A DNA stretch of 53,120 nucleotides from a virus. Made by a program: the position numbers and the translations under genes. Positions 1 through 53,120 of the stretch are shown piece after piece; position 1 is the first letter of the stretch; each line of letters opens with the position of its first letter. The stretch covers positions 1 to 53,120 of IMG/VR virus record IMGVR_UViG_3300035633_000512. The stretch is one strand, 5' to 3'. Under the pieces are notes generated by a model. That model made no database searches, was not told the origin of the DNA, and saw nothing but the letters and a program-made list of their open reading frames with translations.

Positions 1-452
1 GCGGCCACGGCGACGGTCGAGGCGGCGGCTCCGGCGTCGTCCCGATACTGCTTATCGCCGGTGTATAGCCATCGCTCGACCACACACGGCGCGTCCCACA
101 AATGCAGCACCCGCCGCGCGCACCAGCGCGCCCAGTCTCGGAGGAGGTCCGTCGCGTCCAGGGTGGCGAGGATCGTCCGCTCGCGACAGACGAGCTTGTC
201 GGTGCTTTCGAGGGTCTCGCCCGAGCACTCCACCAGCGTGACGATGGGACCCGGAGCGTAAGACAGCGCATCCAGGATCGGCCGGGAGGCGTGCAGTCCG
301 CTGGTGCATAGGACGAGCGGCCCGGCGTGCCGGAGCGTCTCACCGACAGCCGGCACTGGCCGGCCATCACGCAGGCGCCCGTTGTGCCAGTGCCAGGTTT
401 GCACGCTCATGTCACCCTCCTTCAGACTGTTCAGATACGCCTGCAGGTTCAT
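1..452 (-). CDS. Conserved phage hypothetical protein, 3' end beyond the window
   Basis: The reading frame is open from position 452 to the left edge, so the C-terminus is missing. The visible part (about 150 residues) has the pattern of a widespread phage protein: a stretch reading LDALSYAPGP, then a region CRERTILATLDATDLLRDWARWCARRVLHLWD, broken here as CRERTILATLD and ARWCARRVLHLWD, and a TGDKQYRDDAGAA tail that in relatives runs into Ala/Arg-rich repeats. Its function is unknown. ATG 452 overlaps the preceding stop as ATGA, the same coupling used by the neighbouring pairs. An in-frame ATG at 410 has a much better Shine-Dalgarno (AAGGAGGGTGAC) and may be the true start. It is the last gene of the leftward helicase operon. 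Confidence 0.7.
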   Translation of the reverse strand, partial: MNLQAYLNSLKEGDMSVQTWHWHNGRLRDGRPVPAVGETLRHAGPLVLCTSGLHASRPILDALSYAPGPIVTLVECSGETLESTDKLVCRERTILATLDATDLLRDWARWCARRVLHLWDAPCVVERWLYTGDKQYRDDAGAAASTVAVA

Positions 453-751
453 GGGACTGGGTTCCAGTGCTTCCGAACCAGCTCCAGGTGTCGAGGGCTC
501 AGTGCCCGAAACAGTTCGGCGTGCTCAGCCACCTTCTCGCGACTGACATAGTCTGGGAAAAGGTACGTCCAAGGGCCTGAGCCTCCGGTCCAGTTCTCCG
601 CGGTTCCCGTCAAGGTGTAGCCGTCGCCGTAGCTCAGCGCCGAAATGAGCGCCACCATGGCCTGCGCCTCTTCGAGAGTGCAGTCGTCCTCGACGAAGTA
701 GAGGTGGTGGTCGGAGTACATCTCTCCGTTGTCGATCACGAACAGGGTCAT
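449..751 (-). CDS. Small hypothetical protein (100 aa)
   Basis: I do not recognise a family. The 100-residue product starts MTLFVIDNGEMYSDHHLYFV, is acidic and aromatic-rich, and looks soluble with no membrane segment. Its ATG (751-749) overlaps the stop of the upstream helicase gene as ATGA, which indicates translational coupling, and its own stop overlaps the next ATG at 452. Longer versions of this frame start inside the helicase gene and have arginine-rich, shadow-like N-termini, so I reject them. Position in the operon suggests expression together with the RecD2-type helicase, but nothing in the sequence gives a role. Confidence 0.65.
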   Translation of the reverse strand: MTLFVIDNGEMYSDHHLYFVEDDCTLEEAQAMVALISALSYGDGYTLTGTAENWTGGSGPWTYLFPDYVSREKVAEHAELFRALSPRHLELVRKHWNPVP

Positions 752-2121
752 GAGTTCAAGTCCTTCGCGCAAGGCGCGGCCTGCAGGCAGGGCTGCAAGG
801 TTGTGCGACGCTCGACGCCGCGGGTGTTGTTGGCCGCCTTGCCGAGCATCTTCTGCTCGCCCAGCATGACCAGAAACTTCTCGGCGCGGGTCACCGCCGT
901 ATAGAGCAGCGGGCGGGTCAGCATGAAGCTGTTGCAGCTGTGGACCGGAACCACGACGCACGGGAACTGCGAGCCCTGCGACTTGTGGACGGTCATGGCG
1001 TAGGCCAGCTCCAGGTCCTCGGCCTCGTTCTTGTTGTAGCCGACCTTGCGGTCCCCGAAGTCGACGACCACGACCGGCTTGCCCTTGCCCGAGGTCTGGG
1101 TGCCAGCAGGACACTCGACGCCCTTCCAGTTGGCCTCCAAGACCCTACCGGTCTCGCCGTTGGCCACGCCCTCACCGAGGTTGTAGTTGTTGCGGTTCGC
1201 GTGCAGGACGCGGTCCCCGACGAACAGCCGGTAGCCGCGACCCACTTTGACGCCCGCGTATGGGTTGTCGGAGTAGTTCGGGTTGAGCCGAGCCTGCAGC
1301 AGCGGGTTCAAGGTCTCGTCGCCCACGGCCTTGCCGTGCTGCGGGCAGAGCACCTGGATCTGGTCCGACGGGATGCCGCGCCGGGCGGGGACGTGGCTGG
1401 CCACGGCCTCGACGATGGCGGCCTGCAGCGTCAGCTCATCAGACTGCTCGGCGAACGCGACGTCCGACTCGCCGCCCTTGGCGTTGAGGACCGTGACGTC
1501 GAGGGACTTGCCCTCGTTGATGTCACGAGCCACGTACGGGATGCGAGACTCGCTGGCCTGTCGGAAGATGTGGGTCAGGCGCACGGACGGCACGACGCCC
1601 GACTCGATGAGGTCGAAGAGGACACGGCCGGGTCCGATGGAGGGGAGCTGGTCGACATCGCCTACGATGACGAGCCGCTGGGTCGGCTTCAGCGCCTGCA
1701 GGAGTCCCGAGAACAGCTGCACGTCGACCATGGAGGCCTCGTCCAGGATGACGGCGTCACAGGGCAGCGGGCCGCTGATCTGGTTGCCGTCCATGTCGAA
1801 CTTGGTGGGCGCGTCCGCGTTGAAGGTCCACCCATCGGGCGTCCAGCCGAGGAGACGGTGCAGCGTCATGGCCTGCTGCCCGGTCTGCTCCTTCATCCGC
1901 ATGGCGGCCTTGCCGGTCGGAGCGCACAGCTCGACGTGTAGTCCGTTGGCCTGGAACATCTGCAGGATGGCGTTGACGGTGAAGGTCTTGCCAACGCCCG
2001 GGCCGCCGGTGACGACGAGCACACGGTTGTCCGCCGCGAGCTGAACGGCCGTCGACTGATGCTCGTGCGGCGGACGCTCGGCGTCGAAGAGGTTGGCGGG
2101 GATGGTGAGCTTCGTCGTCAT
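748..2121 (-). CDS. RecD2-type SF1B DNA helicase, motor half
   Basis: This is an ATP-driven 5'-3' DNA helicase motor of about 457 aa. All SF1 motifs are visible in order: Walker A GGPGVGKTF, motif Ia CAPTGKAAMRM, Walker B VILDEASMVDV, motif III GDVDQLPSIGPG, motif IV HIFRQ, motif V AMTVHKSQGSQFP and motif VI LLYTAVTRAEKF. An SH3-like insertion lies before motif V, as in RecD. The OB and helix-hairpin-helix N-terminal half normal for RecD2 is absent; it is encoded separately at 2617-3618. The start at 2121 was chosen because a TTGACA-N17-TATGGT promoter places transcription at this ATG; the ATG at 2133 falls inside the -10 box. There is no Shine-Dalgarno, so the mRNA is probably leaderless. 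Confidence 0.9.
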   Translation of the reverse strand: MTTKLTIPANLFDAERPPHEHQSTAVQLAADNRVLVVTGGPGVGKTFTVNAILQMFQANGLHVELCAPTGKAAMRMKEQTGQQAMTLHRLLGWTPDGWTFNADAPTKFDMDGNQISGPLPCDAVILDEASMVDVQLFSGLLQALKPTQRLVIVGDVDQLPSIGPGRVLFDLIESGVVPSVRLTHIFRQASESRIPYVARDINEGKSLDVTVLNAKGGESDVAFAEQSDELTLQAAIVEAVASHVPARRGIPSDQIQVLCPQHGKAVGDETLNPLLQARLNPNYSDNPYAGVKVGRGYRLFVGDRVLHANRNNYNLGEGVANGETGRVLEANWKGVECPAGTQTSGKGKPVVVVDFGDRKVGYNKNEAEDLELAYAMTVHKSQGSQFPCVVVPVHSCNSFMLTRPLLYTAVTRAEKFLVMLGEQKMLGKAANNTRGVERRTTLQPCLQAAPCAKDLNS

Positions 2122-2128
2122 CGGTGAG

Positions 2129-2157
2129 ACCATAAGACAGTTTCCGGCGCTTGTCAA
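2129..2157 (-). promoter_or_regulatory. Early promoter, leaderless type
   Basis: On the minus strand the -35 box TTGACA (2157-2152) is followed by a 17-nt spacer and the -10 box TATGGT (2134-2129). Seven nucleotides later comes the helicase ATG at 2121, so the predicted transcription start coincides with or touches the start codon. The same arrangement is seen at 3654, 9687 and 15221. Confidence 0.7.
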
Positions 2158-2226
2158 GAGGAAGGTGTGTCCTCCACGTCGGTGACCTCTTCCACCTCAA
2201 TGTCGCCAGGATGTGGCAACAGATAG

Positions 2227-2260
2227 AGGTGCCGGCACCGTCGGGCGGGTGCCGGCACCT
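2227..2260 (-). terminator. Strong hairpin after the HIRAN gene, possible terminator
   Basis: A perfect 13-bp inverted repeat, AGGTGCCGGCACC and its complement, is separated by 8 nt. Each arm is itself the palindrome GGTGCCGGCACC, so the sequence is also a direct repeat. It lies 28 nt past the HIRAN stop and upstream of the next promoter, which fits a terminator. No T-tract follows, so a dimeric protein-binding site is an alternative. Confidence 0.5.
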
Positions 2261-2287
2261 GTCAACCCTAGCCTCGCAGCTCTTCGA

Positions 2288-2620
2288 TCACGTGACCACC
2301 TCGGTGATCTCAGCCCGGTAGAGCCCCTTGTCCGGATCCGGAGGGAAGATGTGCACGTTGCAGGGCTGCTCAGCGACTCCAGCCTCGTCGAGCAGGGGGG
2401 CCCAGCCCTTGGCCATCCACTTCGGCACGTAGCCGACCTTGGTCGGGGTGTTGTCCTCGTTGACCACGTCGACGCGGATCGCGTTCGGGTCGTAGTTATT
2501 CTGGGGCTCACGTACGAGCAGCGCGGACACTGTGCCCGTGCCGATCTCGACGAAGCGCTCTTGGTACTCTGCGCGGTTTGCGCCGGCCACGTACAGGGCC
2601 GCTTTCAGTTCGATCGTCAT
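2288..2620 (-). CDS. HIRAN-domain protein (110 aa)
   Basis: The product is a stand-alone HIRAN-like domain. The signature is visible as LLVREPQNNYDPNAIRVDV followed by VGYVPKWMAKGW. HIRAN domains (named for HIP116 and Rad5) are known to bind 3' ends of DNA at stalled forks and occur attached to SF2 helicases or alone in phages. The ATG (2620-2618) overlaps the stop of the RecD2 N-terminal-half gene as ATGA, so translation is probably coupled. The gene separates the two halves of RecD2. It is therefore likely to act with that helicase at replication forks; this is inferred from context only. Confidence 0.8.
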   Translation of the reverse strand: MTIELKAALYVAGANRAEYQERFVEIGTGTVSALLVREPQNNYDPNAIRVDVVNEDNTPTKVGYVPKWMAKGWAPLLDEAGVAEQPCNVHIFPPDPDKGLYRAEITEVVT

Positions 2621-3618
2621 CCATCACTTTCCGCCAGCATCCCGCGGATTCGACGGCAGACGGTCTTCTCAGCCTCGTACACCTCCGAGAGGTAGATGCG
2701 GTCTTCCTCGACCACGGCACGCGGCGGAAGCACGACGCCATCGGAGACGGTCACCGGCTGCTGCAGCACGTCCAGTCCTTGACGGAGCAGGGCGTCTGAC
2801 AAGCTGACGGACTGTCGAGCCTTCTCCACCTGATAGTCAACCCCTCCCCCGAAAAGGTGACGCTCGGACGACCAGCAATCCCCACCCCGGCCGGCGGCGC
2901 GCAGAACCAGCATGGCCGCGGCGGCGAGCCGACGAGGGTCGTCCTCGGACATGCCCAGCTTGATGCGGATTGCGTCGCAATCCCTGAAGGACATATCGAT
3001 GCGGGTCATCAGGTAGAAGGGATCCGCGTGGATGATGGACCGGGCTTGCCCGCCGAGCCGGTCGATGATGCGGGCCGCCACCCGACTGGGCAGGTCCAGC
3101 TCGCGACACAGGAGCCAGGCGTCGCGCTCGCCTTCGAGCAGCTTGAAGGCCTCCGCGGCTTCGGACGCCCGCTCGGCGCTGATGCCCTCGATCTCAGCCA
3201 AGCGCTCGGGGGTGTTGTCGAGCAGGTCGAACACCTCGTCGGCCCCGCCGAACTTGGCGATGATGAGGGACGCCCGGTGCGGGCCGACATGGGGGAGCTT
3301 GCGCAGGAAGCTGTACAGCGCCCGCTCGTCACGTCGGGCGCAGAGCATGGCGTGCTTGGCCTCAACCTGCCAGCCGTACCGCTGGTGCCGGGTGGGGACG
3401 CCCTCGATGTCGAGGAGGTCGCCAGCCTGTACGGGCGCGATGTATCCGGTCACGGTGACCTTCTTGGCGTCGGACAGCCACTTCGGGAGGGGCGGCGCAC
3501 CTTCAGGCTGCACCGTGTCGAGCACGGTCTGGACGCACGCCCAGTCGTTCCCTGGCTTGGAGAACGTGACCTTCGTCACTTCGATGGTCATGAGGAGGGT
3601 CTCGGCGTTAGCGCTCAT
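2617..3618 (-). CDS. RecD2 N-terminal half (OB plus helix-hairpin-helix), no motor
   Basis: This 333-aa protein matches the regulatory N-terminal region of RecD2. An OB-like start (VTKVTFSKPGNDWACVQTV, then VTVTGYIAPVQAGDLLDIEG and HQRYGWQVEAK) is followed by tandem helix-hairpin-helix motifs (LPHVGPHRASLIIAKFGG, LAEIEGISAERASEAAEAF) and the segment IIHADPFYLMTRIDMSFRDCD. In cellular RecD2 this is fused to the helicase domains; here it stops before Walker A and the motor is a separate gene (748-2121). The last 80 residues (QSVSLSDALLRQG to EAEKTVCRRIRG) correspond to the RecD2 linker just before the ATPase. The two products presumably assemble in trans. The start is set by a TTGACA-N18-TAGAAC promoter 6 nt upstream; no Shine-Dalgarno is seen. 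Confidence 0.8.
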   Translation of the reverse strand: MSANAETLLMTIEVTKVTFSKPGNDWACVQTVLDTVQPEGAPPLPKWLSDAKKVTVTGYIAPVQAGDLLDIEGVPTRHQRYGWQVEAKHAMLCARRDERALYSFLRKLPHVGPHRASLIIAKFGGADEVFDLLDNTPERLAEIEGISAERASEAAEAFKLLEGERDAWLLCRELDLPSRVAARIIDRLGGQARSIIHADPFYLMTRIDMSFRDCDAIRIKLGMSEDDPRRLAAAAMLVLRAAGRGGDCWSSERHLFGGGVDYQVEKARQSVSLSDALLRQGLDVLQQPVTVSDGVVLPPRAVVEEDRIYLSEVYEAEKTVCRRIRGMLAESDG

Positions 3619-3624
3619 GAGCCT

Positions 3625-3654
3625 GTTCTACCGACACTGTACGGAGTCTGTCAA
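3625..3654 (-). promoter_or_regulatory. Early promoter, leaderless type
   Basis: The minus strand has TTGACA (3654-3649), an 18-nt spacer beginning GACTCCG, and TAGAAC (3630-3625), then 6 nt to the ATG at 3618. The TTGACAGACTCCG core is shared with the promoter at 15221. The -35 box is only 2 nt from the first CCGGAATC repeat of the neighbouring array, so a protein bound there could control this promoter. Confidence 0.7.
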
Positions 3655-3656
3655 GC

Positions 3657-3917
3657 CCGGAATCCCGGAATCCCAAAACCGATTCCGGGGGGATTCCGGC
3701 GAGGCGAATCTTCAATGATTTCATGTCTCTAACTATCATTTCCCGGAATCCCGGAATCTTTTGGACCACAAAGGGTAGGGGTGGAAAACTTCTCTCTTCC
3801 TCCGACGAGAGTTCACCGCCCTAAGGGGTTTATGGGCAAAAGATTCCGGTTCCGGCATTTTGCCCCTAACTACTCGTTAATCTTGGCGATCACGTCACCG
3901 GAATCATCCCCGGAATC
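3657..3917. repeat. Array of nine CCGGAATC 8-mers, iteron-like
   Basis: Exact copies of CCGGAATC in either orientation start at 3657, 3665, 3681, 3692, 3743, 3751, 3842, 3898 and 3910. Two of the pairs form the identical 17-mer CCCGGAATCCCGGAATC. The array fills most of the 251-nt gene-free gap between the primase/helicase gene and the RecD2 operon, and the last two copies lie inside the 3' end of the primase/helicase gene, where they encode repeated DSGD. Nine copies of an 8-mer in 261 bp is far beyond chance. Replication-origin iterons or a regulatory binding array are the likely explanations. Confidence 0.75.
3834..3865 (-). terminator. Hairpin downstream of the primase/helicase gene
   Basis: GGGCAAAA (3834-3841) and TTTTGCCC (3858-3865) form an 8-bp stem, and the inner CCGGTTCCGG adds further pairing. 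It begins 5 nt after the stop of the leftward primase/helicase gene. This fits a transcription terminator, although the structure also contains one copy of the CCGGAATC repeat. Confidence 0.5.
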
Positions 3918-6632
3918 TTCTGGGTCCGTCTCTACAGGCTGACCAGGTGGGGTGTACGTCAGCATGTATTGCCCTGCATTGGCCGAGCGATCGTGCCCGA
4001 CCGACTCGAAGTGCCACCCGAGCTGGGAGAAAACCGGCTGTCGGACGAGCGCTCGGATTCGCCCCAATAGGGCTTTGCTGGAGCGGGTTTCCTGCCAGCT
4101 GCCTGACCCCTTGGCCAGCCAGCCGACGGTGTCGTGGAGCTGGCTGACGGTGAACGGGCCGATCTCAATGGCGCGCGCCTTGAACCGAACGCGCACAGTG
4201 TGCACGAACACGGAATCCCCTTCATCTCCGCCCGGGCGCCGGGACCGGTCCTCCTTGATGACGATGGCCCGGTTCCTCAGGTTGACCAGCATCGTCATCG
4301 TCGGGTCGTCGTTCACAGCGGACGCCGAGTCCTGCTCGAAGCAGGCGTTCATCCACTCCATGAAGGTGACCCGCGCGTCGAAGTCTTCCTCGTCGACGAG
4401 CAGGTGCCCCACCGCCTCGGTGATGGCCAACATGCGCCCGAGCCAGTCGGAGTAGTCCTTCTTGGAGCCGTACAGGTGTCCACACTTCTCGTCGAGCCAG
4501 ACAATGGCCTCGCGGTACCGCGCCTCGAAGTTCGGCAGGATGTAGACGCTGAACAGCTCCAGGACCGCCGAGAGCATCGCGTCCGCCTTCTCGTCGAGCA
4601 GGTCCTCTCGCGTGGTAAAGTCCGCGCGCCCCTTCGTCGTCCAGAAGGCTGAGTCGAAGCCGAACTCGAACGTTCGCCGCAGCTCCTCGGGACGGTGCAT
4701 GCCTTCGATGGCGGTCAAGGTCAGCGAGCCGTTTGGTAGGAAAACGCGCTCTCCGGCCTCTGTGTAGTACTTGCGGATCTTGGTGGGCTTTCCGGAGGCA
4801 GGGACCAGGTAGACCTGCCCGAACCGGTAGCGGTCCTTGGACTCGGCGTTGTCCTGGATCGTGAACGGGCCGCCAGTCGACATGTCGCTGAGCAGGTTCT
4901 TCTTGTCGTCGTACTCACCGCCGCCCGAGCCCGGGCTCCCGTAGAGCACGGTGGCCCAGTCGAACGCCGCCGCCGTCTTTCCGGAGCCCTGGGTACCGTA
5001 GTGGAATTTCAGCGGGCGGTGGCGGTGCAGCGGCAGCATGCAGCAGAGGTTGAAGACCGTCGACATCAGCCGGTAGTTGGGCTCGGACCCAGTGCCGTCC
5101 GGGAGCGCCTGCCCGTCGTGCACCTCCCGCCGAAAGAGCGTCCAGCCTTCGCTCTGCAGGGCGGTCGGAACCACGTCGACCTGCTTCTTTCTGTGGTGCA
5201 TACCGCGCAAGGTGATGCCACCGGCCCCGTTGTCCTGTGCCTCGACGCGGGGCTTTCGATCGTCTCCGGCCGGCTCGACGCGGATCACCTGGGTGTGCTT
5301 GGGGTCGAAGCAGAGGTAGAGCACCTCGGTCTTCTTGTCGTAGCGTCCCCAGTGTGCCTCCGCCTTGTTCGTCCGCGGCCAGGCCTGAATCTTCGTCCGG
5401 AGCGCCTGGGTCAGCTCTTTGCCCCGAGGGCTCGACGCGGTGAAGATTTCGACGTGCTGCACGAACCAGTTCTGATAGTCGTCCTCGGCCGTGTCGACGA
5501 CGTAGGGGTGCCCGTTCAGCACGAAGACAGTCTCGTTAGAGCCGGCGAAGAAGTAGAAGTCTGCAGCCTGGTCGATGAGGTAGCGCAAGACGACCTCCGC
5601 CTTGTAGCTCACCTCGACGTCGGAGCGCTGCACGTAGCCGCCAGTCGACTCGGAAATGGCGTGGTAGAGCCCGTACAGGTGCTCGCGCAGCGTGTCGGTC
5701 GGTCCGAACTCGGGCACCGGACGTGCTGGAGCACGGGGGCGGTTTTCGCGCTTCTGTCCGACCTCCTCGGTGACATCCTTGACGAAGTCCAGGATCTCCT
5801 TCAGACCCCCTCCGTTGGCTCGAATGGCGCAGTTAGGTCGGTTCCAGAGCGTGTCGACGATCTCGTCCTCGGTGAAGTTCTCCTTGGCGGCGACCATCAG
5901 CTCGACGGTCTTGCGGTCGAAGTTCTCCTCGGTCGCAGGGATGGGGTGGCCCTTCTCATCCACCCCCAGGTCCACGCGGCCCCGCGACTGGAACATCTTC
6001 GTCAGCTTGCTGCCGACGACGCTCAGCTTCTTCTCGACACGCAGCGGAAGTGGGCGATACAGCTGTCGTCGCGTCGGCTGCGAGAGAGCCCTTCCTCTGT
6101 GCTTGACGCAGGTCCCCAGAGACAACGGGATGCCCGCAGCAGGAAGCCAGAGCGCCTCATCGAAGCCCGCCCGACCGAAGGTGGACTGCAGGTTTGCCTT
6201 CAGGACGTTCAGCCCGTTGTCGAGTTCAGCCTGCGCAGGCCACGGGAACGGCTGGACCGCGATCGACACGTAGCCGTAGGCCGTCCCCTGCGGGGCGGGC
6301 ACCATCCACACATAGGTGGTTTGCGCCTCCTTCGCGAGCACCTCGGCCAGCCTTCGGGTGTCGACGGTCGGGTCGAGGTCATCCTCGTAGTGGAACTGGT
6401 ACACGGCGGCACCGAAAAGGTGAGGCTGCACCTTCTTGATCCACGGGCTGGTCTGGTTCGTGACGTGTTCGCTGGCAAAGATGTGCGGGCTCAGCACGGC
6501 GTCGCCGTCGCTCTTCGCGGCTTGGGCTGCGGCTTTCACGTCGTCGAAGTATCCGAGACCATTCGCAGTTCGTAGTTCTAGCACACCCACCTCGGGGAAT
6601 CCGAGGTAGGTCATCAGGTCAAGCACGGTCAT
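3870..6632 (-). CDS. Replicative primase/helicase-like ATPase (920 aa)
   Basis: This is a large replication protein with a P-loop ATPase in its middle: Walker A GTQGSGKTAAAFDWA at residues 546-560, a Walker B-like segment GPFTIQDNAE about 50 residues later, and a sensor-like LTLTAIEGMHRPEELRR. This resembles phage primase/helicase proteins whose N-terminal part carries a primase-type domain. The N-terminal 300 residues here (YEDDLDPTVDTRRLAEVL and LWLPAAGIPLSLGTCVKHRG) could be an archaeo-eukaryotic-type primase, but I cannot prove it. ATG 6632 has GGAG 8 nt upstream; the longer frame start lies beyond it with no support. The C-terminus is the repeated DSGD encoded by the CCGGAATC array. Its position beside the array fits an initiator or replicative helicase. 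Confidence 0.75.
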   Translation of the reverse strand: MTVLDLMTYLGFPEVGVLELRTANGLGYFDDVKAAAQAAKSDGDAVLSPHIFASEHVTNQTSPWIKKVQPHLFGAAVYQFHYEDDLDPTVDTRRLAEVLAKEAQTTYVWMVPAPQGTAYGYVSIAVQPFPWPAQAELDNGLNVLKANLQSTFGRAGFDEALWLPAAGIPLSLGTCVKHRGRALSQPTRRQLYRPLPLRVEKKLSVVGSKLTKMFQSRGRVDLGVDEKGHPIPATEENFDRKTVELMVAAKENFTEDEIVDTLWNRPNCAIRANGGGLKEILDFVKDVTEEVGQKRENRPRAPARPVPEFGPTDTLREHLYGLYHAISESTGGYVQRSDVEVSYKAEVVLRYLIDQAADFYFFAGSNETVFVLNGHPYVVDTAEDDYQNWFVQHVEIFTASSPRGKELTQALRTKIQAWPRTNKAEAHWGRYDKKTEVLYLCFDPKHTQVIRVEPAGDDRKPRVEAQDNGAGGITLRGMHHRKKQVDVVPTALQSEGWTLFRREVHDGQALPDGTGSEPNYRLMSTVFNLCCMLPLHRHRPLKFHYGTQGSGKTAAAFDWATVLYGSPGSGGGEYDDKKNLLSDMSTGGPFTIQDNAESKDRYRFGQVYLVPASGKPTKIRKYYTEAGERVFLPNGSLTLTAIEGMHRPEELRRTFEFGFDSAFWTTKGRADFTTREDLLDEKADAMLSAVLELFSVYILPNFEARYREAIVWLDEKCGHLYGSKKDYSDWLGRMLAITEAVGHLLVDEEDFDARVTFMEWMNACFEQDSASAVNDDPTMTMLVNLRNRAIVIKEDRSRRPGGDEGDSVFVHTVRVRFKARAIEIGPFTVSQLHDTVGWLAKGSGSWQETRSSKALLGRIRALVRQPVFSQLGWHFESVGHDRSANAGQYMLTYTPPGQPVETDPEDSGDDSGDVIAKINE

Positions 6633-6694
6633 GCAGAGGGCTCCATTCTGCAATCCTGGTGCCGCTCCGAGCTGCCACACGGACAATTCCCGGC

Positions 6695-9472
6695 ATGGCA
6701 CGTCGCATGCAGGAAAACGGGCACGTGCTGACGCCCCGAGGTCAACGTGACGTGCTGGTCCGCTGCACGCCCGGGCAAGCCATGTCCCTCGTGCACGAGG
6801 TCCCGGGCGTGGTCTACGGGCAGAACGGCGTCCTCACCACCTGGGACACCGTTCCGCTCGTCTGCGAGCGGATTGGCAAGGACGTGCCAAGCCTGCCAGA
6901 AGTGCCCTTGGCGGAGCTGCCAGGCGTCGCGCAGTACCAAGAGCTGGTCGCCGGGCTCGAAGAGCCGCCCCGCACTTACCAAGAGGAGGACGCCGCGTGG
7001 CTGGCCAACCGGCCTTACGCCTTCCTCTGTAACCCGATGCGCTGCCTCGATGGCGACACCGAGGTGTTTGTCAACCGTGCAGGTCGAGGCTTCCGGATGA
7101 CCCTGCGCGAGCTGCACCGCAAGTTCCACGGCGGAGAGACTGCCGGGCGCCGTTGGGACCTGACCATCCCGACCCAGGTTGCGTGCTTCGACGAGGAACG
7201 CTCGATCGTCTCGAATCATCTCGTCCAGACGCACCTCGCAGGCGTCAAAGAGGGCTACGAGGTCGTGGTGGGTGACCGCCGCCTGACGGCCTCTGCCGAC
7301 CACAAGTTCCGCACACCTGACGGCTACGTGGCGCTCCGCGACCTGAAGCCGGGCGACCTGGTGCTGATGCGCGAGCGCGCACCTGCCGAGCGCCAAACAG
7401 GACCGCGGAAGAATCCCTATCGTGTCGTCTCGGTCAAGGGACATCCGAACGCTCGCGTGTACGACGTGGAACGGCAAAACCGACCCAATGAGCGCGTCTG
7501 GCACGTGCTGAAGCATCGTCTGGTCTACGAAGCCGAAGTCCTCAACGGGATGTCCGTGAAAGACTTTAGCGCCCGCGTGCGCAGAGGCGCCCATATCGGG
7601 TTGGTCTGGCTCGACCCAGCCCTGCACATCCACCACAAGGACGAAGACCCGACGAACAATGCCGCGTCGAACCTGGAGGCGTTGACGCCAGCCGAACACA
7701 ATCGACAGCACGACTCCTCGCACCACGTACTGTTTGACGCCGTGCCACGGCCCATTGAGTCGATCACGCCGGTTGGCGGAGTCGAGATGTTCGACCTGAC
7801 TCTGGAGTCGCCTTTGAACAACTACGTAGCCAACGGCTTCGTGGTCCACAACTCGGGCAAGACGCTGACCACGCTGCTCGGGGCGATCCTCGCCGGGCAC
7901 AAGCGCATCCTGGTCCTCTGCCCCGCCATCTCCCGCTTCGTTTGGGGCGACGAGGTCTACAAGTGGTTGGGTCAAGAGTCGCTCATCCTCTCAGGACTCT
8001 CATTGTCGCGGGCCCTCCAGTACTGCGGCACGTGCAAGCTCTCCGGTCGGCTGCCCGACGGCTCCCGCTGCCCCAGCTGCAAGCAGCGAAACGGCAGCAC
8101 GTACGGGTACCACATCCACGAAGTTCGCACCACCGAGCCGCCGAAGGTCGTTGACGTCAACGCGGGCGGGATCCTCTGGCGGTGCCGCAAGCACCACGAA
8201 GTCACCTCGCCGTCCAACAAGCCACTGCGCTGCCCGAAGTGCCGCGAGGAGCTGCGCGACATCCTGCAGAACGTCGAGGTCATCGTCGCCAACTACGACA
8301 TCCTCTCGGGCAAGGGCTACGCGAACAAGCGGGGCCGCGTCGAAAAGCGCGATGACCTCCCGGGCTGGGGGCAAGCGTTGTCGCTGCTCGACTTCGACCT
8401 AGCGATCATCGACGAGTCCCACACCCTCCGCGCTTTCGACACGACCGAGAAGAAGCGCGGCAAGATGATGTACGACCGCGTCCGGGACATCGTTGCGCGG
8501 GTGCCAAACGTCTGGATGGTCACCGGAACCCCGATTTTCGGCATGGTCCGCGATCTATACGGGCAGCTCGAAGTCGCCACCCACGGCCTCGTCGGGGACG
8601 GCCGCATGTGGACCGAGCGCTACTGTGCGGGTCACGTCGGCCCCTACGGATGGGAGGCGACCGGGCGCTCGAACGAAGAGGAGCTGCAGGCTCGCCTGAA
8701 GCCCATCCTCGTGTCTCGGCCGCGCTCCGAGATCCTGGAGTACATGCCGCCGAAGCTCCGTCGCGTCGTCTACATCGACAACGACAAGCCGGTGCGCCGC
8801 AAGTCCACCGGTTCGGCCGCGGGCACCGTGGCCAAGCTCATCGACGCCATCGCGCCGCTGAAGCACGACGTCATCATCGACAACGTGCTCTCGGAGATGA
8901 ACGAAGGTCTGAAGACCTACGTCCTGACCTTCCGCCCGAAGCACGCCGAGCGGATCGCGAAGCTGCTGCAGAAGAAGATGAACAGCCGCAACTGGCGGCA
9001 GCAGATGAATAAGAACAAGGCGGAGGTCTTCTTGGGGCAGACTGCCAAAGGCGTCGACCCAAAGCGCCGCCGGGAGCTGGCCAAGGCGTTCTGCGACCAC
9101 AAAGGCGCCGGCGTGTTCATCGCGACGATCCGCTCGATGCCCGGCTCAGTGTCTCTGAAGGGCGTCGCAACCGTCCACATGGCGGACTTCGACACTTCGC
9201 CCTCATCCATGGAGCAGGCCGAGGACCGAGGCTACGAGCCAGGGGTGCCCGGGTACTCCATCACCCACTACGTGGTGAAGAACTCGATCGACGACGACCT
9301 GGCCCAGGTTGTGCTCCCGAAGTTCGAGACCAAAGACCGAATGCTGAAGGACGAGAACGCGCAAAACGTACTCGAAGCCTTCCGCTCAGAAGAGGAGACG
9401 TGCGACGAGGTCATGGCGCGCCACACCGCACACTTGAACACTAGCGCCGACGAAGGCGACGATTGGATGTAA
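6695..9472 (+). CDS. SNF2-like SF2 helicase, interrupted by an intein
   Basis: The 925-aa precursor contains a 270-aa intein (residues 117-386), leaving a helicase of about 655 aa. Removing the intein joins NPMR to SGKTLTTLLGA, rebuilding the Walker A loop. Other SF2 motifs are CPAISRFVW (Ia), IIDESHTL (Walker B, D573-H576), MVTGTPIFG (III) and a C-terminal RecA domain ending with VHMADFDTSPSSMEQAEDRGY. A cysteine-rich insert at about residues 443-520 (CGTC, CPSC, CRKHH, CPKC) looks like paired zinc ribbons inside the first RecA domain. ATG 6695 was chosen over an upstream in-frame start because the divergent intergenic space is only 62 nt. It probably remodels DNA during replication or recombination. 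Confidence 0.85.
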   Translation: MARRMQENGHVLTPRGQRDVLVRCTPGQAMSLVHEVPGVVYGQNGVLTTWDTVPLVCERIGKDVPSLPEVPLAELPGVAQYQELVAGLEEPPRTYQEEDAAWLANRPYAFLCNPMRCLDGDTEVFVNRAGRGFRMTLRELHRKFHGGETAGRRWDLTIPTQVACFDEERSIVSNHLVQTHLAGVKEGYEVVVGDRRLTASADHKFRTPDGYVALRDLKPGDLVLMRERAPAERQTGPRKNPYRVVSVKGHPNARVYDVERQNRPNERVWHVLKHRLVYEAEVLNGMSVKDFSARVRRGAHIGLVWLDPALHIHHKDEDPTNNAASNLEALTPAEHNRQHDSSHHVLFDAVPRPIESITPVGGVEMFDLTLESPLNNYVANGFVVHNSGKTLTTLLGAILAGHKRILVLCPAISRFVWGDEVYKWLGQESLILSGLSLSRALQYCGTCKLSGRLPDGSRCPSCKQRNGSTYGYHIHEVRTTEPPKVVDVNAGGILWRCRKHHEVTSPSNKPLRCPKCREELRDILQNVEVIVANYDILSGKGYANKRGRVEKRDDLPGWGQALSLLDFDLAIIDESHTLRAFDTTEKKRGKMMYDRVRDIVARVPNVWMVTGTPIFGMVRDLYGQLEVATHGLVGDGRMWTERYCAGHVGPYGWEATGRSNEEELQARLKPILVSRPRSEILEYMPPKLRRVVYIDNDKPVRRKSTGSAAGTVAKLIDAIAPLKHDVIIDNVLSEMNEGLKTYVLTFRPKHAERIAKLLQKKMNSRNWRQQMNKNKAEVFLGQTAKGVDPKRRRELAKAFCDHKGAGVFIATIRSMPGSVSLKGVATVHMADFDTSPSSMEQAEDRGYEPGVPGYSITHYVVKNSIDDDLAQVVLPKFETKDRMLKDENAQNVLEAFRSEEETCDEVMARHTAHLNTSADEGDDWM
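7043..7852 (+). mobile_element. Intein with HNH homing endonuclease in the helicase P-loop
   Basis: The intein has 270 residues. The N-terminal splice junction is CLDGDTEVFV (Cys1), block B is seen around RLTASADHKFRT, and the C-terminal junction is VANGFVVHN followed by Ser+1 of SGKT. The endonuclease is of HNH type: LHIHHKDEDPTNNAASNLEA with a later EHNRQH. Insertion in the Walker A lysine motif is a classic intein site, and the helicase is inactive until splicing. All splice residues look intact, so splicing should work. The reading frame is uninterrupted across both junctions. Confidence 0.92.
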
Positions 9473-9476
9473 CATC

Positions 9477-9653
9477 ATGGCCCAAGACCTGAAGAAGTAC
9501 CGAGCCTGGTGCCGTCCGTTCATGCGGTACACCATCATCCGGCGGCCCTTCCTCGTCGTCACCGGGCTGGTCTTTCTCCCCATCTACGTGTTCGTCCTCG
9601 GGTGGTCGGAGGGCCGACGGGAATTTGCTGACCAGTGGCGGGAAGCTTGGTGA
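9477..9653 (+). CDS. Small single-pass membrane protein (58 aa)
   Basis: The product starts MAQDLKKYRAWCRPFMRYT. It has a basic N-terminus, one hydrophobic segment (FLVVTGLVFLPIYVFVLGW) and a short charged tail. The topology is probably N-in with one transmembrane helix. It starts 4 nt after the helicase stop with only a weak ribosome-binding site, so translation may be coupled. The function is unknown; phage genes of this size and shape are often involved in lysis control or membrane exclusion, but there is no specific evidence here. Confidence 0.55.
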   Translation: MAQDLKKYRAWCRPFMRYTIIRRPFLVVTGLVFLPIYVFVLGWSEGRREFADQWREAW

Positions 9654-9691
9654 TTAGGTCGCCGGTTACCTAATCAACTTGCCAAGTTGGA
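9651..9691. promoter_or_regulatory. Two adjacent inverted repeats, candidate operators
   Basis: TGATTAGGT (9651-9659) pairs with ACCTAATCA (9668-9676), and CAACTT (9675-9680) with AAGTTG (9684-9689). The second repeat overlaps the -35 box of the promoter at 9687. The first contains the stop codon of the small membrane protein gene. They could be a terminator hairpin followed by an operator, or two repressor or activator sites. Confidence 0.45.
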
Positions 9692-9716
9692 CATGGCACG
9701 CTGCGTGCAATAGGCT
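9687..9716 (+). promoter_or_regulatory. Early promoter, leaderless type
   Basis: TTGGAC (9687-9692), an 18-nt spacer and TAGGCT (9711-9716) are followed after 6 nt by the ATG at 9723. There is no Shine-Dalgarno, which matches the arrangement at 2157, 3654 and 15221. Confidence 0.6.
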
Positions 9717-9722
9717 CGGACG

Positions 9723-10682
9723 ATGCCTCACCCGGCCTTGAAAGTCCTCACCACTGAAGGCCACGGAGCTTCCAAGCGAGGAAGTCACCAGTTGGCATCC
9801 GTCTTCCAGTGCCCCCGCAAGTGGTACCTCCGGTACCGCAAGGGCGTCCGGGAGAACGAAGACAAGGAGTTCCGGATGGGCGGCACCCTTGGTCATCTCG
9901 CCATCGCCCACCGCTACGCCGAGCGCATCATCGAGCAGGGCATCTGGCCCGAGCCTACGTGGTGGGATGGGCGCTCCATCGACGACGCCTTGGAGACCGT
10001 CGGTGAGGGCTGGCCGCAGCTCATCCCGGTCGCTCGCGAGCTGTATGACGCCTACCCCGCGCACTGGTGGCACGGCTCCATCGCCGAACCCTGGGAGCCC
10101 GTCGCCGTCGAGGAGCAGTTCTACGCTCGCCTTGGCGACTTGGCACCCTTGCCCGACGGAGAGGACGACCCGTGGGCCGACGAGATCGTCACCTGCGGTA
10201 CCGACCTCGTCGTCCGTAACACCATCACCGACATGATCTGGATCCCGGACCACAAGTCGAAGGGCTTCGACCCGTTCGGCCGGTCCTCCACGCCGCGCAT
10301 GGAGCCCTGGCGCCGCGACGGCGAGCAGTACACGATCCATTGGCAGGCGCTCGTCAACCTGCTCATCGTCCGACGCGCCTTCCCTGACAAGGTGGTGGGC
10401 GGCTTCATCATTAATCGCTTCACCCGCAAGAAGCCCTTCATGTTCGACCGCTACACGCTCCACGTTTCTCCGCGCGTGTACGCCGAGGCGCCCGCGCAGA
10501 TCCGCCGCGCTGTCATGGAAGAGGCGCGCATTGATGGCATGGTCGCTGCAGGTGAACGTCCCGAACCCAACTACTGGGCTTGCCATGGCAAGTACGGTTG
10601 CTGTGACTACATCGAATTGTGCAACGCAGACGACGAAGAACAGATGAACCGAATCTTGTCGGCCAAGTTCATGGTTGTGTGA
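9723..10682 (+). CDS. Cas4/RecB-like PD-(D/E)XK nuclease with predicted Fe-S cluster
   Basis: This 319-aa protein has the pattern of Cas4-type exonucleases. C30 in FQCPRKWYLRY and the C-terminal set C287, C293 or C294, and C300 (CHGKYGCCDYIELC) would ligate a 4Fe-4S cluster. The catalytic core is E130, the strand GTDLVV with D161, and D176-x-K178 in IPDHKSKGF. Such proteins resect DNA ends. Sak4-like and ssDNA-binding candidates follow directly, so the three genes look like a recombination cassette: nuclease, annealing ATPase and SSB. The start is supported by the promoter 6 nt upstream. A CRISPR role is unlikely because no array or other cas gene is present. Confidence 0.85.
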   Translation: MPHPALKVLTTEGHGASKRGSHQLASVFQCPRKWYLRYRKGVRENEDKEFRMGGTLGHLAIAHRYAERIIEQGIWPEPTWWDGRSIDDALETVGEGWPQLIPVARELYDAYPAHWWHGSIAEPWEPVAVEEQFYARLGDLAPLPDGEDDPWADEIVTCGTDLVVRNTITDMIWIPDHKSKGFDPFGRSSTPRMEPWRRDGEQYTIHWQALVNLLIVRRAFPDKVVGGFIINRFTRKKPFMFDRYTLHVSPRVYAEAPAQIRRAVMEEARIDGMVAAGERPEPNYWACHGKYGCCDYIELCNADDEEQMNRILSAKFMVV

Positions 10683-10703
10683 CCAAAAGGAGAAAAAAGA
10701 AAA

Positions 10704-11543
10704 TTGGCTGACATCAATTCATTCATTCTGTACGGGCACGCGGGGGTCGGTAAGACGACCATCGCAGCCCGTGTCATGCCGGACGCCCTGTGGGTCGTCA
10801 CCCGGGAATCCAACCTGGGTGGCTACAACACCTGGGTCCGGGGAGAGGGCGCAGCGGAAGCCGCGTCCTTGGGTCTGCGCCAGATCATGTCTCGCAAGGA
10901 GTGCGAGAAGAGAGGCGTCGACCCGAACACCTGCAACACGGCCGTGGTGCAGGTCCCGCGGATGCTTCCGCAGACTGACAACAAGGGCAACGTGTCCATT
11001 CAAAAGACGGACGTCCGCGAGTTCATTCGAACCATCGTGGGCGAGTACGTCGTGAAGGCACAGAAGGGCGAGACCAAAGCCCGCGGCATCGTCTTCGACG
11101 AGTTGTCGATTCTTGCCAAGTGGGTCTACGACATGATCAAGGAGCGTGAGCGAAACGGCTTCGAGGTCATCGCGCAGATCAAGGAGTGGGTCGGAGAAAT
11201 GTGCGAGATCAGCACGATGTCCGGCCTTCCGATGGCCTTCTTGTGTCACTCCAAGGACACCACCTTCTGGGAGGACGGCCCCAAGAAGGGCAAGGTCAAG
11301 TACAAGGGCGGACCAGCTATGCCTGTTGGCACAATGATTGCTGATGTCTGCGCGTTGCCAGACGCGGTCCTCCAAGTGGACCTCGAAGAGACTGGCATGG
11401 ACTCGTCGACACGAGTCATCCGAACCGAAGCGCATCCCCGTTGGGAGCGCAAATGTCGAGTGTGGGGTGTCGAACCCACGATCGAACCTGACCTTCGACC
11501 GTTGCTGACGAAGGCTGGGTGGAACTTCCAAACAGCAGCGTAA
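10704..11543 (+). CDS. Sak4-like RecA-fold recombination ATPase
   Basis: The 279-aa protein starts with a near N-terminal Walker A, FILYGHAGVGKTTIAARV (K17), and has Walker B GIVFDELS. This fits the AAA_24/Sak4 family of single-strand annealing or recombinase-like phage ATPases. It lies between a Cas4-like nuclease and an ssDNA-binding candidate, the usual company of Sak4. The start is TTG at 10704, with AAAGGAG (10686-10692) 11 nt upstream; no in-frame ATG lies nearby before the P-loop. It presumably anneals or pairs single-stranded DNA during recombination-dependent replication. Confidence 0.85.
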   Translation: MADINSFILYGHAGVGKTTIAARVMPDALWVVTRESNLGGYNTWVRGEGAAEAASLGLRQIMSRKECEKRGVDPNTCNTAVVQVPRMLPQTDNKGNVSIQKTDVREFIRTIVGEYVVKAQKGETKARGIVFDELSILAKWVYDMIKERERNGFEVIAQIKEWVGEMCEISTMSGLPMAFLCHSKDTTFWEDGPKKGKVKYKGGPAMPVGTMIADVCALPDAVLQVDLEETGMDSSTRVIRTEAHPRWERKCRVWGVEPTIEPDLRPLLTKAGWNFQTAA

Positions 11544-11558
11544 AAAGGAAAAAACACG

Positions 11559-12149
11559 ATGAGTGATTCGCAGAACATCAACTTCGGAGACTTCGGGGGC
11601 TACACCCCGTACGACGGCGACGGCGCCGCAGCGCTTCTTCCCTTCGACGGATACGTGTCCGTCAAGGTGAAGCGATTCAAGACCGTCATGACGAAGGGCG
11701 ACAGCCCCAAGCCGATGGTCAAGCTCACCCTGAAGGTGGCCGACCAGGACCTGCCGCAGCACACGATCTACGCGCAGGCCTTCACGGGCGGCAAGGACCG
11801 AAACGAAGAGAACCTGAACCGGCAGTTCGCCGACGTTCTCGTTTCCTTCGGTCTCTTCACGGCGGAGAGCCTGCAGGCCGAGGCCTCGAAGGGCACCGTC
11901 AAGACCGTCGACGAGCTGGTCAACGAGATCATCACGCGTGACCTCACTGGCTTCGTCGAGATCCAGGCGGACACCTACCAGGGCAAGACGTCCTCGAAGG
12001 TGAACAACTTCGTGACCCGCGCCGTGTTCGAGCGTGAGGTGAACGGTGGAACCCACCGTAAGCCCCACGGCCTGAGCGCGGGCGGTGCCTCGCAGTCGAA
12101 CGGAGCTTCCCAGCAGGCCGCCAGCGGCATGCTCAGCGGGGTCATCTGA
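11559..12149 (+). CDS. Putative single-stranded DNA-binding protein
   Basis: The 196-aa product starts MSDSQNINFGDFGGYTPYDG and has an OB-like strand-rich core (GYVSVKVKRFKTVM, MVKLTLKVADQDL, HTIYAQAF). Its C-terminal tail is flexible and rich in Ser, Gln, Gly and Ala. This matches phage proteins found next to Sak4 that act as SSBs (DUF669-like). The tail lacks the acidic tip typical of cellular SSBs. AAAAAGGAAAAAACACG upstream provides the ribosome-binding site. It is the last gene before a strong hairpin. The family assignment rests on context and overall shape. Confidence 0.55.
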   Translation: MSDSQNINFGDFGGYTPYDGDGAAALLPFDGYVSVKVKRFKTVMTKGDSPKPMVKLTLKVADQDLPQHTIYAQAFTGGKDRNEENLNRQFADVLVSFGLFTAESLQAEASKGTVKTVDELVNEIITRDLTGFVEIQADTYQGKTSSKVNNFVTRAVFEREVNGGTHRKPHGLSAGGASQSNGASQQAASGMLSGVI

Positions 12150-12213
12150 CCCACGCTCCACGACTTCGTGCCTTCGGCACTCGCCGCGGGGCGCGTTGTC
12201 AGTCCGGAGTACC

Positions 12214-12253
12214 GCCCACCGTACTTCCGCGCACGCGCGGAAGTACGGTGGGC
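12214..12253 (+). terminator. Very strong hairpin ending the recombination cassette
   Basis: GCCCACCGTACTTCCGCGC (12214-12232) pairs perfectly with the sequence at 12235-12253, giving up to 19 bp of stem around a 2-nt centre, then TCTTG. It follows the SSB-like gene by 64 nt and ends 4 nt before the tRNA-like RNA. It is best read as a terminator or as a processing or stability hairpin. Confidence 0.65.
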
Positions 12254-12257
12254 TCTT

Positions 12258-12345
12258 GCCCGAGCGGGTGGCGTGGGAAGCCACTGAAGTGCCAAGTCAC
12301 GGTGCCATCTTCCCAGACGAGCAGGTTCGAATCCTGCCTCGGGCT
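12258..12345 (+). ncRNA. tRNA-like RNA lacking a normal D-arm
   Basis: GCCCGAG (12258-12264) pairs with CTCGGGC (12338-12344) as a 7-bp acceptor stem with one unpaired T after it. Before the 3' strand is a perfect T-arm, GCAGG-TTCGAAT-CCTGC (12321-12337). Between them, TGGGAAG (12274-12280) pairs with CTTCCCA (12309-12315), making a long arm in the anticodon-arm position, and exactly 5 nt (GACGA) separate it from the T-arm as in a normal variable loop. No CCA is encoded. An alternative fold has GTGGC-GTGGGAA-GCCAC. In the inner arm GTGCC-AAGTCAC-GGTGC the loop resembles an Asp anticodon loop but lacks U33. It could be a divergent tRNA, a tRNA mimic or a processing signal; the polymerase ATG is 5 nt downstream. 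Confidence 0.5.
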
Positions 12346-12350
12346 AATCC

Positions 12351-15212
12351 ATGACCAACCTCCACACCTTCCTAGCCGAGCACAAAGCGGCCATGGACCG
12401 TGGGGCGAAGTGCACGGAGTGTCCCCTCTTCAAGAAGCACGTCGAAGACGGCCAGGGCCGCGGCCCCGTCATGGGCGAGGTCACCCGCAACAGCAAGCTG
12501 GTGGTCATCGGCGAGGCGCCCGGCAACCGTGAGGTCGAAACCGGGCGGCCCTTCATGGGCGCCTCGGGTCGCATCCTGAACGGGCAGCTCATCAAGGGCG
12601 GGCTCGACCGAGAGCAAAAGGGCGACGTCTCGGTTACCAACACGATCCTCTGTCAGCCTCCCGACGACTTCGAGGCGTACGAGGACAAGCTCCGGGCCAA
12701 GGCCAAGACCGCGGGCAAGGAAGTGGTACTCCCGACCCTGTGCTGTGCACCTCGCCTCGAACGGGACATCCGTGAAGCCAACGCCCCGGTCGAGTACGCT
12801 GTCGGACGCCAAGCTCTCGCCGCTTTGGCCCGCCATCACGGCGTCCCCTACGGCAAGGAAAAGAAGAAGCGCGAGCGCGGTGACATCTCAATTGCGAACC
12901 TCCGCAAGCAGCACGGCGCCCCTATCCCTGTCCGTCCCATCGGGCATCCCGAAGGGGCCAAGACCCTCATCGCCTCCTACCATCCCGCCTACGCCATGCG
13001 CGGCGCGAAGGCCTGGATGCCGGTCATCAAGACGGTCATCAAGCGAGCCGCCCTCATCGCCGGTCGCGGAGGCGCGATCGACTGGCAAAAGCCGAAGTAC
13101 AACCTGGCGCCGACCATCGACGAAATCGAGGAGTTCGCCCGAGAAGCTTTCGATACCGACCGCGTTGTCATGGTTGACATCGAGACCGGCCCGTCACGTC
13201 CCGGAGCGGACGACGGCGGCTCGATTCAGACCTGCGCGCTTCGCACCGTCGGCTGGGGCTTCCGTCGTGAGACAGGCGAAGAGGTCATCATGGTCGTGCC
13301 CTACCGGGACATGGCCGGCGACCCGCTTTGGTCTGGGGAGCAGTGCGAGCGCGTCGACGCCGCCATCCGGCTGGTGATGGACAAGTGCAAGCTCGCTGGG
13401 CAGAACTTCAGCTTCGACTCCGCGGTGCTCTTGCGTCTCGGGCTGATGACGGACCGCAAGAAGCGATGGGCCGACATCATGTTGGCCCACCACGACACGG
13501 ACTCCAACGACCTTCCTCACGACCTTGGGTTCATTATCTCGGAGCACTTCGAGGCGCCGCACCACAAGGCGGACGTCGACCACAAGTCGGTCAACAACGT
13601 CGACTACGGCATGCTCTGCGAGTACAATGGTGATGACGTCCTGACCCAGCTCCGCTGCCTGGAAGCCGTGCTGACCCGCATCTCGCAGCTGGGGACGGTC
13701 GAGCAGTACAAAACCGACACGAAGATCGCACCTGTCGTCCGCGACATGGGCGACCTGGGACTGGTCATCGACGAGCACGAGCGTCAGCGCCTCGCGGGCG
13801 TCCTGACCGAGCGCATCGACTACTTCCGCTCGAAGTTCCGCTTCGAGGTCGCCATGATGTTCGTGAGCCCTCAGGAGGCCGCGCGTGTCGAGGCTCGCCT
13901 GAAGCAGATGGCAGCGGACTGGCGCAACCGTCCCGACTCGGAGGTGGCCGCAGCCTGGACCCGCGCCTACCAGAACTACGCCTTGGACAAGGGCTACGGT
14001 GAGTTCAACCCGAACTCGGTCTACCAGCTCCGAGACCTCCTCTTCGACAAGCTCAACCTGACGCCGATCCTGAACACGGACGGCTACGAGTTCGACGACG
14101 AGGCGGACGACGACCCGTCCACGGGCCAAGCGGCCATCCTGAAGCTCCTGGAAAAGTACGACCACATCCAGGGCTTCTGCGACGCTCTGCTGGAGTACCG
14201 CGCCTACAGCAAGCTCTACGGCACCTACGTCGCTGACAAGAAGGGCCGCATCAAGGACGTCGACTGGACGAAGTGGGGACTGCCGCCGAACGCCGCGAAG
14301 CGGATCCTCCACACGGTCTACAAGGTCCACGTCATCCCGTCGGGACGTCTGTCGACCCAGCCTGCGATCCAGAACTGGCCGGCTGTCGGCAAGGCCTCGA
14401 TGCGCACCATGGTCGTCGCACCTGACGGGCACTGCATCGTTGGTGCCGACTACGACCAGCTCGAACTCCGCATCTACGCGGTGGTCGCCCAGGACCAGCT
14501 GCTGCTCCAGGCCTTCTCGGAGAAGGACAAGCACGGCGCACCCATCGACCCACACTCCCTGAACGCCGCGGCGCTCCTCGCCGACACCGAGGGCGAAATC
14601 TGGGACCAGTACTACAAGATCAAGTACGACATGACCGACAAGGAGCGGAAGTACTGGAGGACCGTAGCAAAACGCTTCTGCTACCTGGAGACCTACGGCG
14701 GCGAAGAAGACAAGCTGTTCTCGACCATGGCCGCGTCCCGCAACAAGGCGACGGGCAAGCGAGACTTCCCGAATCTGCAGCTGAAGGACGTCGAGACCTG
14801 GCACAAGCGCTGGCACAAGCTCCATCCCGAGACCAAGAAGTGGCAGGACAACTGCAAGTACATCGCCTACAACCGGGGTCACGTCCGCGTCGGGACGCTG
14901 GACTACAGAGCGCGTTTCTGGCCGGGCGGCATCGACAAGAAGAACGCGCCGCCCAACCACACAATCCAGGGCTTCGCGGCGAGCATCGCCAACAAGGCGC
15001 TCATCGACCTGAACGAAGCCATCCCCTACCGAGCGTGGTCGCCGGTCTCGGGCATCAACCTGCAGATCCACGACTATATCGGCGGCTACGTCCCGCGTGA
15101 CCGAGCCTGGGAAGCCAAGGGGATCATCGAGGAGTGCCTGAGCTACGAGTTCAAGGGAATGAAGTTCACATGCACCGCCGAATCGTCGTACCGGTGGAGC
15201 GACCAGGGCTAG
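12351..15212 (+). CDS. Family A DNA polymerase fused to a uracil-DNA-glycosylase-like domain
   Basis: This 953-aa replicative polymerase has three parts. Residues 1-220 resemble family 4/5 uracil-DNA glycosylases: Fe-S cysteines C21, C24, C101 and C132, VVIGEAPGNREVETGRPFMG and the HPAYAMR motif. Residues of about 270-440 form a 3'-5' exonuclease (MVDIETGP, AGQNFSFDSAVL, YNGDDVLTQL). The C-terminal part is a Pol I palm and fingers: motif A GADYDQLELRIYA, motif B RTVAKRFCYLETYGG and motif C LQIHDYIGGYV. Tyr replaces the E. coli Phe762 equivalent, as in T7 polymerase, and motif C reads HDY instead of HDE. SPO1-type phages have a similar fusion. No Shine-Dalgarno precedes the ATG, which lies 5 nt after the tRNA-like RNA. 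Confidence 0.92.
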   Translation: MTNLHTFLAEHKAAMDRGAKCTECPLFKKHVEDGQGRGPVMGEVTRNSKLVVIGEAPGNREVETGRPFMGASGRILNGQLIKGGLDREQKGDVSVTNTILCQPPDDFEAYEDKLRAKAKTAGKEVVLPTLCCAPRLERDIREANAPVEYAVGRQALAALARHHGVPYGKEKKKRERGDISIANLRKQHGAPIPVRPIGHPEGAKTLIASYHPAYAMRGAKAWMPVIKTVIKRAALIAGRGGAIDWQKPKYNLAPTIDEIEEFAREAFDTDRVVMVDIETGPSRPGADDGGSIQTCALRTVGWGFRRETGEEVIMVVPYRDMAGDPLWSGEQCERVDAAIRLVMDKCKLAGQNFSFDSAVLLRLGLMTDRKKRWADIMLAHHDTDSNDLPHDLGFIISEHFEAPHHKADVDHKSVNNVDYGMLCEYNGDDVLTQLRCLEAVLTRISQLGTVEQYKTDTKIAPVVRDMGDLGLVIDEHERQRLAGVLTERIDYFRSKFRFEVAMMFVSPQEAARVEARLKQMAADWRNRPDSEVAAAWTRAYQNYALDKGYGEFNPNSVYQLRDLLFDKLNLTPILNTDGYEFDDEADDDPSTGQAAILKLLEKYDHIQGFCDALLEYRAYSKLYGTYVADKKGRIKDVDWTKWGLPPNAAKRILHTVYKVHVIPSGRLSTQPAIQNWPAVGKASMRTMVVAPDGHCIVGADYDQLELRIYAVVAQDQLLLQAFSEKDKHGAPIDPHSLNAAALLADTEGEIWDQYYKIKYDMTDKERKYWRTVAKRFCYLETYGGEEDKLFSTMAASRNKATGKRDFPNLQLKDVETWHKRWHKLHPETKKWQDNCKYIAYNRGHVRVGTLDYRARFWPGGIDKKNAPPNHTIQGFAASIANKALIDLNEAIPYRAWSPVSGINLQIHDYIGGYVPRDRAWEAKGIIEECLSYEFKGMKFTCTAESSYRWSDQG

Positions 15213-15220
15213 CTCTGGGG

Positions 15221-15250
15221 TTGACAGACTCCGGAAACGGCTTTTAGGGT
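15221..15250 (+). promoter_or_regulatory. Early promoter, leaderless type
   Basis: TTGACA (15221-15226), an 18-nt spacer beginning GACTCCG, and TAGGGT (15245-15250) are followed 7 nt later by GTG at 15258. The -35 core TTGACAGACTCCG is identical to the one at 3654 on the other strand. This promoter decides the downstream start codon. Confidence 0.7.
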
Positions 15251-15257
15251 GCCTGCC

Positions 15258-15689
15258 GTGGCGAAGTTCCTGAACGAGAACCTCCACAACGCGTTCCATG
15301 CGTGGTTTCACCTGGCGGAGGTGCCGGGCATCACGGAGTTCCTTCAGGCGCGCCTGGACGACCCTGGACTGTCTGAGTTCGACCGACACGGGGTCACCTG
15401 CCTACTCGGCCGGTTGAGAAACCTCGACCGACAGGTGACCGAGTTCCAGTCGCTCTACGACCCTGCAGAGGACTTCGACCCGCCGCAGGACGTCATGGAC
15501 CAATTCGAGAAGATGAACCCCGGCAAGCCGGTCTTCGAGACCGTCGACGGGAAGAAACGCCTCAGCTACCCCCTGGCCCGGGCGCTCTTGCTGGTGCACG
15601 TCAGCGTTGACATCGAGCAGCTCCACGCCTTTCAAGACCGGCTCGCCTATGGCGTTCCCAGCAACGTCAAGCCAGAGGACCTCAACTGA
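15258..15689 (+). CDS. Hypothetical protein (143 aa)
   Basis: I recognise no family. The product starts at GTG 15258 (MAKFLNENLHNAFHAWFHLA), predicted by the promoter spacing; a GTG at 15249 would overlap the -10 box. It is mainly helical, with a middle segment LGRLRNLDRQVTEFQSLYDP and a hydrophobic LARALLLVHVSVDIEQLHAF near the C-terminus. It is probably a cytoplasmic helical protein. Its stop overlaps the start of the membrane protease-like gene by one base, so it heads a four-gene operon with three membrane proteins. Confidence 0.65.
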   Translation: MAKFLNENLHNAFHAWFHLAEVPGITEFLQARLDDPGLSEFDRHGVTCLLGRLRNLDRQVTEFQSLYDPAEDFDPPQDVMDQFEKMNPGKPVFETVDGKKRLSYPLARALLLVHVSVDIEQLHAFQDRLAYGVPSNVKPEDLN

Positions 15690-16207
15690 TGGAGTGGCTT
15701 GCTCTGCTCGTGGTCATCCCGGCCGCGTGGCTGCAGCTGCTCCTCCACGAGGGAGCACACGCCGTGGCCGCACGGATCCTCGGCTGCACGGTCACGGCGT
15801 TCGTGCCATGGCCGCACGTCCTCGGACGCGACTTCTACTTCGGACGGGTGTCTTGGCGCTACCCGACCGACCCTCCGCTGACCGACGACCAGCGCGCACA
15901 CAAGCGCCACGTCATCGCGCTCGCGCCAACCTTCGTGTCGCTCGTGCTGCTCATCGCGCTGGTTCTGACGTCGCTCGCGCTGCGCCTTGCCGAGATCCAG
16001 TCCATTGCCGCACACGCGGTGCTCTGGTCCTTCGGACTGTGCGCCTCTGTGGACCTGGGCCGGAATCTGCTCTACCGCTGGTTTGGTGGCGCGCGACGCG
16101 ACATCAACAAGACCCGACTGCCTGACGCCTTCGTGGCGCTCTTGCTGGCACACGTCGTGCTGTCATTCCTCATCATGACACTCGGACTGATCTGGAGACC
16201 TGTATGA
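15689..16207 (+). CDS. Membrane-embedded HExxH protein, M50-like metalloprotease candidate
   Basis: The 172-aa protein begins with a hydrophobic helix leading straight into LLLHEGAHAVAARILG, an HExxH zinc motif at residues 20-24 inside or next to transmembrane helix 1, as in site-2 (M50-type) proteases. Further hydrophobic segments are IALAPTFVSLVLLIALVL, AHAVLWSFGLCASVDLG and FVALLLAHVVLSFLIM. The Asp in CASVDLGRN could be the third zinc ligand, though the usual NPDG-type motif is not clear. It overlaps the gene before (1 nt) and after (4 nt). Peptide-bond cleavage in the membrane is plausible but unproven; many such short M50 relatives have no known substrate. Confidence 0.6.
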   Translation: MEWLALLVVIPAAWLQLLLHEGAHAVAARILGCTVTAFVPWPHVLGRDFYFGRVSWRYPTDPPLTDDQRAHKRHVIALAPTFVSLVLLIALVLTSLALRLAEIQSIAAHAVLWSFGLCASVDLGRNLLYRWFGGARRDINKTRLPDAFVALLLAHVVLSFLIMTLGLIWRPV

Positions 16208-16455
16208 CCCCGACACCAATGATCCGCTACACCCTCGCCAAAACCAAGGTCCGCAACACCCAGAACGGAGCGACGGTCCTGGGCGTCTGCACCGTGCTGC
16301 TGGTCCTGCTGGGCTACTGGCCTGTGGCTCTGGTCGCCGCGGCGGGTGCAGGCTTTATGTTGTGGCGCCGCAACGCCTACGAGTACGAGGCGCGTCTGCA
16401 CCACCGAGAGTATCTGGCGCAGGCTTCAGGTCGTCTGCGACGCGTGCACCGATGA
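16204..16455 (+). CDS. Small two-helix membrane protein (83 aa)
   Basis: There is no recognised family. After a polar N-terminus (MTPTPMIRYTLAKTKVRN) come two adjacent hydrophobic stretches (GATVLGVCTVLLVLLGYW and PVALVAAAGAGFMLW), probably a helical hairpin in the inner membrane, then a charged tail (RRNAYEYEARLHHREYL) predicted to be cytoplasmic. The ATG overlaps the preceding stop as ATGA, and the gene's own stop overlaps the next ATG. It probably works with the HExxH membrane protein upstream. Confidence 0.6.
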   Translation: MTPTPMIRYTLAKTKVRNTQNGATVLGVCTVLLVLLGYWPVALVAAAGAGFMLWRRNAYEYEARLHHREYLAQASGRLRRVHR

Positions 16456-16769
16456 TCTCGACCGCCGTCGCACTCCTGCTCTGCTACTTCGTGGTGGAGT
16501 TCGTCATGTTCTCGCCGGCTCGCACGTTCCAGGGCATCGTGGTGCGCTCGAACGTCCACGCGGCCTGCATCTTCATCGTACTCTTCCTGGAGGCCGGCGC
16601 CGCGCTCTGGCACGCGATCCCGGCCACCTTGCTGGTCGGGGTGCTCTACGTCTTCGTCGAGCATGATGTCATGCTCTTTGCAGCGTCCCGCGAAGTGAAC
16701 CGAGGACTCATTGGCATGACGCAGTTTTGCCACGTCCTTCCCCTTGCCATTCTCTCGCATCTCGTGTGA
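16452..16769 (+). CDS. Multi-pass membrane protein (105 aa)
   Basis: The product starts MISTAVALLLCYFVVEFVMF and contains three predicted transmembrane helices, with polar loops FSPARTFQGIVVRSN and VEHDVMLFAASREVNR. The layout loosely recalls DUF3307-type phage membrane proteins, but this is a weak comparison. The start at 16452 overlaps the previous stop (ATGA). A longer frame from 16362 is arginine-rich and antisense-like at its N-terminus and is rejected. It completes the membrane operon 11 nt before thyX. Confidence 0.6.
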   Translation: MISTAVALLLCYFVVEFVMFSPARTFQGIVVRSNVHAACIFIVLFLEAGAALWHAIPATLLVGVLYVFVEHDVMLFAASREVNRGLIGMTQFCHVLPLAILSHLV

Positions 16770-16780
16770 GGTCCAACGCC

Positions 16781-18667
16781 ATGACAAAGTCCCCTACCGC
16801 CGTTCGCTTGATCACAGAGCCCACCATCACCGTCCTCGCCGAGATGTCGCTCAACCGCGACGGCATGAAGGACTTGATGGCCTGGACCGCGGACTACGTC
16901 CCCGACGCCCTGCCTGAGAACACCCAAGTGTCGCCCTATGTGCTCTTCCCTCACGGCGGCCTCTCGGAAGGGCACGCGCGCGACTACACCGGCAACGAGC
17001 TGCTCGTCGAGTTGGCCGGACGCAAGTGCCTTGACGGCGCTACCGAAGTGCTCACGAAGGCAGGCTGGGTCAGCTTCCCCAACCTGCAGCAGGGTGTCGA
17101 AGTGGCGACGTACAATACCACGTCCGGGCTCATCGAGTTCCAGACACCTACAGACTACATCAAGAAGGTGCACCACGGCACAGTCTACACAATCGAGTCT
17201 AGGGCACTCTCGCTGCGCGCGACGGGTGACCACGAACTGTGGAGGGAGAAAGGTGGTGTGTGGGCTTTTCAGGAAGCGCAGGAGCTGCTTGGGAAGCGGT
17301 ACAGGGTGCAAAGAGCAGCTCTGTATGCGGGCCAGCCGGATGCGCCTGTTTCGGAGCTGTGGAGTGTTCCGCAGGGCGCAGCGAACGCGTGGGCGACCTT
17401 CTTGGGCTTCTATTTGTCAGAGGGGACACTCGTGGACGGCAAGCGATACGGAACTGGGAGTCGAGTGACTCTCTATCAGCGCCCCGAGACTGCAGGCCCC
17501 ATCCTGTCGGCGGTCGCAGCGTTGGGATTCGAGCCTTACATTAAAACGGACCCGCGAAACGGTGTCTTGCACATCACCGTCAACAATACAGCTCTTGCTG
17601 AAGCTCTCTCGCCGCTGGGTCACGGCGCCGCTGAAAAAGCGCTGCCCATGGAGGTTTTCGACTGGCCGATGGGCCGGCGCGCAATGCTCCTTGACGCTCT
17701 GATGGCCGGGGATGGCACTTTGCAGGGCAAGCAGCGAGTCTACTCGACAGTGTCCCCGAAACTCGCCGAGGGTGTACAGCGCCTCATCTTGCTCTCGGGA
17801 AGACCCAGCTCGATCTCAACGGTTTTTCCCAAGGATCGTCCAGCCTCGTTTCGCTCGAATTTGCCTGTTCATCGCGTGCGAGAAGGTACACAGACCTTCG
17901 TGACTGTGAACAACAAGACGCGGCACGACGCGACAGAGGAAGCAGCGGGGGAGGCCTTCTGGTGCGTAACGGTGCCGAATCGAACTCTGCTTGTCCGGCG
18001 GAGAGGAAAGACAATGATCGTCTCCAACTGCTACAATTCCTTCGGGAAGAAGGCCGGCCGCAAGACGAACGGGTCCTACATCGCGAACCTGCTCGGCGGC
18101 CCTGGCAAGATCCCTCACGCTTCGGTGCTCTATCACGCCAAGATGACCTTCTTCTTCGGCGGCCTGTCGCGGCGTGTGAGCCACGAACTCATCCGACACT
18201 ACGTCGGTGCGGACCGGACCGAGGAAGGCTGCCCGAGCCAGGAGTCGACGCGCTATACCCACCACCCGGGGCACTTCACGGTGCACCCACGCCTCCTCGA
18301 CAACGACACGGACATGCCGCTGGCGGCTGTCGAGTACTTTCGGGAGGCCATGCAGTCGGCCTACGACTCCTACCTGAACTTCATCAACGACGAGACCGAG
18401 GCACACTATCAAGAACACGGCGAAGCCCCGAAGGGCATGGACCGCAAGCGCATCTACGAGTGCGCGGCGCAATTTCTCCCAGGCGCAGCCGCGACGTCGT
18501 TCATCTGGACGACCAATCCGATGGCCCTCCAGAAGATGTTCGACGAGCGATGCGACAACGCCTCCGACCTAGAGATCCAGCGCTTCGCCAAGAAGCTCCG
18601 TTCCCTCTGCTACGACCGCTGGCCCAACCTCTTCCGCGCGTCCAACCCGGAGGTGCCCCTTGTCTGA
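16781..18667 (+). CDS. thyX: Flavin-dependent thymidylate synthase ThyX with an intein
   Basis: The precursor has 628 aa. After removing a 334-aa intein (residues 83-416) the host protein is about 294 aa, close to other ThyX proteins. The exteins join as AGRK and CYNSFGKKAGRKTNGSYI, then come HASVLYHAKMTFFFGGLSRR and the ThyX signature region HELIRHYVG with SQESTRY, where several extra residues separate the two halves of the usual RHRxxSxxxxSxRY motif. The enzyme makes dTMP from dUMP using FAD, NADPH and methylene-tetrahydrofolate. With the ribonucleotide reductase at 25485 it supplies DNA precursors. ATG 16781 has GAGG 11 nt upstream. Confidence 0.93.
   Translation: MTKSPTAVRLITEPTITVLAEMSLNRDGMKDLMAWTADYVPDALPENTQVSPYVLFPHGGLSEGHARDYTGNELLVELAGRKCLDGATEVLTKAGWVSFPNLQQGVEVATYNTTSGLIEFQTPTDYIKKVHHGTVYTIESRALSLRATGDHELWREKGGVWAFQEAQELLGKRYRVQRAALYAGQPDAPVSELWSVPQGAANAWATFLGFYLSEGTLVDGKRYGTGSRVTLYQRPETAGPILSAVAALGFEPYIKTDPRNGVLHITVNNTALAEALSPLGHGAAEKALPMEVFDWPMGRRAMLLDALMAGDGTLQGKQRVYSTVSPKLAEGVQRLILLSGRPSSISTVFPKDRPASFRSNLPVHRVREGTQTFVTVNNKTRHDATEEAAGEAFWCVTVPNRTLLVRRRGKTMIVSNCYNSFGKKAGRKTNGSYIANLLGGPGKIPHASVLYHAKMTFFFGGLSRRVSHELIRHYVGADRTEEGCPSQESTRYTHHPGHFTVHPRLLDNDTDMPLAAVEYFREAMQSAYDSYLNFINDETEAHYQEHGEAPKGMDRKRIYECAAQFLPGAAATSFIWTTNPMALQKMFDERCDNASDLEIQRFAKKLRSLCYDRWPNLFRASNPEVPLV
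17027..18028 (+). mobile_element. Intein with LAGLIDADG homing endonuclease in thyX
   Basis: The 334-residue intein starts CLDGATEVLTKAGW (Cys1), has block B-like SLRATGDHELW and ends MIVSN before Cys+1 of CYNSF. The penultimate residue is Ser instead of the usual His, which is tolerated in some inteins but may slow splicing. Two LAGLIDADG helices are visible, FLGFYLSEGT and LLDALMAGDGT. Codon choice is less C/G-biased at third positions than in the flanking extein (for example the run around 17230-17350), suggesting separate ancestry and recent transfer. Confidence 0.93.
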
Positions 18668-18727
18668 CCGCGTGCGGCGCGGCGCAGCGGCGTGGCTCGA
18701 CCCGCTTTTCGTCAGCTGGCTACTCAC

Positions 18728-19966
18728 ATGAAACGCAAGCCCAAGCTCCCCAACTTCCAAGAACTGATGTCGTTCCTGAACGACTTTTCCGACCTGGCCG
18801 ACATCGTCTCGCGAATCAACGGAAAGCCCAAGACCAAAGATTGGCTCGCTATCGCGATGAAGTCCGGCACAGTCGGTCAGCGCGTCTACGACCGTGCCCG
18901 CAATCTCTGGGTCATCCAAGAACAGAAGAAGATTATCGGCTGGAAGTCCAAGACCGCCTGGAACCGTCCGCTGCAGAACATGCGTAGCGTTGGCCGTCTT
19001 GTCCGGAAGGAGTCTGAGGCCGAGAAAGAGTCTGTACTCGCTGTCCGCCTCGTGCTCGACCGCAAGCACCCGATCATCTTGAACAAGATGACGGAGCCGG
19101 GCGAGCTTTACTACCGCCCAGAGGATGAAGACACAATCAGGCAGGTGATTCAAGACTTCATCTGGGAGAGCGGCTTTGTTGTAACAACTCTCCGTCCACA
19201 GGACACATACAAAGTTGACCCTGGCATTGAGCGTGAATGCGAGCGCGAGCTGGCTTCGCGGATTCAGAAGTATCGAGACGCCGGCGAGACCCGTGTCTTC
19301 ATGCTCAAAGGCCTACCAGGCACAGGCAAAACTGAATCCTGCGCACGTGTCTGCAGCAACATGAAGCTGCGCACGTTCACGGCTCCGGCTGGCGCCCTAC
19401 AAACTTACGCTTTCAGTACGGCGGTGAACTGTGGTGCGGAAGCCGTCATCGTGGACGACCTCGACTGGGCCAATAAGGACGACATGGCTGACACGTTGGA
19501 CCGGCTCTCGTCTCTACGCCGCATCTGTCCGCTCGTTCTCGTCACGGCGAACACGGTCAAGGGATTACCGGACCCCATGCTTCGACCCGGACGCATCGAC
19601 GAAATCATCGAGTGGCCAGGCTGCACCCCGGCGGAGCTGGAAGCCCTGGGCGCTCCAGCCGAGTGCGAAGGCTGGCCTATCGCGTCGGTGCAGGAAGCCG
19701 TGAAGCGCATCCGCATCGAGGGGCGCGTCGACCTCAAAGAGATCGAGACCCGCATCGGTGAAGATGAGCCGGTCAGCCGCCGCGGCGCGCGCAAGTCAGG
19801 ACGCCCGGGCGGCTACGTGTCGGGCGGCCCGCAGAACGGACTCATCGAGGACGACGACCCCGCGGTCCAGAAGATCGGACAGCTGCTATCCAACACGCGG
19901 CCCGAAGACGGGCAGAAGGACCCGCACTTCACCCAACCCATAGCCAACGGGAGCTACAAGCCATGA
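18728..19966 (+). CDS. AAA+ ATPase
   Basis: This 412-aa protein has a helical N-terminal half without a recognised domain, then a single AAA+ module: Walker A LKGLPGTGKTESC, Walker B EAVIVDDLDWAN, sensor 1 LVLVTANTVKG and the box DPMLRPGRIDEIIEW with the arginine finger. The order resembles Bcs1/FtsH/Rubisco-activase-type remodelers, which act as rings on proteins. The C-terminus is disordered and rich in Gly, Arg and Asp. The start at 18728 has no clear Shine-Dalgarno; an upstream in-frame start at 18692 has no better support. The partner protein is unknown. A helicase loader or clamp loader role is possible given the replication context. Confidence 0.75.
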   Translation: MKRKPKLPNFQELMSFLNDFSDLADIVSRINGKPKTKDWLAIAMKSGTVGQRVYDRARNLWVIQEQKKIIGWKSKTAWNRPLQNMRSVGRLVRKESEAEKESVLAVRLVLDRKHPIILNKMTEPGELYYRPEDEDTIRQVIQDFIWESGFVVTTLRPQDTYKVDPGIERECERELASRIQKYRDAGETRVFMLKGLPGTGKTESCARVCSNMKLRTFTAPAGALQTYAFSTAVNCGAEAVIVDDLDWANKDDMADTLDRLSSLRRICPLVLVTANTVKGLPDPMLRPGRIDEIIEWPGCTPAELEALGAPAECEGWPIASVQEAVKRIRIEGRVDLKEIETRIGEDEPVSRRGARKSGRPGGYVSGGPQNGLIEDDDPAVQKIGQLLSNTRPEDGQKDPHFTQPIANGSYKP

Positions 19967-20148
19967 GCATCAGCTACAAGCGACGAAAGAAGAACCGATA
20001 CCAGGAGCGCCGGCGCATTGAGCGGGACCGCCTCGCCGACCAGCTGGGGCCCTTCTTCGAGCGCTGGGGGCCTGATGCTCCTTCGCCGCGACTCGGTCGA
20101 AAGGCGCGCGAGCCCTTGACCGGGAAGACCGCAGTCATCGACGCCTGA
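19963..20148 (+). CDS. Small basic hypothetical protein (61 aa)
   Basis: The product starts MSISYKRRKKNRYQERRRIE, extremely basic over the first 25 residues, and ends in a less charged tail. Nucleic-acid binding is plausible from charge alone. The ATG overlaps the stop of the AAA+ gene as ATGA, so the two are probably co-translated. No homologous family is recognised. Confidence 0.55.
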   Translation: MSISYKRRKKNRYQERRRIERDRLADQLGPFFERWGPDAPSPRLGRKAREPLTGKTAVIDA

Positions 20149-20179
20149 CCCGGCCTGCTTCTTGCACGCCAGGTGACAC

Positions 20180-20551
20180 ATGACAACCTCGCCTGAAGAA
20201 CTCCTGGTCGGGGCCGCGGACGCCCTCGGCGACCCCGACCGGGACCTCTGCAAGGGCTACATGGCCCTCGGCTACAGGAAGGAGCCCGACGACCCCGCAA
20301 AGCCGGGCAAGGTGGGCGAGGTCTACCCCTGGGGCAAGAACTGGAAGGTGACCGCGTTGACCCCGCTCGGGGCCATCTGCTTTGCAGCCCAAAAGCCTCC
20401 GTCGGACTCGGCGGTCCAAGAGGCCTACCGAATCCTGCATCGCATCCTGCGTGAGACTGACCCGCGGTACCCGCCTGAGACGTGGGCGGACCAAGAGCAC
20501 GTCACCAAGCAGGAGGTTGTTGACATCCTCCGGAAAGCTGCAGGATGGTGA
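20180..20551 (+). CDS. DUF6197-like hypothetical protein (123 aa)
   Basis: The product begins MTTSPEELLVGAADALGDPD and has the features of a small phage and actinobacterial family: a helix with AADAL, a cysteine in LGAICFAAQ, a middle helical segment and the end ETWADQEHVTKQEVVDILRKAA. DUF6197 proteins share this arrangement of a GxxC-containing strand followed by an aromatic/Asp segment and a final V..IL..A helix. The match is from memory of the pattern and is not firm. AGGTG lies 5 nt before the ATG. Confidence 0.55.
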   Translation: MTTSPEELLVGAADALGDPDRDLCKGYMALGYRKEPDDPAKPGKVGEVYPWGKNWKVTALTPLGAICFAAQKPPSDSAVQEAYRILHRILRETDPRYPPETWADQEHVTKQEVVDILRKAAGW

Positions 20552-20772
20552 CGCCCATGCCTGACCTGGGGTCCATGACCATCGACGAGTTCGAGGAGCG
20601 CGCCAAGCGTGACTTGGAGGCGTTCTGCAAGCACGCCCGCGAGGAGATCGCTTCCAACAAGGAAGGCTACGACACGGACGCTGACGGGCACTTCCGGATG
20701 AGCTACGGCGCCTACCACGAGTGGTGGGTCACCTCCCCCCTCCTCGATGAGGAGGGTGACCATGCCGACTGA
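20545..20772 (+). CDS. Small hypothetical protein (75 aa)
   Basis: The acidic, soluble product starts MVTPMPDLGSMTIDEFEERA and ends SPLLDEEGDHAD. It overlaps the previous gene by 7 nt and the next by 11 nt, a compact-operon arrangement. An alternative in-frame ATG at 20557 (MPDLGSMTIDEF) has GGTGA just upstream and may be the real start. No family is recognised. Confidence 0.55.
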   Translation: MVTPMPDLGSMTIDEFEERAKRDLEAFCKHAREEIASNKEGYDTDADGHFRMSYGAYHEWWVTSPLLDEEGDHAD

Positions 20773-21055
20773 GCCGCCCCCGCTCCCCCAGCGTCAGCTC
20801 TGGTCAGTCGCAGTCCCCTTGCGCAGCGTGCTTCCGGGGTTTGCGTGTCGGCTGGCGAAGCGCATCGACGAGCGCTGCACGTACATCGAGGACCAACAGG
20901 TCCTCGTCGATGACGCATGGCGAATGCAAGTGGTCGACGTGGCCATGACCGCACGTGACATCGAACGCTTCGCCCACGCGCTCCGTGAGCATGCTCGGCA
21001 GGAGGCCGTCGTGTACTGGCTGAAATCACCAACCTTCAACGTGGCGGTGCGCTGA
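20762..21055 (+). CDS. Hypothetical protein (97 aa)
   Basis: The product starts MPTEPPPLPQRQLWSVAVPL and contains two probable beta-alpha units (CRLAKRIDERCTYIEDQQVL and MQVVDVAMTARDIERFAHAL). It is soluble, with no recognised domain. The ATG at 20762 is preceded by GAGGAGGGTGACC, a strong ribosome-binding site placed inside the end of the previous gene, which decides this start over 20747. It is one of a string of small genes between the AAA+ ATPase and the UvrD-like helicase. Confidence 0.6.
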   Translation: MPTEPPPLPQRQLWSVAVPLRSVLPGFACRLAKRIDERCTYIEDQQVLVDDAWRMQVVDVAMTARDIERFAHALREHARQEAVVYWLKSPTFNVAVR

Positions 21056-21056
21056 C

Positions 21057-21179
21057 ATGAATTACTACAGCGTGCGCATCAACGGCGCGTCCGGAACTTT
21101 CCAACCTTACGACGACATTCGCGAAGCCTGGCTAGCACGTGAGCCGGACGCACAGATTGAAGGAAATGGCGGCGCGTAG
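21057..21179 (+). CDS. Very small hypothetical protein (40 aa)
   Basis: ATG 21057 follows the previous stop by 1 nt, and the frame closes at TAG 21177-21179, whose last base is the first base of the helicase GTG start. The product is MNYYSVRINGASGTFQPYDD plus 20 more residues; it looks like a short beta hairpin and a helix with no cysteine or membrane segment. It is supported only by the seamless fit between its neighbours and ordinary codon use. Confidence 0.45.
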   Translation: MNYYSVRINGASGTFQPYDDIREAWLAREPDAQIEGNGGA

Positions 21180-22672
21180 TGGAGTGGAGTGAGCAGCAGA
21201 AGGCCATCTTCAAGGCCACTTCGAACCGTGACCGAAACCTGGTCGTGCGGGCGCGCGCAGGTACAGGCAAGACGACCACCGCTATCGCAGCGCTGGAGCA
21301 CGCTCCGCCGGGCGGCAAGGTCATCACCGCCTTCAACCGGCATATCGCCGCCGAGCTGAAGCGGCGCGTCTACAACCCCGACGGCGACATCGACGTGAAG
21401 ACGCTGCACGGTCTCGGGCTCGCGACCATCGGGCGGACCTTCGGCCGAGGCATCGAAGTGGACCCCGACAAAGGCATTCAGATCGCCCGCAAGGTGGCCG
21501 CCACCGTCCCGGAACCCAAGGACGACGAAGCGCGCCAGGTGTACAAGGAGCTGCCTCGTGCCCTGAAGCACCTCGCAGGTCTGTTCAAGAACGCGCAGCC
21601 TGCAGACCTGAAGGAGGCGCGTCGTATGGTCTACGCCTTCGACTGCTACAACCAGCACTTCCCCGCGTCGCAGATGGCCGAGCTGGCAGCACGTTGTCTG
21701 CAGCTCGCAGCGCAGGAGCGCTATCGCATCGACTACGACGACATGATCTACTTCCCGAGGAAATTCAACCTCGTCCCTGCGCCGCACTCCCTGGTCGTCA
21801 TCGACGAGCTGCAGGACATGAACCGCGGACAGCTGCACCTTGTCCTCGGAGCCGGGCGCCGGATCATCGCCATCGGCGACGAAAAGCAGGCCATCTATCG
21901 CTGGCGCGGGGCTGACTCAAAAGCCATGAAGAGGGTCATCGAAGCGCTCGACGCCGAAGTCTTGCCGCTCTCGACGACCTACCGATGCGACCGTGCCATC
22001 GTCGAGTACGTGAAGACCACGCTCTTCGGACTCGGGGACTTCCAAGCCAGAGACGACGCAGGCGACGGTAAGGTCTACGAGGTCGAGCATGACGAGCTAG
22101 ACCCGAGGCCGGGCGATTACGTCCTGTCGCGCTGGAACGCGCCCCTCGTACGCCACGCGCTCGATGCGGCCAATGAGGGCCACAAGGTCTGCGTGGTGGG
22201 CTCCGACATCGCCAAGCGTCTGAGTGGTATGCTCCGGGACTCGAAGCTTCAGGACCCTGGGCAGGTCCCGGCGTGGGCCACCGAGCAGGCGAACGGTGAG
22301 GCGGAGACCATGCGGGAGGAGGCTCGGGACGACCAGATCCCGGCGATGCTCGACCGCTACTCGGTGCTCATGTCGATGTCCGAGCACGCGACCTCGATGT
22401 CACATCTGCGGACCATCATCAGGACGCTCTTCACCGACACCCCTTCAGGCCGCGCGGTCACCTTCTCAACCGTTCACAAGGCCAAAGGCCACGAGCGCGA
22501 CCGCGTCTGGCTCTTGATGGAGGGCATCAAGGAGCCTGGCAAGAACGAGGAGGAGGACAACATTCACTACGTCGCGGCGACCCGAGCCAAGCACGAGCTG
22601 GTTCTGGTGCAGCCTCGCCCCAAGGTCCCGGGCCGTGACTGGTCCTTGTTCCACGACCCTGAGGAGTTCTGA
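21179..22672 (+). CDS. UvrD/Rep-like SF1A DNA helicase
   Basis: This 497-aa protein has a complete set of SF1A motifs: Q-motif WSEQQKAI, Walker A RARAGTGKTTTA, motif Ia TAFNRHIAAELK, Walker B VVIDELQDMN, motif III IGDEKQAIYRWRGAD, motif IV TTYRCD, motif V VTFSTVHKAKGHERD and motif VI NIHYVAATRAKHEL. It is shorter than cellular UvrD (about 720 aa) because the 1B and 2B insertions are small. It probably unwinds DNA 3'-5' in repair or removes recombinase filaments. The start is GTG 21179, overlapping the preceding TAG; no strong Shine-Dalgarno is present, so coupling is likely. Confidence 0.9.
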   Translation: MEWSEQQKAIFKATSNRDRNLVVRARAGTGKTTTAIAALEHAPPGGKVITAFNRHIAAELKRRVYNPDGDIDVKTLHGLGLATIGRTFGRGIEVDPDKGIQIARKVAATVPEPKDDEARQVYKELPRALKHLAGLFKNAQPADLKEARRMVYAFDCYNQHFPASQMAELAARCLQLAAQERYRIDYDDMIYFPRKFNLVPAPHSLVVIDELQDMNRGQLHLVLGAGRRIIAIGDEKQAIYRWRGADSKAMKRVIEALDAEVLPLSTTYRCDRAIVEYVKTTLFGLGDFQARDDAGDGKVYEVEHDELDPRPGDYVLSRWNAPLVRHALDAANEGHKVCVVGSDIAKRLSGMLRDSKLQDPGQVPAWATEQANGEAETMREEARDDQIPAMLDRYSVLMSMSEHATSMSHLRTIIRTLFTDTPSGRAVTFSTVHKAKGHERDRVWLLMEGIKEPGKNEEEDNIHYVAATRAKHELVLVQPRPKVPGRDWSLFHDPEEF

Positions 22673-22675
22673 CTC

Positions 22676-23200
22676 ATGTTTCGCATCCGCGCCCGCCACT
22701 GGAAGCAGGTGGCCAAGAAGTACCGAACCCACGCCCGAGACCTTGGCATCCTCCTGTCGCGTATCGACCCGAAGGTCGCCATTCAGGAGATGCAGTTCAC
22801 GGCCAAGACGGGACTGTCGATGGACATGCGAGGCAGGTGGCTGGCAGGCTTCGTCTTCATGTTCGAGGACCTGTTCGAAAACCAGCCTGATGAGGTCAAC
22901 TACTTGGAGATGGAGATGGGCGACCGAAAGCGTGGCATGTACCGTCTCGGGCTCACGCGCCCTGGCAAGCCGTCAGCGCACCAACGTCTTACTGCTCTCC
23001 TTGATGAACTCCGCGAACTCCGCGACCCCAACTACGGCTGGCTGGAGGACGACGTGCAGGCGCTCATCGAGCGGTACTCGCCACCGAAGGACGCGAAGTC
23101 CTGGACCGCGCAGGACGTCGCCCGCGAGCGTGCGCAAAAGAGCATCGCCGCCGGCGGACCTGGCACGCCCAAAGACGGCCTCGGAGCCCACCGTGACTGA
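22676..23200 (+). CDS. Hypothetical protein (174 aa)
   Basis: No family is recognised. The product starts MFRIRARHWKQVAKKYRTHA and continues with a mainly helical basic domain (LGILLSRIDPKVAIQEMQFT, MDMRGRWLAGFVFMFEDLF), then a polar C-terminus that becomes low-complexity (AQKSIAAGGPGTPKDG). The ATG lies 3 nt after the helicase stop, with GAGGAG about 10 nt upstream in the helicase end. The last 8 nt overlap the next gene. A role next to the helicase is possible but not shown. Confidence 0.6.
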   Translation: MFRIRARHWKQVAKKYRTHARDLGILLSRIDPKVAIQEMQFTAKTGLSMDMRGRWLAGFVFMFEDLFENQPDEVNYLEMEMGDRKRGMYRLGLTRPGKPSAHQRLTALLDELRELRDPNYGWLEDDVQALIERYSPPKDAKSWTAQDVARERAQKSIAAGGPGTPKDGLGAHRD

Positions 23201-23432
23201 GGTGCTCTACCCCGACACCCGAGACGCAGCCTTCCGCGAGGCGCTCGAAGCGCTGACGGGCGTGAAGGTTCCCAAGCATATCCGCTACGCGCCCCGAGAC
23301 GAGGCGCAGTACGAAGAGCTGATGGAGCTGATCGGCGAGCCGCCGAAGGTGCCATGGGCCACGACGACGGGCGTCATCTGTGCCGCGGAGAGCGTCGTCG
23401 AAACCGCCGTCGAAAACGGAAACATCAAGTAG
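23193..23432 (+). CDS. Small hypothetical protein (79 aa)
   Basis: GTG 23193 starts MTEVLYPDTRDAAFREALEA, with GGAG 7 nt upstream inside the preceding gene, and the frame runs to TAG at 23432. It has one clear helix (DAAFREALEALTGV) and another (EAQYEELMELIG). There is no known domain and no membrane segment. It is the last gene of the rightward run before the single leftward gene at 23527. Confidence 0.55.
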   Translation: MTEVLYPDTRDAAFREALEALTGVKVPKHIRYAPRDEAQYEELMELIGEPPKVPWATTTGVICAAESVVETAVENGNIK

Positions 23433-23469
23433 CCCGTTCGTCCGCTGACGGGTCTGTGCTTCACGGACG
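23433..23469. terminator. Hairpins between convergent genes
   Basis: Overlapping short stems are present: CCCGT-N10-ACGGG (23433-23452) and GTCTGTG-ctt-CACGGAC (23452-23468). The region separates convergent genes ending at 23432 and 23527, where a bidirectional terminator would be expected. No T-tract is present, so confidence is low. Nothing else is visible up to 23526. Confidence 0.3.
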
Positions 23470-23526
23470 ATAAAGGCGGAGGAAGACCCTGAAACGCCGC
23501 CACCGAGCTGCGTCTACTGTGCACAC

Positions 23527-23793
23527 TCAGTTCAAAGATGCCAACTGTGAGCTGGCCCATAGTTCTTGGGCCACGTCTTGGAGCACGCGGGGCTCGCCCA
23601 GCTCGTAGCCGAACCACCGCTTCCACACCCCCACCACGATGCAGTGCACGTCGTCGAAGCACTCCGGTGGCGTGTTCAGCAGCAAGAGTGCGATCTCGTT
23701 CACTTCGGGGTCGTATTCGTCCATCGGTGCGCCTAGCGCCAAGAGTCGCTCAGGGTCATGCTCGTTGATGACACGTCGGACAAGGGATCGCAT
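23527..23793 (-). CDS. DUF1871-like small protein (88 aa)
   Basis: This is the only leftward gene inside the rightward block. The product starts MRSLVRRVINEHDPERLLAL and continues GAPMDEYDPEVNEIALLL and a DDVHCIVVGVWKRWFG helix. The order (V..I..EHDP..LL..GAP.DEYD.E...I, then a helix ending in WF) matches the DUF1871 family of small bacterial proteins of unknown function. The start at 23793 shares the palindrome CATG with the divergent gene's start at 23792. A weak TTGGCA-N16-CAAGAC box upstream could give a leaderless transcript. Confidence 0.65.
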   Translation of the reverse strand: MRSLVRRVINEHDPERLLALGAPMDEYDPEVNEIALLLLNTPPECFDDVHCIVVGVWKRWFGYELGEPRVLQDVAQELWASSQLASLN

Positions 23794-25483
23794 GGCAGGA
23801 GTCTTGCATCGTCGTCTCGCCATGCCAACAGCCTTTGAGTCTCTTCGCTCGAACGTGAAGGGGCCGCTCGACATCAAGCTCGGTCCCTACACCTGCATCA
23901 CGGGCGGTAACCGTCTCGGGAAGTCCTCCATCCTGGACACGATTCGACTCGCCGTCACCGGGAAGCATCCGGTGGGCGCGCATCCCTCGGACCTTCTGGA
24001 GTTGGCACCTGAAGGCGCCGACCAGCTCTTCGCGGAGCTTGCGGGGCCGAGTGGCCGGCTCGTGTGGCGGATGGACATCCACCAAGGCAAGGCGCGGCGC
24101 TCGAAGGGCGTGATGGGCGAAGGTGAGTTCGGAACGCTCACGGCGGACCAGCGAGCGGGCATGTTGGTCCTCGACCACAACGCCATCTCGGAGTTCGGGG
24201 CTGAGCGCATGCGCCGCGCCGTCATGACACGCTTCGGGACTCTGGACGCTATCAAAGAGCCTGCCGGCCTGAACGAGGCGCAGCGGACGCTCTGGGACGA
24301 AGCTGTCCAGGCCAACCAAAAGGGTGACGCCGCCGAGCGACTGGGCGCCATGCAGAAGTGGTTCAAGTCCACTGCGAAGTCGAAGGGTGACGAGGCCAAG
24401 AAGAAGGAGCACACCGTCGACACGCTCCGTCAGCACACGGCGGACGTCGGAGGGGCTGACGTCCTCGCGGCGTTGGAAAGTCAGCTTGCAAAGGCGAAGG
24501 CGTACGAAGACGCTCAGGAAGCGCGCACCCGACGTGAGGAAAAGCGCTCCGAGTTGGAGGATGTCAACGCGCGCATCCGCGACCTGGAAGCTGTTGACGT
24601 CGACGGAATCCGCGCCGAACTCGCCCAAGCGAAGCAAGAACTCGAAGAGGCAAATGCGGCCTTGACGCGAGGTCGTGCGCTTGCCACGTTGCTCGAACGC
24701 GCTGAGGATTCCTGCCCCGTCTGTGGAACCGAAGGTGTTGACCTGAACATGATCCAAGCAGCCCTTCAAGACGGCATCACGCTGCGCCAGACCCAGGTCG
24801 AAGCGTCCGCCACAAAGCAGCGCACGCTCACACAGCGCCTGCCGGACGCTGAGCTTTCGAAGGTTCGGCAGGAGCGCTCGAACATCGAAGCCGAGCTGCG
24901 TCGCCTCGACGGCGAAATGCCCGAGTACTCCGGCCCTACGTCCCAGGAGCTTCAGTCCAAGGTCGACCTGATCCGCGACGCGCAGAACAACAAGCAGCGC
25001 CTCGACATCGAGACGGAGGCGATGCACCGATTGCTCGACGAGCAAGCGGTGGCCAAGCTGTTGGAACGCCAGGTCACCACGATGCTCAGCTCGTACCTAC
25101 AGGAAGTCCGGACGTCGGCTGAGGCGGCCGTGAACCGCTACATGCCGCAAGGCTTCCAGACCGAACTCCGCGTGACCGACACGGTCTGCGAGTGGCGCAT
25201 GGTCGGCTCGGACGACCGTTCACACAAATCCGGAGCCTATTCGGGCTCTGAGGGCGGAAGCCTGGCCTTGGCCCGCGCGCAGGCGTGGGGTGAAGGTGCC
25301 GCGTTCAAGCTCGTCCTTCAGGACGACACGGACCTCGGCGTCTTCGACAAGCCCCGGCTTCAGTCTGTCTTCGACAAATTCAAAGCATCCGTCGAGGAAG
25401 GCCTGCTCGACCAGGTCATCCTCGTTTGGAACCGTCCCGACGAAGTCCCATCGGACTGGACCGTCGTTCATCTTGGAGAATAA
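23792..25483 (+). CDS. Rad50/SbcC-like ATPase
   Basis: This 563-aa ABC-type ATPase has a split nucleotide-binding head: an N-terminal Walker A ITGGNRLGKSSILDTIR and a C-terminal signature YSGSEGGSLALARAQAW followed by FKLVLQDDTDLG. Between them are long coiled coils with a central zinc hook, EDSCPVCGTEG. This is the Rad50/SbcC/T4 gp46 architecture, shortened. The usual nuclease partner (SbcD/gp47) is not in this window. ATG 23792 has AAGGGATCGC in front; an in-frame ATG at 23822 is the alternative, with no Shine-Dalgarno. It probably processes DNA ends during recombination or replication. Confidence 0.85.
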   Translation: MAGVLHRRLAMPTAFESLRSNVKGPLDIKLGPYTCITGGNRLGKSSILDTIRLAVTGKHPVGAHPSDLLELAPEGADQLFAELAGPSGRLVWRMDIHQGKARRSKGVMGEGEFGTLTADQRAGMLVLDHNAISEFGAERMRRAVMTRFGTLDAIKEPAGLNEAQRTLWDEAVQANQKGDAAERLGAMQKWFKSTAKSKGDEAKKKEHTVDTLRQHTADVGGADVLAALESQLAKAKAYEDAQEARTRREEKRSELEDVNARIRDLEAVDVDGIRAELAQAKQELEEANAALTRGRALATLLERAEDSCPVCGTEGVDLNMIQAALQDGITLRQTQVEASATKQRTLTQRLPDAELSKVRQERSNIEAELRRLDGEMPEYSGPTSQELQSKVDLIRDAQNNKQRLDIETEAMHRLLDEQAVAKLLERQVTTMLSSYLQEVRTSAEAAVNRYMPQGFQTELRVTDTVCEWRMVGSDDRSHKSGAYSGSEGGSLALARAQAWGEGAAFKLVLQDDTDLGVFDKPRLQSVFDKFKASVEEGLLDQVILVWNRPDEVPSDWTVVHLGE

Positions 25484-25484
25484 C

Positions 25485-27560
25485 TTGGTAGCAGTTGCAG
25501 CACACGCCGCCCCCGCGCGGCCGATGGGGCTCTTTGCCCTCAACCTTCATACGCAGGAGTTCCAGCTGGACCCTGGATTCCTGGCCGACTACGCCAGTCG
25601 TCCGGTCAACTGGGGGCCCGTCGGCTACGTGGTCTACAAGCGCACGTATGCGCGGTTCCAGGACCCGAAGCGTCCAGGAGGCGCGTTCCGTCTCACGCCA
25701 GTCGGCGACTCCGAGGAGTGGTGGCAGACCGTCGCGCGTGTCGTCGAAGGGACCTATCAGATCCAGCAGCGTCACTGTGACATGAGTCGGGTCAACTGGG
25801 ACCCGGACAAGGCGCAGGCCAGCGCACAGCGGATGTACCAGCTGATCTTCGACTTCAAGTTCACCCCTCCTGGTCGCGGCTTGTGGATGATGGGCACACC
25901 GTACATCCGCGAGCACGGCTCCGCCGCCCTGAACAACTGCGCCTTCGTTTCCACTGAGAATATTGACCAGGACTTCAGCGAGCCTTTCATCTTCTTGATG
26001 GACATGTCGATGCTCGGTGTGGGCGTTGGCTCCGACACCCGCGGAGCTGGGCTCGTCACGATCCAGCGTCCGGTCGTGACGAGTGAGACGCACTCCATTC
26101 CGGACAGCCGTGAAGGTTGGATCGATGCTACGCGTCGTGTGCTCGAAGCCTACGTCGGAGGCGCGAACCTCCCCAAAGCCTGGAGCTACTCCGAGGTCCG
26201 TCCTGCCGGTGAGCCCATCCGCGGATTCGGAGGGACAGCCGCTGGTCCTGAGCCCCTGCGACGTCTCCTCGAAGAGGAGCTGCCCGTCATCCTGGAGCCA
26301 ATGATCGGAAAGACGATCGACGCATCGACCATCGTCGACATCCACAACGTGATCGGCAAGTGCGTCGTCAGCGGCAACGTTCGGCGCTCGGCGGAGATCA
26401 TGTTCGGCGAGCCGGACGATATGGACTTCCTTCGGCTGAAGGACCCCGAGGTCGCGGGCGAGCGCATGGCGGGCGAGAACTCGTGGCGATGGGCGTCAAA
26501 CAACTCCATCTTCGCGACGGTCGGCATGGACTACGACCTGGCCGCGGGCTTCACGGCAAAGGCCGGTGAGCCAGGCTACCTCTGGCTGGAGAACTGCCGC
26601 GACTTCGGACGCATGGTCGACCCGCCCAGCTACGTCGACCAGCGTGCCATGGGCGCCAACCCCTGCGTCGAGCAGACCTTGGAGTCCTATGAGCTGTGCT
26701 GTTTGGTCGAGACGTATCCCGCACATCACGAGACCGTCGAGGAGTTCGAGGAGACCATCAAGTACGCCTACCTGTACGCCAAGACCGTTACGCTGCTTCC
26801 GACCCACAACGAGCGCACCAACCGGGTCATGACTCGGAATCGCCGCATTGGTCTGTCGCAGTCGGGCATCGTGCAGAACGTCGCGAAGCACGGGTGGCGC
26901 AAGCACTTCGAGTGGTGCGACCGCGCCTATGGCGTCGTGCAGTCCTGGGACCGCATCTACGCCGAGTGGCTGGGTGTCCGTCCGTCGATCAAGACCACAT
27001 CGGTGAAGCCTTCAGGGACGGTGTCCAAGCTCTGCGGAGCCACGGCCGGTATCCACTACCCGATCGCGGAGCACTACATCCTGCGCATCCGGTTCTCGAA
27101 GACGAGTCCGATGGTCGAGCAGCTGCGCGCCGCGGGCTATCCGGTCGAGCAGGACGTGTACAACCCGGCGACCACCATGGTGGCCGAGTTCCCGGTGAAG
27201 GAGCCTTACTATTACAAGGCCGAGGCCGAGGTCTCGATGTGGGAGCAGCTGTCGGCTGCCTACCAGATGCAGAAGTGGTGGTCCGACAACCAGGTGTCCT
27301 GCACCATCAAGTTCGACCCGGCGACAGAGGGGCCCAGCATCGCGTCTGCGCTCTCCCTGTTTGACGACGGTCTGAAGGGCATCAGCTTCTTGCCGCACGA
27401 CCACGGCTACGCTCAGGCGCCTCAGGAGGCCATCACGGCCGAGGAGTACGAGCGCCGCGTGGCGCAGCTGGCGTCGGTCACGTTCCAGGGCGAGACCGCC
27501 GAAGCGGTTGACAAGTTCTGCGACGGCGGCGCCTGCACCGTCGACTTCTCGCAGTCCTAG
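25485..27560 (+). CDS. Adenosylcobalamin-dependent (class II) ribonucleotide reductase
   Basis: This 691-aa enzyme resembles the monomeric RTPR type. Visible landmarks are PPGRGLWMMGT, NNCAFVSTEN, FLMDMSMLGVGVG, the active-site region GANPCVEQTLESYELCCLVE, YAKTVTLLPTHNERTNRVM, NRRIGLSQSGI, SVKPSGTVSKLCGATAGIHY and the C-terminal redox pair C679-x4-C684 in KFCDGGACTV. It converts ribonucleoside triphosphates to deoxy forms using coenzyme B12, so host cobalamin is required. The start is TTG 25485, one base after the previous stop, with TTGGAG 7-12 nt upstream. It closes the nucleotide and replication block and is followed by a hairpin. Confidence 0.93.
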   Translation: MVAVAAHAAPARPMGLFALNLHTQEFQLDPGFLADYASRPVNWGPVGYVVYKRTYARFQDPKRPGGAFRLTPVGDSEEWWQTVARVVEGTYQIQQRHCDMSRVNWDPDKAQASAQRMYQLIFDFKFTPPGRGLWMMGTPYIREHGSAALNNCAFVSTENIDQDFSEPFIFLMDMSMLGVGVGSDTRGAGLVTIQRPVVTSETHSIPDSREGWIDATRRVLEAYVGGANLPKAWSYSEVRPAGEPIRGFGGTAAGPEPLRRLLEEELPVILEPMIGKTIDASTIVDIHNVIGKCVVSGNVRRSAEIMFGEPDDMDFLRLKDPEVAGERMAGENSWRWASNNSIFATVGMDYDLAAGFTAKAGEPGYLWLENCRDFGRMVDPPSYVDQRAMGANPCVEQTLESYELCCLVETYPAHHETVEEFEETIKYAYLYAKTVTLLPTHNERTNRVMTRNRRIGLSQSGIVQNVAKHGWRKHFEWCDRAYGVVQSWDRIYAEWLGVRPSIKTTSVKPSGTVSKLCGATAGIHYPIAEHYILRIRFSKTSPMVEQLRAAGYPVEQDVYNPATTMVAEFPVKEPYYYKAEAEVSMWEQLSAAYQMQKWWSDNQVSCTIKFDPATEGPSIASALSLFDDGLKGISFLPHDHGYAQAPQEAITAEEYERRVAQLASVTFQGETAEAVDKFCDGGACTVDFSQS

Positions 27561-27571
27561 CCCACCTGACG

Positions 27572-27610
27572 CGCGAGGAGGTACCCGATCAAGTCGCGGG
27601 CCTCCTCGCG
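27572..27610 (+). terminator. Hairpin after the ribonucleotide reductase gene
   Basis: CGCGAGGAGG (27572-27581) pairs with CCTCCTCGCG (27601-27610) around a 19-nt loop, starting 11 nt past the reductase stop. There is no T-tract (GTGTTAG follows). It marks the border between the early block and the late promoter. Confidence 0.5.
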
Positions 27611-27659
27611 TGTTAGCCCCGACCGAGCCCGGCTACGTCAGGACCCTCGGGCCACCCAA

Positions 27660-27676
27660 CGGGCCATGATGGCCCG
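27660..27676. promoter_or_regulatory. Palindrome upstream of the late promoter
   Basis: CGGGCCATGATGGCCCG is a perfect 8-bp inverted repeat around one base, ending 36 nt before the conserved upstream element of the late promoter at 27713. An operator or activator site is plausible. Apart from this, 27611-27712 shows no gene on either strand. Confidence 0.4.
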
Positions 27677-27712
27677 ATAGCCTTGGCGGCTGGTCCGCGA
27701 GGTTACCCTCAG

Positions 27713-27743
27713 TCGGCCCCGGAGATGCCGGTCACCGTACTAT
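27713..27743 (+). promoter_or_regulatory. Late promoter, copy 1
   Basis: TCGGCCCCGGA (27713-27723), 11 nt, then ACCGTACTAT with the -10-like TACTAT at 27738-27743. The copy at 47070 has the same elements at identical spacing (25 nt from TCGG to TACTAT). The -35 position reads GGCCCC rather than TTGACA. Here the -10 sits in a 7-bp inverted repeat (GGTCACC at 27730, GGTGACC at 27747). Transcription should begin within a few bases of the ATG at 27754. Confidence 0.65.
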
Positions 27744-27753
27744 TCCGGTGACC

Positions 27754-28110
27754 ATGGCGACCCCAAAGCAGGCAGCCGACAAGAAGACCGAGGACTACTG
27801 GACGAACTACTTCGGCGAGTATGGCCGGATGTTCGTTCGGGAAATCCCGCGTGTCATCAAGGCAGCGGTTCTCCCCGACTTCCGCCGCACCGCGAACGGT
27901 GAGCAGCGCCGAATCGAGGTCAAGGCGTCTCAGGTGGTGCCGCTTGGCTACACCGTCACCGCGGAGAACGGGCTGCACCTCGACGGTGTCGTCCGAATGA
28001 CCGTCGCGGAGAAGGGCGAGCTGCGCACCGCACAGCGTCTCTTCCACGCCGAGTTCAACGCGGACGGCGACCTCGCGGTTCTGAACACGCGAAAGGCGCC
28101 GGTGGCCTAA
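27754..28110 (+). CDS. Late hypothetical virion-associated protein (118 aa)
   Basis: This is the first late gene. Its N-terminal half (KQAADKKTEDYWTNYFGEYG and REIPRVIKAAVLPDFRRTAN) is clearly related to an internal segment of the 777-aa protein at 31799 (ADKKTKKYYKKYYGPYG and RDIPRRVKK), so the two share a domain of about 45 residues. The C-terminal half is beta-rich (IEVKASQVVPLGYTVTAENG). ATG 27754 was chosen over GTG 27748 because it fits the promoter spacing and matches the second late promoter. No Shine-Dalgarno is visible. The function is unknown. Confidence 0.65.
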   Translation: MATPKQAADKKTEDYWTNYFGEYGRMFVREIPRVIKAAVLPDFRRTANGEQRRIEVKASQVVPLGYTVTAENGLHLDGVVRMTVAEKGELRTAQRLFHAEFNADGDLAVLNTRKAPVA

Positions 28111-31100
28111 GTGAAGACGCTCGAAACGCTGCGCCGCCTCGGCGGCAAGTCCCCTCGTTCGCCCTTGGCCGACGTGGCGTCCGAGCTGGTCGCCCGCGTG
28201 AACGCTGCCGAGGAGCAGCGCATGCACGAAGCCCACGCCCGCCAGGCCTCCCTGGGGGGTGGCGCCGGCCCCATCCTCTCCGTCCTGAAGAAGCGCCTCG
28301 CAGAGGCCAACGCCGCCAGCCTGGTCAACAACGCGGCACCGGCCATCACCCGCGCAGACTTCCACCAGCTGCTGCGTGAGGCGTCCTCGAAGGAGCCCAA
28401 AGACCGCGGGCTCGGTCGAGCCGCAACCCACGCATACCGTCTCTGGTCCAAGGAGGCGACAGGCGCCCTCACTGTCGGTGACGTCGCCCGCTTCCGCGCC
28501 CACTACCACGAGGAGTACCCGCGCTCCAAGGTCGCCTCGGTCATCGACACTGAGGTCCCGAAGCTCGGCTTCAACGTCCTCCCGGCCGCCAAGCTGGCCC
28601 GCATTGCCGCGCAGATTCAGCGCGCAGGCGGCGACCAGGCCGCGTACAACGAGGCCATGGTCCAGTACGGGCTCGACCAGCAGACGGCGCACGCTTTCCG
28701 CTGCCGCGCCTTCGTGCGCGCTCTGGTCGCAGCGTCCGACGAGCACGAGGCCGAGGACGAGGGCCATGGTGAAGAGCGCATGGCGCGTCGCCTGAAGGCA
28801 CGCCTCGCCACCGACGAAGACCCCATTCTGCGCCGCTTCGCCCAGTTCGAAGAGGACGACGGCATGCTGGAAGAGGCCGACGAGCTGCACTTCGATGAGG
28901 AAGGCAACGTGGGCTCCGAGCAGACCGTCGACTCGCCGATCACCGGCGAGCCGCTCCACATCGAGCTGGAAGAGGGCAGCTCCGAAGACGTGCCCGAAGA
29001 AGACATGACCGCGGGCGGTCCTCTGCCCCAGGGCATGGAAGTCATGGGCCAGCTCGAAGACTTCGCCCCCGAGTCCGTCACGGTCATGGAGGACCCGACC
29101 GACCCCGACGGCGGCGAACTCGAAGTCACCGTCCGCCCGCTCGACGACGCGGGTCCGATGCCCGAGCCCGACGACGCTCCGGTCGAGCTGTCCGACGAGG
29201 ACATGACCATCATCGGTCGTCGCATCGCCCGCGGCATGTGCGGCAAGTGCGGCGGAGACCACGGCATGCACGAGGCATGCGCCTCCCGCACTGCCGACGA
29301 TGAGCGCGAGTTCACTGACGATGACATCGAAGCGTGGGAAAAGTCGGTCGAGCACTACGCCGGCGCCCAGCAGTACGCCGTTTACGCCTCGGTCAACGGT
29401 GAGATGGGCAAGAAGCCCATCGACAGCTTCCCTGCCGTCAGCATGTCCGCCGCTCTGAAGCGCATCGCGCGCCACGGCGTGCGTGGTCAGCTCCTCGGCA
29501 ACCCGGACCGTCTCGGCACCGAGTGCTACGTCGAGCTGCAGGACGGCAACCATCTTCTGATCCGCGCTGCGGAACAGCAGCCCGAGCTGAAGGGCAAGGA
29601 CGAGGCGTTCGAGCCGGACGTCCATGACCAGCAGCCGGACTCGCTCTCGGTCACCGACGACATCCTGCTCGGCGACAAGACCATGGGCAAGCAGCACCAC
29701 CCGTTCGCCGCTCTGGCCGACTCCGTCCTCGACGGACGTACGGCGAAGCGCGCCGGCTGGGAGCTGCAGGTCAACGGCGACGCCGACGTCGTCCTGACCT
29801 ACCAGGGCAAGCAGAAGCGCAAGGCCTCCCTCGGCGAGCTGGACGAAGTCGTTCGCGAGTTCGTGGACGCGTCGGCGCCACCCGCGCCCCGGCAGCTCCA
29901 CTACGCCGCCCACAAGCACACCGCCTCCGGTGAGTACTTGGTGGTCACGGACGTCCCCGGAGACACCGAGGACCAGCGACACAACGCCAAGCGCATCCTC
30001 CACGCGATCCAGAAGGTCATCCCTTCAGCGCGCGGTGTCCTCCGCAAGGACGCCAAGCTGCAGTTGAAGTTCGCCGCCGGCGAGCCTGAGCTGGGCCGTG
30101 TGCGTCGCATCCTGGAGGACCAATACCGAGCCAAGGAGTACCGCATCGCGCAGGTCGACATGCCCCCGAGCCCCGGCTCGACCGCCAATGAGGGCACCGC
30201 TCAGCTGACCCCGGCCGACCCGAACCAGCTGGTGCAGAACCCTCCGGTTCCTGCCGGCACGGTGCAGCAGCCTGCCGCCCCCGCGGCCCCCGCCCAGCAG
30301 CCGGCCCAGCCGGCTCCGGGTGGCTACGTCGGGCCGCCCCAGGCTGCCCCGGCCGCACAGCCTCAGGCCGCCAAGACCACCAACCGCGCGGTCGAGGGCA
30401 GCTGGCTGATCACCTTCAAGGACCCCTCGGGCAACACGGCCGAAGCGCCCGTTCAGGCACGCACCGCAGGTGTGGCCAAGGACCTCTTCGAGCGCTTCAA
30501 CGACGACTGCGAAGTCGTCAAGGTTGCGCAGTTCATGGAGGTCGCGCCCGGTGAGCCCATCGGCGGAGGCGAGGACGTCCCGCTGCCGGTCGCCGACATG
30601 CTCGACGCCGAGTCGGTACCTCCCGATTCAGGTGCACCAGCACCAGCACCCATGGGCATGGATATGGGGGGCTCGTCACTCTCTCCTGAGGAGAACGACG
30701 CCCTGCGTGCAGCCCTGACCCACTACCGCAACCAGGGACTGGGCCCGATGTCTGCGCTCGACCAGATCGCGTCGCAGTACCAGGACCTCCTGTCGCACCA
30801 CGGCGATAAGACCGACACGCAGCGCCACGACATCGAGGCCGCCATCATGGCGATGGTCCCCGAAATCTGGGCGCAGCCGGCCCTGCTCGACAAGGCCGCG
30901 CAGATGCAGCAGGTCATTCCGCAGGTGCCCGAGCAGATCATCGAGGGCAAGCCGCTCGGCTTCGCGGACATGAACGAGCCGCAGAAGTCCTCGGTCACGC
31001 TCGTTTATCTGGACAACCCGGTGCAGGATGACATGCAGGCCAAGAAGAAGTTCATGGCCAACATGCACCGCGTGATGACCATGACGTCGCGTCTTCTCGG

Positions 31101-31812
31101 CGCGGACCTCCACGTCGAAGGCAACGTCAACTCGCTGGTCTGGGAGCTGCAGGGTGCCGACGCTGACAAGGTCAAGGAAGAGCTGCAGCCCTACACCTCG
31201 CAGGGCATCCGGTTCCAGGTGAAGAAGCGAGCCCAGCTGACCGGCAACGAGCCTGCCGTGAACACGCAGCAGCCGGACTACGTCCAGGTGCCTGCGGACC
31301 TCGGTCCGGACTCGGAGACCGACGACGCGGCGTCCAACGCTGTCGAGGCGCCCAAGGTGAACCAGCAGGTTCCCGCGCAGTCGCAGCCGGGCACCTCGGA
31401 CTCGGTCGAGGCGGGCGCTCCGCTCGGCTCGGACTCCGAGACCAAGGACCCCGGAAGCTTTGGCGCACCGAAGCCGAAGGCGCAGCCCGACCAGCAGCCT
31501 CAGCAGGGCGAGTCGCACGCGTCGACCGAAGGACCGGCCGCCGGTCTGGGAGCCGACTCCGAGACCGACCCGAAGATCCACAAGCACATGGACGATGTCG
31601 CGGCCCGTGCAAGCGGGGCCACGCGCAGCGCAAACGCGCGCCTCGACCAGCTCTATGAGCTAGGAGAGCGCGTGACCAAGTCGGCTGGCCTGAAGTCGTC
31701 TGAGGAGCTGTACGCGAACGCGGAGGTTCAAAAGTTCATCCGCGACCACGGAATCGACAAGAACGCGGCCCTGGACGTGGTGCGCGAGGTTCTGCCGAAT
31801 GACGCTGACTGA
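28111..31812 (+). CDS. Giant acidic low-complexity virion protein (1233 aa)
   Basis: I do not recognise an enzyme. Residues 1-230 are helical (MKTLETLRRLGGKSPRSPLA and following). Then come strongly acidic stretches (FEEDDGMLEEADELHFDEEG), a cysteine cluster MCGKCGGDHGMHEAC at about residues 375-390, a Pro/Gln/Ala-rich spacer near 700-760, a helical domain near 860-960 and 2.2 copies of a 41-residue repeat at 1064-1153. Short basic-T/S-A motifs (SRTADD, GRTAKR) separate segments. Start is GTG immediately after the previous stop. A scaffold, internal head or injected protein is likely from its place in the late operon. The end overlaps the next gene by 14 nt. Confidence 0.6.
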   Translation: MKTLETLRRLGGKSPRSPLADVASELVARVNAAEEQRMHEAHARQASLGGGAGPILSVLKKRLAEANAASLVNNAAPAITRADFHQLLREASSKEPKDRGLGRAATHAYRLWSKEATGALTVGDVARFRAHYHEEYPRSKVASVIDTEVPKLGFNVLPAAKLARIAAQIQRAGGDQAAYNEAMVQYGLDQQTAHAFRCRAFVRALVAASDEHEAEDEGHGEERMARRLKARLATDEDPILRRFAQFEEDDGMLEEADELHFDEEGNVGSEQTVDSPITGEPLHIELEEGSSEDVPEEDMTAGGPLPQGMEVMGQLEDFAPESVTVMEDPTDPDGGELEVTVRPLDDAGPMPEPDDAPVELSDEDMTIIGRRIARGMCGKCGGDHGMHEACASRTADDEREFTDDDIEAWEKSVEHYAGAQQYAVYASVNGEMGKKPIDSFPAVSMSAALKRIARHGVRGQLLGNPDRLGTECYVELQDGNHLLIRAAEQQPELKGKDEAFEPDVHDQQPDSLSVTDDILLGDKTMGKQHHPFAALADSVLDGRTAKRAGWELQVNGDADVVLTYQGKQKRKASLGELDEVVREFVDASAPPAPRQLHYAAHKHTASGEYLVVTDVPGDTEDQRHNAKRILHAIQKVIPSARGVLRKDAKLQLKFAAGEPELGRVRRILEDQYRAKEYRIAQVDMPPSPGSTANEGTAQLTPADPNQLVQNPPVPAGTVQQPAAPAAPAQQPAQPAPGGYVGPPQAAPAAQPQAAKTTNRAVEGSWLITFKDPSGNTAEAPVQARTAGVAKDLFERFNDDCEVVKVAQFMEVAPGEPIGGGEDVPLPVADMLDAESVPPDSGAPAPAPMGMDMGGSSLSPEENDALRAALTHYRNQGLGPMSALDQIASQYQDLLSHHGDKTDTQRHDIEAAIMAMVPEIWAQPALLDKAAQMQQVIPQVPEQIIEGKPLGFADMNEPQKSSVTLVYLDNPVQDDMQAKKKFMANMHRVMTMTSRLLGADLHVEGNVNSLVWELQGADADKVKEELQPYTSQGIRFQVKKRAQLTGNEPAVNTQQPDYVQVPADLGPDSETDDAASNAVEAPKVNQQVPAQSQPGTSDSVEAGAPLGSDSETKDPGSFGAPKPKAQPDQQPQQGESHASTEGPAAGLGADSETDPKIHKHMDDVAARASGATRSANARLDQLYELGERVTKSAGLKSSEELYANAEVQKFIRDHGIDKNAALDVVREVLPNDAD
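31300..31569 (+). repeat. 41-residue tandem repeat in the 1233-aa protein
   Basis: LGPDSETD starts at residue 1064, LGSDSETK at 1105 and LGADSETD at 1146, an exact period of 41 residues (123 nt). The rest of each unit is also related (APK followed by Gln/Pro-rich sequence, then an Ala/Gly/Ser-rich end). The third copy is only the head of the unit. Such acidic repeats often bind a partner or contain processing sites. Confidence 0.7.
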
Positions 31813-34132
31813 CGAGAACTTCCTCTTCCCGGCTGAACGGGAAGAGGCGCCCCGCTTCGACTTCCGGACTGCGCTCCGCGGGGTCGGCGACCCCATGCGC
31901 CGTGCCGGCCACGACTTCTTCAGCGACTTCGACGGGACGCCCGTCCCTGACTCGGGGGAGCCCTTCCGCGTCGGAGACACGGTCGAGTACGTAACGCCCG
32001 ACGAAGTCCGTCGGGTGGGCACCCTTCTGCGTCCGCACGACGAGCAGAACTGGCTCGTCCAGGTTGACGAAGGGTTGCAGCACATCGTTCCGCACAGCGA
32101 ACTGCAGCCGTCCATGCGGACCCCTCGTCACGCTCAGCGGGCACGCGCTCAGGCCGCACTGCAGCGGACGTCAGACTGGAAGATGCGTCGTCAGCCCGAG
32201 GCGCGCGAGGACGGCACCACGCTCCTCACCATCGACGTGGGGCACGGCCGCGTTGCTGAGGCTGAAGTCGAGGCCTACGTGCGCAATGCAGGCTACGAGC
32301 CGCGCGACGCCAGCCGCTCGGGCAACCTCCTGCGCGTCATCGCCCAGGACTTGCCTCAGCCCAGCCCCTCAGAGCCTGACCGCGGCGCTGAGCCCGGGCT
32401 GCACCGCGAGGAGATCGAAGGCACCGGCATGCCGGAAGGCAAGCAGGTCTGGTCTGCGCTCGAAGCTGCAGGCTTTCAGCTCGGCGCCATGATCGATGAC
32501 GGCGCGGTCATCACCCGCTCGTTCACCGTTCCGCACAAGTACCTGACGCCGGCCGGCCGCGTCACTGCGAGCCTTTCGGTTGACTGCTCGCCCATCAGTG
32601 GGCACTTCGAGTACTCGCCGTCGGACGACACACTGCGCCGCTTCGTCTACACCGCAGAGGGTACCGTCGAGATGCCGTACTCTAGCGGCACCGGTCCGCA
32701 GTCGACCCGCGAGGACTACTCGGGCGGCTTCGCGGACGGCGACTACGTCGTGAAGGCGGAGTCGGAGGCTGAGCATCAGATGGACGCCGCCGAGTCTCGG
32801 GGCGACATGACCACCGAGGCCGCCGACAAGAAGACCAAGAAGTACTACAAGAAGTACTATGGCCCGTACGGTGAGAAACTCACCCGCGACATTCCCCGTC
32901 GCGTGAAGAAGGACTCGGAGCTGGCGGAGGCGTTCCGCTCCACTGCAAACCGCGCCCCGACGCCCGAAGAGATGACGGCCATTCGCGCCATCTGCACGGC
33001 CGGTGTCGTGTCGTGGCTGTCCCCGCGTCACGCCCAGAAGGTCGAAGCGCGTGACCTGGTCAAGACGCTCTTGAACGCCGCAGGCCAGAACCTCGCTATC
33101 AAGAAGCAGCTCGACCGCATCGTGCTGAAGCAGATCGGCACGGACCCGCAGGCGTTCCTGGGCCGCGTCGACCCGACCATCTACCCCCGCATCCTCTACA
33201 GTGAGGTCACCGGCGGTGAGTCGCAGCGTCAGCTGATGAAGCTCTACCGGCAAAACCAGGACCAGCGTCCCGCAGACTTCGGCTCGCCCGAGGACTTCCA
33301 GGAGGGTGGCAGCCCCGCCGCGCCGGGACGTCAGGTCGACCCGTCGCAGGGCCCCAGTTTCGGCGAGCGGGTGCGCGACACGGCACGCGGCATCGGCGAC
33401 GCCGTGAAGTCGCGGATCCCGGGAACCCAGCAGCACCAGGACCGCCTGGTGCAGCAGGTCGAGGAAGACGACTACCAGGACGAGCTGGCCCGCTCGCAGG
33501 TGGAGCCCTCTCCGCAGCGTGCACCGGCCGCTCCAGCCCGTCAGCCCGCCCCCCGCTCGGACACGGTCCGCGACTCTGGGCCACCCGCTGCGGCTGCGCA
33601 GGGCTCCGGCACTTCGCGTGCGGAGGCGGAAGCGCTCCTGGCCCAGACCGACATCGGCGAGAGCCTCGCCCCGGCGGCTAAGGAGCAGGCCATCCAGCAG
33701 ATCATGAAGCAGGGCCCGGACGCCTTCAAGTCGAAGACCGGCGTCCTCGCACGTGCGGCAGCTGCAGGCGACAAGGCACCGGCCCCCGCCGGCGCTCACA
33801 ACCGCCAGAAGCCGCTCGGACACCAGGTCCGCCCGAAGCTGGACCGCATCACGGCGCAGGGTCAGTACCTCTGCATCGACCTGGTCTGGGACCCCGAGGA
33901 GTGCCGCGGCATGTCCTCAGGCAACATCCGGCACAACGTGGTCACCTGGATGAAGGGTCTGGCCACGCTAAAGGAAGACCACCCGGACCTCGGCACCATC
34001 GGCAAGCCGAAGTTCAAGCTCTTCGACCCCGAAGCCGGTTTGGCTCGACTCCTCGTCCGCTCCTCGGAGGGCCGCTCGTTCCCGCAGGAGCTGTTCGAGG
34101 TGGAAGGACGAGACAATGACACCCGAGCCTAA
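31799..34132 (+). CDS. Large late structural-region protein (777 aa)
   Basis: No enzymatic domain is recognised. The N-terminus (MTLTDENFLFPAEREEAPRF) leads to a small beta-barrel-like segment (FRVGDTVEYVTPDEVRRVGT to WLVQVDEGLQHIVPHSEL) that resembles a KOW/SH3 fold. Residues of about 340-390 carry the domain shared with the protein at 27754. Then come a helical region, a Pro/Ala/Gln-rich linker at about 500-600 and a final alpha/beta part (YLCIDLVWDPEECRGMSS). It overlaps its neighbours by 14 and 17 nt. It is probably a virion or assembly protein. Confidence 0.6.
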   Translation: MTLTDENFLFPAEREEAPRFDFRTALRGVGDPMRRAGHDFFSDFDGTPVPDSGEPFRVGDTVEYVTPDEVRRVGTLLRPHDEQNWLVQVDEGLQHIVPHSELQPSMRTPRHAQRARAQAALQRTSDWKMRRQPEAREDGTTLLTIDVGHGRVAEAEVEAYVRNAGYEPRDASRSGNLLRVIAQDLPQPSPSEPDRGAEPGLHREEIEGTGMPEGKQVWSALEAAGFQLGAMIDDGAVITRSFTVPHKYLTPAGRVTASLSVDCSPISGHFEYSPSDDTLRRFVYTAEGTVEMPYSSGTGPQSTREDYSGGFADGDYVVKAESEAEHQMDAAESRGDMTTEAADKKTKKYYKKYYGPYGEKLTRDIPRRVKKDSELAEAFRSTANRAPTPEEMTAIRAICTAGVVSWLSPRHAQKVEARDLVKTLLNAAGQNLAIKKQLDRIVLKQIGTDPQAFLGRVDPTIYPRILYSEVTGGESQRQLMKLYRQNQDQRPADFGSPEDFQEGGSPAAPGRQVDPSQGPSFGERVRDTARGIGDAVKSRIPGTQQHQDRLVQQVEEDDYQDELARSQVEPSPQRAPAAPARQPAPRSDTVRDSGPPAAAAQGSGTSRAEAEALLAQTDIGESLAPAAKEQAIQQIMKQGPDAFKSKTGVLARAAAAGDKAPAPAGAHNRQKPLGHQVRPKLDRITAQGQYLCIDLVWDPEECRGMSSGNIRHNVVTWMKGLATLKEDHPDLGTIGKPKFKLFDPEAGLARLLVRSSEGRSFPQELFEVEGRDNDTRA

Positions 34133-34376
34133 GACCAAGCTCGTCAGCCGGTCGCGTACGGCCTTGTCCATCGAGCTGAACTCGTTGGTGCCCAAGTCGT
34201 CGCCCCGCATGCGTCGCGCTTCGCCCTACGCCATGGTGCCACTCAGCCTGAAGCCGATGGCCTCCGTCGACCTGAAAGACGTCCTGAACTGCGACGCGAC
34301 AGAAGCTGCTCGCGTCATCGAGCGCACGCCTCAGGTGCAGATGCTGCTCCGACGGGGGCTGCTGGAGGTTATCTGA
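34116..34376 (+). CDS. Small hypothetical late protein (86 aa)
   Basis: The product starts MTPEPKTKLVSRSRTALSIE, has a basic, Ser-rich N-terminus and a C-terminal helical segment ATEAARVIERTPQVQMLLRR. It overlaps the previous gene by 17 nt, and its TGA shares a base with the ATG of the next gene. No domain is recognised. It sits between the large virion protein and the terminase small-subunit candidate. Confidence 0.55.
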   Translation: MTPEPKTKLVSRSRTALSIELNSLVPKSSPRMRRASPYAMVPLSLKPMASVDLKDVLNCDATEAARVIERTPQVQMLLRRGLLEVI

Positions 34377-35161
34377 TGGTTGCCGGCTTCCCCGAGATCG
34401 TTCAGCGGCAGCCGAAGTGCAAGCTCTGCCAGCTGACTGAGACCAACCGTGGCCTGTTGAAGCTGGTCCACCGGTTCCGCTACGAGGAGCAGCTCGGCAA
34501 TGACGCTCTACGAACCAAGGTGCGTGGCGTCTTCGAGCGTCAGGGCATTGCGTGCCCGAGTCCTCGGTCCTTCGGACGTCACTTCGACGACCACGTCGAC
34601 TTCAGCCGCCTTCCGGACGACGACGCTCTGGCCATGCCCGAGACGTTGGAGGTCACGCTCAACCGGCTGGAGACAGACGCAGGTGAGCTGCGCCTCGCGG
34701 ACCCTGAAGACCTCGCGCTCGGGCGAAACAACTCTGACTACCATCAGCTGACGGCCCTCTTCATGCGACTGCAGCGACGCATCGAGGCCTTGGACCAAGA
34801 CCCCACCGCGTTTCAAAACGCGGACGGCTCGCACTCCTTCAACAAGCTCGGCACCTGGGCGTCGCTCATCGACGGCGCGCGCAAGATCGTCGAAGGCTTG
34901 AACAAGATGCGAAACGGCGACCGGATGACCGTCTCCATCTTGGAGCAGCACACGAAGCGTTTCGCCACGGCCATCAGCCGCCCTGTCGCCCAAGAGCTGC
35001 GCGTCATTCAGGGCATGCTCGAAACCTCCGCAGACCCCCAAGCCCGACAGGCAGCTGAGGCGATTTCCCAGTTGCTGAATGTGGGGGTCTCCACCATCAT
35101 GACCGACGCGGCCGTCCAGTCGCTGCGCGATTCCAAGGAAGCGTACAAGCTACTGAACTGA
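34376..35161 (+). CDS. Candidate terminase small subunit (261 aa)
   Basis: The product has an N-terminal CKLCQLTETNRGLLKLVH segment with two cysteines and a predicted helical DNA-binding region (EEQLGNDALRTKVRGVFERQ), then a long helical, probably oligomerising part (LMRLQRRIEALD and later ISQLLNVGVSTIM). The size, an N-terminal DNA-binding part followed by helices, and the position upstream of the large terminase fit a small terminase subunit, but no diagnostic motif exists for that family. GGAGG lies 8-12 nt before the ATG. Confidence 0.45.
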   Translation: MVAGFPEIVQRQPKCKLCQLTETNRGLLKLVHRFRYEEQLGNDALRTKVRGVFERQGIACPSPRSFGRHFDDHVDFSRLPDDDALAMPETLEVTLNRLETDAGELRLADPEDLALGRNNSDYHQLTALFMRLQRRIEALDQDPTAFQNADGSHSFNKLGTWASLIDGARKIVEGLNKMRNGDRMTVSILEQHTKRFATAISRPVAQELRVIQGMLETSADPQARQAAEAISQLLNVGVSTIMTDAAVQSLRDSKEAYKLLN

Positions 35162-35240
35162 GTCATGCGCTTCCTAAGTATCAGACCGCTTGAAGACCGA
35201 GCGAGCGCCGCTTCGGCGAGACCCCTTCCAGCCACGTCAG

Positions 35241-35270
35241 GTGACGCGACGCGCCTGAGCAGTGTACAGT
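35241..35270 (+). promoter_or_regulatory. Possible promoter in the 134-nt intergenic gap
   Basis: GTGACG, an 18-nt spacer and TACAGT (35265-35270) are followed by a 25-nt leader containing GCAGGAG before the ATG at 35296. The match to consensus is moderate. A 35-codon ATG frame (35165-35272) also lies in this gap but has no ribosome-binding site and runs through the promoter, so I do not call it a gene. Confidence 0.4.
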
Positions 35271-35295
35271 AGAGCACGTCGCAGGAGACCAAGAC

Positions 35296-35865
35296 ATGAG
35301 CTTCCCCAACGCATTCACCCTCACCAACCTCGCGTCGCGCGCCCTCGCGCTCGACGCCAAGTTCTCCGAGGACCGAGCCCTCCGCCGGAGCCTTCCGGTC
35401 GGCGGCTCGATCACCTTGGCCCCGAGTGACCTCGACGGTGCAACCCTCGACGAACTCGACCGCAACCCCCAGATCGCGCAGCTGATTGCTGACGGCGACC
35501 TGTCGATCACCATGACGCAGGGGCCGATGGTCAGCTTCCAGCTGGAAGTCGCAGCCGACGCGGGCACCGACGCTGCGGGCGTCCTGCTGCTCGGCCCCGT
35601 GCCGTTCGACATCCGCCTGACCCAGGTCACCGTCGACGTCCCGACCGGCGTCACATCCTCGACCCTGACCCTGGCGGACGCAGCCAGCTCGGGCAACGCC
35701 TACACCGGCGCCATCGACACCGACGGCACCCCGGCGTTCATCGCAGCTGCGGCGCTCACCGAGAACCGAGTCATCGCCAAGGGCAGCTCGCTCTTCGGAC
35801 AGCAGTCGGCCACCGCGAAGCCCGCCGTGACCATCACGCTTCAGGGGATGCGCGTCAGCATCTAA
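35296..35865 (+). CDS. Beta-rich small virion protein candidate (189 aa)
   Basis: The product starts MSFPNAFTLTNLASRALALD. It has strand-forming segments (GGSITLAPSDL, VSFQLEVAADAG, RLTQVTVDVPTGVTSSTLTL, PAVTITLQGMRVSI) and is low in charge and rich in Ala, Thr and Gly, like phage head decoration or fibre-tip proteins. It has its own strong Shine-Dalgarno (GCAGGAG, 8 nt spacing) and a possible promoter, consistent with high expression. The identity is not established. Confidence 0.5.
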   Translation: MSFPNAFTLTNLASRALALDAKFSEDRALRRSLPVGGSITLAPSDLDGATLDELDRNPQIAQLIADGDLSITMTQGPMVSFQLEVAADAGTDAAGVLLLGPVPFDIRLTQVTVDVPTGVTSSTLTLADAASSGNAYTGAIDTDGTPAFIAAAALTENRVIAKGSSLFGQQSATAKPAVTITLQGMRVSI

Positions 35866-36950
35866 TGTCGTTCGCGGTCACCCAGACCGCCGACTTCTTC
35901 AAGCCCGGTGACAAGGTCACCCTCGGCAACGGAGAAGAGGGCGTGGTCAAGCAGCACGTCGTGTCGCCGACGGGCTTCCATTCGTACCGAGTGGACGTCA
36001 CGTCGGGGTCGCGTGCGGGCGGCACTGTAGGCGCAACAGCGCCTGCAATGCGGCGTCGTGGTCTGCGCACTGCGCAGCGTATCGAACCTGTGACCGTGGG
36101 AGACCGAACCTTCAACTGCCGTGTGGCAGCCTCGCCCCTGGAGCACCAGGTGGGGTTGCAGGGCACGGCAAGTCTCGACCCCAACGAGGGGATGCTCTTC
36201 GTCTTTGACCACCCGCGTCACGCGACCTTTCACATGGGCAGCGTCGGTTTTCCGATCGACATCATGTTCGTGGAGAACGGACGCGTGGCGCGTGTGGTCC
36301 GCTCTGCCAGCCCCGGAACCCGGGAGCGCTGGGGCCATCCTCGGACCGCTGCGGTCATCGAGGTGGCGGCCGGCCTTGCACCTCGCGTAGGTGCGCGTGT
36401 GGCAGCGCCGAGCCTTGGACGAGACCCTGAGCGCTACGAGATCAGCTTTCCTGAGAACGTCCACGACAACGGTGCGCGCACGAACCGCTGGAAGGAGCGG
36501 GGCACGCCCGACGACGCGGACCCGAACGCAGACCAGATGTCGCCTCGGGAGTTCGTGGACCGAGCGCCCTACAACCCGTTGGGCGACAGCCCGGCCACCG
36601 CGCCATTCCGTCCCTCCGCCCAGGCAATCAGCGACCCGGTCGACCTGTTCGTGGGCTTCATCGACTCCATGTCGAAAGAGGCACGCCCGCTAGACTGGCA
36701 CCGAAACGCCTTGTCCCCGAAGCTGGCGCACGCCATCATCACGCAGAAGGACATCGCAAGCTGGGTGTCGAACTTCGGCCTGACCGGTGGAGAGGCAACA
36801 GATGTTCTCTCGGCCGCGACCTCATCCGAAGGGATGCAGGTACTGGGAGACGGATTTGTCCTGAGCGGTCTCGCTCGTATCGCCAACGTCGCGTCCACCG
36901 ACGAAGGAGAGGTGCTCATCTTGTGGACGGAGTACGAAGATGTCGCGTAA
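35865..36950 (+). CDS. DUF192-domain protein of the late region (361 aa)
   Basis: Residues of about 80-185 are a DUF192 domain: a strand VAASPLEHQVGLQG, then NEGMLFVFDHPRHATFHMG, FPIDIMFVENGRVARVV and AAVIEVAAGLAPRVG. DUF192 proteins are small beta-fold proteins of unknown activity, unusual in a virion operon. A basic RTAQ motif lies directly before it. An N-terminal SH3-like segment (PGDKVTLGNGEEGVVKQHVV) and a helical C-terminal half flank it. ATG overlaps the previous TAA by one base; the 3' end overlaps the next gene by 11 nt. Confidence 0.65.
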   Translation: MSFAVTQTADFFKPGDKVTLGNGEEGVVKQHVVSPTGFHSYRVDVTSGSRAGGTVGATAPAMRRRGLRTAQRIEPVTVGDRTFNCRVAASPLEHQVGLQGTASLDPNEGMLFVFDHPRHATFHMGSVGFPIDIMFVENGRVARVVRSASPGTRERWGHPRTAAVIEVAAGLAPRVGARVAAPSLGRDPERYEISFPENVHDNGARTNRWKERGTPDDADPNADQMSPREFVDRAPYNPLGDSPATAPFRPSAQAISDPVDLFVGFIDSMSKEARPLDWHRNALSPKLAHAIITQKDIASWVSNFGLTGGEATDVLSAATSSEGMQVLGDGFVLSGLARIANVASTDEGEVLILWTEYEDVA

Positions 36951-37734
36951 GGACAAGCTGACCCGCCTCATTCAGAAGGCCATGAACACCAAGCAGGCCG
37001 AGACTGCCTGGGACCTCGGGGACATCGACCTCGAACGGCGCCCGCTCGACCAGCGTGAGCACCCTGGCGCGGCAGCCATCCTCCTCGTGCGCGAGGCCAT
37101 GGCGCAGTTCGAGATCCCGTCCGAGGTGAGCCTCACCTACAAGGGCATGCGTCGCGCGTCGGGTCACGGGCAGCATCACCTGACCGACGGGCTCATTGAG
37201 GTCAACGCCGACTTCCGCTCCATCTCGGGCACCAAGCACCACGTCAACGTGCCGGTCATCGTGCACGGGGGCTACATGGTCTTCCCAGAAGTCTTTCAGC
37301 ACGAGGGTCAGACGCACGTCATGGCGCAGTCGGCCTTCGACGAAATCCTGAAGCGCGGCAACGTCTACCAGAAGATGCAGGACCGCAAGAATATGTACTC
37401 GCCGCACTTGGAGGAGCGCTCTTCGCCCGCGCCCGTCCCGGCGGTGGGCAACGGCCTGTTCGGCGTTCACGCGAGCAGCAAGCAGGCCGACCACACGCCT
37501 CACGGGCTCGACCCCGCCGAGCGTGACCACTCGCGGCAGCATCAGCCTGGTGACAAGGTCAAGCTCTCCAACGAAATCCAGGCACGCCTTCGTGGCGGTT
37601 CCCGCATCGTGTACACCGCAGGTACCGAGGTGACCGTCATTCGGGACATGGCCGGCGACGGGTACACGTACTACTGCGAGTTCCCTGACCGTCGCAGGGC
37701 GCCAGTCCACTATGCTGACCTCGCAGACGCCTGA
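36940..37734 (+). CDS. Hypothetical late protein (264 aa)
   Basis: The product starts MSRKDKLTRLIQKAMNTKQA. A central alpha/beta part (VSLTYKGMRRASGHGQHHLT and HVNVPVIVHGGYMVFPEVFQ) precedes a C-terminal SH3-like segment (GDKVKLSNEIQARLRGGSRI) like the one in the preceding protein. KQA motifs occur near residue 18 and before the C-terminal part. It overlaps both neighbours (11 and 23 nt), so translation is probably coupled to the terminase gene. The function is unknown. Confidence 0.6.
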   Translation: MSRKDKLTRLIQKAMNTKQAETAWDLGDIDLERRPLDQREHPGAAAILLVREAMAQFEIPSEVSLTYKGMRRASGHGQHHLTDGLIEVNADFRSISGTKHHVNVPVIVHGGYMVFPEVFQHEGQTHVMAQSAFDEILKRGNVYQKMQDRKNMYSPHLEERSSPAPVPAVGNGLFGVHASSKQADHTPHGLDPAERDHSRQHQPGDKVKLSNEIQARLRGGSRIVYTAGTEVTVIRDMAGDGYTYYCEFPDRRRAPVHYADLADA

Positions 37735-39784
37735 GCCTGCACTCGACGGCTTCCTCGACGACTTCCAGGCTGCGGTCCAGGAAGCGGTCGACGACCGTCC
37801 AGAGACCTCGGGTCGCCTGGACGAAGAGCGTCAGTACCTCGTTACGCCCGCGCCCAACGCCATCCGATGGTGCGTCGAACCGCAGTTCGGCAACATGCCG
37901 TCGCTGTACGAGTACACGCGCTCGTACCAAGTCGTGCGGGACGTGTTCCAGCTGCGCTGCCCGATCTGCAACCCCCGCGGCGACACCGACTGCTGGGGCA
38001 GGACGCGCACTCAGCTCGACGCCGAGTGGCTGCTCGAATGGTCGCCCAAGCACGAAGAGGACGTGTGCCCGAAGTGCGGGACCACGCGCTCCGAGTTCGA
38101 GGAAGACGGCCTCCTGAAGCGCATCAACGCGCTCCACCTCGTCTGTGGACAGCGTTCAGGCAAGTCAGTCGTCGCGGCCATGATCGGCACCTACGTCGAG
38201 CACCGCATCCTGACCATTGCGCACTCGACCCCAGGTGGGTTCAACGCGCATCTCGGTCTGACCATCAAGGACCCTTCCGAGATCACCTTCCTCGCCTCGA
38301 ACGAGATTCAGGGACAGGACACCATCTGGGCGAAGTACCGCGCCATGCGCGCAGACGCGCCCTGGTTCAAGCGCTACGTCTCGTGGGTCAAGGACCAGGA
38401 GGCGAAGCAGAACACGCCGCCGGGCATGGAGCGTTGGGTCTACTCCGAGGCCAACCGGAAGATCATCAACGAGCATCCGGACTGCAAGTTCATCATCAAC
38501 TCGCTGAACTCGAACTCGGCGGGTCTCCGTGGTCGAACCCGCATCTTCGGAGGCCTCGACGAGGTGTCGCACATGCAGGGCGGCGAGTCGCGATTTTCAG
38601 GGGATGAGATCTTCCGCTCGATCGACAACTCCCTGCAGACGGTCCGCTCGCGTACGAAGCTCGTGGGCTCGCTTCCGTGGCTGGGACTGCTCGCATCGGT
38701 CACCAGTCCGCTGTCCAAGGACGACAAGGGCATGCGCCTTCTGAAGGACCCGCCGGACAGCATGCTCACGTACCATCTGCCGACGTGGCAGTTCAACCCG
38801 TTCGAGCCACGGGAGAACTTCGACGCCCTCTACCAGAAGGACCCCGTCGGCACCGAGCGAGACTTTGGCGCGAACCCGCCGCTGGCTGCGCACCCTCTCA
38901 TCCACGACGTGGGCCGCTTCCATGACCTGGTGACTGACGCGACGCTGGAACCCGCCTGTCAGTTCGAGACGCCGATGTTCATGGAGTCCGGCCACAGCTA
39001 CATCGGGATCAAGGTCAAGGACCTGCGCCCTCGGTACAAGCGCTCGCACTTCATTGCGCTCGACGCTGGCAAGAACTTCGACGCCTTCTCGGGCGCGTGC
39101 GCGCACGGTGAGGTGTACGTGGACCCGGACTCGGGCGTTCAGCGCACGAAGACCGTCCTCGACTGGGTCTTTCGGATCCTGCCGCAGCTCGGCACTGAGG
39201 TGTACTACGACGACATCTACGGGGTCATCAAAGGGCTCATGCAGTCCATGCCGATTCAGCGCGTCGAGTTCGACCGCTGGAACTCGACTCAGCTCATTCA
39301 GCAGATCCGCCGCGCTGGCATCGAGGCGGAGCAGAAGTCTCTGAAGAACGAGGACTGGATCCGCTTCCGACAGGACGCCTACGCCGGCACCATCGCCATG
39401 TTCCCGCCCGCAGCCGGCGAATGGGACAAGCCCTCGGGTGAGTACATCGTCGACCCTCCGGACATGCACCCGCACACCTGCGCCCTGTACGAGTTGGAGG
39501 GTTTGGAAGAAGACCCTGAGACCCAGAAGGTGTACAACCCTCGTAAGGGCCTCGAACGCGGCTTCAACTCGAACGACACGGCCCAGGTCGTGGTGCACGT
39601 GCACAAGATGGTTCAGGACGTTGGCTACACCGAGCGCATGAACGACCGCTCCCGCGACGCGCGACGCAAGCGTGCGCAGGCGGGCGGACAGGACTTCATG
39701 CGCCAGGGGATGGGCGGTGTCTACAACATGTCTCGACTGGGCGGCGGAGGTCCGCGCAATTGGGGCTCCGGACGAGGCTGGTAA
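37712..39784 (+). CDS. terL: Terminase large subunit
   Basis: This 690-aa DNA-packaging motor has an ATPase with Walker A LVCGQRSGKSVVAAM and Walker B IFGGLDEVSH, and a C-terminal RNase H-like nuclease beginning HFIALDAGKNFDAFSGAC, with further acidic residues in VYYDDIYGVIKG. An N-terminal zinc-ribbon-like insert (RCPICNPRGDTDC and VCPKCGTT) precedes the ATPase, an uncommon addition. The Gly/Arg-rich C-terminal tail (MSRLGGGGPRNWGSGRGW) may contact the portal. It cuts concatemers and pumps DNA into the prohead through the portal encoded two genes downstream. Confidence 0.93.
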   Translation: MLTSQTPEPALDGFLDDFQAAVQEAVDDRPETSGRLDEERQYLVTPAPNAIRWCVEPQFGNMPSLYEYTRSYQVVRDVFQLRCPICNPRGDTDCWGRTRTQLDAEWLLEWSPKHEEDVCPKCGTTRSEFEEDGLLKRINALHLVCGQRSGKSVVAAMIGTYVEHRILTIAHSTPGGFNAHLGLTIKDPSEITFLASNEIQGQDTIWAKYRAMRADAPWFKRYVSWVKDQEAKQNTPPGMERWVYSEANRKIINEHPDCKFIINSLNSNSAGLRGRTRIFGGLDEVSHMQGGESRFSGDEIFRSIDNSLQTVRSRTKLVGSLPWLGLLASVTSPLSKDDKGMRLLKDPPDSMLTYHLPTWQFNPFEPRENFDALYQKDPVGTERDFGANPPLAAHPLIHDVGRFHDLVTDATLEPACQFETPMFMESGHSYIGIKVKDLRPRYKRSHFIALDAGKNFDAFSGACAHGEVYVDPDSGVQRTKTVLDWVFRILPQLGTEVYYDDIYGVIKGLMQSMPIQRVEFDRWNSTQLIQQIRRAGIEAEQKSLKNEDWIRFRQDAYAGTIAMFPPAAGEWDKPSGEYIVDPPDMHPHTCALYELEGLEEDPETQKVYNPRKGLERGFNSNDTAQVVVHVHKMVQDVGYTERMNDRSRDARRKRAQAGGQDFMRQGMGGVYNMSRLGGGGPRNWGSGRGW

Positions 39785-39785
39785 C

Positions 39786-42700
39786 ATGCAGGTTCTCTAC
39801 AAGGGACAGGTCGTCGGCAAGGTTGACGAGAACGAGGTGGGCTTTTGGTGGACGCCTCTGCACGAGGACGTCTTGCCCACGACAGGTCTGAAGGAGACGC
39901 TCGAAGAGGCCGTCGCCGAGATCGCCTACCGCTGTGAACTCCCCGCCGACCAACTCCAGGTGACCGCTGCCGTCAACGTGGTCGACGAGGCGCCCGAGTC
40001 TCATGACGACGCCTTCTGGGACACGAAGCAGCCCGGGCAGCTCGACACGCAGGACACCAACTTCCCCGCAGGCGAGATCAATCAGGACCTGTCCGGCGCC
40101 GACCCCTGGGCCAACCGACGTCAGCGTCAGGGCCAACTGCATCGGGCAGGCGCGCATCCCAGCTCGCATCCGCGGTTCAACCGGGAGGGCGATGAGCAGG
40201 GCAGCAGCGGCTCGCATCCGCACGCGGACGCGGCTCCGGTTTGGGACCCGAACGCTCAGGTCACGTGGAAGACCGACCAGGACTACCAGAACATCGCGCA
40301 GCAGTATGGACAGGTGACGCCCGGCGAGCACTCGAACCTGAAGTTCTACGACTACACACCCCACACTCAGTCGATTGATGACCTGGCCAAGGCGAAGGGC
40401 TACGACGTCTACCTCGCCGGTGGGAAGTACGAAAAGCCTGACCTGGAGCACCGCAACTACAACACAGGCCACCTGATGGTCTATGACCCTACGCCCGGCT
40501 CCGGGGGGACCTTCGACGACGAGCAGTACACGAAGGCCTGGCGGACCATTCACGAGCTGGCGCACGCTCAGGTCTACGAAGGTCTGAACGAGATGTACGG
40601 CGAGGGCCGCCGCATCGGCAAGCTCGGCTGGCAGCGTTCGCCCCGCGAAGCGAAGCGTGCCGTGCACTGGGAGTGGCTCGCCGCCCACCGTCAGCGTGAG
40701 CTGGCCGAAGAGTACCTCGACTACCACGTGCCGGACGAAGTGTTCAACATGGAACTCAACACCGTCATGCATGACGCCGTGCACCGTGCCATCACAGGCA
40801 AGTTCACGAACCCCGACCTCGAAGGCTTCGTGCCGTCCAAGGAGAAGGTCCCGTTGGAGGTCGCTCTTGGCATGATCGACGAGGCCGCGCGCAAGCTCGG
40901 GCTGCCTGACGATGAGTCGGTGCTCACACCTGAGCAGAAGAAGGAGCTGCGCCAGCGCAAGGCAGCAGGCGCGGACGACGAAACCTGGGCGCGCATTCAA
41001 CAGCTCGAAGAGCAGGCACTGGCCGCCTACGAGCGCGGCGACTTCCAGACCGCCGAGAACCTCGACGCCGAGTACGCAGACTTGGTCGAGTCGCTTGGGC
41101 AGGCCGACGCGGAGGACGAGTCGGTCTATGACCTCGACCCGTTCCACCAGGCTCTGTGGGAGATGGCCGAAGCCTACGAAGCGTTCCAGACGCGTGAACT
41201 CTACAACGGCACGGTCTTGACCAAGGATGCCCTGATTGAGCGTTTGGGTGGGATCGTCTTCGAACTCACGGGCAACCGCTTCCCGGCAGCGCAGCTGCTT
41301 GACGCCGCGCAGGACGCAGCCGCTCGCATGTCGGAGCTGCGCGGGCGTGGACGCAAGTCGGCCACGCAGCGCTGGTACCACGGCAGTGATGCGCCTCTGG
41401 ACGGCTTTGATGCGCCGCGACCGAAGTTCTCGGGAGCTGTGTTCTTGTCGCCCACACCCTCATTCGCTGCACTGCACGGCCCGCATGTCTACGAGGCGTT
41501 CCCTCGTGTCTCGACGATCTTTGAAGGGGCTGACCTGGTGCGCCCGGACGCCAGGTATTGGCCGCCTGATGAGTCTGAGCTGACTCCACTGGGGCGCGCT
41601 CTTCTTGAACTGGTGGACGGCGACCGCGAGGTGGTCGCGTGGGCGGTGCGAGAGGGGTACGACATCATCGAAGACGCGCGGGTCGTCGACCTACTGAAGC
41701 GTTGGGGCTACGACGCTGCGTATGTTCAGGGCGACGGGCCGCGCAACTTGATGGTTTTCGACCCACACCACGTTGAACTGAGTCAGCGCAAGTCGGCCAC
41801 ACCGTCAGGGCATGAGCTAGGTGACCTCACAGAAGACCCAGAGCTGGACAACCACACGCGTCAGCCGACACCGCGCAAGCTCGATGACGCGTTCCGCTGG
41901 AACGAGTCCTACTCGTCCGAGAACCAGTTCGAGGACCCGAACCTGAAGCTCGGTCAGCGTGCGGACGAGGACGACTACTCCTGGCTGGATGACGACGAAG
42001 ACGAGGGCTTCGACTGGGAGAACGTCTTCCCAGAGCCCGAAGAGGGCCAGGGACTGGCGGACGTCCTGGAACCGCTCCCTGACCCGGAGCCCGAGTCGCC
42101 AGACCTTCTCGACAGGGTACGCTTCGAGTTCGAAGGGCCGCGCGAGTGGCCTGAGAAGATCAACCCGCGTGACCCGCCTGAGGTGGAGATCCGACCGATG
42201 GTCGACAACCGAAGCCTCGGCTATCTGGTCCTCATGCTCTTGCGAGACGCTGAAGGGCGTCCCTTCGCACGGGTCACCGGTGCGAACATCGCACATGGAC
42301 TCCGCGGCTATGGCCTCGGCAAGCAGATGTATCGCGTCGCTCTCGACTGGGTGCGTGACCAGAACGCATGGATGGAGTCGGACACGGCCGTTTCGGAAGC
42401 GGCTCGTCGCGTCTGGCGCTCGTTGATGCAAGACGCTTTGGTCTCAAAGCGCTTCGCCCCAGGTCGTAACGTCGTCATCCACGAAGACCAAAGCGGCGAA
42501 GATTTCCCCTGGAGCTACGGACGCGACTGGGCACCTGAGCTGCACCAGCAGTACCGAAGCGCTCAGCGAGACCGCATGCCGGTGGCGTGTGTCGACCTCG
42601 ACGGCACCATTCTCGAAGACCCCGACTACGACATCACCGAGCCGTCGGGTCAGCCTGGGCTCGGCGAACCCAAGCGTGGCGCAGCTAGCGCTCTGCAGTC

Positions 42701-44834
42701 GCTCAAAGGGCTCGGCTGGACGCTCATCATCCACACTGCCCGCTTCTCGAAAGCACGCACGCCTGCGCAAGCCGAGCAGATGCGCGACGAGATCGAGGAC
42801 CACCTGCAGCGCGCGAATGTTCCCTTCGACGACGTAGCGACGGGCCCGAAGCCCATCGCGGACTACTACATCGACGATAAGGCCGTCGCCTTCAACGGCG
42901 ATTGGTGGGCAACGACCAAGCGCCTCACCGTCCAAGGACAGACGTCTGGGTACGCCTACCACACGACGCCTCATCAGAACCTCGACGACATCGCCCGAGA
43001 GGGATTGATGCCTTACGCACCTGATTACGGGACCGACCAAGAGGCTTGGCCTGACGGCGGCGAGGAAGACCGTATCTACTTCAGCCCAACAGAGCAGGGC
43101 ACTGAGCCCTTTCAACACTCGTCAGGACAACCAATCCTCCGCGTCCCGATGAGTGCCATCTCGGGACGGGAACGCTATACGGGAGACATGTACGCGCGTC
43201 ATGCCATCCCGCCGTCGGTCATCGAGGTGAGGACCGAAGACGGCTACGTGCCCATCCAGTCGTTTGTCCGTCAGGCCTACCTGAAGCCGGACAAGGAGCC
43301 GGGCGCCTCGCTCGTCGTAGTCGTGCCTGTGCCTATGGACTGGCCTGAGGTCAAGGACAACGGCCCCGCGCACCTGACCCTCGCTTACATGAAGGGGCCG
43401 CACAGCGAAGACGACATCGACCTCGCGCACTCGCTGGTACGTGAGGTTGCAGACAACCATGCGCCCTTCGACCTGGAGTTCGAGCCGGGTGTGGCGTGGT
43501 TCGAAAACGACAAGGGCGAGTCGATCGCACACAAGCGGCCTGAGGCTGGGCTTGACCAACTCACCGCGATGGCCAACGAACTGGTCGCTCTTTTGGTCGA
43601 GCACGGGTTCGAGGTCGGTCACGCTGACGAGCCGTTCAAAGCGCATGCGACCCTGAAGTACTGCGACGGGCGTAACTATGACGGCCCGGTTCCTGAGGGT
43701 GGCTTCCGCGTGGACCACATCAACCTCTGGGGTGCGAACGAGGAAGGCTACGAGCTGCCCCTCCGCAGAGGACGTACCGCCGCCGCGCTGCAGTCGCCAC
43801 CTCGCATGGTCGAGGATGTGCTCGAAGGCATTCGCGAAGCCGACGAGCCGGGGACCTTCATCGTGCCGTTCAACCCAGAGGACTGGCGCTACGCCGACGT
43901 GGCTCAGGCGCGCTTTCCGCTGGTCGTCGAAGTCTTCCATCCCAAGGACTTCAAGGCCGGAGACGCGGCGTACGCGCCGCACGACCGCACACTGAAGCTC
44001 CCCATCGACGCGTCCTATCAAACCGTCATCCACGAGATGACGCACTACACGCAGCACCTGCTGTCGGGCCGCGCGTCGGACATTCTGCAGCCTGACACAC
44101 GCGGCTACCCGTCGCCCCGGATTCAGACCGGCAACCCGTTCTACGAGATGGCCGAAGAGCTGAAGGCCGGAGGCGAGCACGCGCTCAGCGACGTCGAGTT
44201 CTGGCCCCGCGTCATGGAGTACGTCAGCATGGTCAAGCACATGGTGTCGCCGGGCGTCTTCGCTCGCGACGTCGGTCTGCGTGGCGTTCCGCGACAGGGC
44301 TTCTTCAAGACGTTGAAGGAGCGCGCACCGGCCAAGTGGCGCCAAGCAGTGAAGTACGCCTACCAGAACCTCTTCGCACAGGAAGAGCTGACGCCCTCCG
44401 AGTGGGCGATGTTCGGCCCGGACCCGAAGCTCCCTGAGCGCGACGCAGCAGGCACCGAGCTGGACCTGACTGGCAACCCGAACGATTGGGGTGACGAGTC
44501 TGGGGCCGGGACCCGCACCGACCTGAGCGTGAATCCGTACGGCGGACGCGACCAGCTCCTGAACCGTGCGGGCTCTGCGAACTGGGACAAGACCGTCCAG
44601 GCCGAGGCGAACCGCATGCTCGGACTGATGCTCGACCGAGGCCAGATGCGCTTCCGCTTCAGTCGAATCTCGAACCAAGGCAAGCGACAGCGCGACGCCG
44701 CCAACTTCCTCGTTCAGCGCGGGCTCGCCCACATCGTGGCGAAGCGCCAGATGAACGCGGACATGATTGTGACCATGGCACCTGGCGCGGGAGTTGCAGC
44801 GCAACCCGCTGAGGCGTACCCTACGGAGGGCTGA
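39786..44834 (+). CDS. Giant polyvalent protein with seven predicted enzyme domains
   Basis: This is one 1682-aa frame. Domains in order: zincin 1 (HELAH at 256-260, in AWRTIHELAHAQVYEGL); ADP-ribosyltransferase-like 1 (YHGS at 531-534 to about 665); GNAT acetyltransferase (about 800-898, LRGYGLGKQMYRVALDWV and VSEAARRVWRSL); HAD phosphatase (VDLDGTI at 936, IIHTAR, YYIDDKAV at about 1027); ART/KptA-like 2 (YHTTP at 1058 to about 1160); 2H phosphoesterase (HLT at 1196-1198 and HAT at 1287-1289); zincin 2 (HEMTH at 1416-1420). This matches the polyvalent-protein concept for phage proteins injected with DNA. Basic-[S/T/Q]-A motifs sit at several domain borders. ATG 39786 is 1 nt after terL, with GAGG upstream. 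Individual activities are predictions. Confidence 0.8.
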   Translation: MQVLYKGQVVGKVDENEVGFWWTPLHEDVLPTTGLKETLEEAVAEIAYRCELPADQLQVTAAVNVVDEAPESHDDAFWDTKQPGQLDTQDTNFPAGEINQDLSGADPWANRRQRQGQLHRAGAHPSSHPRFNREGDEQGSSGSHPHADAAPVWDPNAQVTWKTDQDYQNIAQQYGQVTPGEHSNLKFYDYTPHTQSIDDLAKAKGYDVYLAGGKYEKPDLEHRNYNTGHLMVYDPTPGSGGTFDDEQYTKAWRTIHELAHAQVYEGLNEMYGEGRRIGKLGWQRSPREAKRAVHWEWLAAHRQRELAEEYLDYHVPDEVFNMELNTVMHDAVHRAITGKFTNPDLEGFVPSKEKVPLEVALGMIDEAARKLGLPDDESVLTPEQKKELRQRKAAGADDETWARIQQLEEQALAAYERGDFQTAENLDAEYADLVESLGQADAEDESVYDLDPFHQALWEMAEAYEAFQTRELYNGTVLTKDALIERLGGIVFELTGNRFPAAQLLDAAQDAAARMSELRGRGRKSATQRWYHGSDAPLDGFDAPRPKFSGAVFLSPTPSFAALHGPHVYEAFPRVSTIFEGADLVRPDARYWPPDESELTPLGRALLELVDGDREVVAWAVREGYDIIEDARVVDLLKRWGYDAAYVQGDGPRNLMVFDPHHVELSQRKSATPSGHELGDLTEDPELDNHTRQPTPRKLDDAFRWNESYSSENQFEDPNLKLGQRADEDDYSWLDDDEDEGFDWENVFPEPEEGQGLADVLEPLPDPEPESPDLLDRVRFEFEGPREWPEKINPRDPPEVEIRPMVDNRSLGYLVLMLLRDAEGRPFARVTGANIAHGLRGYGLGKQMYRVALDWVRDQNAWMESDTAVSEAARRVWRSLMQDALVSKRFAPGRNVVIHEDQSGEDFPWSYGRDWAPELHQQYRSAQRDRMPVACVDLDGTILEDPDYDITEPSGQPGLGEPKRGAASALQSLKGLGWTLIIHTARFSKARTPAQAEQMRDEIEDHLQRANVPFDDVATGPKPIADYYIDDKAVAFNGDWWATTKRLTVQGQTSGYAYHTTPHQNLDDIAREGLMPYAPDYGTDQEAWPDGGEEDRIYFSPTEQGTEPFQHSSGQPILRVPMSAISGRERYTGDMYARHAIPPSVIEVRTEDGYVPIQSFVRQAYLKPDKEPGASLVVVVPVPMDWPEVKDNGPAHLTLAYMKGPHSEDDIDLAHSLVREVADNHAPFDLEFEPGVAWFENDKGESIAHKRPEAGLDQLTAMANELVALLVEHGFEVGHADEPFKAHATLKYCDGRNYDGPVPEGGFRVDHINLWGANEEGYELPLRRGRTAAALQSPPRMVEDVLEGIREADEPGTFIVPFNPEDWRYADVAQARFPLVVEVFHPKDFKAGDAAYAPHDRTLKLPIDASYQTVIHEMTHYTQHLLSGRASDILQPDTRGYPSPRIQTGNPFYEMAEELKAGGEHALSDVEFWPRVMEYVSMVKHMVSPGVFARDVGLRGVPRQGFFKTLKERAPAKWRQAVKYAYQNLFAQEELTPSEWAMFGPDPKLPERDAAGTELDLTGNPNDWGDESGAGTRTDLSVNPYGGRDQLLNRAGSANWDKTVQAEANRMLGLMLDRGQMRFRFSRISNQGKRQRDAANFLVQRGLAHIVAKRQMNADMIVTMAPGAGVAAQPAEAYPTEG

Positions 44835-44840
44835 ACCAGC

Positions 44841-47069
44841 ATGAGTGAGATCGAAGTCTTCAGCCCCTACGGCGACCCCCGCAAGCAGGCCAGCCGCCGG
44901 GCGCCTCTGATGTCACCGCGAGGTCCCGACACGCCGCACGGGCTCACAGGACGTCAGGTGGAGCGTATGGCGAGCCGCATGGAGGAGTTTCTCCCCAAGC
45001 TCGGCTCGAAGTACGGCAGCGTCAACGACGTCCTCGGTGACATCCTCCCGGACGGGGCGACGCTGTCACCAGGCGCTGGGGCCGGCTATAGGGAAGCCCT
45101 GCGCCGGCACGCGAACATTCCCGCCGGGGCGGGCGGGTTTGGAGGCTCGGGCGTCGGTGGGCAGGGCGTCTTCCAGACGACGCAGCGTCCGTACCAGCCC
45201 GAGTTCGAGTCGCCCGACCGTCAGCAGTACCCGGTCCATCGGATCCTGGCGAACCGCTACTGGCGCCTGTTCTACAAGCTCGACCACGTCATCGGCAACG
45301 GCATCGACATGTACGGTGACCTGCCCTGGGGCAACTGCGAGTTCAGCGGCGACGGTGTCGACGGCGAGGTGAAGGACATGATGGAGCTGGCCTGGGACGA
45401 GTGTCAGATGCGCTCCATCTTGCCGGCCGCTACCCGTGAGTTCTTCGTCGTGGGCGAAGCGGCGCCACACCTGTTTTGGGACGACACCAAGGGGATCTGG
45501 ACCTACTGCGCACTCCACAACCCGGACCAGCTGGAGGTGGTCGACGCGCCCTTCATCAAGATGGACCCGGTGGTCGAGTTCATCCCGGACCAACGCCTGC
45601 AACAGGTGCTGACCTCGAACCATCAGATGCTCCGGCACGTGCGCGACTCGATGCCGACTGAGCTTCTGACGCGCCTGATGGCCCGACAGAACATCCCCCT
45701 GTCGCCGGTCAACTTCACGTTCCTTCCGCGCAAGCTCCACCCCTACGACACGCGCGGCACCTCGATCTGCAGTCGCATGTGGCGAATCCTCATGTACGAG
45801 GATGCTATCTACAACGCGTCCATCGCGACCGCCCGCCGGCACGCTGGCCCCATCAAGGTGGCCAAGCTCGGTAACCCACAGAACGACTGGATTCCGGGTC
45901 CTGAGCACGAGCGCAAGCTCCTGGAGCTGCTGGCTCAGGCCGAGCTGGACCCGAACGCCTGGCTTGTCTACCACTACGGCATCAACTTCGAGCTGGTCGG
46001 CACGACCGAGCGCGTGATGACCATCGACAAGCACAACGAGACCATCGAGCGCGTGAAGCTGATCGCTTTGGGCATCAGCAAGGCCTTCCTCCACGGGGAA
46101 GTTACATATGCATCGGCCGCTTCTGGGCTCACTGTGTTCCTGTCGCGCCTGAAGGCGCTGCGCCAGTACTTCGAAGCGAAGTGGCTTCTGCCCAAGTTCT
46201 TCTTCCAGATGGCGAAGATCAACAAGTGGGTGAAGCCGACGCAGGCCGAGCTGTCTTCGCGTGTGCGCATCCGCCGTTCGCATCGCGAGCTGTCCGAGGA
46301 CGCTCGCTACATCGTGCCGAAGCTGGAGTGGGACCGCACGCTCGACGCGTCCGTCGACAGCGAGATGCTCGGCGCGCTGGAGGCACTTCAGAACCTCGGC
46401 GTGCAGGTCAGCAAGTCCACGATCATGTCCCTGGTCGGACGCGATTTTGAAGACGAGACAAAGCAGCGCAAGAAGGACTACGAGTTCGAGAAGGAGAACC
46501 TGCCTCCTGAGATGCTCGTGCAGCCGGACGCCGAGGGTGGAGGCGGCGGTCCGTCCATGCTTCCGGGCATGGACCCGGGCGCCTTCGGAGACGTTGCCCC
46601 CGACCTGGAGGGCGGCGAAGGTCCGCCTCCGGACGCCGCCGGCCCTGCCCCCGAGGGCGCAGGCTACAACGCCGACGACGGCTCTACGGGCGCACCGGCC
46701 CCCGACCCCTTCGAAAAGGGCGACCGGGTCAACATCTGGACCAAGTTCGACATCCGCGACCTGATGGACCTCCTCGACGGCGAGGAGCCCGAGGACGAGC
46801 CCTGGCTGGGTGCCTTCAAGGACCCCGACGTCCGCTACGCCCTGAAGGGCGAAAACCGCCAGGAAATCTTCGAGGCGGTGAAGGAGTACCTGGAGCGCGA
46901 GGAGTTCCCGCCAAGCTCGGTCCGGGCGCTTGTTGACATCCTCAAAGAGATGAACGTCATCAAGCGAGGCAGCGCAGCCCGCGCTCCCAGCGAACGTGCG
47001 CGTGAGGCGCAACTCCTTGATATGATTGATGGTTATGGCGGAAATGACCTCTTGACAGGTAGAGGGTAA
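44841..47069 (+). CDS. Portal protein
   Basis: The 742-aa product has the pattern of large-phage portal proteins: YPVHRILANRYWRLFYKLDH, NGIDMYGDLPW, then RSILPAATREFFVVGEAAPH, HPYDTRGTSICSRMWRILM and the stem helix region ALGISKAFLHGEVTYASAAS. It forms the dodecameric DNA gate at one head vertex, onto which the terminase docks. A C-terminal extension of about 180 residues is Gly/Pro/Asp-rich and then helical, longer than usual. A basic PRKQASRRA motif lies near the N-terminus and could be a processing site. GGAGGG lies about 10 nt before the ATG. Confidence 0.85.
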   Translation: MSEIEVFSPYGDPRKQASRRAPLMSPRGPDTPHGLTGRQVERMASRMEEFLPKLGSKYGSVNDVLGDILPDGATLSPGAGAGYREALRRHANIPAGAGGFGGSGVGGQGVFQTTQRPYQPEFESPDRQQYPVHRILANRYWRLFYKLDHVIGNGIDMYGDLPWGNCEFSGDGVDGEVKDMMELAWDECQMRSILPAATREFFVVGEAAPHLFWDDTKGIWTYCALHNPDQLEVVDAPFIKMDPVVEFIPDQRLQQVLTSNHQMLRHVRDSMPTELLTRLMARQNIPLSPVNFTFLPRKLHPYDTRGTSICSRMWRILMYEDAIYNASIATARRHAGPIKVAKLGNPQNDWIPGPEHERKLLELLAQAELDPNAWLVYHYGINFELVGTTERVMTIDKHNETIERVKLIALGISKAFLHGEVTYASAASGLTVFLSRLKALRQYFEAKWLLPKFFFQMAKINKWVKPTQAELSSRVRIRRSHRELSEDARYIVPKLEWDRTLDASVDSEMLGALEALQNLGVQVSKSTIMSLVGRDFEDETKQRKKDYEFEKENLPPEMLVQPDAEGGGGGPSMLPGMDPGAFGDVAPDLEGGEGPPPDAAGPAPEGAGYNADDGSTGAPAPDPFEKGDRVNIWTKFDIRDLMDLLDGEEPEDEPWLGAFKDPDVRYALKGENRQEIFEAVKEYLEREEFPPSSVRALVDILKEMNVIKRGSAARAPSERAREAQLLDMIDGYGGNDLLTGRG

Positions 47070-47100
47070 TCGGCCCCGGAAGTCTTCCAAACCGTACTAT
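47070..47100 (+). promoter_or_regulatory. Late promoter, copy 2
   Basis: TCGGCCCCGGA (47070-47080), 11 nt, then ACCGTACTAT (-10-like TACTAT at 47095-47100), the same elements and spacing as at 27713. It starts directly after the portal stop codon. The ATG at 47109 is 8 nt beyond the -10, so the transcript is nearly leaderless. It would give extra transcription of the protease-scaffold, decoration and capsid genes. Confidence 0.7.
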
Positions 47101-47108
47101 GGGGGTGC

Positions 47109-47228
47109 ATGGAGCAGTCCGGTTTCAAGAAGCGGGGCACGCAGGAGGGTGAATCCCTCGGCACTGTGCCGTCGCCTGCACCCGCGCCGAAGCCCGACGA
47201 AGACAAGGACAAGGGCAAGGGTAAGTGA
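47109..47228 (+). CDS. Very small charged late protein (39 aa)
   Basis: The product starts MEQSGFKKRGTQEGESLGTV and ends in a Pro/Asp/Lys-rich tail (KPDEDKDKGKGK). It is directly behind the second late promoter, and its TGA overlaps the GTG start of the protease-scaffold gene. It may mainly serve as a leader peptide for coupled translation, or be a small head protein. No family is recognised. Confidence 0.6.
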   Translation: MEQSGFKKRGTQEGESLGTVPSPAPAPKPDEDKDKGKGK

Positions 47229-50080
47229 CGACCGGCTTCCGTAAGACGGCCAAGGTCGAGCACGTTGCCACGCTCGCCTTCGATGCCGACAACGGCGGGC
47301 TCCGCAAGACGGCGCAGCTCGACTCCGCGTCTGACGCCGCCCAGCGCTCCTACTACCTGGACGGCTCGGCCAAGGTCGACGTCCGCGGCATTCTGGAGCG
47401 CCAGGCGCAGAAGTTCGCGATCAGCGCGGACCCCTCAGACTACCTCTTCGAGGTCATTCGCGCCAACACGACCTCCGTCTTCAACGACAACCATGACGGC
47501 TTCGCCCGGGAAGAGCTGCTGCGCTTCGACCCGCGCCTGAAGACCGCGGTCTTTCTCACCTACCGCGAGAAGCCGCACCACGTGAACCACCGCACCGACA
47601 ACCCCAAGCGTGCGCGTGGCGTCATCCTCGACAGTCACTACAACGCCGAGGCCACGCCCCTGGAGAACTGCCCTGGCTGCAACCTTCGCACGGCCGAGCG
47701 CAAGAACCGCGACAAGTCCGGCATTTACTGCCGCCGCTGCGCCACCGTCGTCAACGACGAGTTCGTCGAGATCCTGGTGGCGGTCGACAAGAAGAAGGAC
47801 CCCGCATTCGCCCGCGCCGTCGAGACCGGGCAGCTTCGCTTCGGCTCGATGGGCTGCACCTGCGCCGAGACCGTCTGCAACGTCTGCGGCAACGTCGCCC
47901 GCACCCAGCGCGAGTTCTGCAAGCACATCGCTTCGCACAAGGGCAGCTACTGGGCCAAGAAGGCCGACGAAGACGACTGGTCCAAGATCAACCCCCGCAC
48001 CGCCGAGGCCGAGATGAAGCGCCGCAAGCGCGCCTTCCATCAGCGTGACTTCGTCGCTCTGAAGGCCGAAGACGGCTACGAAGTCCGCAAGGCCGCCGAG
48101 TGGTGCCAGGGCGTCGAGTACGACGAGTACTCGCGCGTCCACATGCCGGCCGACCCGAAGGCCGAGCGCATCGAACTGCTCAACAAGGCAGCTGGCGCAG
48201 GCGACCCGACCCCCGAAGACCTGCGTTCCGAGACCGCCCACCTGGTCGCGGCAGCACGCACAGCAACGCGCGGCCGTCGTCAGAAGGCCGCGGGACAGGA
48301 GAGAGCAGCGATGAAGTTCTACGTTGTGCGCGTCGATGGAGACCCGCTCGACACCTACGCGGCCGAGTCACTCGACATGGCCCTCGAAATGGCCGGACCT
48401 GAAGAGGGCGCCCAAATCGAGGTGGCCGAGGTCGAGGCGGATGACGCCGGCGCCGCTCGTCTGATGCCGAGCGACGAAGACTACCAGCCCCACATGGGTG
48501 CGGACGCCAACCACGAGATGGAAGGCGACGTGACCATCAACATCACCGAGGACCCGGCCACCGGTGAAGAGTCGGTCGAAACGGTCGACGACCCCGCGCC
48601 GGACCCCACGAGCATCGAGGACTTCACGGATGAGGTCCTCAATCCAGAACCAGAAACCCCCGGAAGAGACGAGTTCTCGCCGGAGGAGCTTGGCGTCATG
48701 CCTGCAGGCGCCAGCAAGGAGGCAACAGCAGTGCAGCACACGAGCTACGCCGACTGGTCGGTGCAGGTGACGCCTCAGGGAGTCGCCCAGGTCATCGCTC
48801 CCAGCGGCCCCGCCCTCTTGGTCACCCCCAAGAAGGCACTGAAGGACGACCAGGCCAAGATGGCCTTCGGTCAAGAGATCATGGACCACCTCTGCGACCA
48901 CGGACTGCTCCGTACCGCGGAGAAGTACGAGGCCAACTTCCATGCGAAGTTCGCATCCGTCGTCGACGGCGCGATCGACGACATGAAGGAGTACTCGGAC
49001 AAGGACAGCAAGCCGGACGTCGCCTCCGGAGGCGAGTCGGACATGGCTGGCGAGCACGGTGGCGATCAGCGCGGCATGCACGCAGACGACGTTCGCGACG
49101 AGAACCACACCGACATGGAGCCTGGTTCCCGCGAGCCCAAGGTCGAGATGACCGACCAGAACCGCGCCAGCGACCACGAGCTGGGCAACACCGACGACCG
49201 ACCCGACTCCTCGTCGGAGAACGAAGGCTCGGACATGCGCGAGAAGCGCCCCGAGTTCTCGGTCTCGCAGGACGACGCTCTGCAGAACGCGGTCTTCGAC
49301 CACGCTGAGCGCGTTGCGATGGTCGGCAAGTGGGTCGAAGGGCCCGAAGGCAAGACCGCCAAGGTCGCTTCCTACGCCAAGGAGGCGCAGACCTTCACCC
49401 TCGTCGACAACAAGCTGTCGCCGAGCGAGGTGCAGGCCGGTGACCTCATCAAGCAATGGAAGCAGCTCGACCAGGCGCCCTCCTCGTACGAGGACAACCT
49501 GAAGCGCTGGGCCAAGACGGAGATCGAGAAGGCGCGCAAGGCGGCCGTCTCGGATGTCTTCCGCGTCATCCGCATCGCAGCGCAGCGTTCACACAAAGGC
49601 CTGGAGCGCTCGCCTCTGAAGGAGGCGGTCGCGACCCAGCTGGCGAACCAGAAGGTCGTCGGACACGACGGCGTGTCTCGGGCTCCCCTGGAGTACCAGG
49701 GCATGAGCGACGAGCTGGCCATCCACCTGGTGGAAGCGGCATTCGCCGACGCCGGCGAGCGCGACATCGACACTCTGCTTTCGCGAGCTGCCAAGCTCAT
49801 GAAGCACGACACCAACTTCCTGAAGTCGGCAGAGACCGACCTCAGCAAGACCGCCCACCGCGTGCCGGTGGTCACCGCGGCATCCATGGTCGACGACCTG
49901 GACCGCGAGGCAGAGGTGCTGCGCCGCAGCGCCTCCGCAGGAAATCTCGAACTTGCACCGCAGCCGTCCGAAGACGAGCGCTCCACGCGAGTCGCCGCTC
50001 AGACGAACGGCAACGCGGGCAAGATTCGTTCCGCATTGGGAGGAACGCGGGCAGCAGCCCGCATCCAGCTCCGACAGTAA
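47225..50080 (+). CDS. Prohead protease fused to a scaffold-like protein (951 aa)
   Basis: The N-terminal 260 residues fit assemblin-type prohead proteases found in large phages: VFLTYREKPHHVNHRTDN with H118-H122 as the likely catalytic His region, ARGVILDSHYNAE, VEILVAVDKKKDPAFA, then FGSMGC with S208 as the likely nucleophile. Two cysteine clusters (CPGC with CRRC; CTC, CNVC, CKHI) are inserted, probably zinc sites. Residues of about 360-720 are very acidic and repetitive, as in scaffolds, and the C-terminal part is helical. Its place between portal and capsid genes supports the role. Many KTA/RTA motifs (FRKTAK, LRKTAQ, LRTAEK, LSKTAH) could be self-cleavage sites. Start is GTG, overlapping the previous stop. 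Confidence 0.7.
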   Translation: MTTGFRKTAKVEHVATLAFDADNGGLRKTAQLDSASDAAQRSYYLDGSAKVDVRGILERQAQKFAISADPSDYLFEVIRANTTSVFNDNHDGFAREELLRFDPRLKTAVFLTYREKPHHVNHRTDNPKRARGVILDSHYNAEATPLENCPGCNLRTAERKNRDKSGIYCRRCATVVNDEFVEILVAVDKKKDPAFARAVETGQLRFGSMGCTCAETVCNVCGNVARTQREFCKHIASHKGSYWAKKADEDDWSKINPRTAEAEMKRRKRAFHQRDFVALKAEDGYEVRKAAEWCQGVEYDEYSRVHMPADPKAERIELLNKAAGAGDPTPEDLRSETAHLVAAARTATRGRRQKAAGQERAAMKFYVVRVDGDPLDTYAAESLDMALEMAGPEEGAQIEVAEVEADDAGAARLMPSDEDYQPHMGADANHEMEGDVTINITEDPATGEESVETVDDPAPDPTSIEDFTDEVLNPEPETPGRDEFSPEELGVMPAGASKEATAVQHTSYADWSVQVTPQGVAQVIAPSGPALLVTPKKALKDDQAKMAFGQEIMDHLCDHGLLRTAEKYEANFHAKFASVVDGAIDDMKEYSDKDSKPDVASGGESDMAGEHGGDQRGMHADDVRDENHTDMEPGSREPKVEMTDQNRASDHELGNTDDRPDSSSENEGSDMREKRPEFSVSQDDALQNAVFDHAERVAMVGKWVEGPEGKTAKVASYAKEAQTFTLVDNKLSPSEVQAGDLIKQWKQLDQAPSSYEDNLKRWAKTEIEKARKAAVSDVFRVIRIAAQRSHKGLERSPLKEAVATQLANQKVVGHDGVSRAPLEYQGMSDELAIHLVEAAFADAGERDIDTLLSRAAKLMKHDTNFLKSAETDLSKTAHRVPVVTAASMVDDLDREAEVLRRSASAGNLELAPQPSEDERSTRVAAQTNGNAGKIRSALGGTRAAARIQLRQ

Positions 50081-50105
50081 GTCGGACGGCTAAAGGAGCA
50101 AGCAC

Positions 50106-50867
50106 ATGGGATCGATTGGTAACACTGGTCGCATCGCAGCCTTCCAGTCCGATGTTTTTGCGTCGGGACTGGACCTCGGTCGCTCGGAGATCATCCGCGA
50201 CCTGGGCGTCTACCGAGCTGCAGATGCAGCGACCATTCTTCAGGGCCAGATGGTGTCTTTGGACGCCAATGGCGAACTCGCTCTCGCGAACCTCGTCGAC
50301 ATCGTCGGCGTCGCGAAGTGGAACAAGGCAGCGGCCGGCACCTCGGTGCAGGTCGACGAGGCTGTCACCGTCGTCTACGGCGGCGTGACTCAGCTGTCCC
50401 GCGGCAACGTCTCGAACCTCGCGGTTCGTGCAGCAGCGGGTGGTGGCACGCTCATTCCGGAGACGGACAACTACACCCTGTCGGCGGCGAACGGCACCCT
50501 CACTTGGGACAACCCGCCCACTGGCACGGCTGCCCCGGCGAACGGCGCCACCGTCTTCGTCACCTACACGTTCGACCTCACGGCAACGGACTACCGTTTC
50601 CAGGGTCTGAACTTCTTCAACCGCCTGGATGACGTGGGTGGTCTCTCGGAGGGTCGTCTGACGATCGTCCAGGGTCCCGCCACCCTCTTCACCACGCAGT
50701 TCGTCACCTCTGAGGTCTACGCGGTCGGTGCCCCGCTGTTCTGCACCGCGGCAGGCCTCTTCACCGTCACCAACTCCAGCTCGGAACTGGTCGGACATGT
50801 GGTTCAGCCGCCCACGGCGGACGACCCCTTCCTCGGCCTGAACTTCCAGGCAGGACGCGCGGCGTAA
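50106..50867 (+). CDS. Head decoration-like structural protein (253 aa)
   Basis: The product starts MGSIGNTGRIAAFQSDVFAS. It is beta-rich and low in charge, with many Ala, Gly, Thr and Val, and strands such as GQMVSLDANGELALANLVD and VFVTYTFDLTATDYRFQG. The first half (a strand with a replaceable parameter, then DIVGVAKWNKAAAGTSVQVD) resembles capsid decoration proteins of the D/DUF2190 type. It lies immediately upstream of the capsid gene, with a perfect AAAGGAG ribosome-binding site, consistent with very high expression. Confidence 0.65.
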   Translation: MGSIGNTGRIAAFQSDVFASGLDLGRSEIIRDLGVYRAADAATILQGQMVSLDANGELALANLVDIVGVAKWNKAAAGTSVQVDEAVTVVYGGVTQLSRGNVSNLAVRAAAGGGTLIPETDNYTLSAANGTLTWDNPPTGTAAPANGATVFVTYTFDLTATDYRFQGLNFFNRLDDVGGLSEGRLTIVQGPATLFTTQFVTSEVYAVGAPLFCTAAGLFTVTNSSSELVGHVVQPPTADDPFLGLNFQAGRAA

Positions 50868-50881
50868 GGAGCAACTGAACC

Positions 50882-52075
50882 ATGCCAAAGCGTAACCCCT
50901 ACGAGCAGGTCATGGGCGGAGGCAACAAGCCGTCGTCCGCCCAGGGCATCCAGACCCCGACGAACACGCGACTCGCGTCGCGTGCTCAGGAGGGCATCCA
51001 CGACGAGAGCGGCGCCTACAACCCCCGAGCATTCGGTGGTTGGGACTCGCTCGGACAGGCCGTCCCCTCGGCCCACAACCGTCTCTTCAACAAGGCGGGC
51101 GAGCTGAACGCTTCTTCGAAGGAAGACGCGCTTGTGCAGATCGCTCACTTGCTGCAGAACGTCTCGGGCTCGCCCGTCAGCAAGCAGGCTTTCAGCAAGC
51201 AGGCTGGCCAGAGCGACATGGACCCCAACGAGCGCCGTGAGGTGCTGGCTGCGGCCATGAAGGACCCCGAGGGCTTCACCATCCTGGGTCAGGAGCTTCT
51301 GCTTCCGATCAAGGACCTGGTCGACTACGAGGGCTGGGCCCGCAAGGTCTACCGCGTGCGTCCGCTCGCCCAGGGTGAGCTGTTCCGTATCGCGAAGGAC
51401 GTTCGTTCCACTGCCTGGATCGTCGGTCAGGACGGTCAGGCTCTGGAGAGCCGTCTGTTCGGCAAGTACGTCCAGCCCTCCGAGTTCAAGATCAGCGCGT
51501 ACCCCACGGTCGACATCGAGGACATCTACCAGATGAACTACGACGTCCTGGACCGTGCTCAGGACACCGCGCGCCAGGAGATCGAACTCGAAGAGGACAA
51601 GCGAGCCCAGGCTCTGCTCGACGTCGCGGCCCGCACGGTGAACACCGTGACGACCTTCGCGACGCTCGGCGTCGGTGCCTTCGAGGACGTCCGCTTCCAG
51701 GTGGAGCGGAATCGTCTCGTCGTCTCCAAGTTCCTGATCAACCGTCAGGAGCTGTCGGACATCATCAAGACGATGTCGACCCAGGTCGACCCCGTCACCG
51801 AGCGAGAGCTGATTCTCGCTGGCTACATCGGCTCGTTCCTCAACGCGCAGATCGTCACTGCGGCCGGAACCGGCGTGCAGGAAGTCGTGCCCGCAGGCAC
51901 CTTCTACGCCGTCACCGACCCCGAGTACATGGGCGAGATGGGCGTTCGAGTCGAGCTGTTCTCGGAGCCCTTCAACATGTTCGCGCTGCGTCGCAGCGTG
52001 AAGGGTTGGGCCTTCACCGAGATCATCGGCTTCGCGGTGGTGAACCCCCGCGCAGTCGCCGTCGGCCAGAAGTAA
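50882..52075 (+). CDS. Major capsid protein, HK97 fold predicted
   Basis: The 397-aa protein lies between the decoration gene and a strong terminator and has an AAGGAG ribosome-binding site. The first 110 residues are polar and Gln/Asn/Ser-rich, ending with VSKQAFSKQAGQSDMDPNER, a probable cleavage zone for the maturation protease (delta domain). The rest contains an elongated E-loop-like region, a long helix (DRAQDTARQEIELEEDKRAQ) and the segment VRVELFSEPFNMFALRRSVK near the C-terminus, as in capsid proteins of SPO1-like and other large phages. It forms the icosahedral shell. Confidence 0.85.
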   Translation: MPKRNPYEQVMGGGNKPSSAQGIQTPTNTRLASRAQEGIHDESGAYNPRAFGGWDSLGQAVPSAHNRLFNKAGELNASSKEDALVQIAHLLQNVSGSPVSKQAFSKQAGQSDMDPNERREVLAAAMKDPEGFTILGQELLLPIKDLVDYEGWARKVYRVRPLAQGELFRIAKDVRSTAWIVGQDGQALESRLFGKYVQPSEFKISAYPTVDIEDIYQMNYDVLDRAQDTARQEIELEEDKRAQALLDVAARTVNTVTTFATLGVGAFEDVRFQVERNRLVVSKFLINRQELSDIIKTMSTQVDPVTERELILAGYIGSFLNAQIVTAAGTGVQEVVPAGTFYAVTDPEYMGEMGVRVELFSEPFNMFALRRSVKGWAFTEIIGFAVVNPRAVAVGQK

Positions 52076-52080
52076 GCCAC

Positions 52081-52124
52081 GACGGGCGGGCTCCCACGGT
52101 GTGGGGAGCCCGCCCGTCTTTTCT
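52081..52124 (+). terminator. Strong intrinsic terminator after the capsid gene
   Basis: GACGGGCGGGCTCCC (52081-52095), an 8-nt loop and its perfect complement (52104-52118) are followed by TTTTCT. It begins 5 nt past the capsid stop codon and is the best intrinsic terminator in the window. Confidence 0.93.
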
Positions 52125-52175
52125 CAACCACACACCGGCGCACCGGGCGCTCACCCGAGACTGAAAGCCCAGCGA

Positions 52176-53084
52176 ATGGGTCAGGGCTCAGACGTTCTCG
52201 TTCTCGACGCAAACGGACATTTTACGGAATACGTAAAACCGGCCGTTGCGCGTCGAGCGATGAAGGAGGGAGTGGTCAACGTCGACTCGGTCAACCCGTT
52301 GATCCTCCGAATGCCAGAAGGCATGCGTCGAGTGCCCCGACTCTTCAAAGGACGAGGAGTTAACAAAATGCAGTCACTCGACAAGTTCGGCGACCTCTTC
52401 AAGGAAGAGCAGCCCCTGTGGGTCAAGACGCTGGTCCCCGGCCAGGTCTCCCTCGAAATCCCGATCGCACCGGGCATGACCGTGCCCATCCGTGTCCCCG
52501 CCAACGGTGACCCTGTCTGCCTCACAGACGTGGCCGACTTCCAGTCTCTGAAGCGGTGCGCGGACCTCCGCAAGCTCGCGTCGCCCCGCAAGGTAGGCGA
52601 GCGCGGACTGAAGCCGCCGGCCATCGCCATCCTCACCGAGGAAGAGATGCGCAAGCACCTCGAAAAGAAGGCCGTCCGCCGCGGCTGGATGACCGAGGAC
52701 GGCAAGCCCGACGTCGAGCGCGCCATGCAGCCCACATACACCGAAGAGGCGTACACGCAGCCGGCCGCGCAGATCAACCTGCCCGACTCGAAGACCAAGG
52801 AACTCATCGACGAGCACGGTGGGGACGCGAACCTCGGCAAGGACGGTCAGGTCCTCATCGCCGACATCGTGCACCCGCGCGTCCTGTCCATCTGCAACGA
52901 GGTCTCAGACAAGGACCTCGCCGAGAACCAGCGCCTGCCGGCCGACGCCGTCTTGGACGAACTGGAGTCGCTGGGCACGCTCAACGAAGAGACGCTCAAC
53001 CACGTTCTCAGCTTCGGCTATTACAAGTCGGTCAAGAACTGGGCTATGGAGCAGCTCAAAGAGCGCGCGCCGGGTGAGGAGTGA
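52176..53084 (+). CDS. Hypothetical late protein (302 aa) with a second in-frame start
   Basis: The first 60 residues (MGQGSDVLVLDANGHFTEYV, then ARRAMKEGVVNVDSVNPLIL) look like a small stand-alone phage domain of the AR-x-L-x-x-G-x-A type, while the rest (from MQSLDKFGDLFKEEQPLWVK) is a separate helical and beta region without a recognised family. The first ATG (52176) has a weak ribosome-binding site. The in-frame ATG at 52368 has GAGGAG 8 nt upstream, so a shorter protein of 238 aa may be made as the main product. There is no stop between them. Confidence 0.65.
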   Translation: MGQGSDVLVLDANGHFTEYVKPAVARRAMKEGVVNVDSVNPLILRMPEGMRRVPRLFKGRGVNKMQSLDKFGDLFKEEQPLWVKTLVPGQVSLEIPIAPGMTVPIRVPANGDPVCLTDVADFQSLKRCADLRKLASPRKVGERGLKPPAIAILTEEEMRKHLEKKAVRRGWMTEDGKPDVERAMQPTYTEEAYTQPAAQINLPDSKTKELIDEHGGDANLGKDGQVLIADIVHPRVLSICNEVSDKDLAENQRLPADAVLDELESLGTLNEETLNHVLSFGYYKSVKNWAMEQLKERAPGEE

Positions 53085-53089
53085 GCCCA

Positions 53090-53120
53090 ATGAGCATCAG
53101 TCAGCCGCGTGAGCGGATCC
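53090..53120 (+). CDS. Start of the next late gene, cut by the window edge
   Basis: ATG 53090 (MSISQPRERI and onward) follows the previous stop by 5 nt and is preceded by GGTGAGGAGTGAGCCCA, a strong ribosome-binding site. Only ten codons are visible, so nothing can be said about function. Late-module order suggests a head-tail connector or tail protein. Confidence 0.55.
   Translation, partial: MSISQPRERI

Follow-up and report, generated by a model that had tools for sequence, protein, structure and literature searches.

The window analysed here, the whole 53,120-base stretch of a single IMG/VR record, contains one long open frame between its terminase and portal genes, the product of which is a polyvalent protein, an already known class, and which, as judged from sequence, probably travels in the virus head and serves to disarm the next cell to be infected. 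From the computed frame, its position, the conserved slot and motifs, cargo exchange, and the enrichment of a candidate processing motif with its clustering at domain borders we infer packaging, cleavage, ejection and targets, and we lean towards reading the frame as a head-loaded polyvalent polyprotein, which would be recruited by constant tags, may be separated into its enzymes by the maturation protease and would be ejected with the DNA.

Position and class of the slot protein

The frame runs uninterrupted on the plus strand from the ATG at 39786 to the stop at 44834 (1682 aa), starting 1 nt past the terminase stop and ending 6 nt before the portal start. An earlier note on this DNA had described a single 1682-codon frame in this place, which is borne out by the intact frame and by profile matches for both flanking genes (Table 1). 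The genes downstream of the portal encode a maturation protease, which is extended by a long scaffold-like tail, and then the major head protein. The motifs quoted in that note were all recovered (HELAH at residue 256, DLDGT at 937, HLT at 1196, HAT at 1287 and IHEMTH at 1415). Polyvalent proteins combine at least two biochemically unrelated domains in one polypeptide and are encoded amid late virion-protein genes; here 2H, HAD, GNAT and two ART-like domains share one chain, and terminase and portal are the neighbours. The proposal of a polyvalent protein that is expressed alongside the head genes and probably packaged is backed by class, position, conservation of the slot and the candidate maturation sites. 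Direct sequence search of the complete protein against the PDB gave no match, the search for full-length relatives in viral contigs returned nothing useful, and an Rfam search found no match.

Portal and terminase alignments were used to fetch further contigs; in about 27 distinct related ones, the slot between these two genes is occupied by a polyvalent-type protein. The placement within the packaging and head operon, which had been called unusual and was so regarded at first, is shared by the whole clade, and this view was dropped. Slot proteins range from approximately 200 to 2200 aa, some being small (264-377 aa; 377 aa in L008, as against 2175 aa in phage Rctr197k), and in a more distant relative (L057) nothing lies between the terminase and portal genes. 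The window is probably a piece of a larger genome, since its relatives reach 166-197 kb.

Elsewhere in the window, a ThyX thymidylate synthase frame (16727-18667) includes a LAGLIDADG domain that precedes the ThyX match, making an intein likely. A family A DNA polymerase (12351-15212) has a uracil-DNA glycosylase domain fused at its N-terminus, and a RecD2-like helicase is encoded on the minus strand in two frames, an HHH part and an ATPase part (748-2157 and 2617-3618).

Table 1. Features of the slot protein, its neighbours and candidate processing sites, in window coordinates.
Feature	Position	Strand	Basis
Candidate second maturation substrate, 1233-aa protein; [KR][TSIV]A 11 seen, 3.2 expected	28111..31812	+
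Candidate maturation substrate, DUF192 protein; [KR][TSIV]A 7 seen, 1.1 expected	35865..36950	+
Terminase large subunit	37712..39784	+	phrog_17415 E 6e-57
Polyvalent slot protein, 1682 aa	39786..44834	+
N motif (AAVNVVD ... FPAGE), common to relatives' slot proteins	39966..40076	+
HExxH domain 1 (HExxH-1; residues 142-380; HELAH 256, NTVMHDAVHRA 325)	40209..40925	+
Helical segment (residues 403-521), 51% identical in L007	40992..41348	+
RKSAT, candidate processing site left of ART1	41352..41366	+
ART1, ART-PolyVal-like (residues 526-665); not in L007	41361..41780	+	PF18760 E 0.011
RKSAT, candidate processing site right of ART1	41787..41801	+
M motif (residues 669-727; GHELGDLT ... WNESYSSENQFEDPNLKLG), signature tag of slot proteins	41790..41966	+	E 1e-17
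GNAT domain (residues ~770-905)	42093..42500	+	Pfam and L007 homology
RSAQR, candidate processing site before HAD	42555..42569	+
HAD phosphatase domain (residues 930-1049), commonest enzymatic domain of slot proteins	42573..42932	+
ART2, Tpt1/KptA-like ART fold (residues 1055-1158)	42948..43259	+	model, solved-structure match
RQAY, weak candidate processing site before 2H	43269..43280	+
2H phosphoesterase (residues 1170-1329; HLT 1196, HAT 1287)	43293..43772	+
RTAA, candidate processing site after 2H	43773..43784	+
HExxH domain 2 (HExxH-2; residues ~1350-1550; IHEMTHY 1415), putative	43833..44435	+	motif
C-motif-like stretch (NPNDW...TRTDLSVNPYGGRDQLL)	44463..44564	+	by-eye likeness to L007 end
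Portal protein	44841..47069	+	phrog_16240 E 1.8e-73
Head maturation protease fused to long scaffold-like tail	47225..50080	+
Major head protein	50882..52075	+

Enzymatic domains

The sequence-based identification of the 2H and HAD domains is firm. The 2H domain scored E 2.7e-8 against PF13563 (34.4 bits, above the Pfam cut-off of 27) and contains both HxT/S motifs (HLT and HAT), and the HAD domain matched phrog_1238 at E 2.5e-15, with all four HAD motifs (DxDGT, S/T, K and D/DD) kept in an alignment of 20 slot proteins. The GNAT assignment is good by way of the closest relative, L007: the window stretch remained sub-threshold in Pfam (E 0.013), but its homologous stretch in L007 (39% identity) reached E 1.6e-8. 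All three had been named in the earlier note and hold. A mixed-domain alignment prepared for structure prediction was dropped, as 2H had been misaligned with HAD.

The parallel that had been drawn to the anti-CBASS nuclease Acb1 of T4 was not borne out by profile search: the profile matched by the window 2H is that of the general 2'-5' ligase family, and PF23474, the Acb1 model, did not hit it at E up to 1. The slot 2H of a relative (L015) touches this model (E 5.6e-6, just under the cut-off). Judged by its sequence, a role of the window 2H against CBASS is possible, and modification of host proteins or RNA by the ART, GNAT, HAD and 2H domains is plausible from their folds.

For ART2, the structure model, confident in this part, gives good grounds for predicting a Tpt1/KptA-like ART fold. 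The best solved match was Tpt1/KptA (probability 0.99, E 0.14), the NAD-site motif is present as YHTT, and an H-Y-E/D pattern is common to the mycobacteriophage and metagenomic relatives. Tpt1 has an N-terminal RNA-binding lobe with Arg/His, for which there is no room here, ART2 starting approximately 6 residues past the HAD domain. The domain is therefore KptA-like in fold, the level at which the earlier assignment stands. The relatives of ART2 form the C-terminus of ParB-like proteins in Bixzunavirus mycobacteriophages, which infect Mycobacterium smegmatis; gp76 of HyRo is one such homologue. In Bixzunavirus and Myrnavirus mycobacteriophages (L003 8597-10330 and L074 10645-12330) the homologue ends a (ParB-like) protein encoded upstream of the portal, and these ParB-like/ART2 genes are located near tRNA and RNA ligase genes.

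The adjacency of HAD, ART2 and 2H (residues 930-1329) would also fit an RNA end-healing module for defence-cut tRNAs rather than an eraser of nucleotide signals, in which 2H would open a 2',3'-cyclic phosphate, the ART domain would take the 2'-phosphate and HAD the 3'-phosphate. Consistent with such a module, ART2 has Tpt1 as its best solved match, a PDB search with the slot HAD profile retrieved PNKP 3'-phosphatases (E 1.4e-5), and the mycobacteriophages with an ART2 homologue have an RNA ligase a few genes off. However, the PNKP matches came behind two uncharacterised proteins, ART2 is devoid of the N-terminal Tpt1 lobe, no RNA ligase was found among the ORFs scanned, and the HAD domains of relatives mostly occur without ART2 or 2H. 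Iyer et al. likewise saw no ligase link for polyvalent 2H domains (PMC5512222). We regard such a module as improbable.

ART1 is a weak identification from sequence. The match to ART-PolyVal (PF18760) covers nearly the entire profile, at E 0.011 and 16.9 bits against a cut-off of 31.2. No usable structure model was obtained for ART1, and the search for relatives in viral contigs and phage records returned nothing useful.

The two HExxH domains, both described earlier as zincins, can likewise be followed only in part. HExxH-1 shares 54-66% identity with domains at 15 further phage loci, and HEL[AS]HA and NTVMHDAVHRA are strictly conserved in these relatives; its core model was confident, but no solved structure was matched by fold or profile. 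A search for it in phage records gave nothing useful. Its relatives are fused to other cargo, e.g. an S-AdoMet-lyase-like domain or DUF7178. The domain represents an unnamed, very conserved family (L059-L073, L077 and L078), which also occurs in MAG contigs labelled Saccharibacteria and Armatimonadota. HExxH-2 is an unconfirmed domain, at which the sequence hints through its motif and a SprT-like match (E 0.086); model confidence was low, and no homologue was found in viral contigs and phage records. In shuffles of the protein, at least one HExxH appeared in 12% and at least two in 0.4%, and a single copy is weak evidence because of the former figure. When the HExxH and ART domains of the window were compared with the Rctr197k ones as single-sequence profiles, no match was significant.

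Constant motifs, exchangeable cargo and candidate processing sites

The constant parts of slot proteins are short motifs, namely the N motif, an M tag of approximately 55 aa and a C-terminal motif, usually together with HAD. Such conserved parts had been missed in the earlier domain list, the named members of which are partly backed. In the clade consensus, M reads GxxLxxLT...WxESYxxENxFEDxxLKLG and C reads TRxDRxIPRPP. The M-motif profile matched the slot proteins of 24 contigs, three of which (L042, L044 and L045) were outside the training set, and no other protein in these loci at E<1e-3, and the C-motif profile gave significant scores for slot proteins alone in these loci. The C-motif-like stretch of the window did not score significantly against the latter profile.

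Between these motifs the enzymes vary. HAD was found in 20 slot proteins, and the exchanged cargo comprises InPase, DUF7178, GGACT, GNAT, 2H, ART, HExxH and ferritin-like domains. The slot protein of L007, whose terminase and portal are 61% and 63% identical to those of the window, keeps the N, helical, M, GNAT and HAD parts and, by eye, the C-terminal motif, and is devoid of HExxH-1, ART1, ART2, 2H and HExxH-2, i.e. five of the seven domains named in the earlier note. In L056 the slot contains DUF7178 and HAD, and the same contig has HExxH-1 with another DUF7178 elsewhere (L073), outside the slot; cargo therefore moves between loci. In L022, two ORFs share what is elsewhere a single slot protein, M and HAD being encoded by the first of them and 2H, GGACT and the C motif by the other, which suggests, at the sequence level, that the domains need not remain linked. 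At this locus (L022 3903-9925), the tags are divided among the pieces in separate frames, and an ORF that appears HNH-like by eye adjoins. Long in-frame insertions, probably inteins, occur at conserved points in the portal genes of L015, L021, L022, L023, L029, L039 and L042 and in the protease genes of L015 and L016.

That the constant parts are non-enzymatic, with M and C kept where HAD is absent (L021, L037 and L038), and that small members exist, would agree with a slot protein that is mainly a portal- or scaffold-associated assembly factor with inactive domains or structural passengers. This is nevertheless very unlikely, considering that the HAD catalytic motifs are conserved across the 20-member alignment, that 2H retains both HxT motifs, and that a purely structural role leaves the wide variation in cargo enzymes unexplained.

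A candidate processing motif, [KR][TSIV]A, is 3.6-fold over-represented in the protease-scaffold family (206 seen versus 58 expected, z 23). Its sites are distributed along the protein, with 16 seen and 3.5 expected in the window member. Among terminases, for which no cutting is expected, the family-wide excess was mild (1.5-fold), the non-structural ORFs of Rctr197k showed none, and counts of the generic [KR].A were weaker. In slot proteins, border stretches contained the motif at 12 times the density of domain interiors (p 7e-7), in a test where relatives are not independent, borders are approximate and the motif was picked after viewing the data; three control motifs were null and AxK gave p 0.004. 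The window slot protein has no significant overall excess (5 seen, 3.0 expected), and four of its five sites lie at borders (p 0.006). A [KR]xA precedes 13 of 19 M motifs, ART1 is flanked by two copies of RKSAT where L007 has one RRATPSG, and in many major head proteins one [KR]xA sits near residue 30 and a second near residue 105, immediately ahead of the conserved core. Owing to their [KR][TSIV]A excess, the two candidate substrates upstream of the terminase (Table 1) may be head proteins cut in maturation.

On the reading we lean towards, the N, M and C motifs would bring the slot protein into the prohead during assembly, with the HExxH, ART, GNAT, HAD, ART, 2H and HExxH domains as exchangeable cargo between them. 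The [KR]-x-A sites that separate cargo domains may serve as cutting points for the phage maturation protease, and the freed enzymes would be ejected along with the DNA and, once in the next host, would modify its proteins, RNA or nucleotides and thereby blunt defence. The constant motifs could, for their part, have any partner in assembly. A more exacting version is put forward tentatively, namely that the slot is a cargo cassette, that the tags direct it to the prohead, that the capsid maturation protease rather than a self-encoded peptidase cuts at [KR]xA, and that the enzymes are ejected together. Virion proteomics turned up neither for this clade nor, in the literature library searched, for Bxz1-type phages.

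The packaged protein might instead stay intact, as the N4 virion RNA polymerase, which is packaged uncut (PMC5512222), or be cut by the HExxH metallopeptidase domains that it contains, in line with the self-processing by zincins that Iyer et al. have proposed for the polyvalent class (PMC5512222). The presence of two HExxH motifs, the first of them strictly conserved in 15 loci, agrees with this. Self-processing is, however, at odds with the [KR]xA kept at borders in slot proteins, most of which have no recognised peptidase, with the enrichment of [KR][TSIV]A in the maturation protease's own polypeptide, and with the fold of neither HExxH domain being confirmed. We consider an intact or self-processed protein rather unlikely.

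If cleavage and delivery of tagged cargo are true, effectors delivered from the head could be recognised in sequences by their tags, so that the slot would yield a list of counter-defence enzymes of uncultured phages, and the way in which polyvalent proteins are broken down into working enzymes could be put to the test. How proteins are selected for the phage head could likewise be revealed by the tag.

Comparison with known systems

Polyvalent proteins and their late-gene context were described by Iyer et al. in 2017, who also proposed self-processing by zincins and a 2H activity against oligonucleotide signals (PMC5512222). As in their proteins, unrelated enzyme domains share one polypeptide encoded among late head genes, and zincin-like, ART-PolyVal, GNAT, 2H and InPase domains recur in both sets. 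Unlike theirs, the proteins described here occupy a clade-specific terminase-portal slot, have constant linear motifs and contain HAD more commonly than any other domain; neither a HAD phosphatase nor KptA came up when the main text of Iyer et al. was searched by word (PMC5512222). In contrast to self-processing, candidate prohead-protease sites lie between the domains. To that account the present analysis adds a slot shared across the clade, tags that stay constant and a hint of enzymes being set apart by the prohead protease.

Gene 045 of Rctr197k (KX853510) occupies the same slot and encodes 2175 aa with GNAT and HAD, next to a terminase and portal 50% and 54% identical to those of the window. 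Its cargo differs in order and content, its M motif is not significant, and the 2H domain sits in another large protein of the phage. T4 Acb1 shares with the window 2H the fold and the paired HxT motifs, but the window domain does not match the Acb1 model and belongs to a polyprotein.

Proteolytic precedents exist in phage heads. The P1 prohead protease cuts the ejected protein DarA (PMC12810830), and gp245 of SPN3US cleaves head proteins after A-X-E (PMC10052503). These proteins are head-loaded and cut by a maturation protease, and in SPN3US the cut is made at a short P3-P2-P1 motif (PMC12810830, PMC10052503), which is AxE as against [KR]xA for the candidate motif proposed here. In P1 and SPN3US cleavage mostly removes N-terminal propeptides, whereas the window protein has several internal candidate sites at which cutting would free enzymes.
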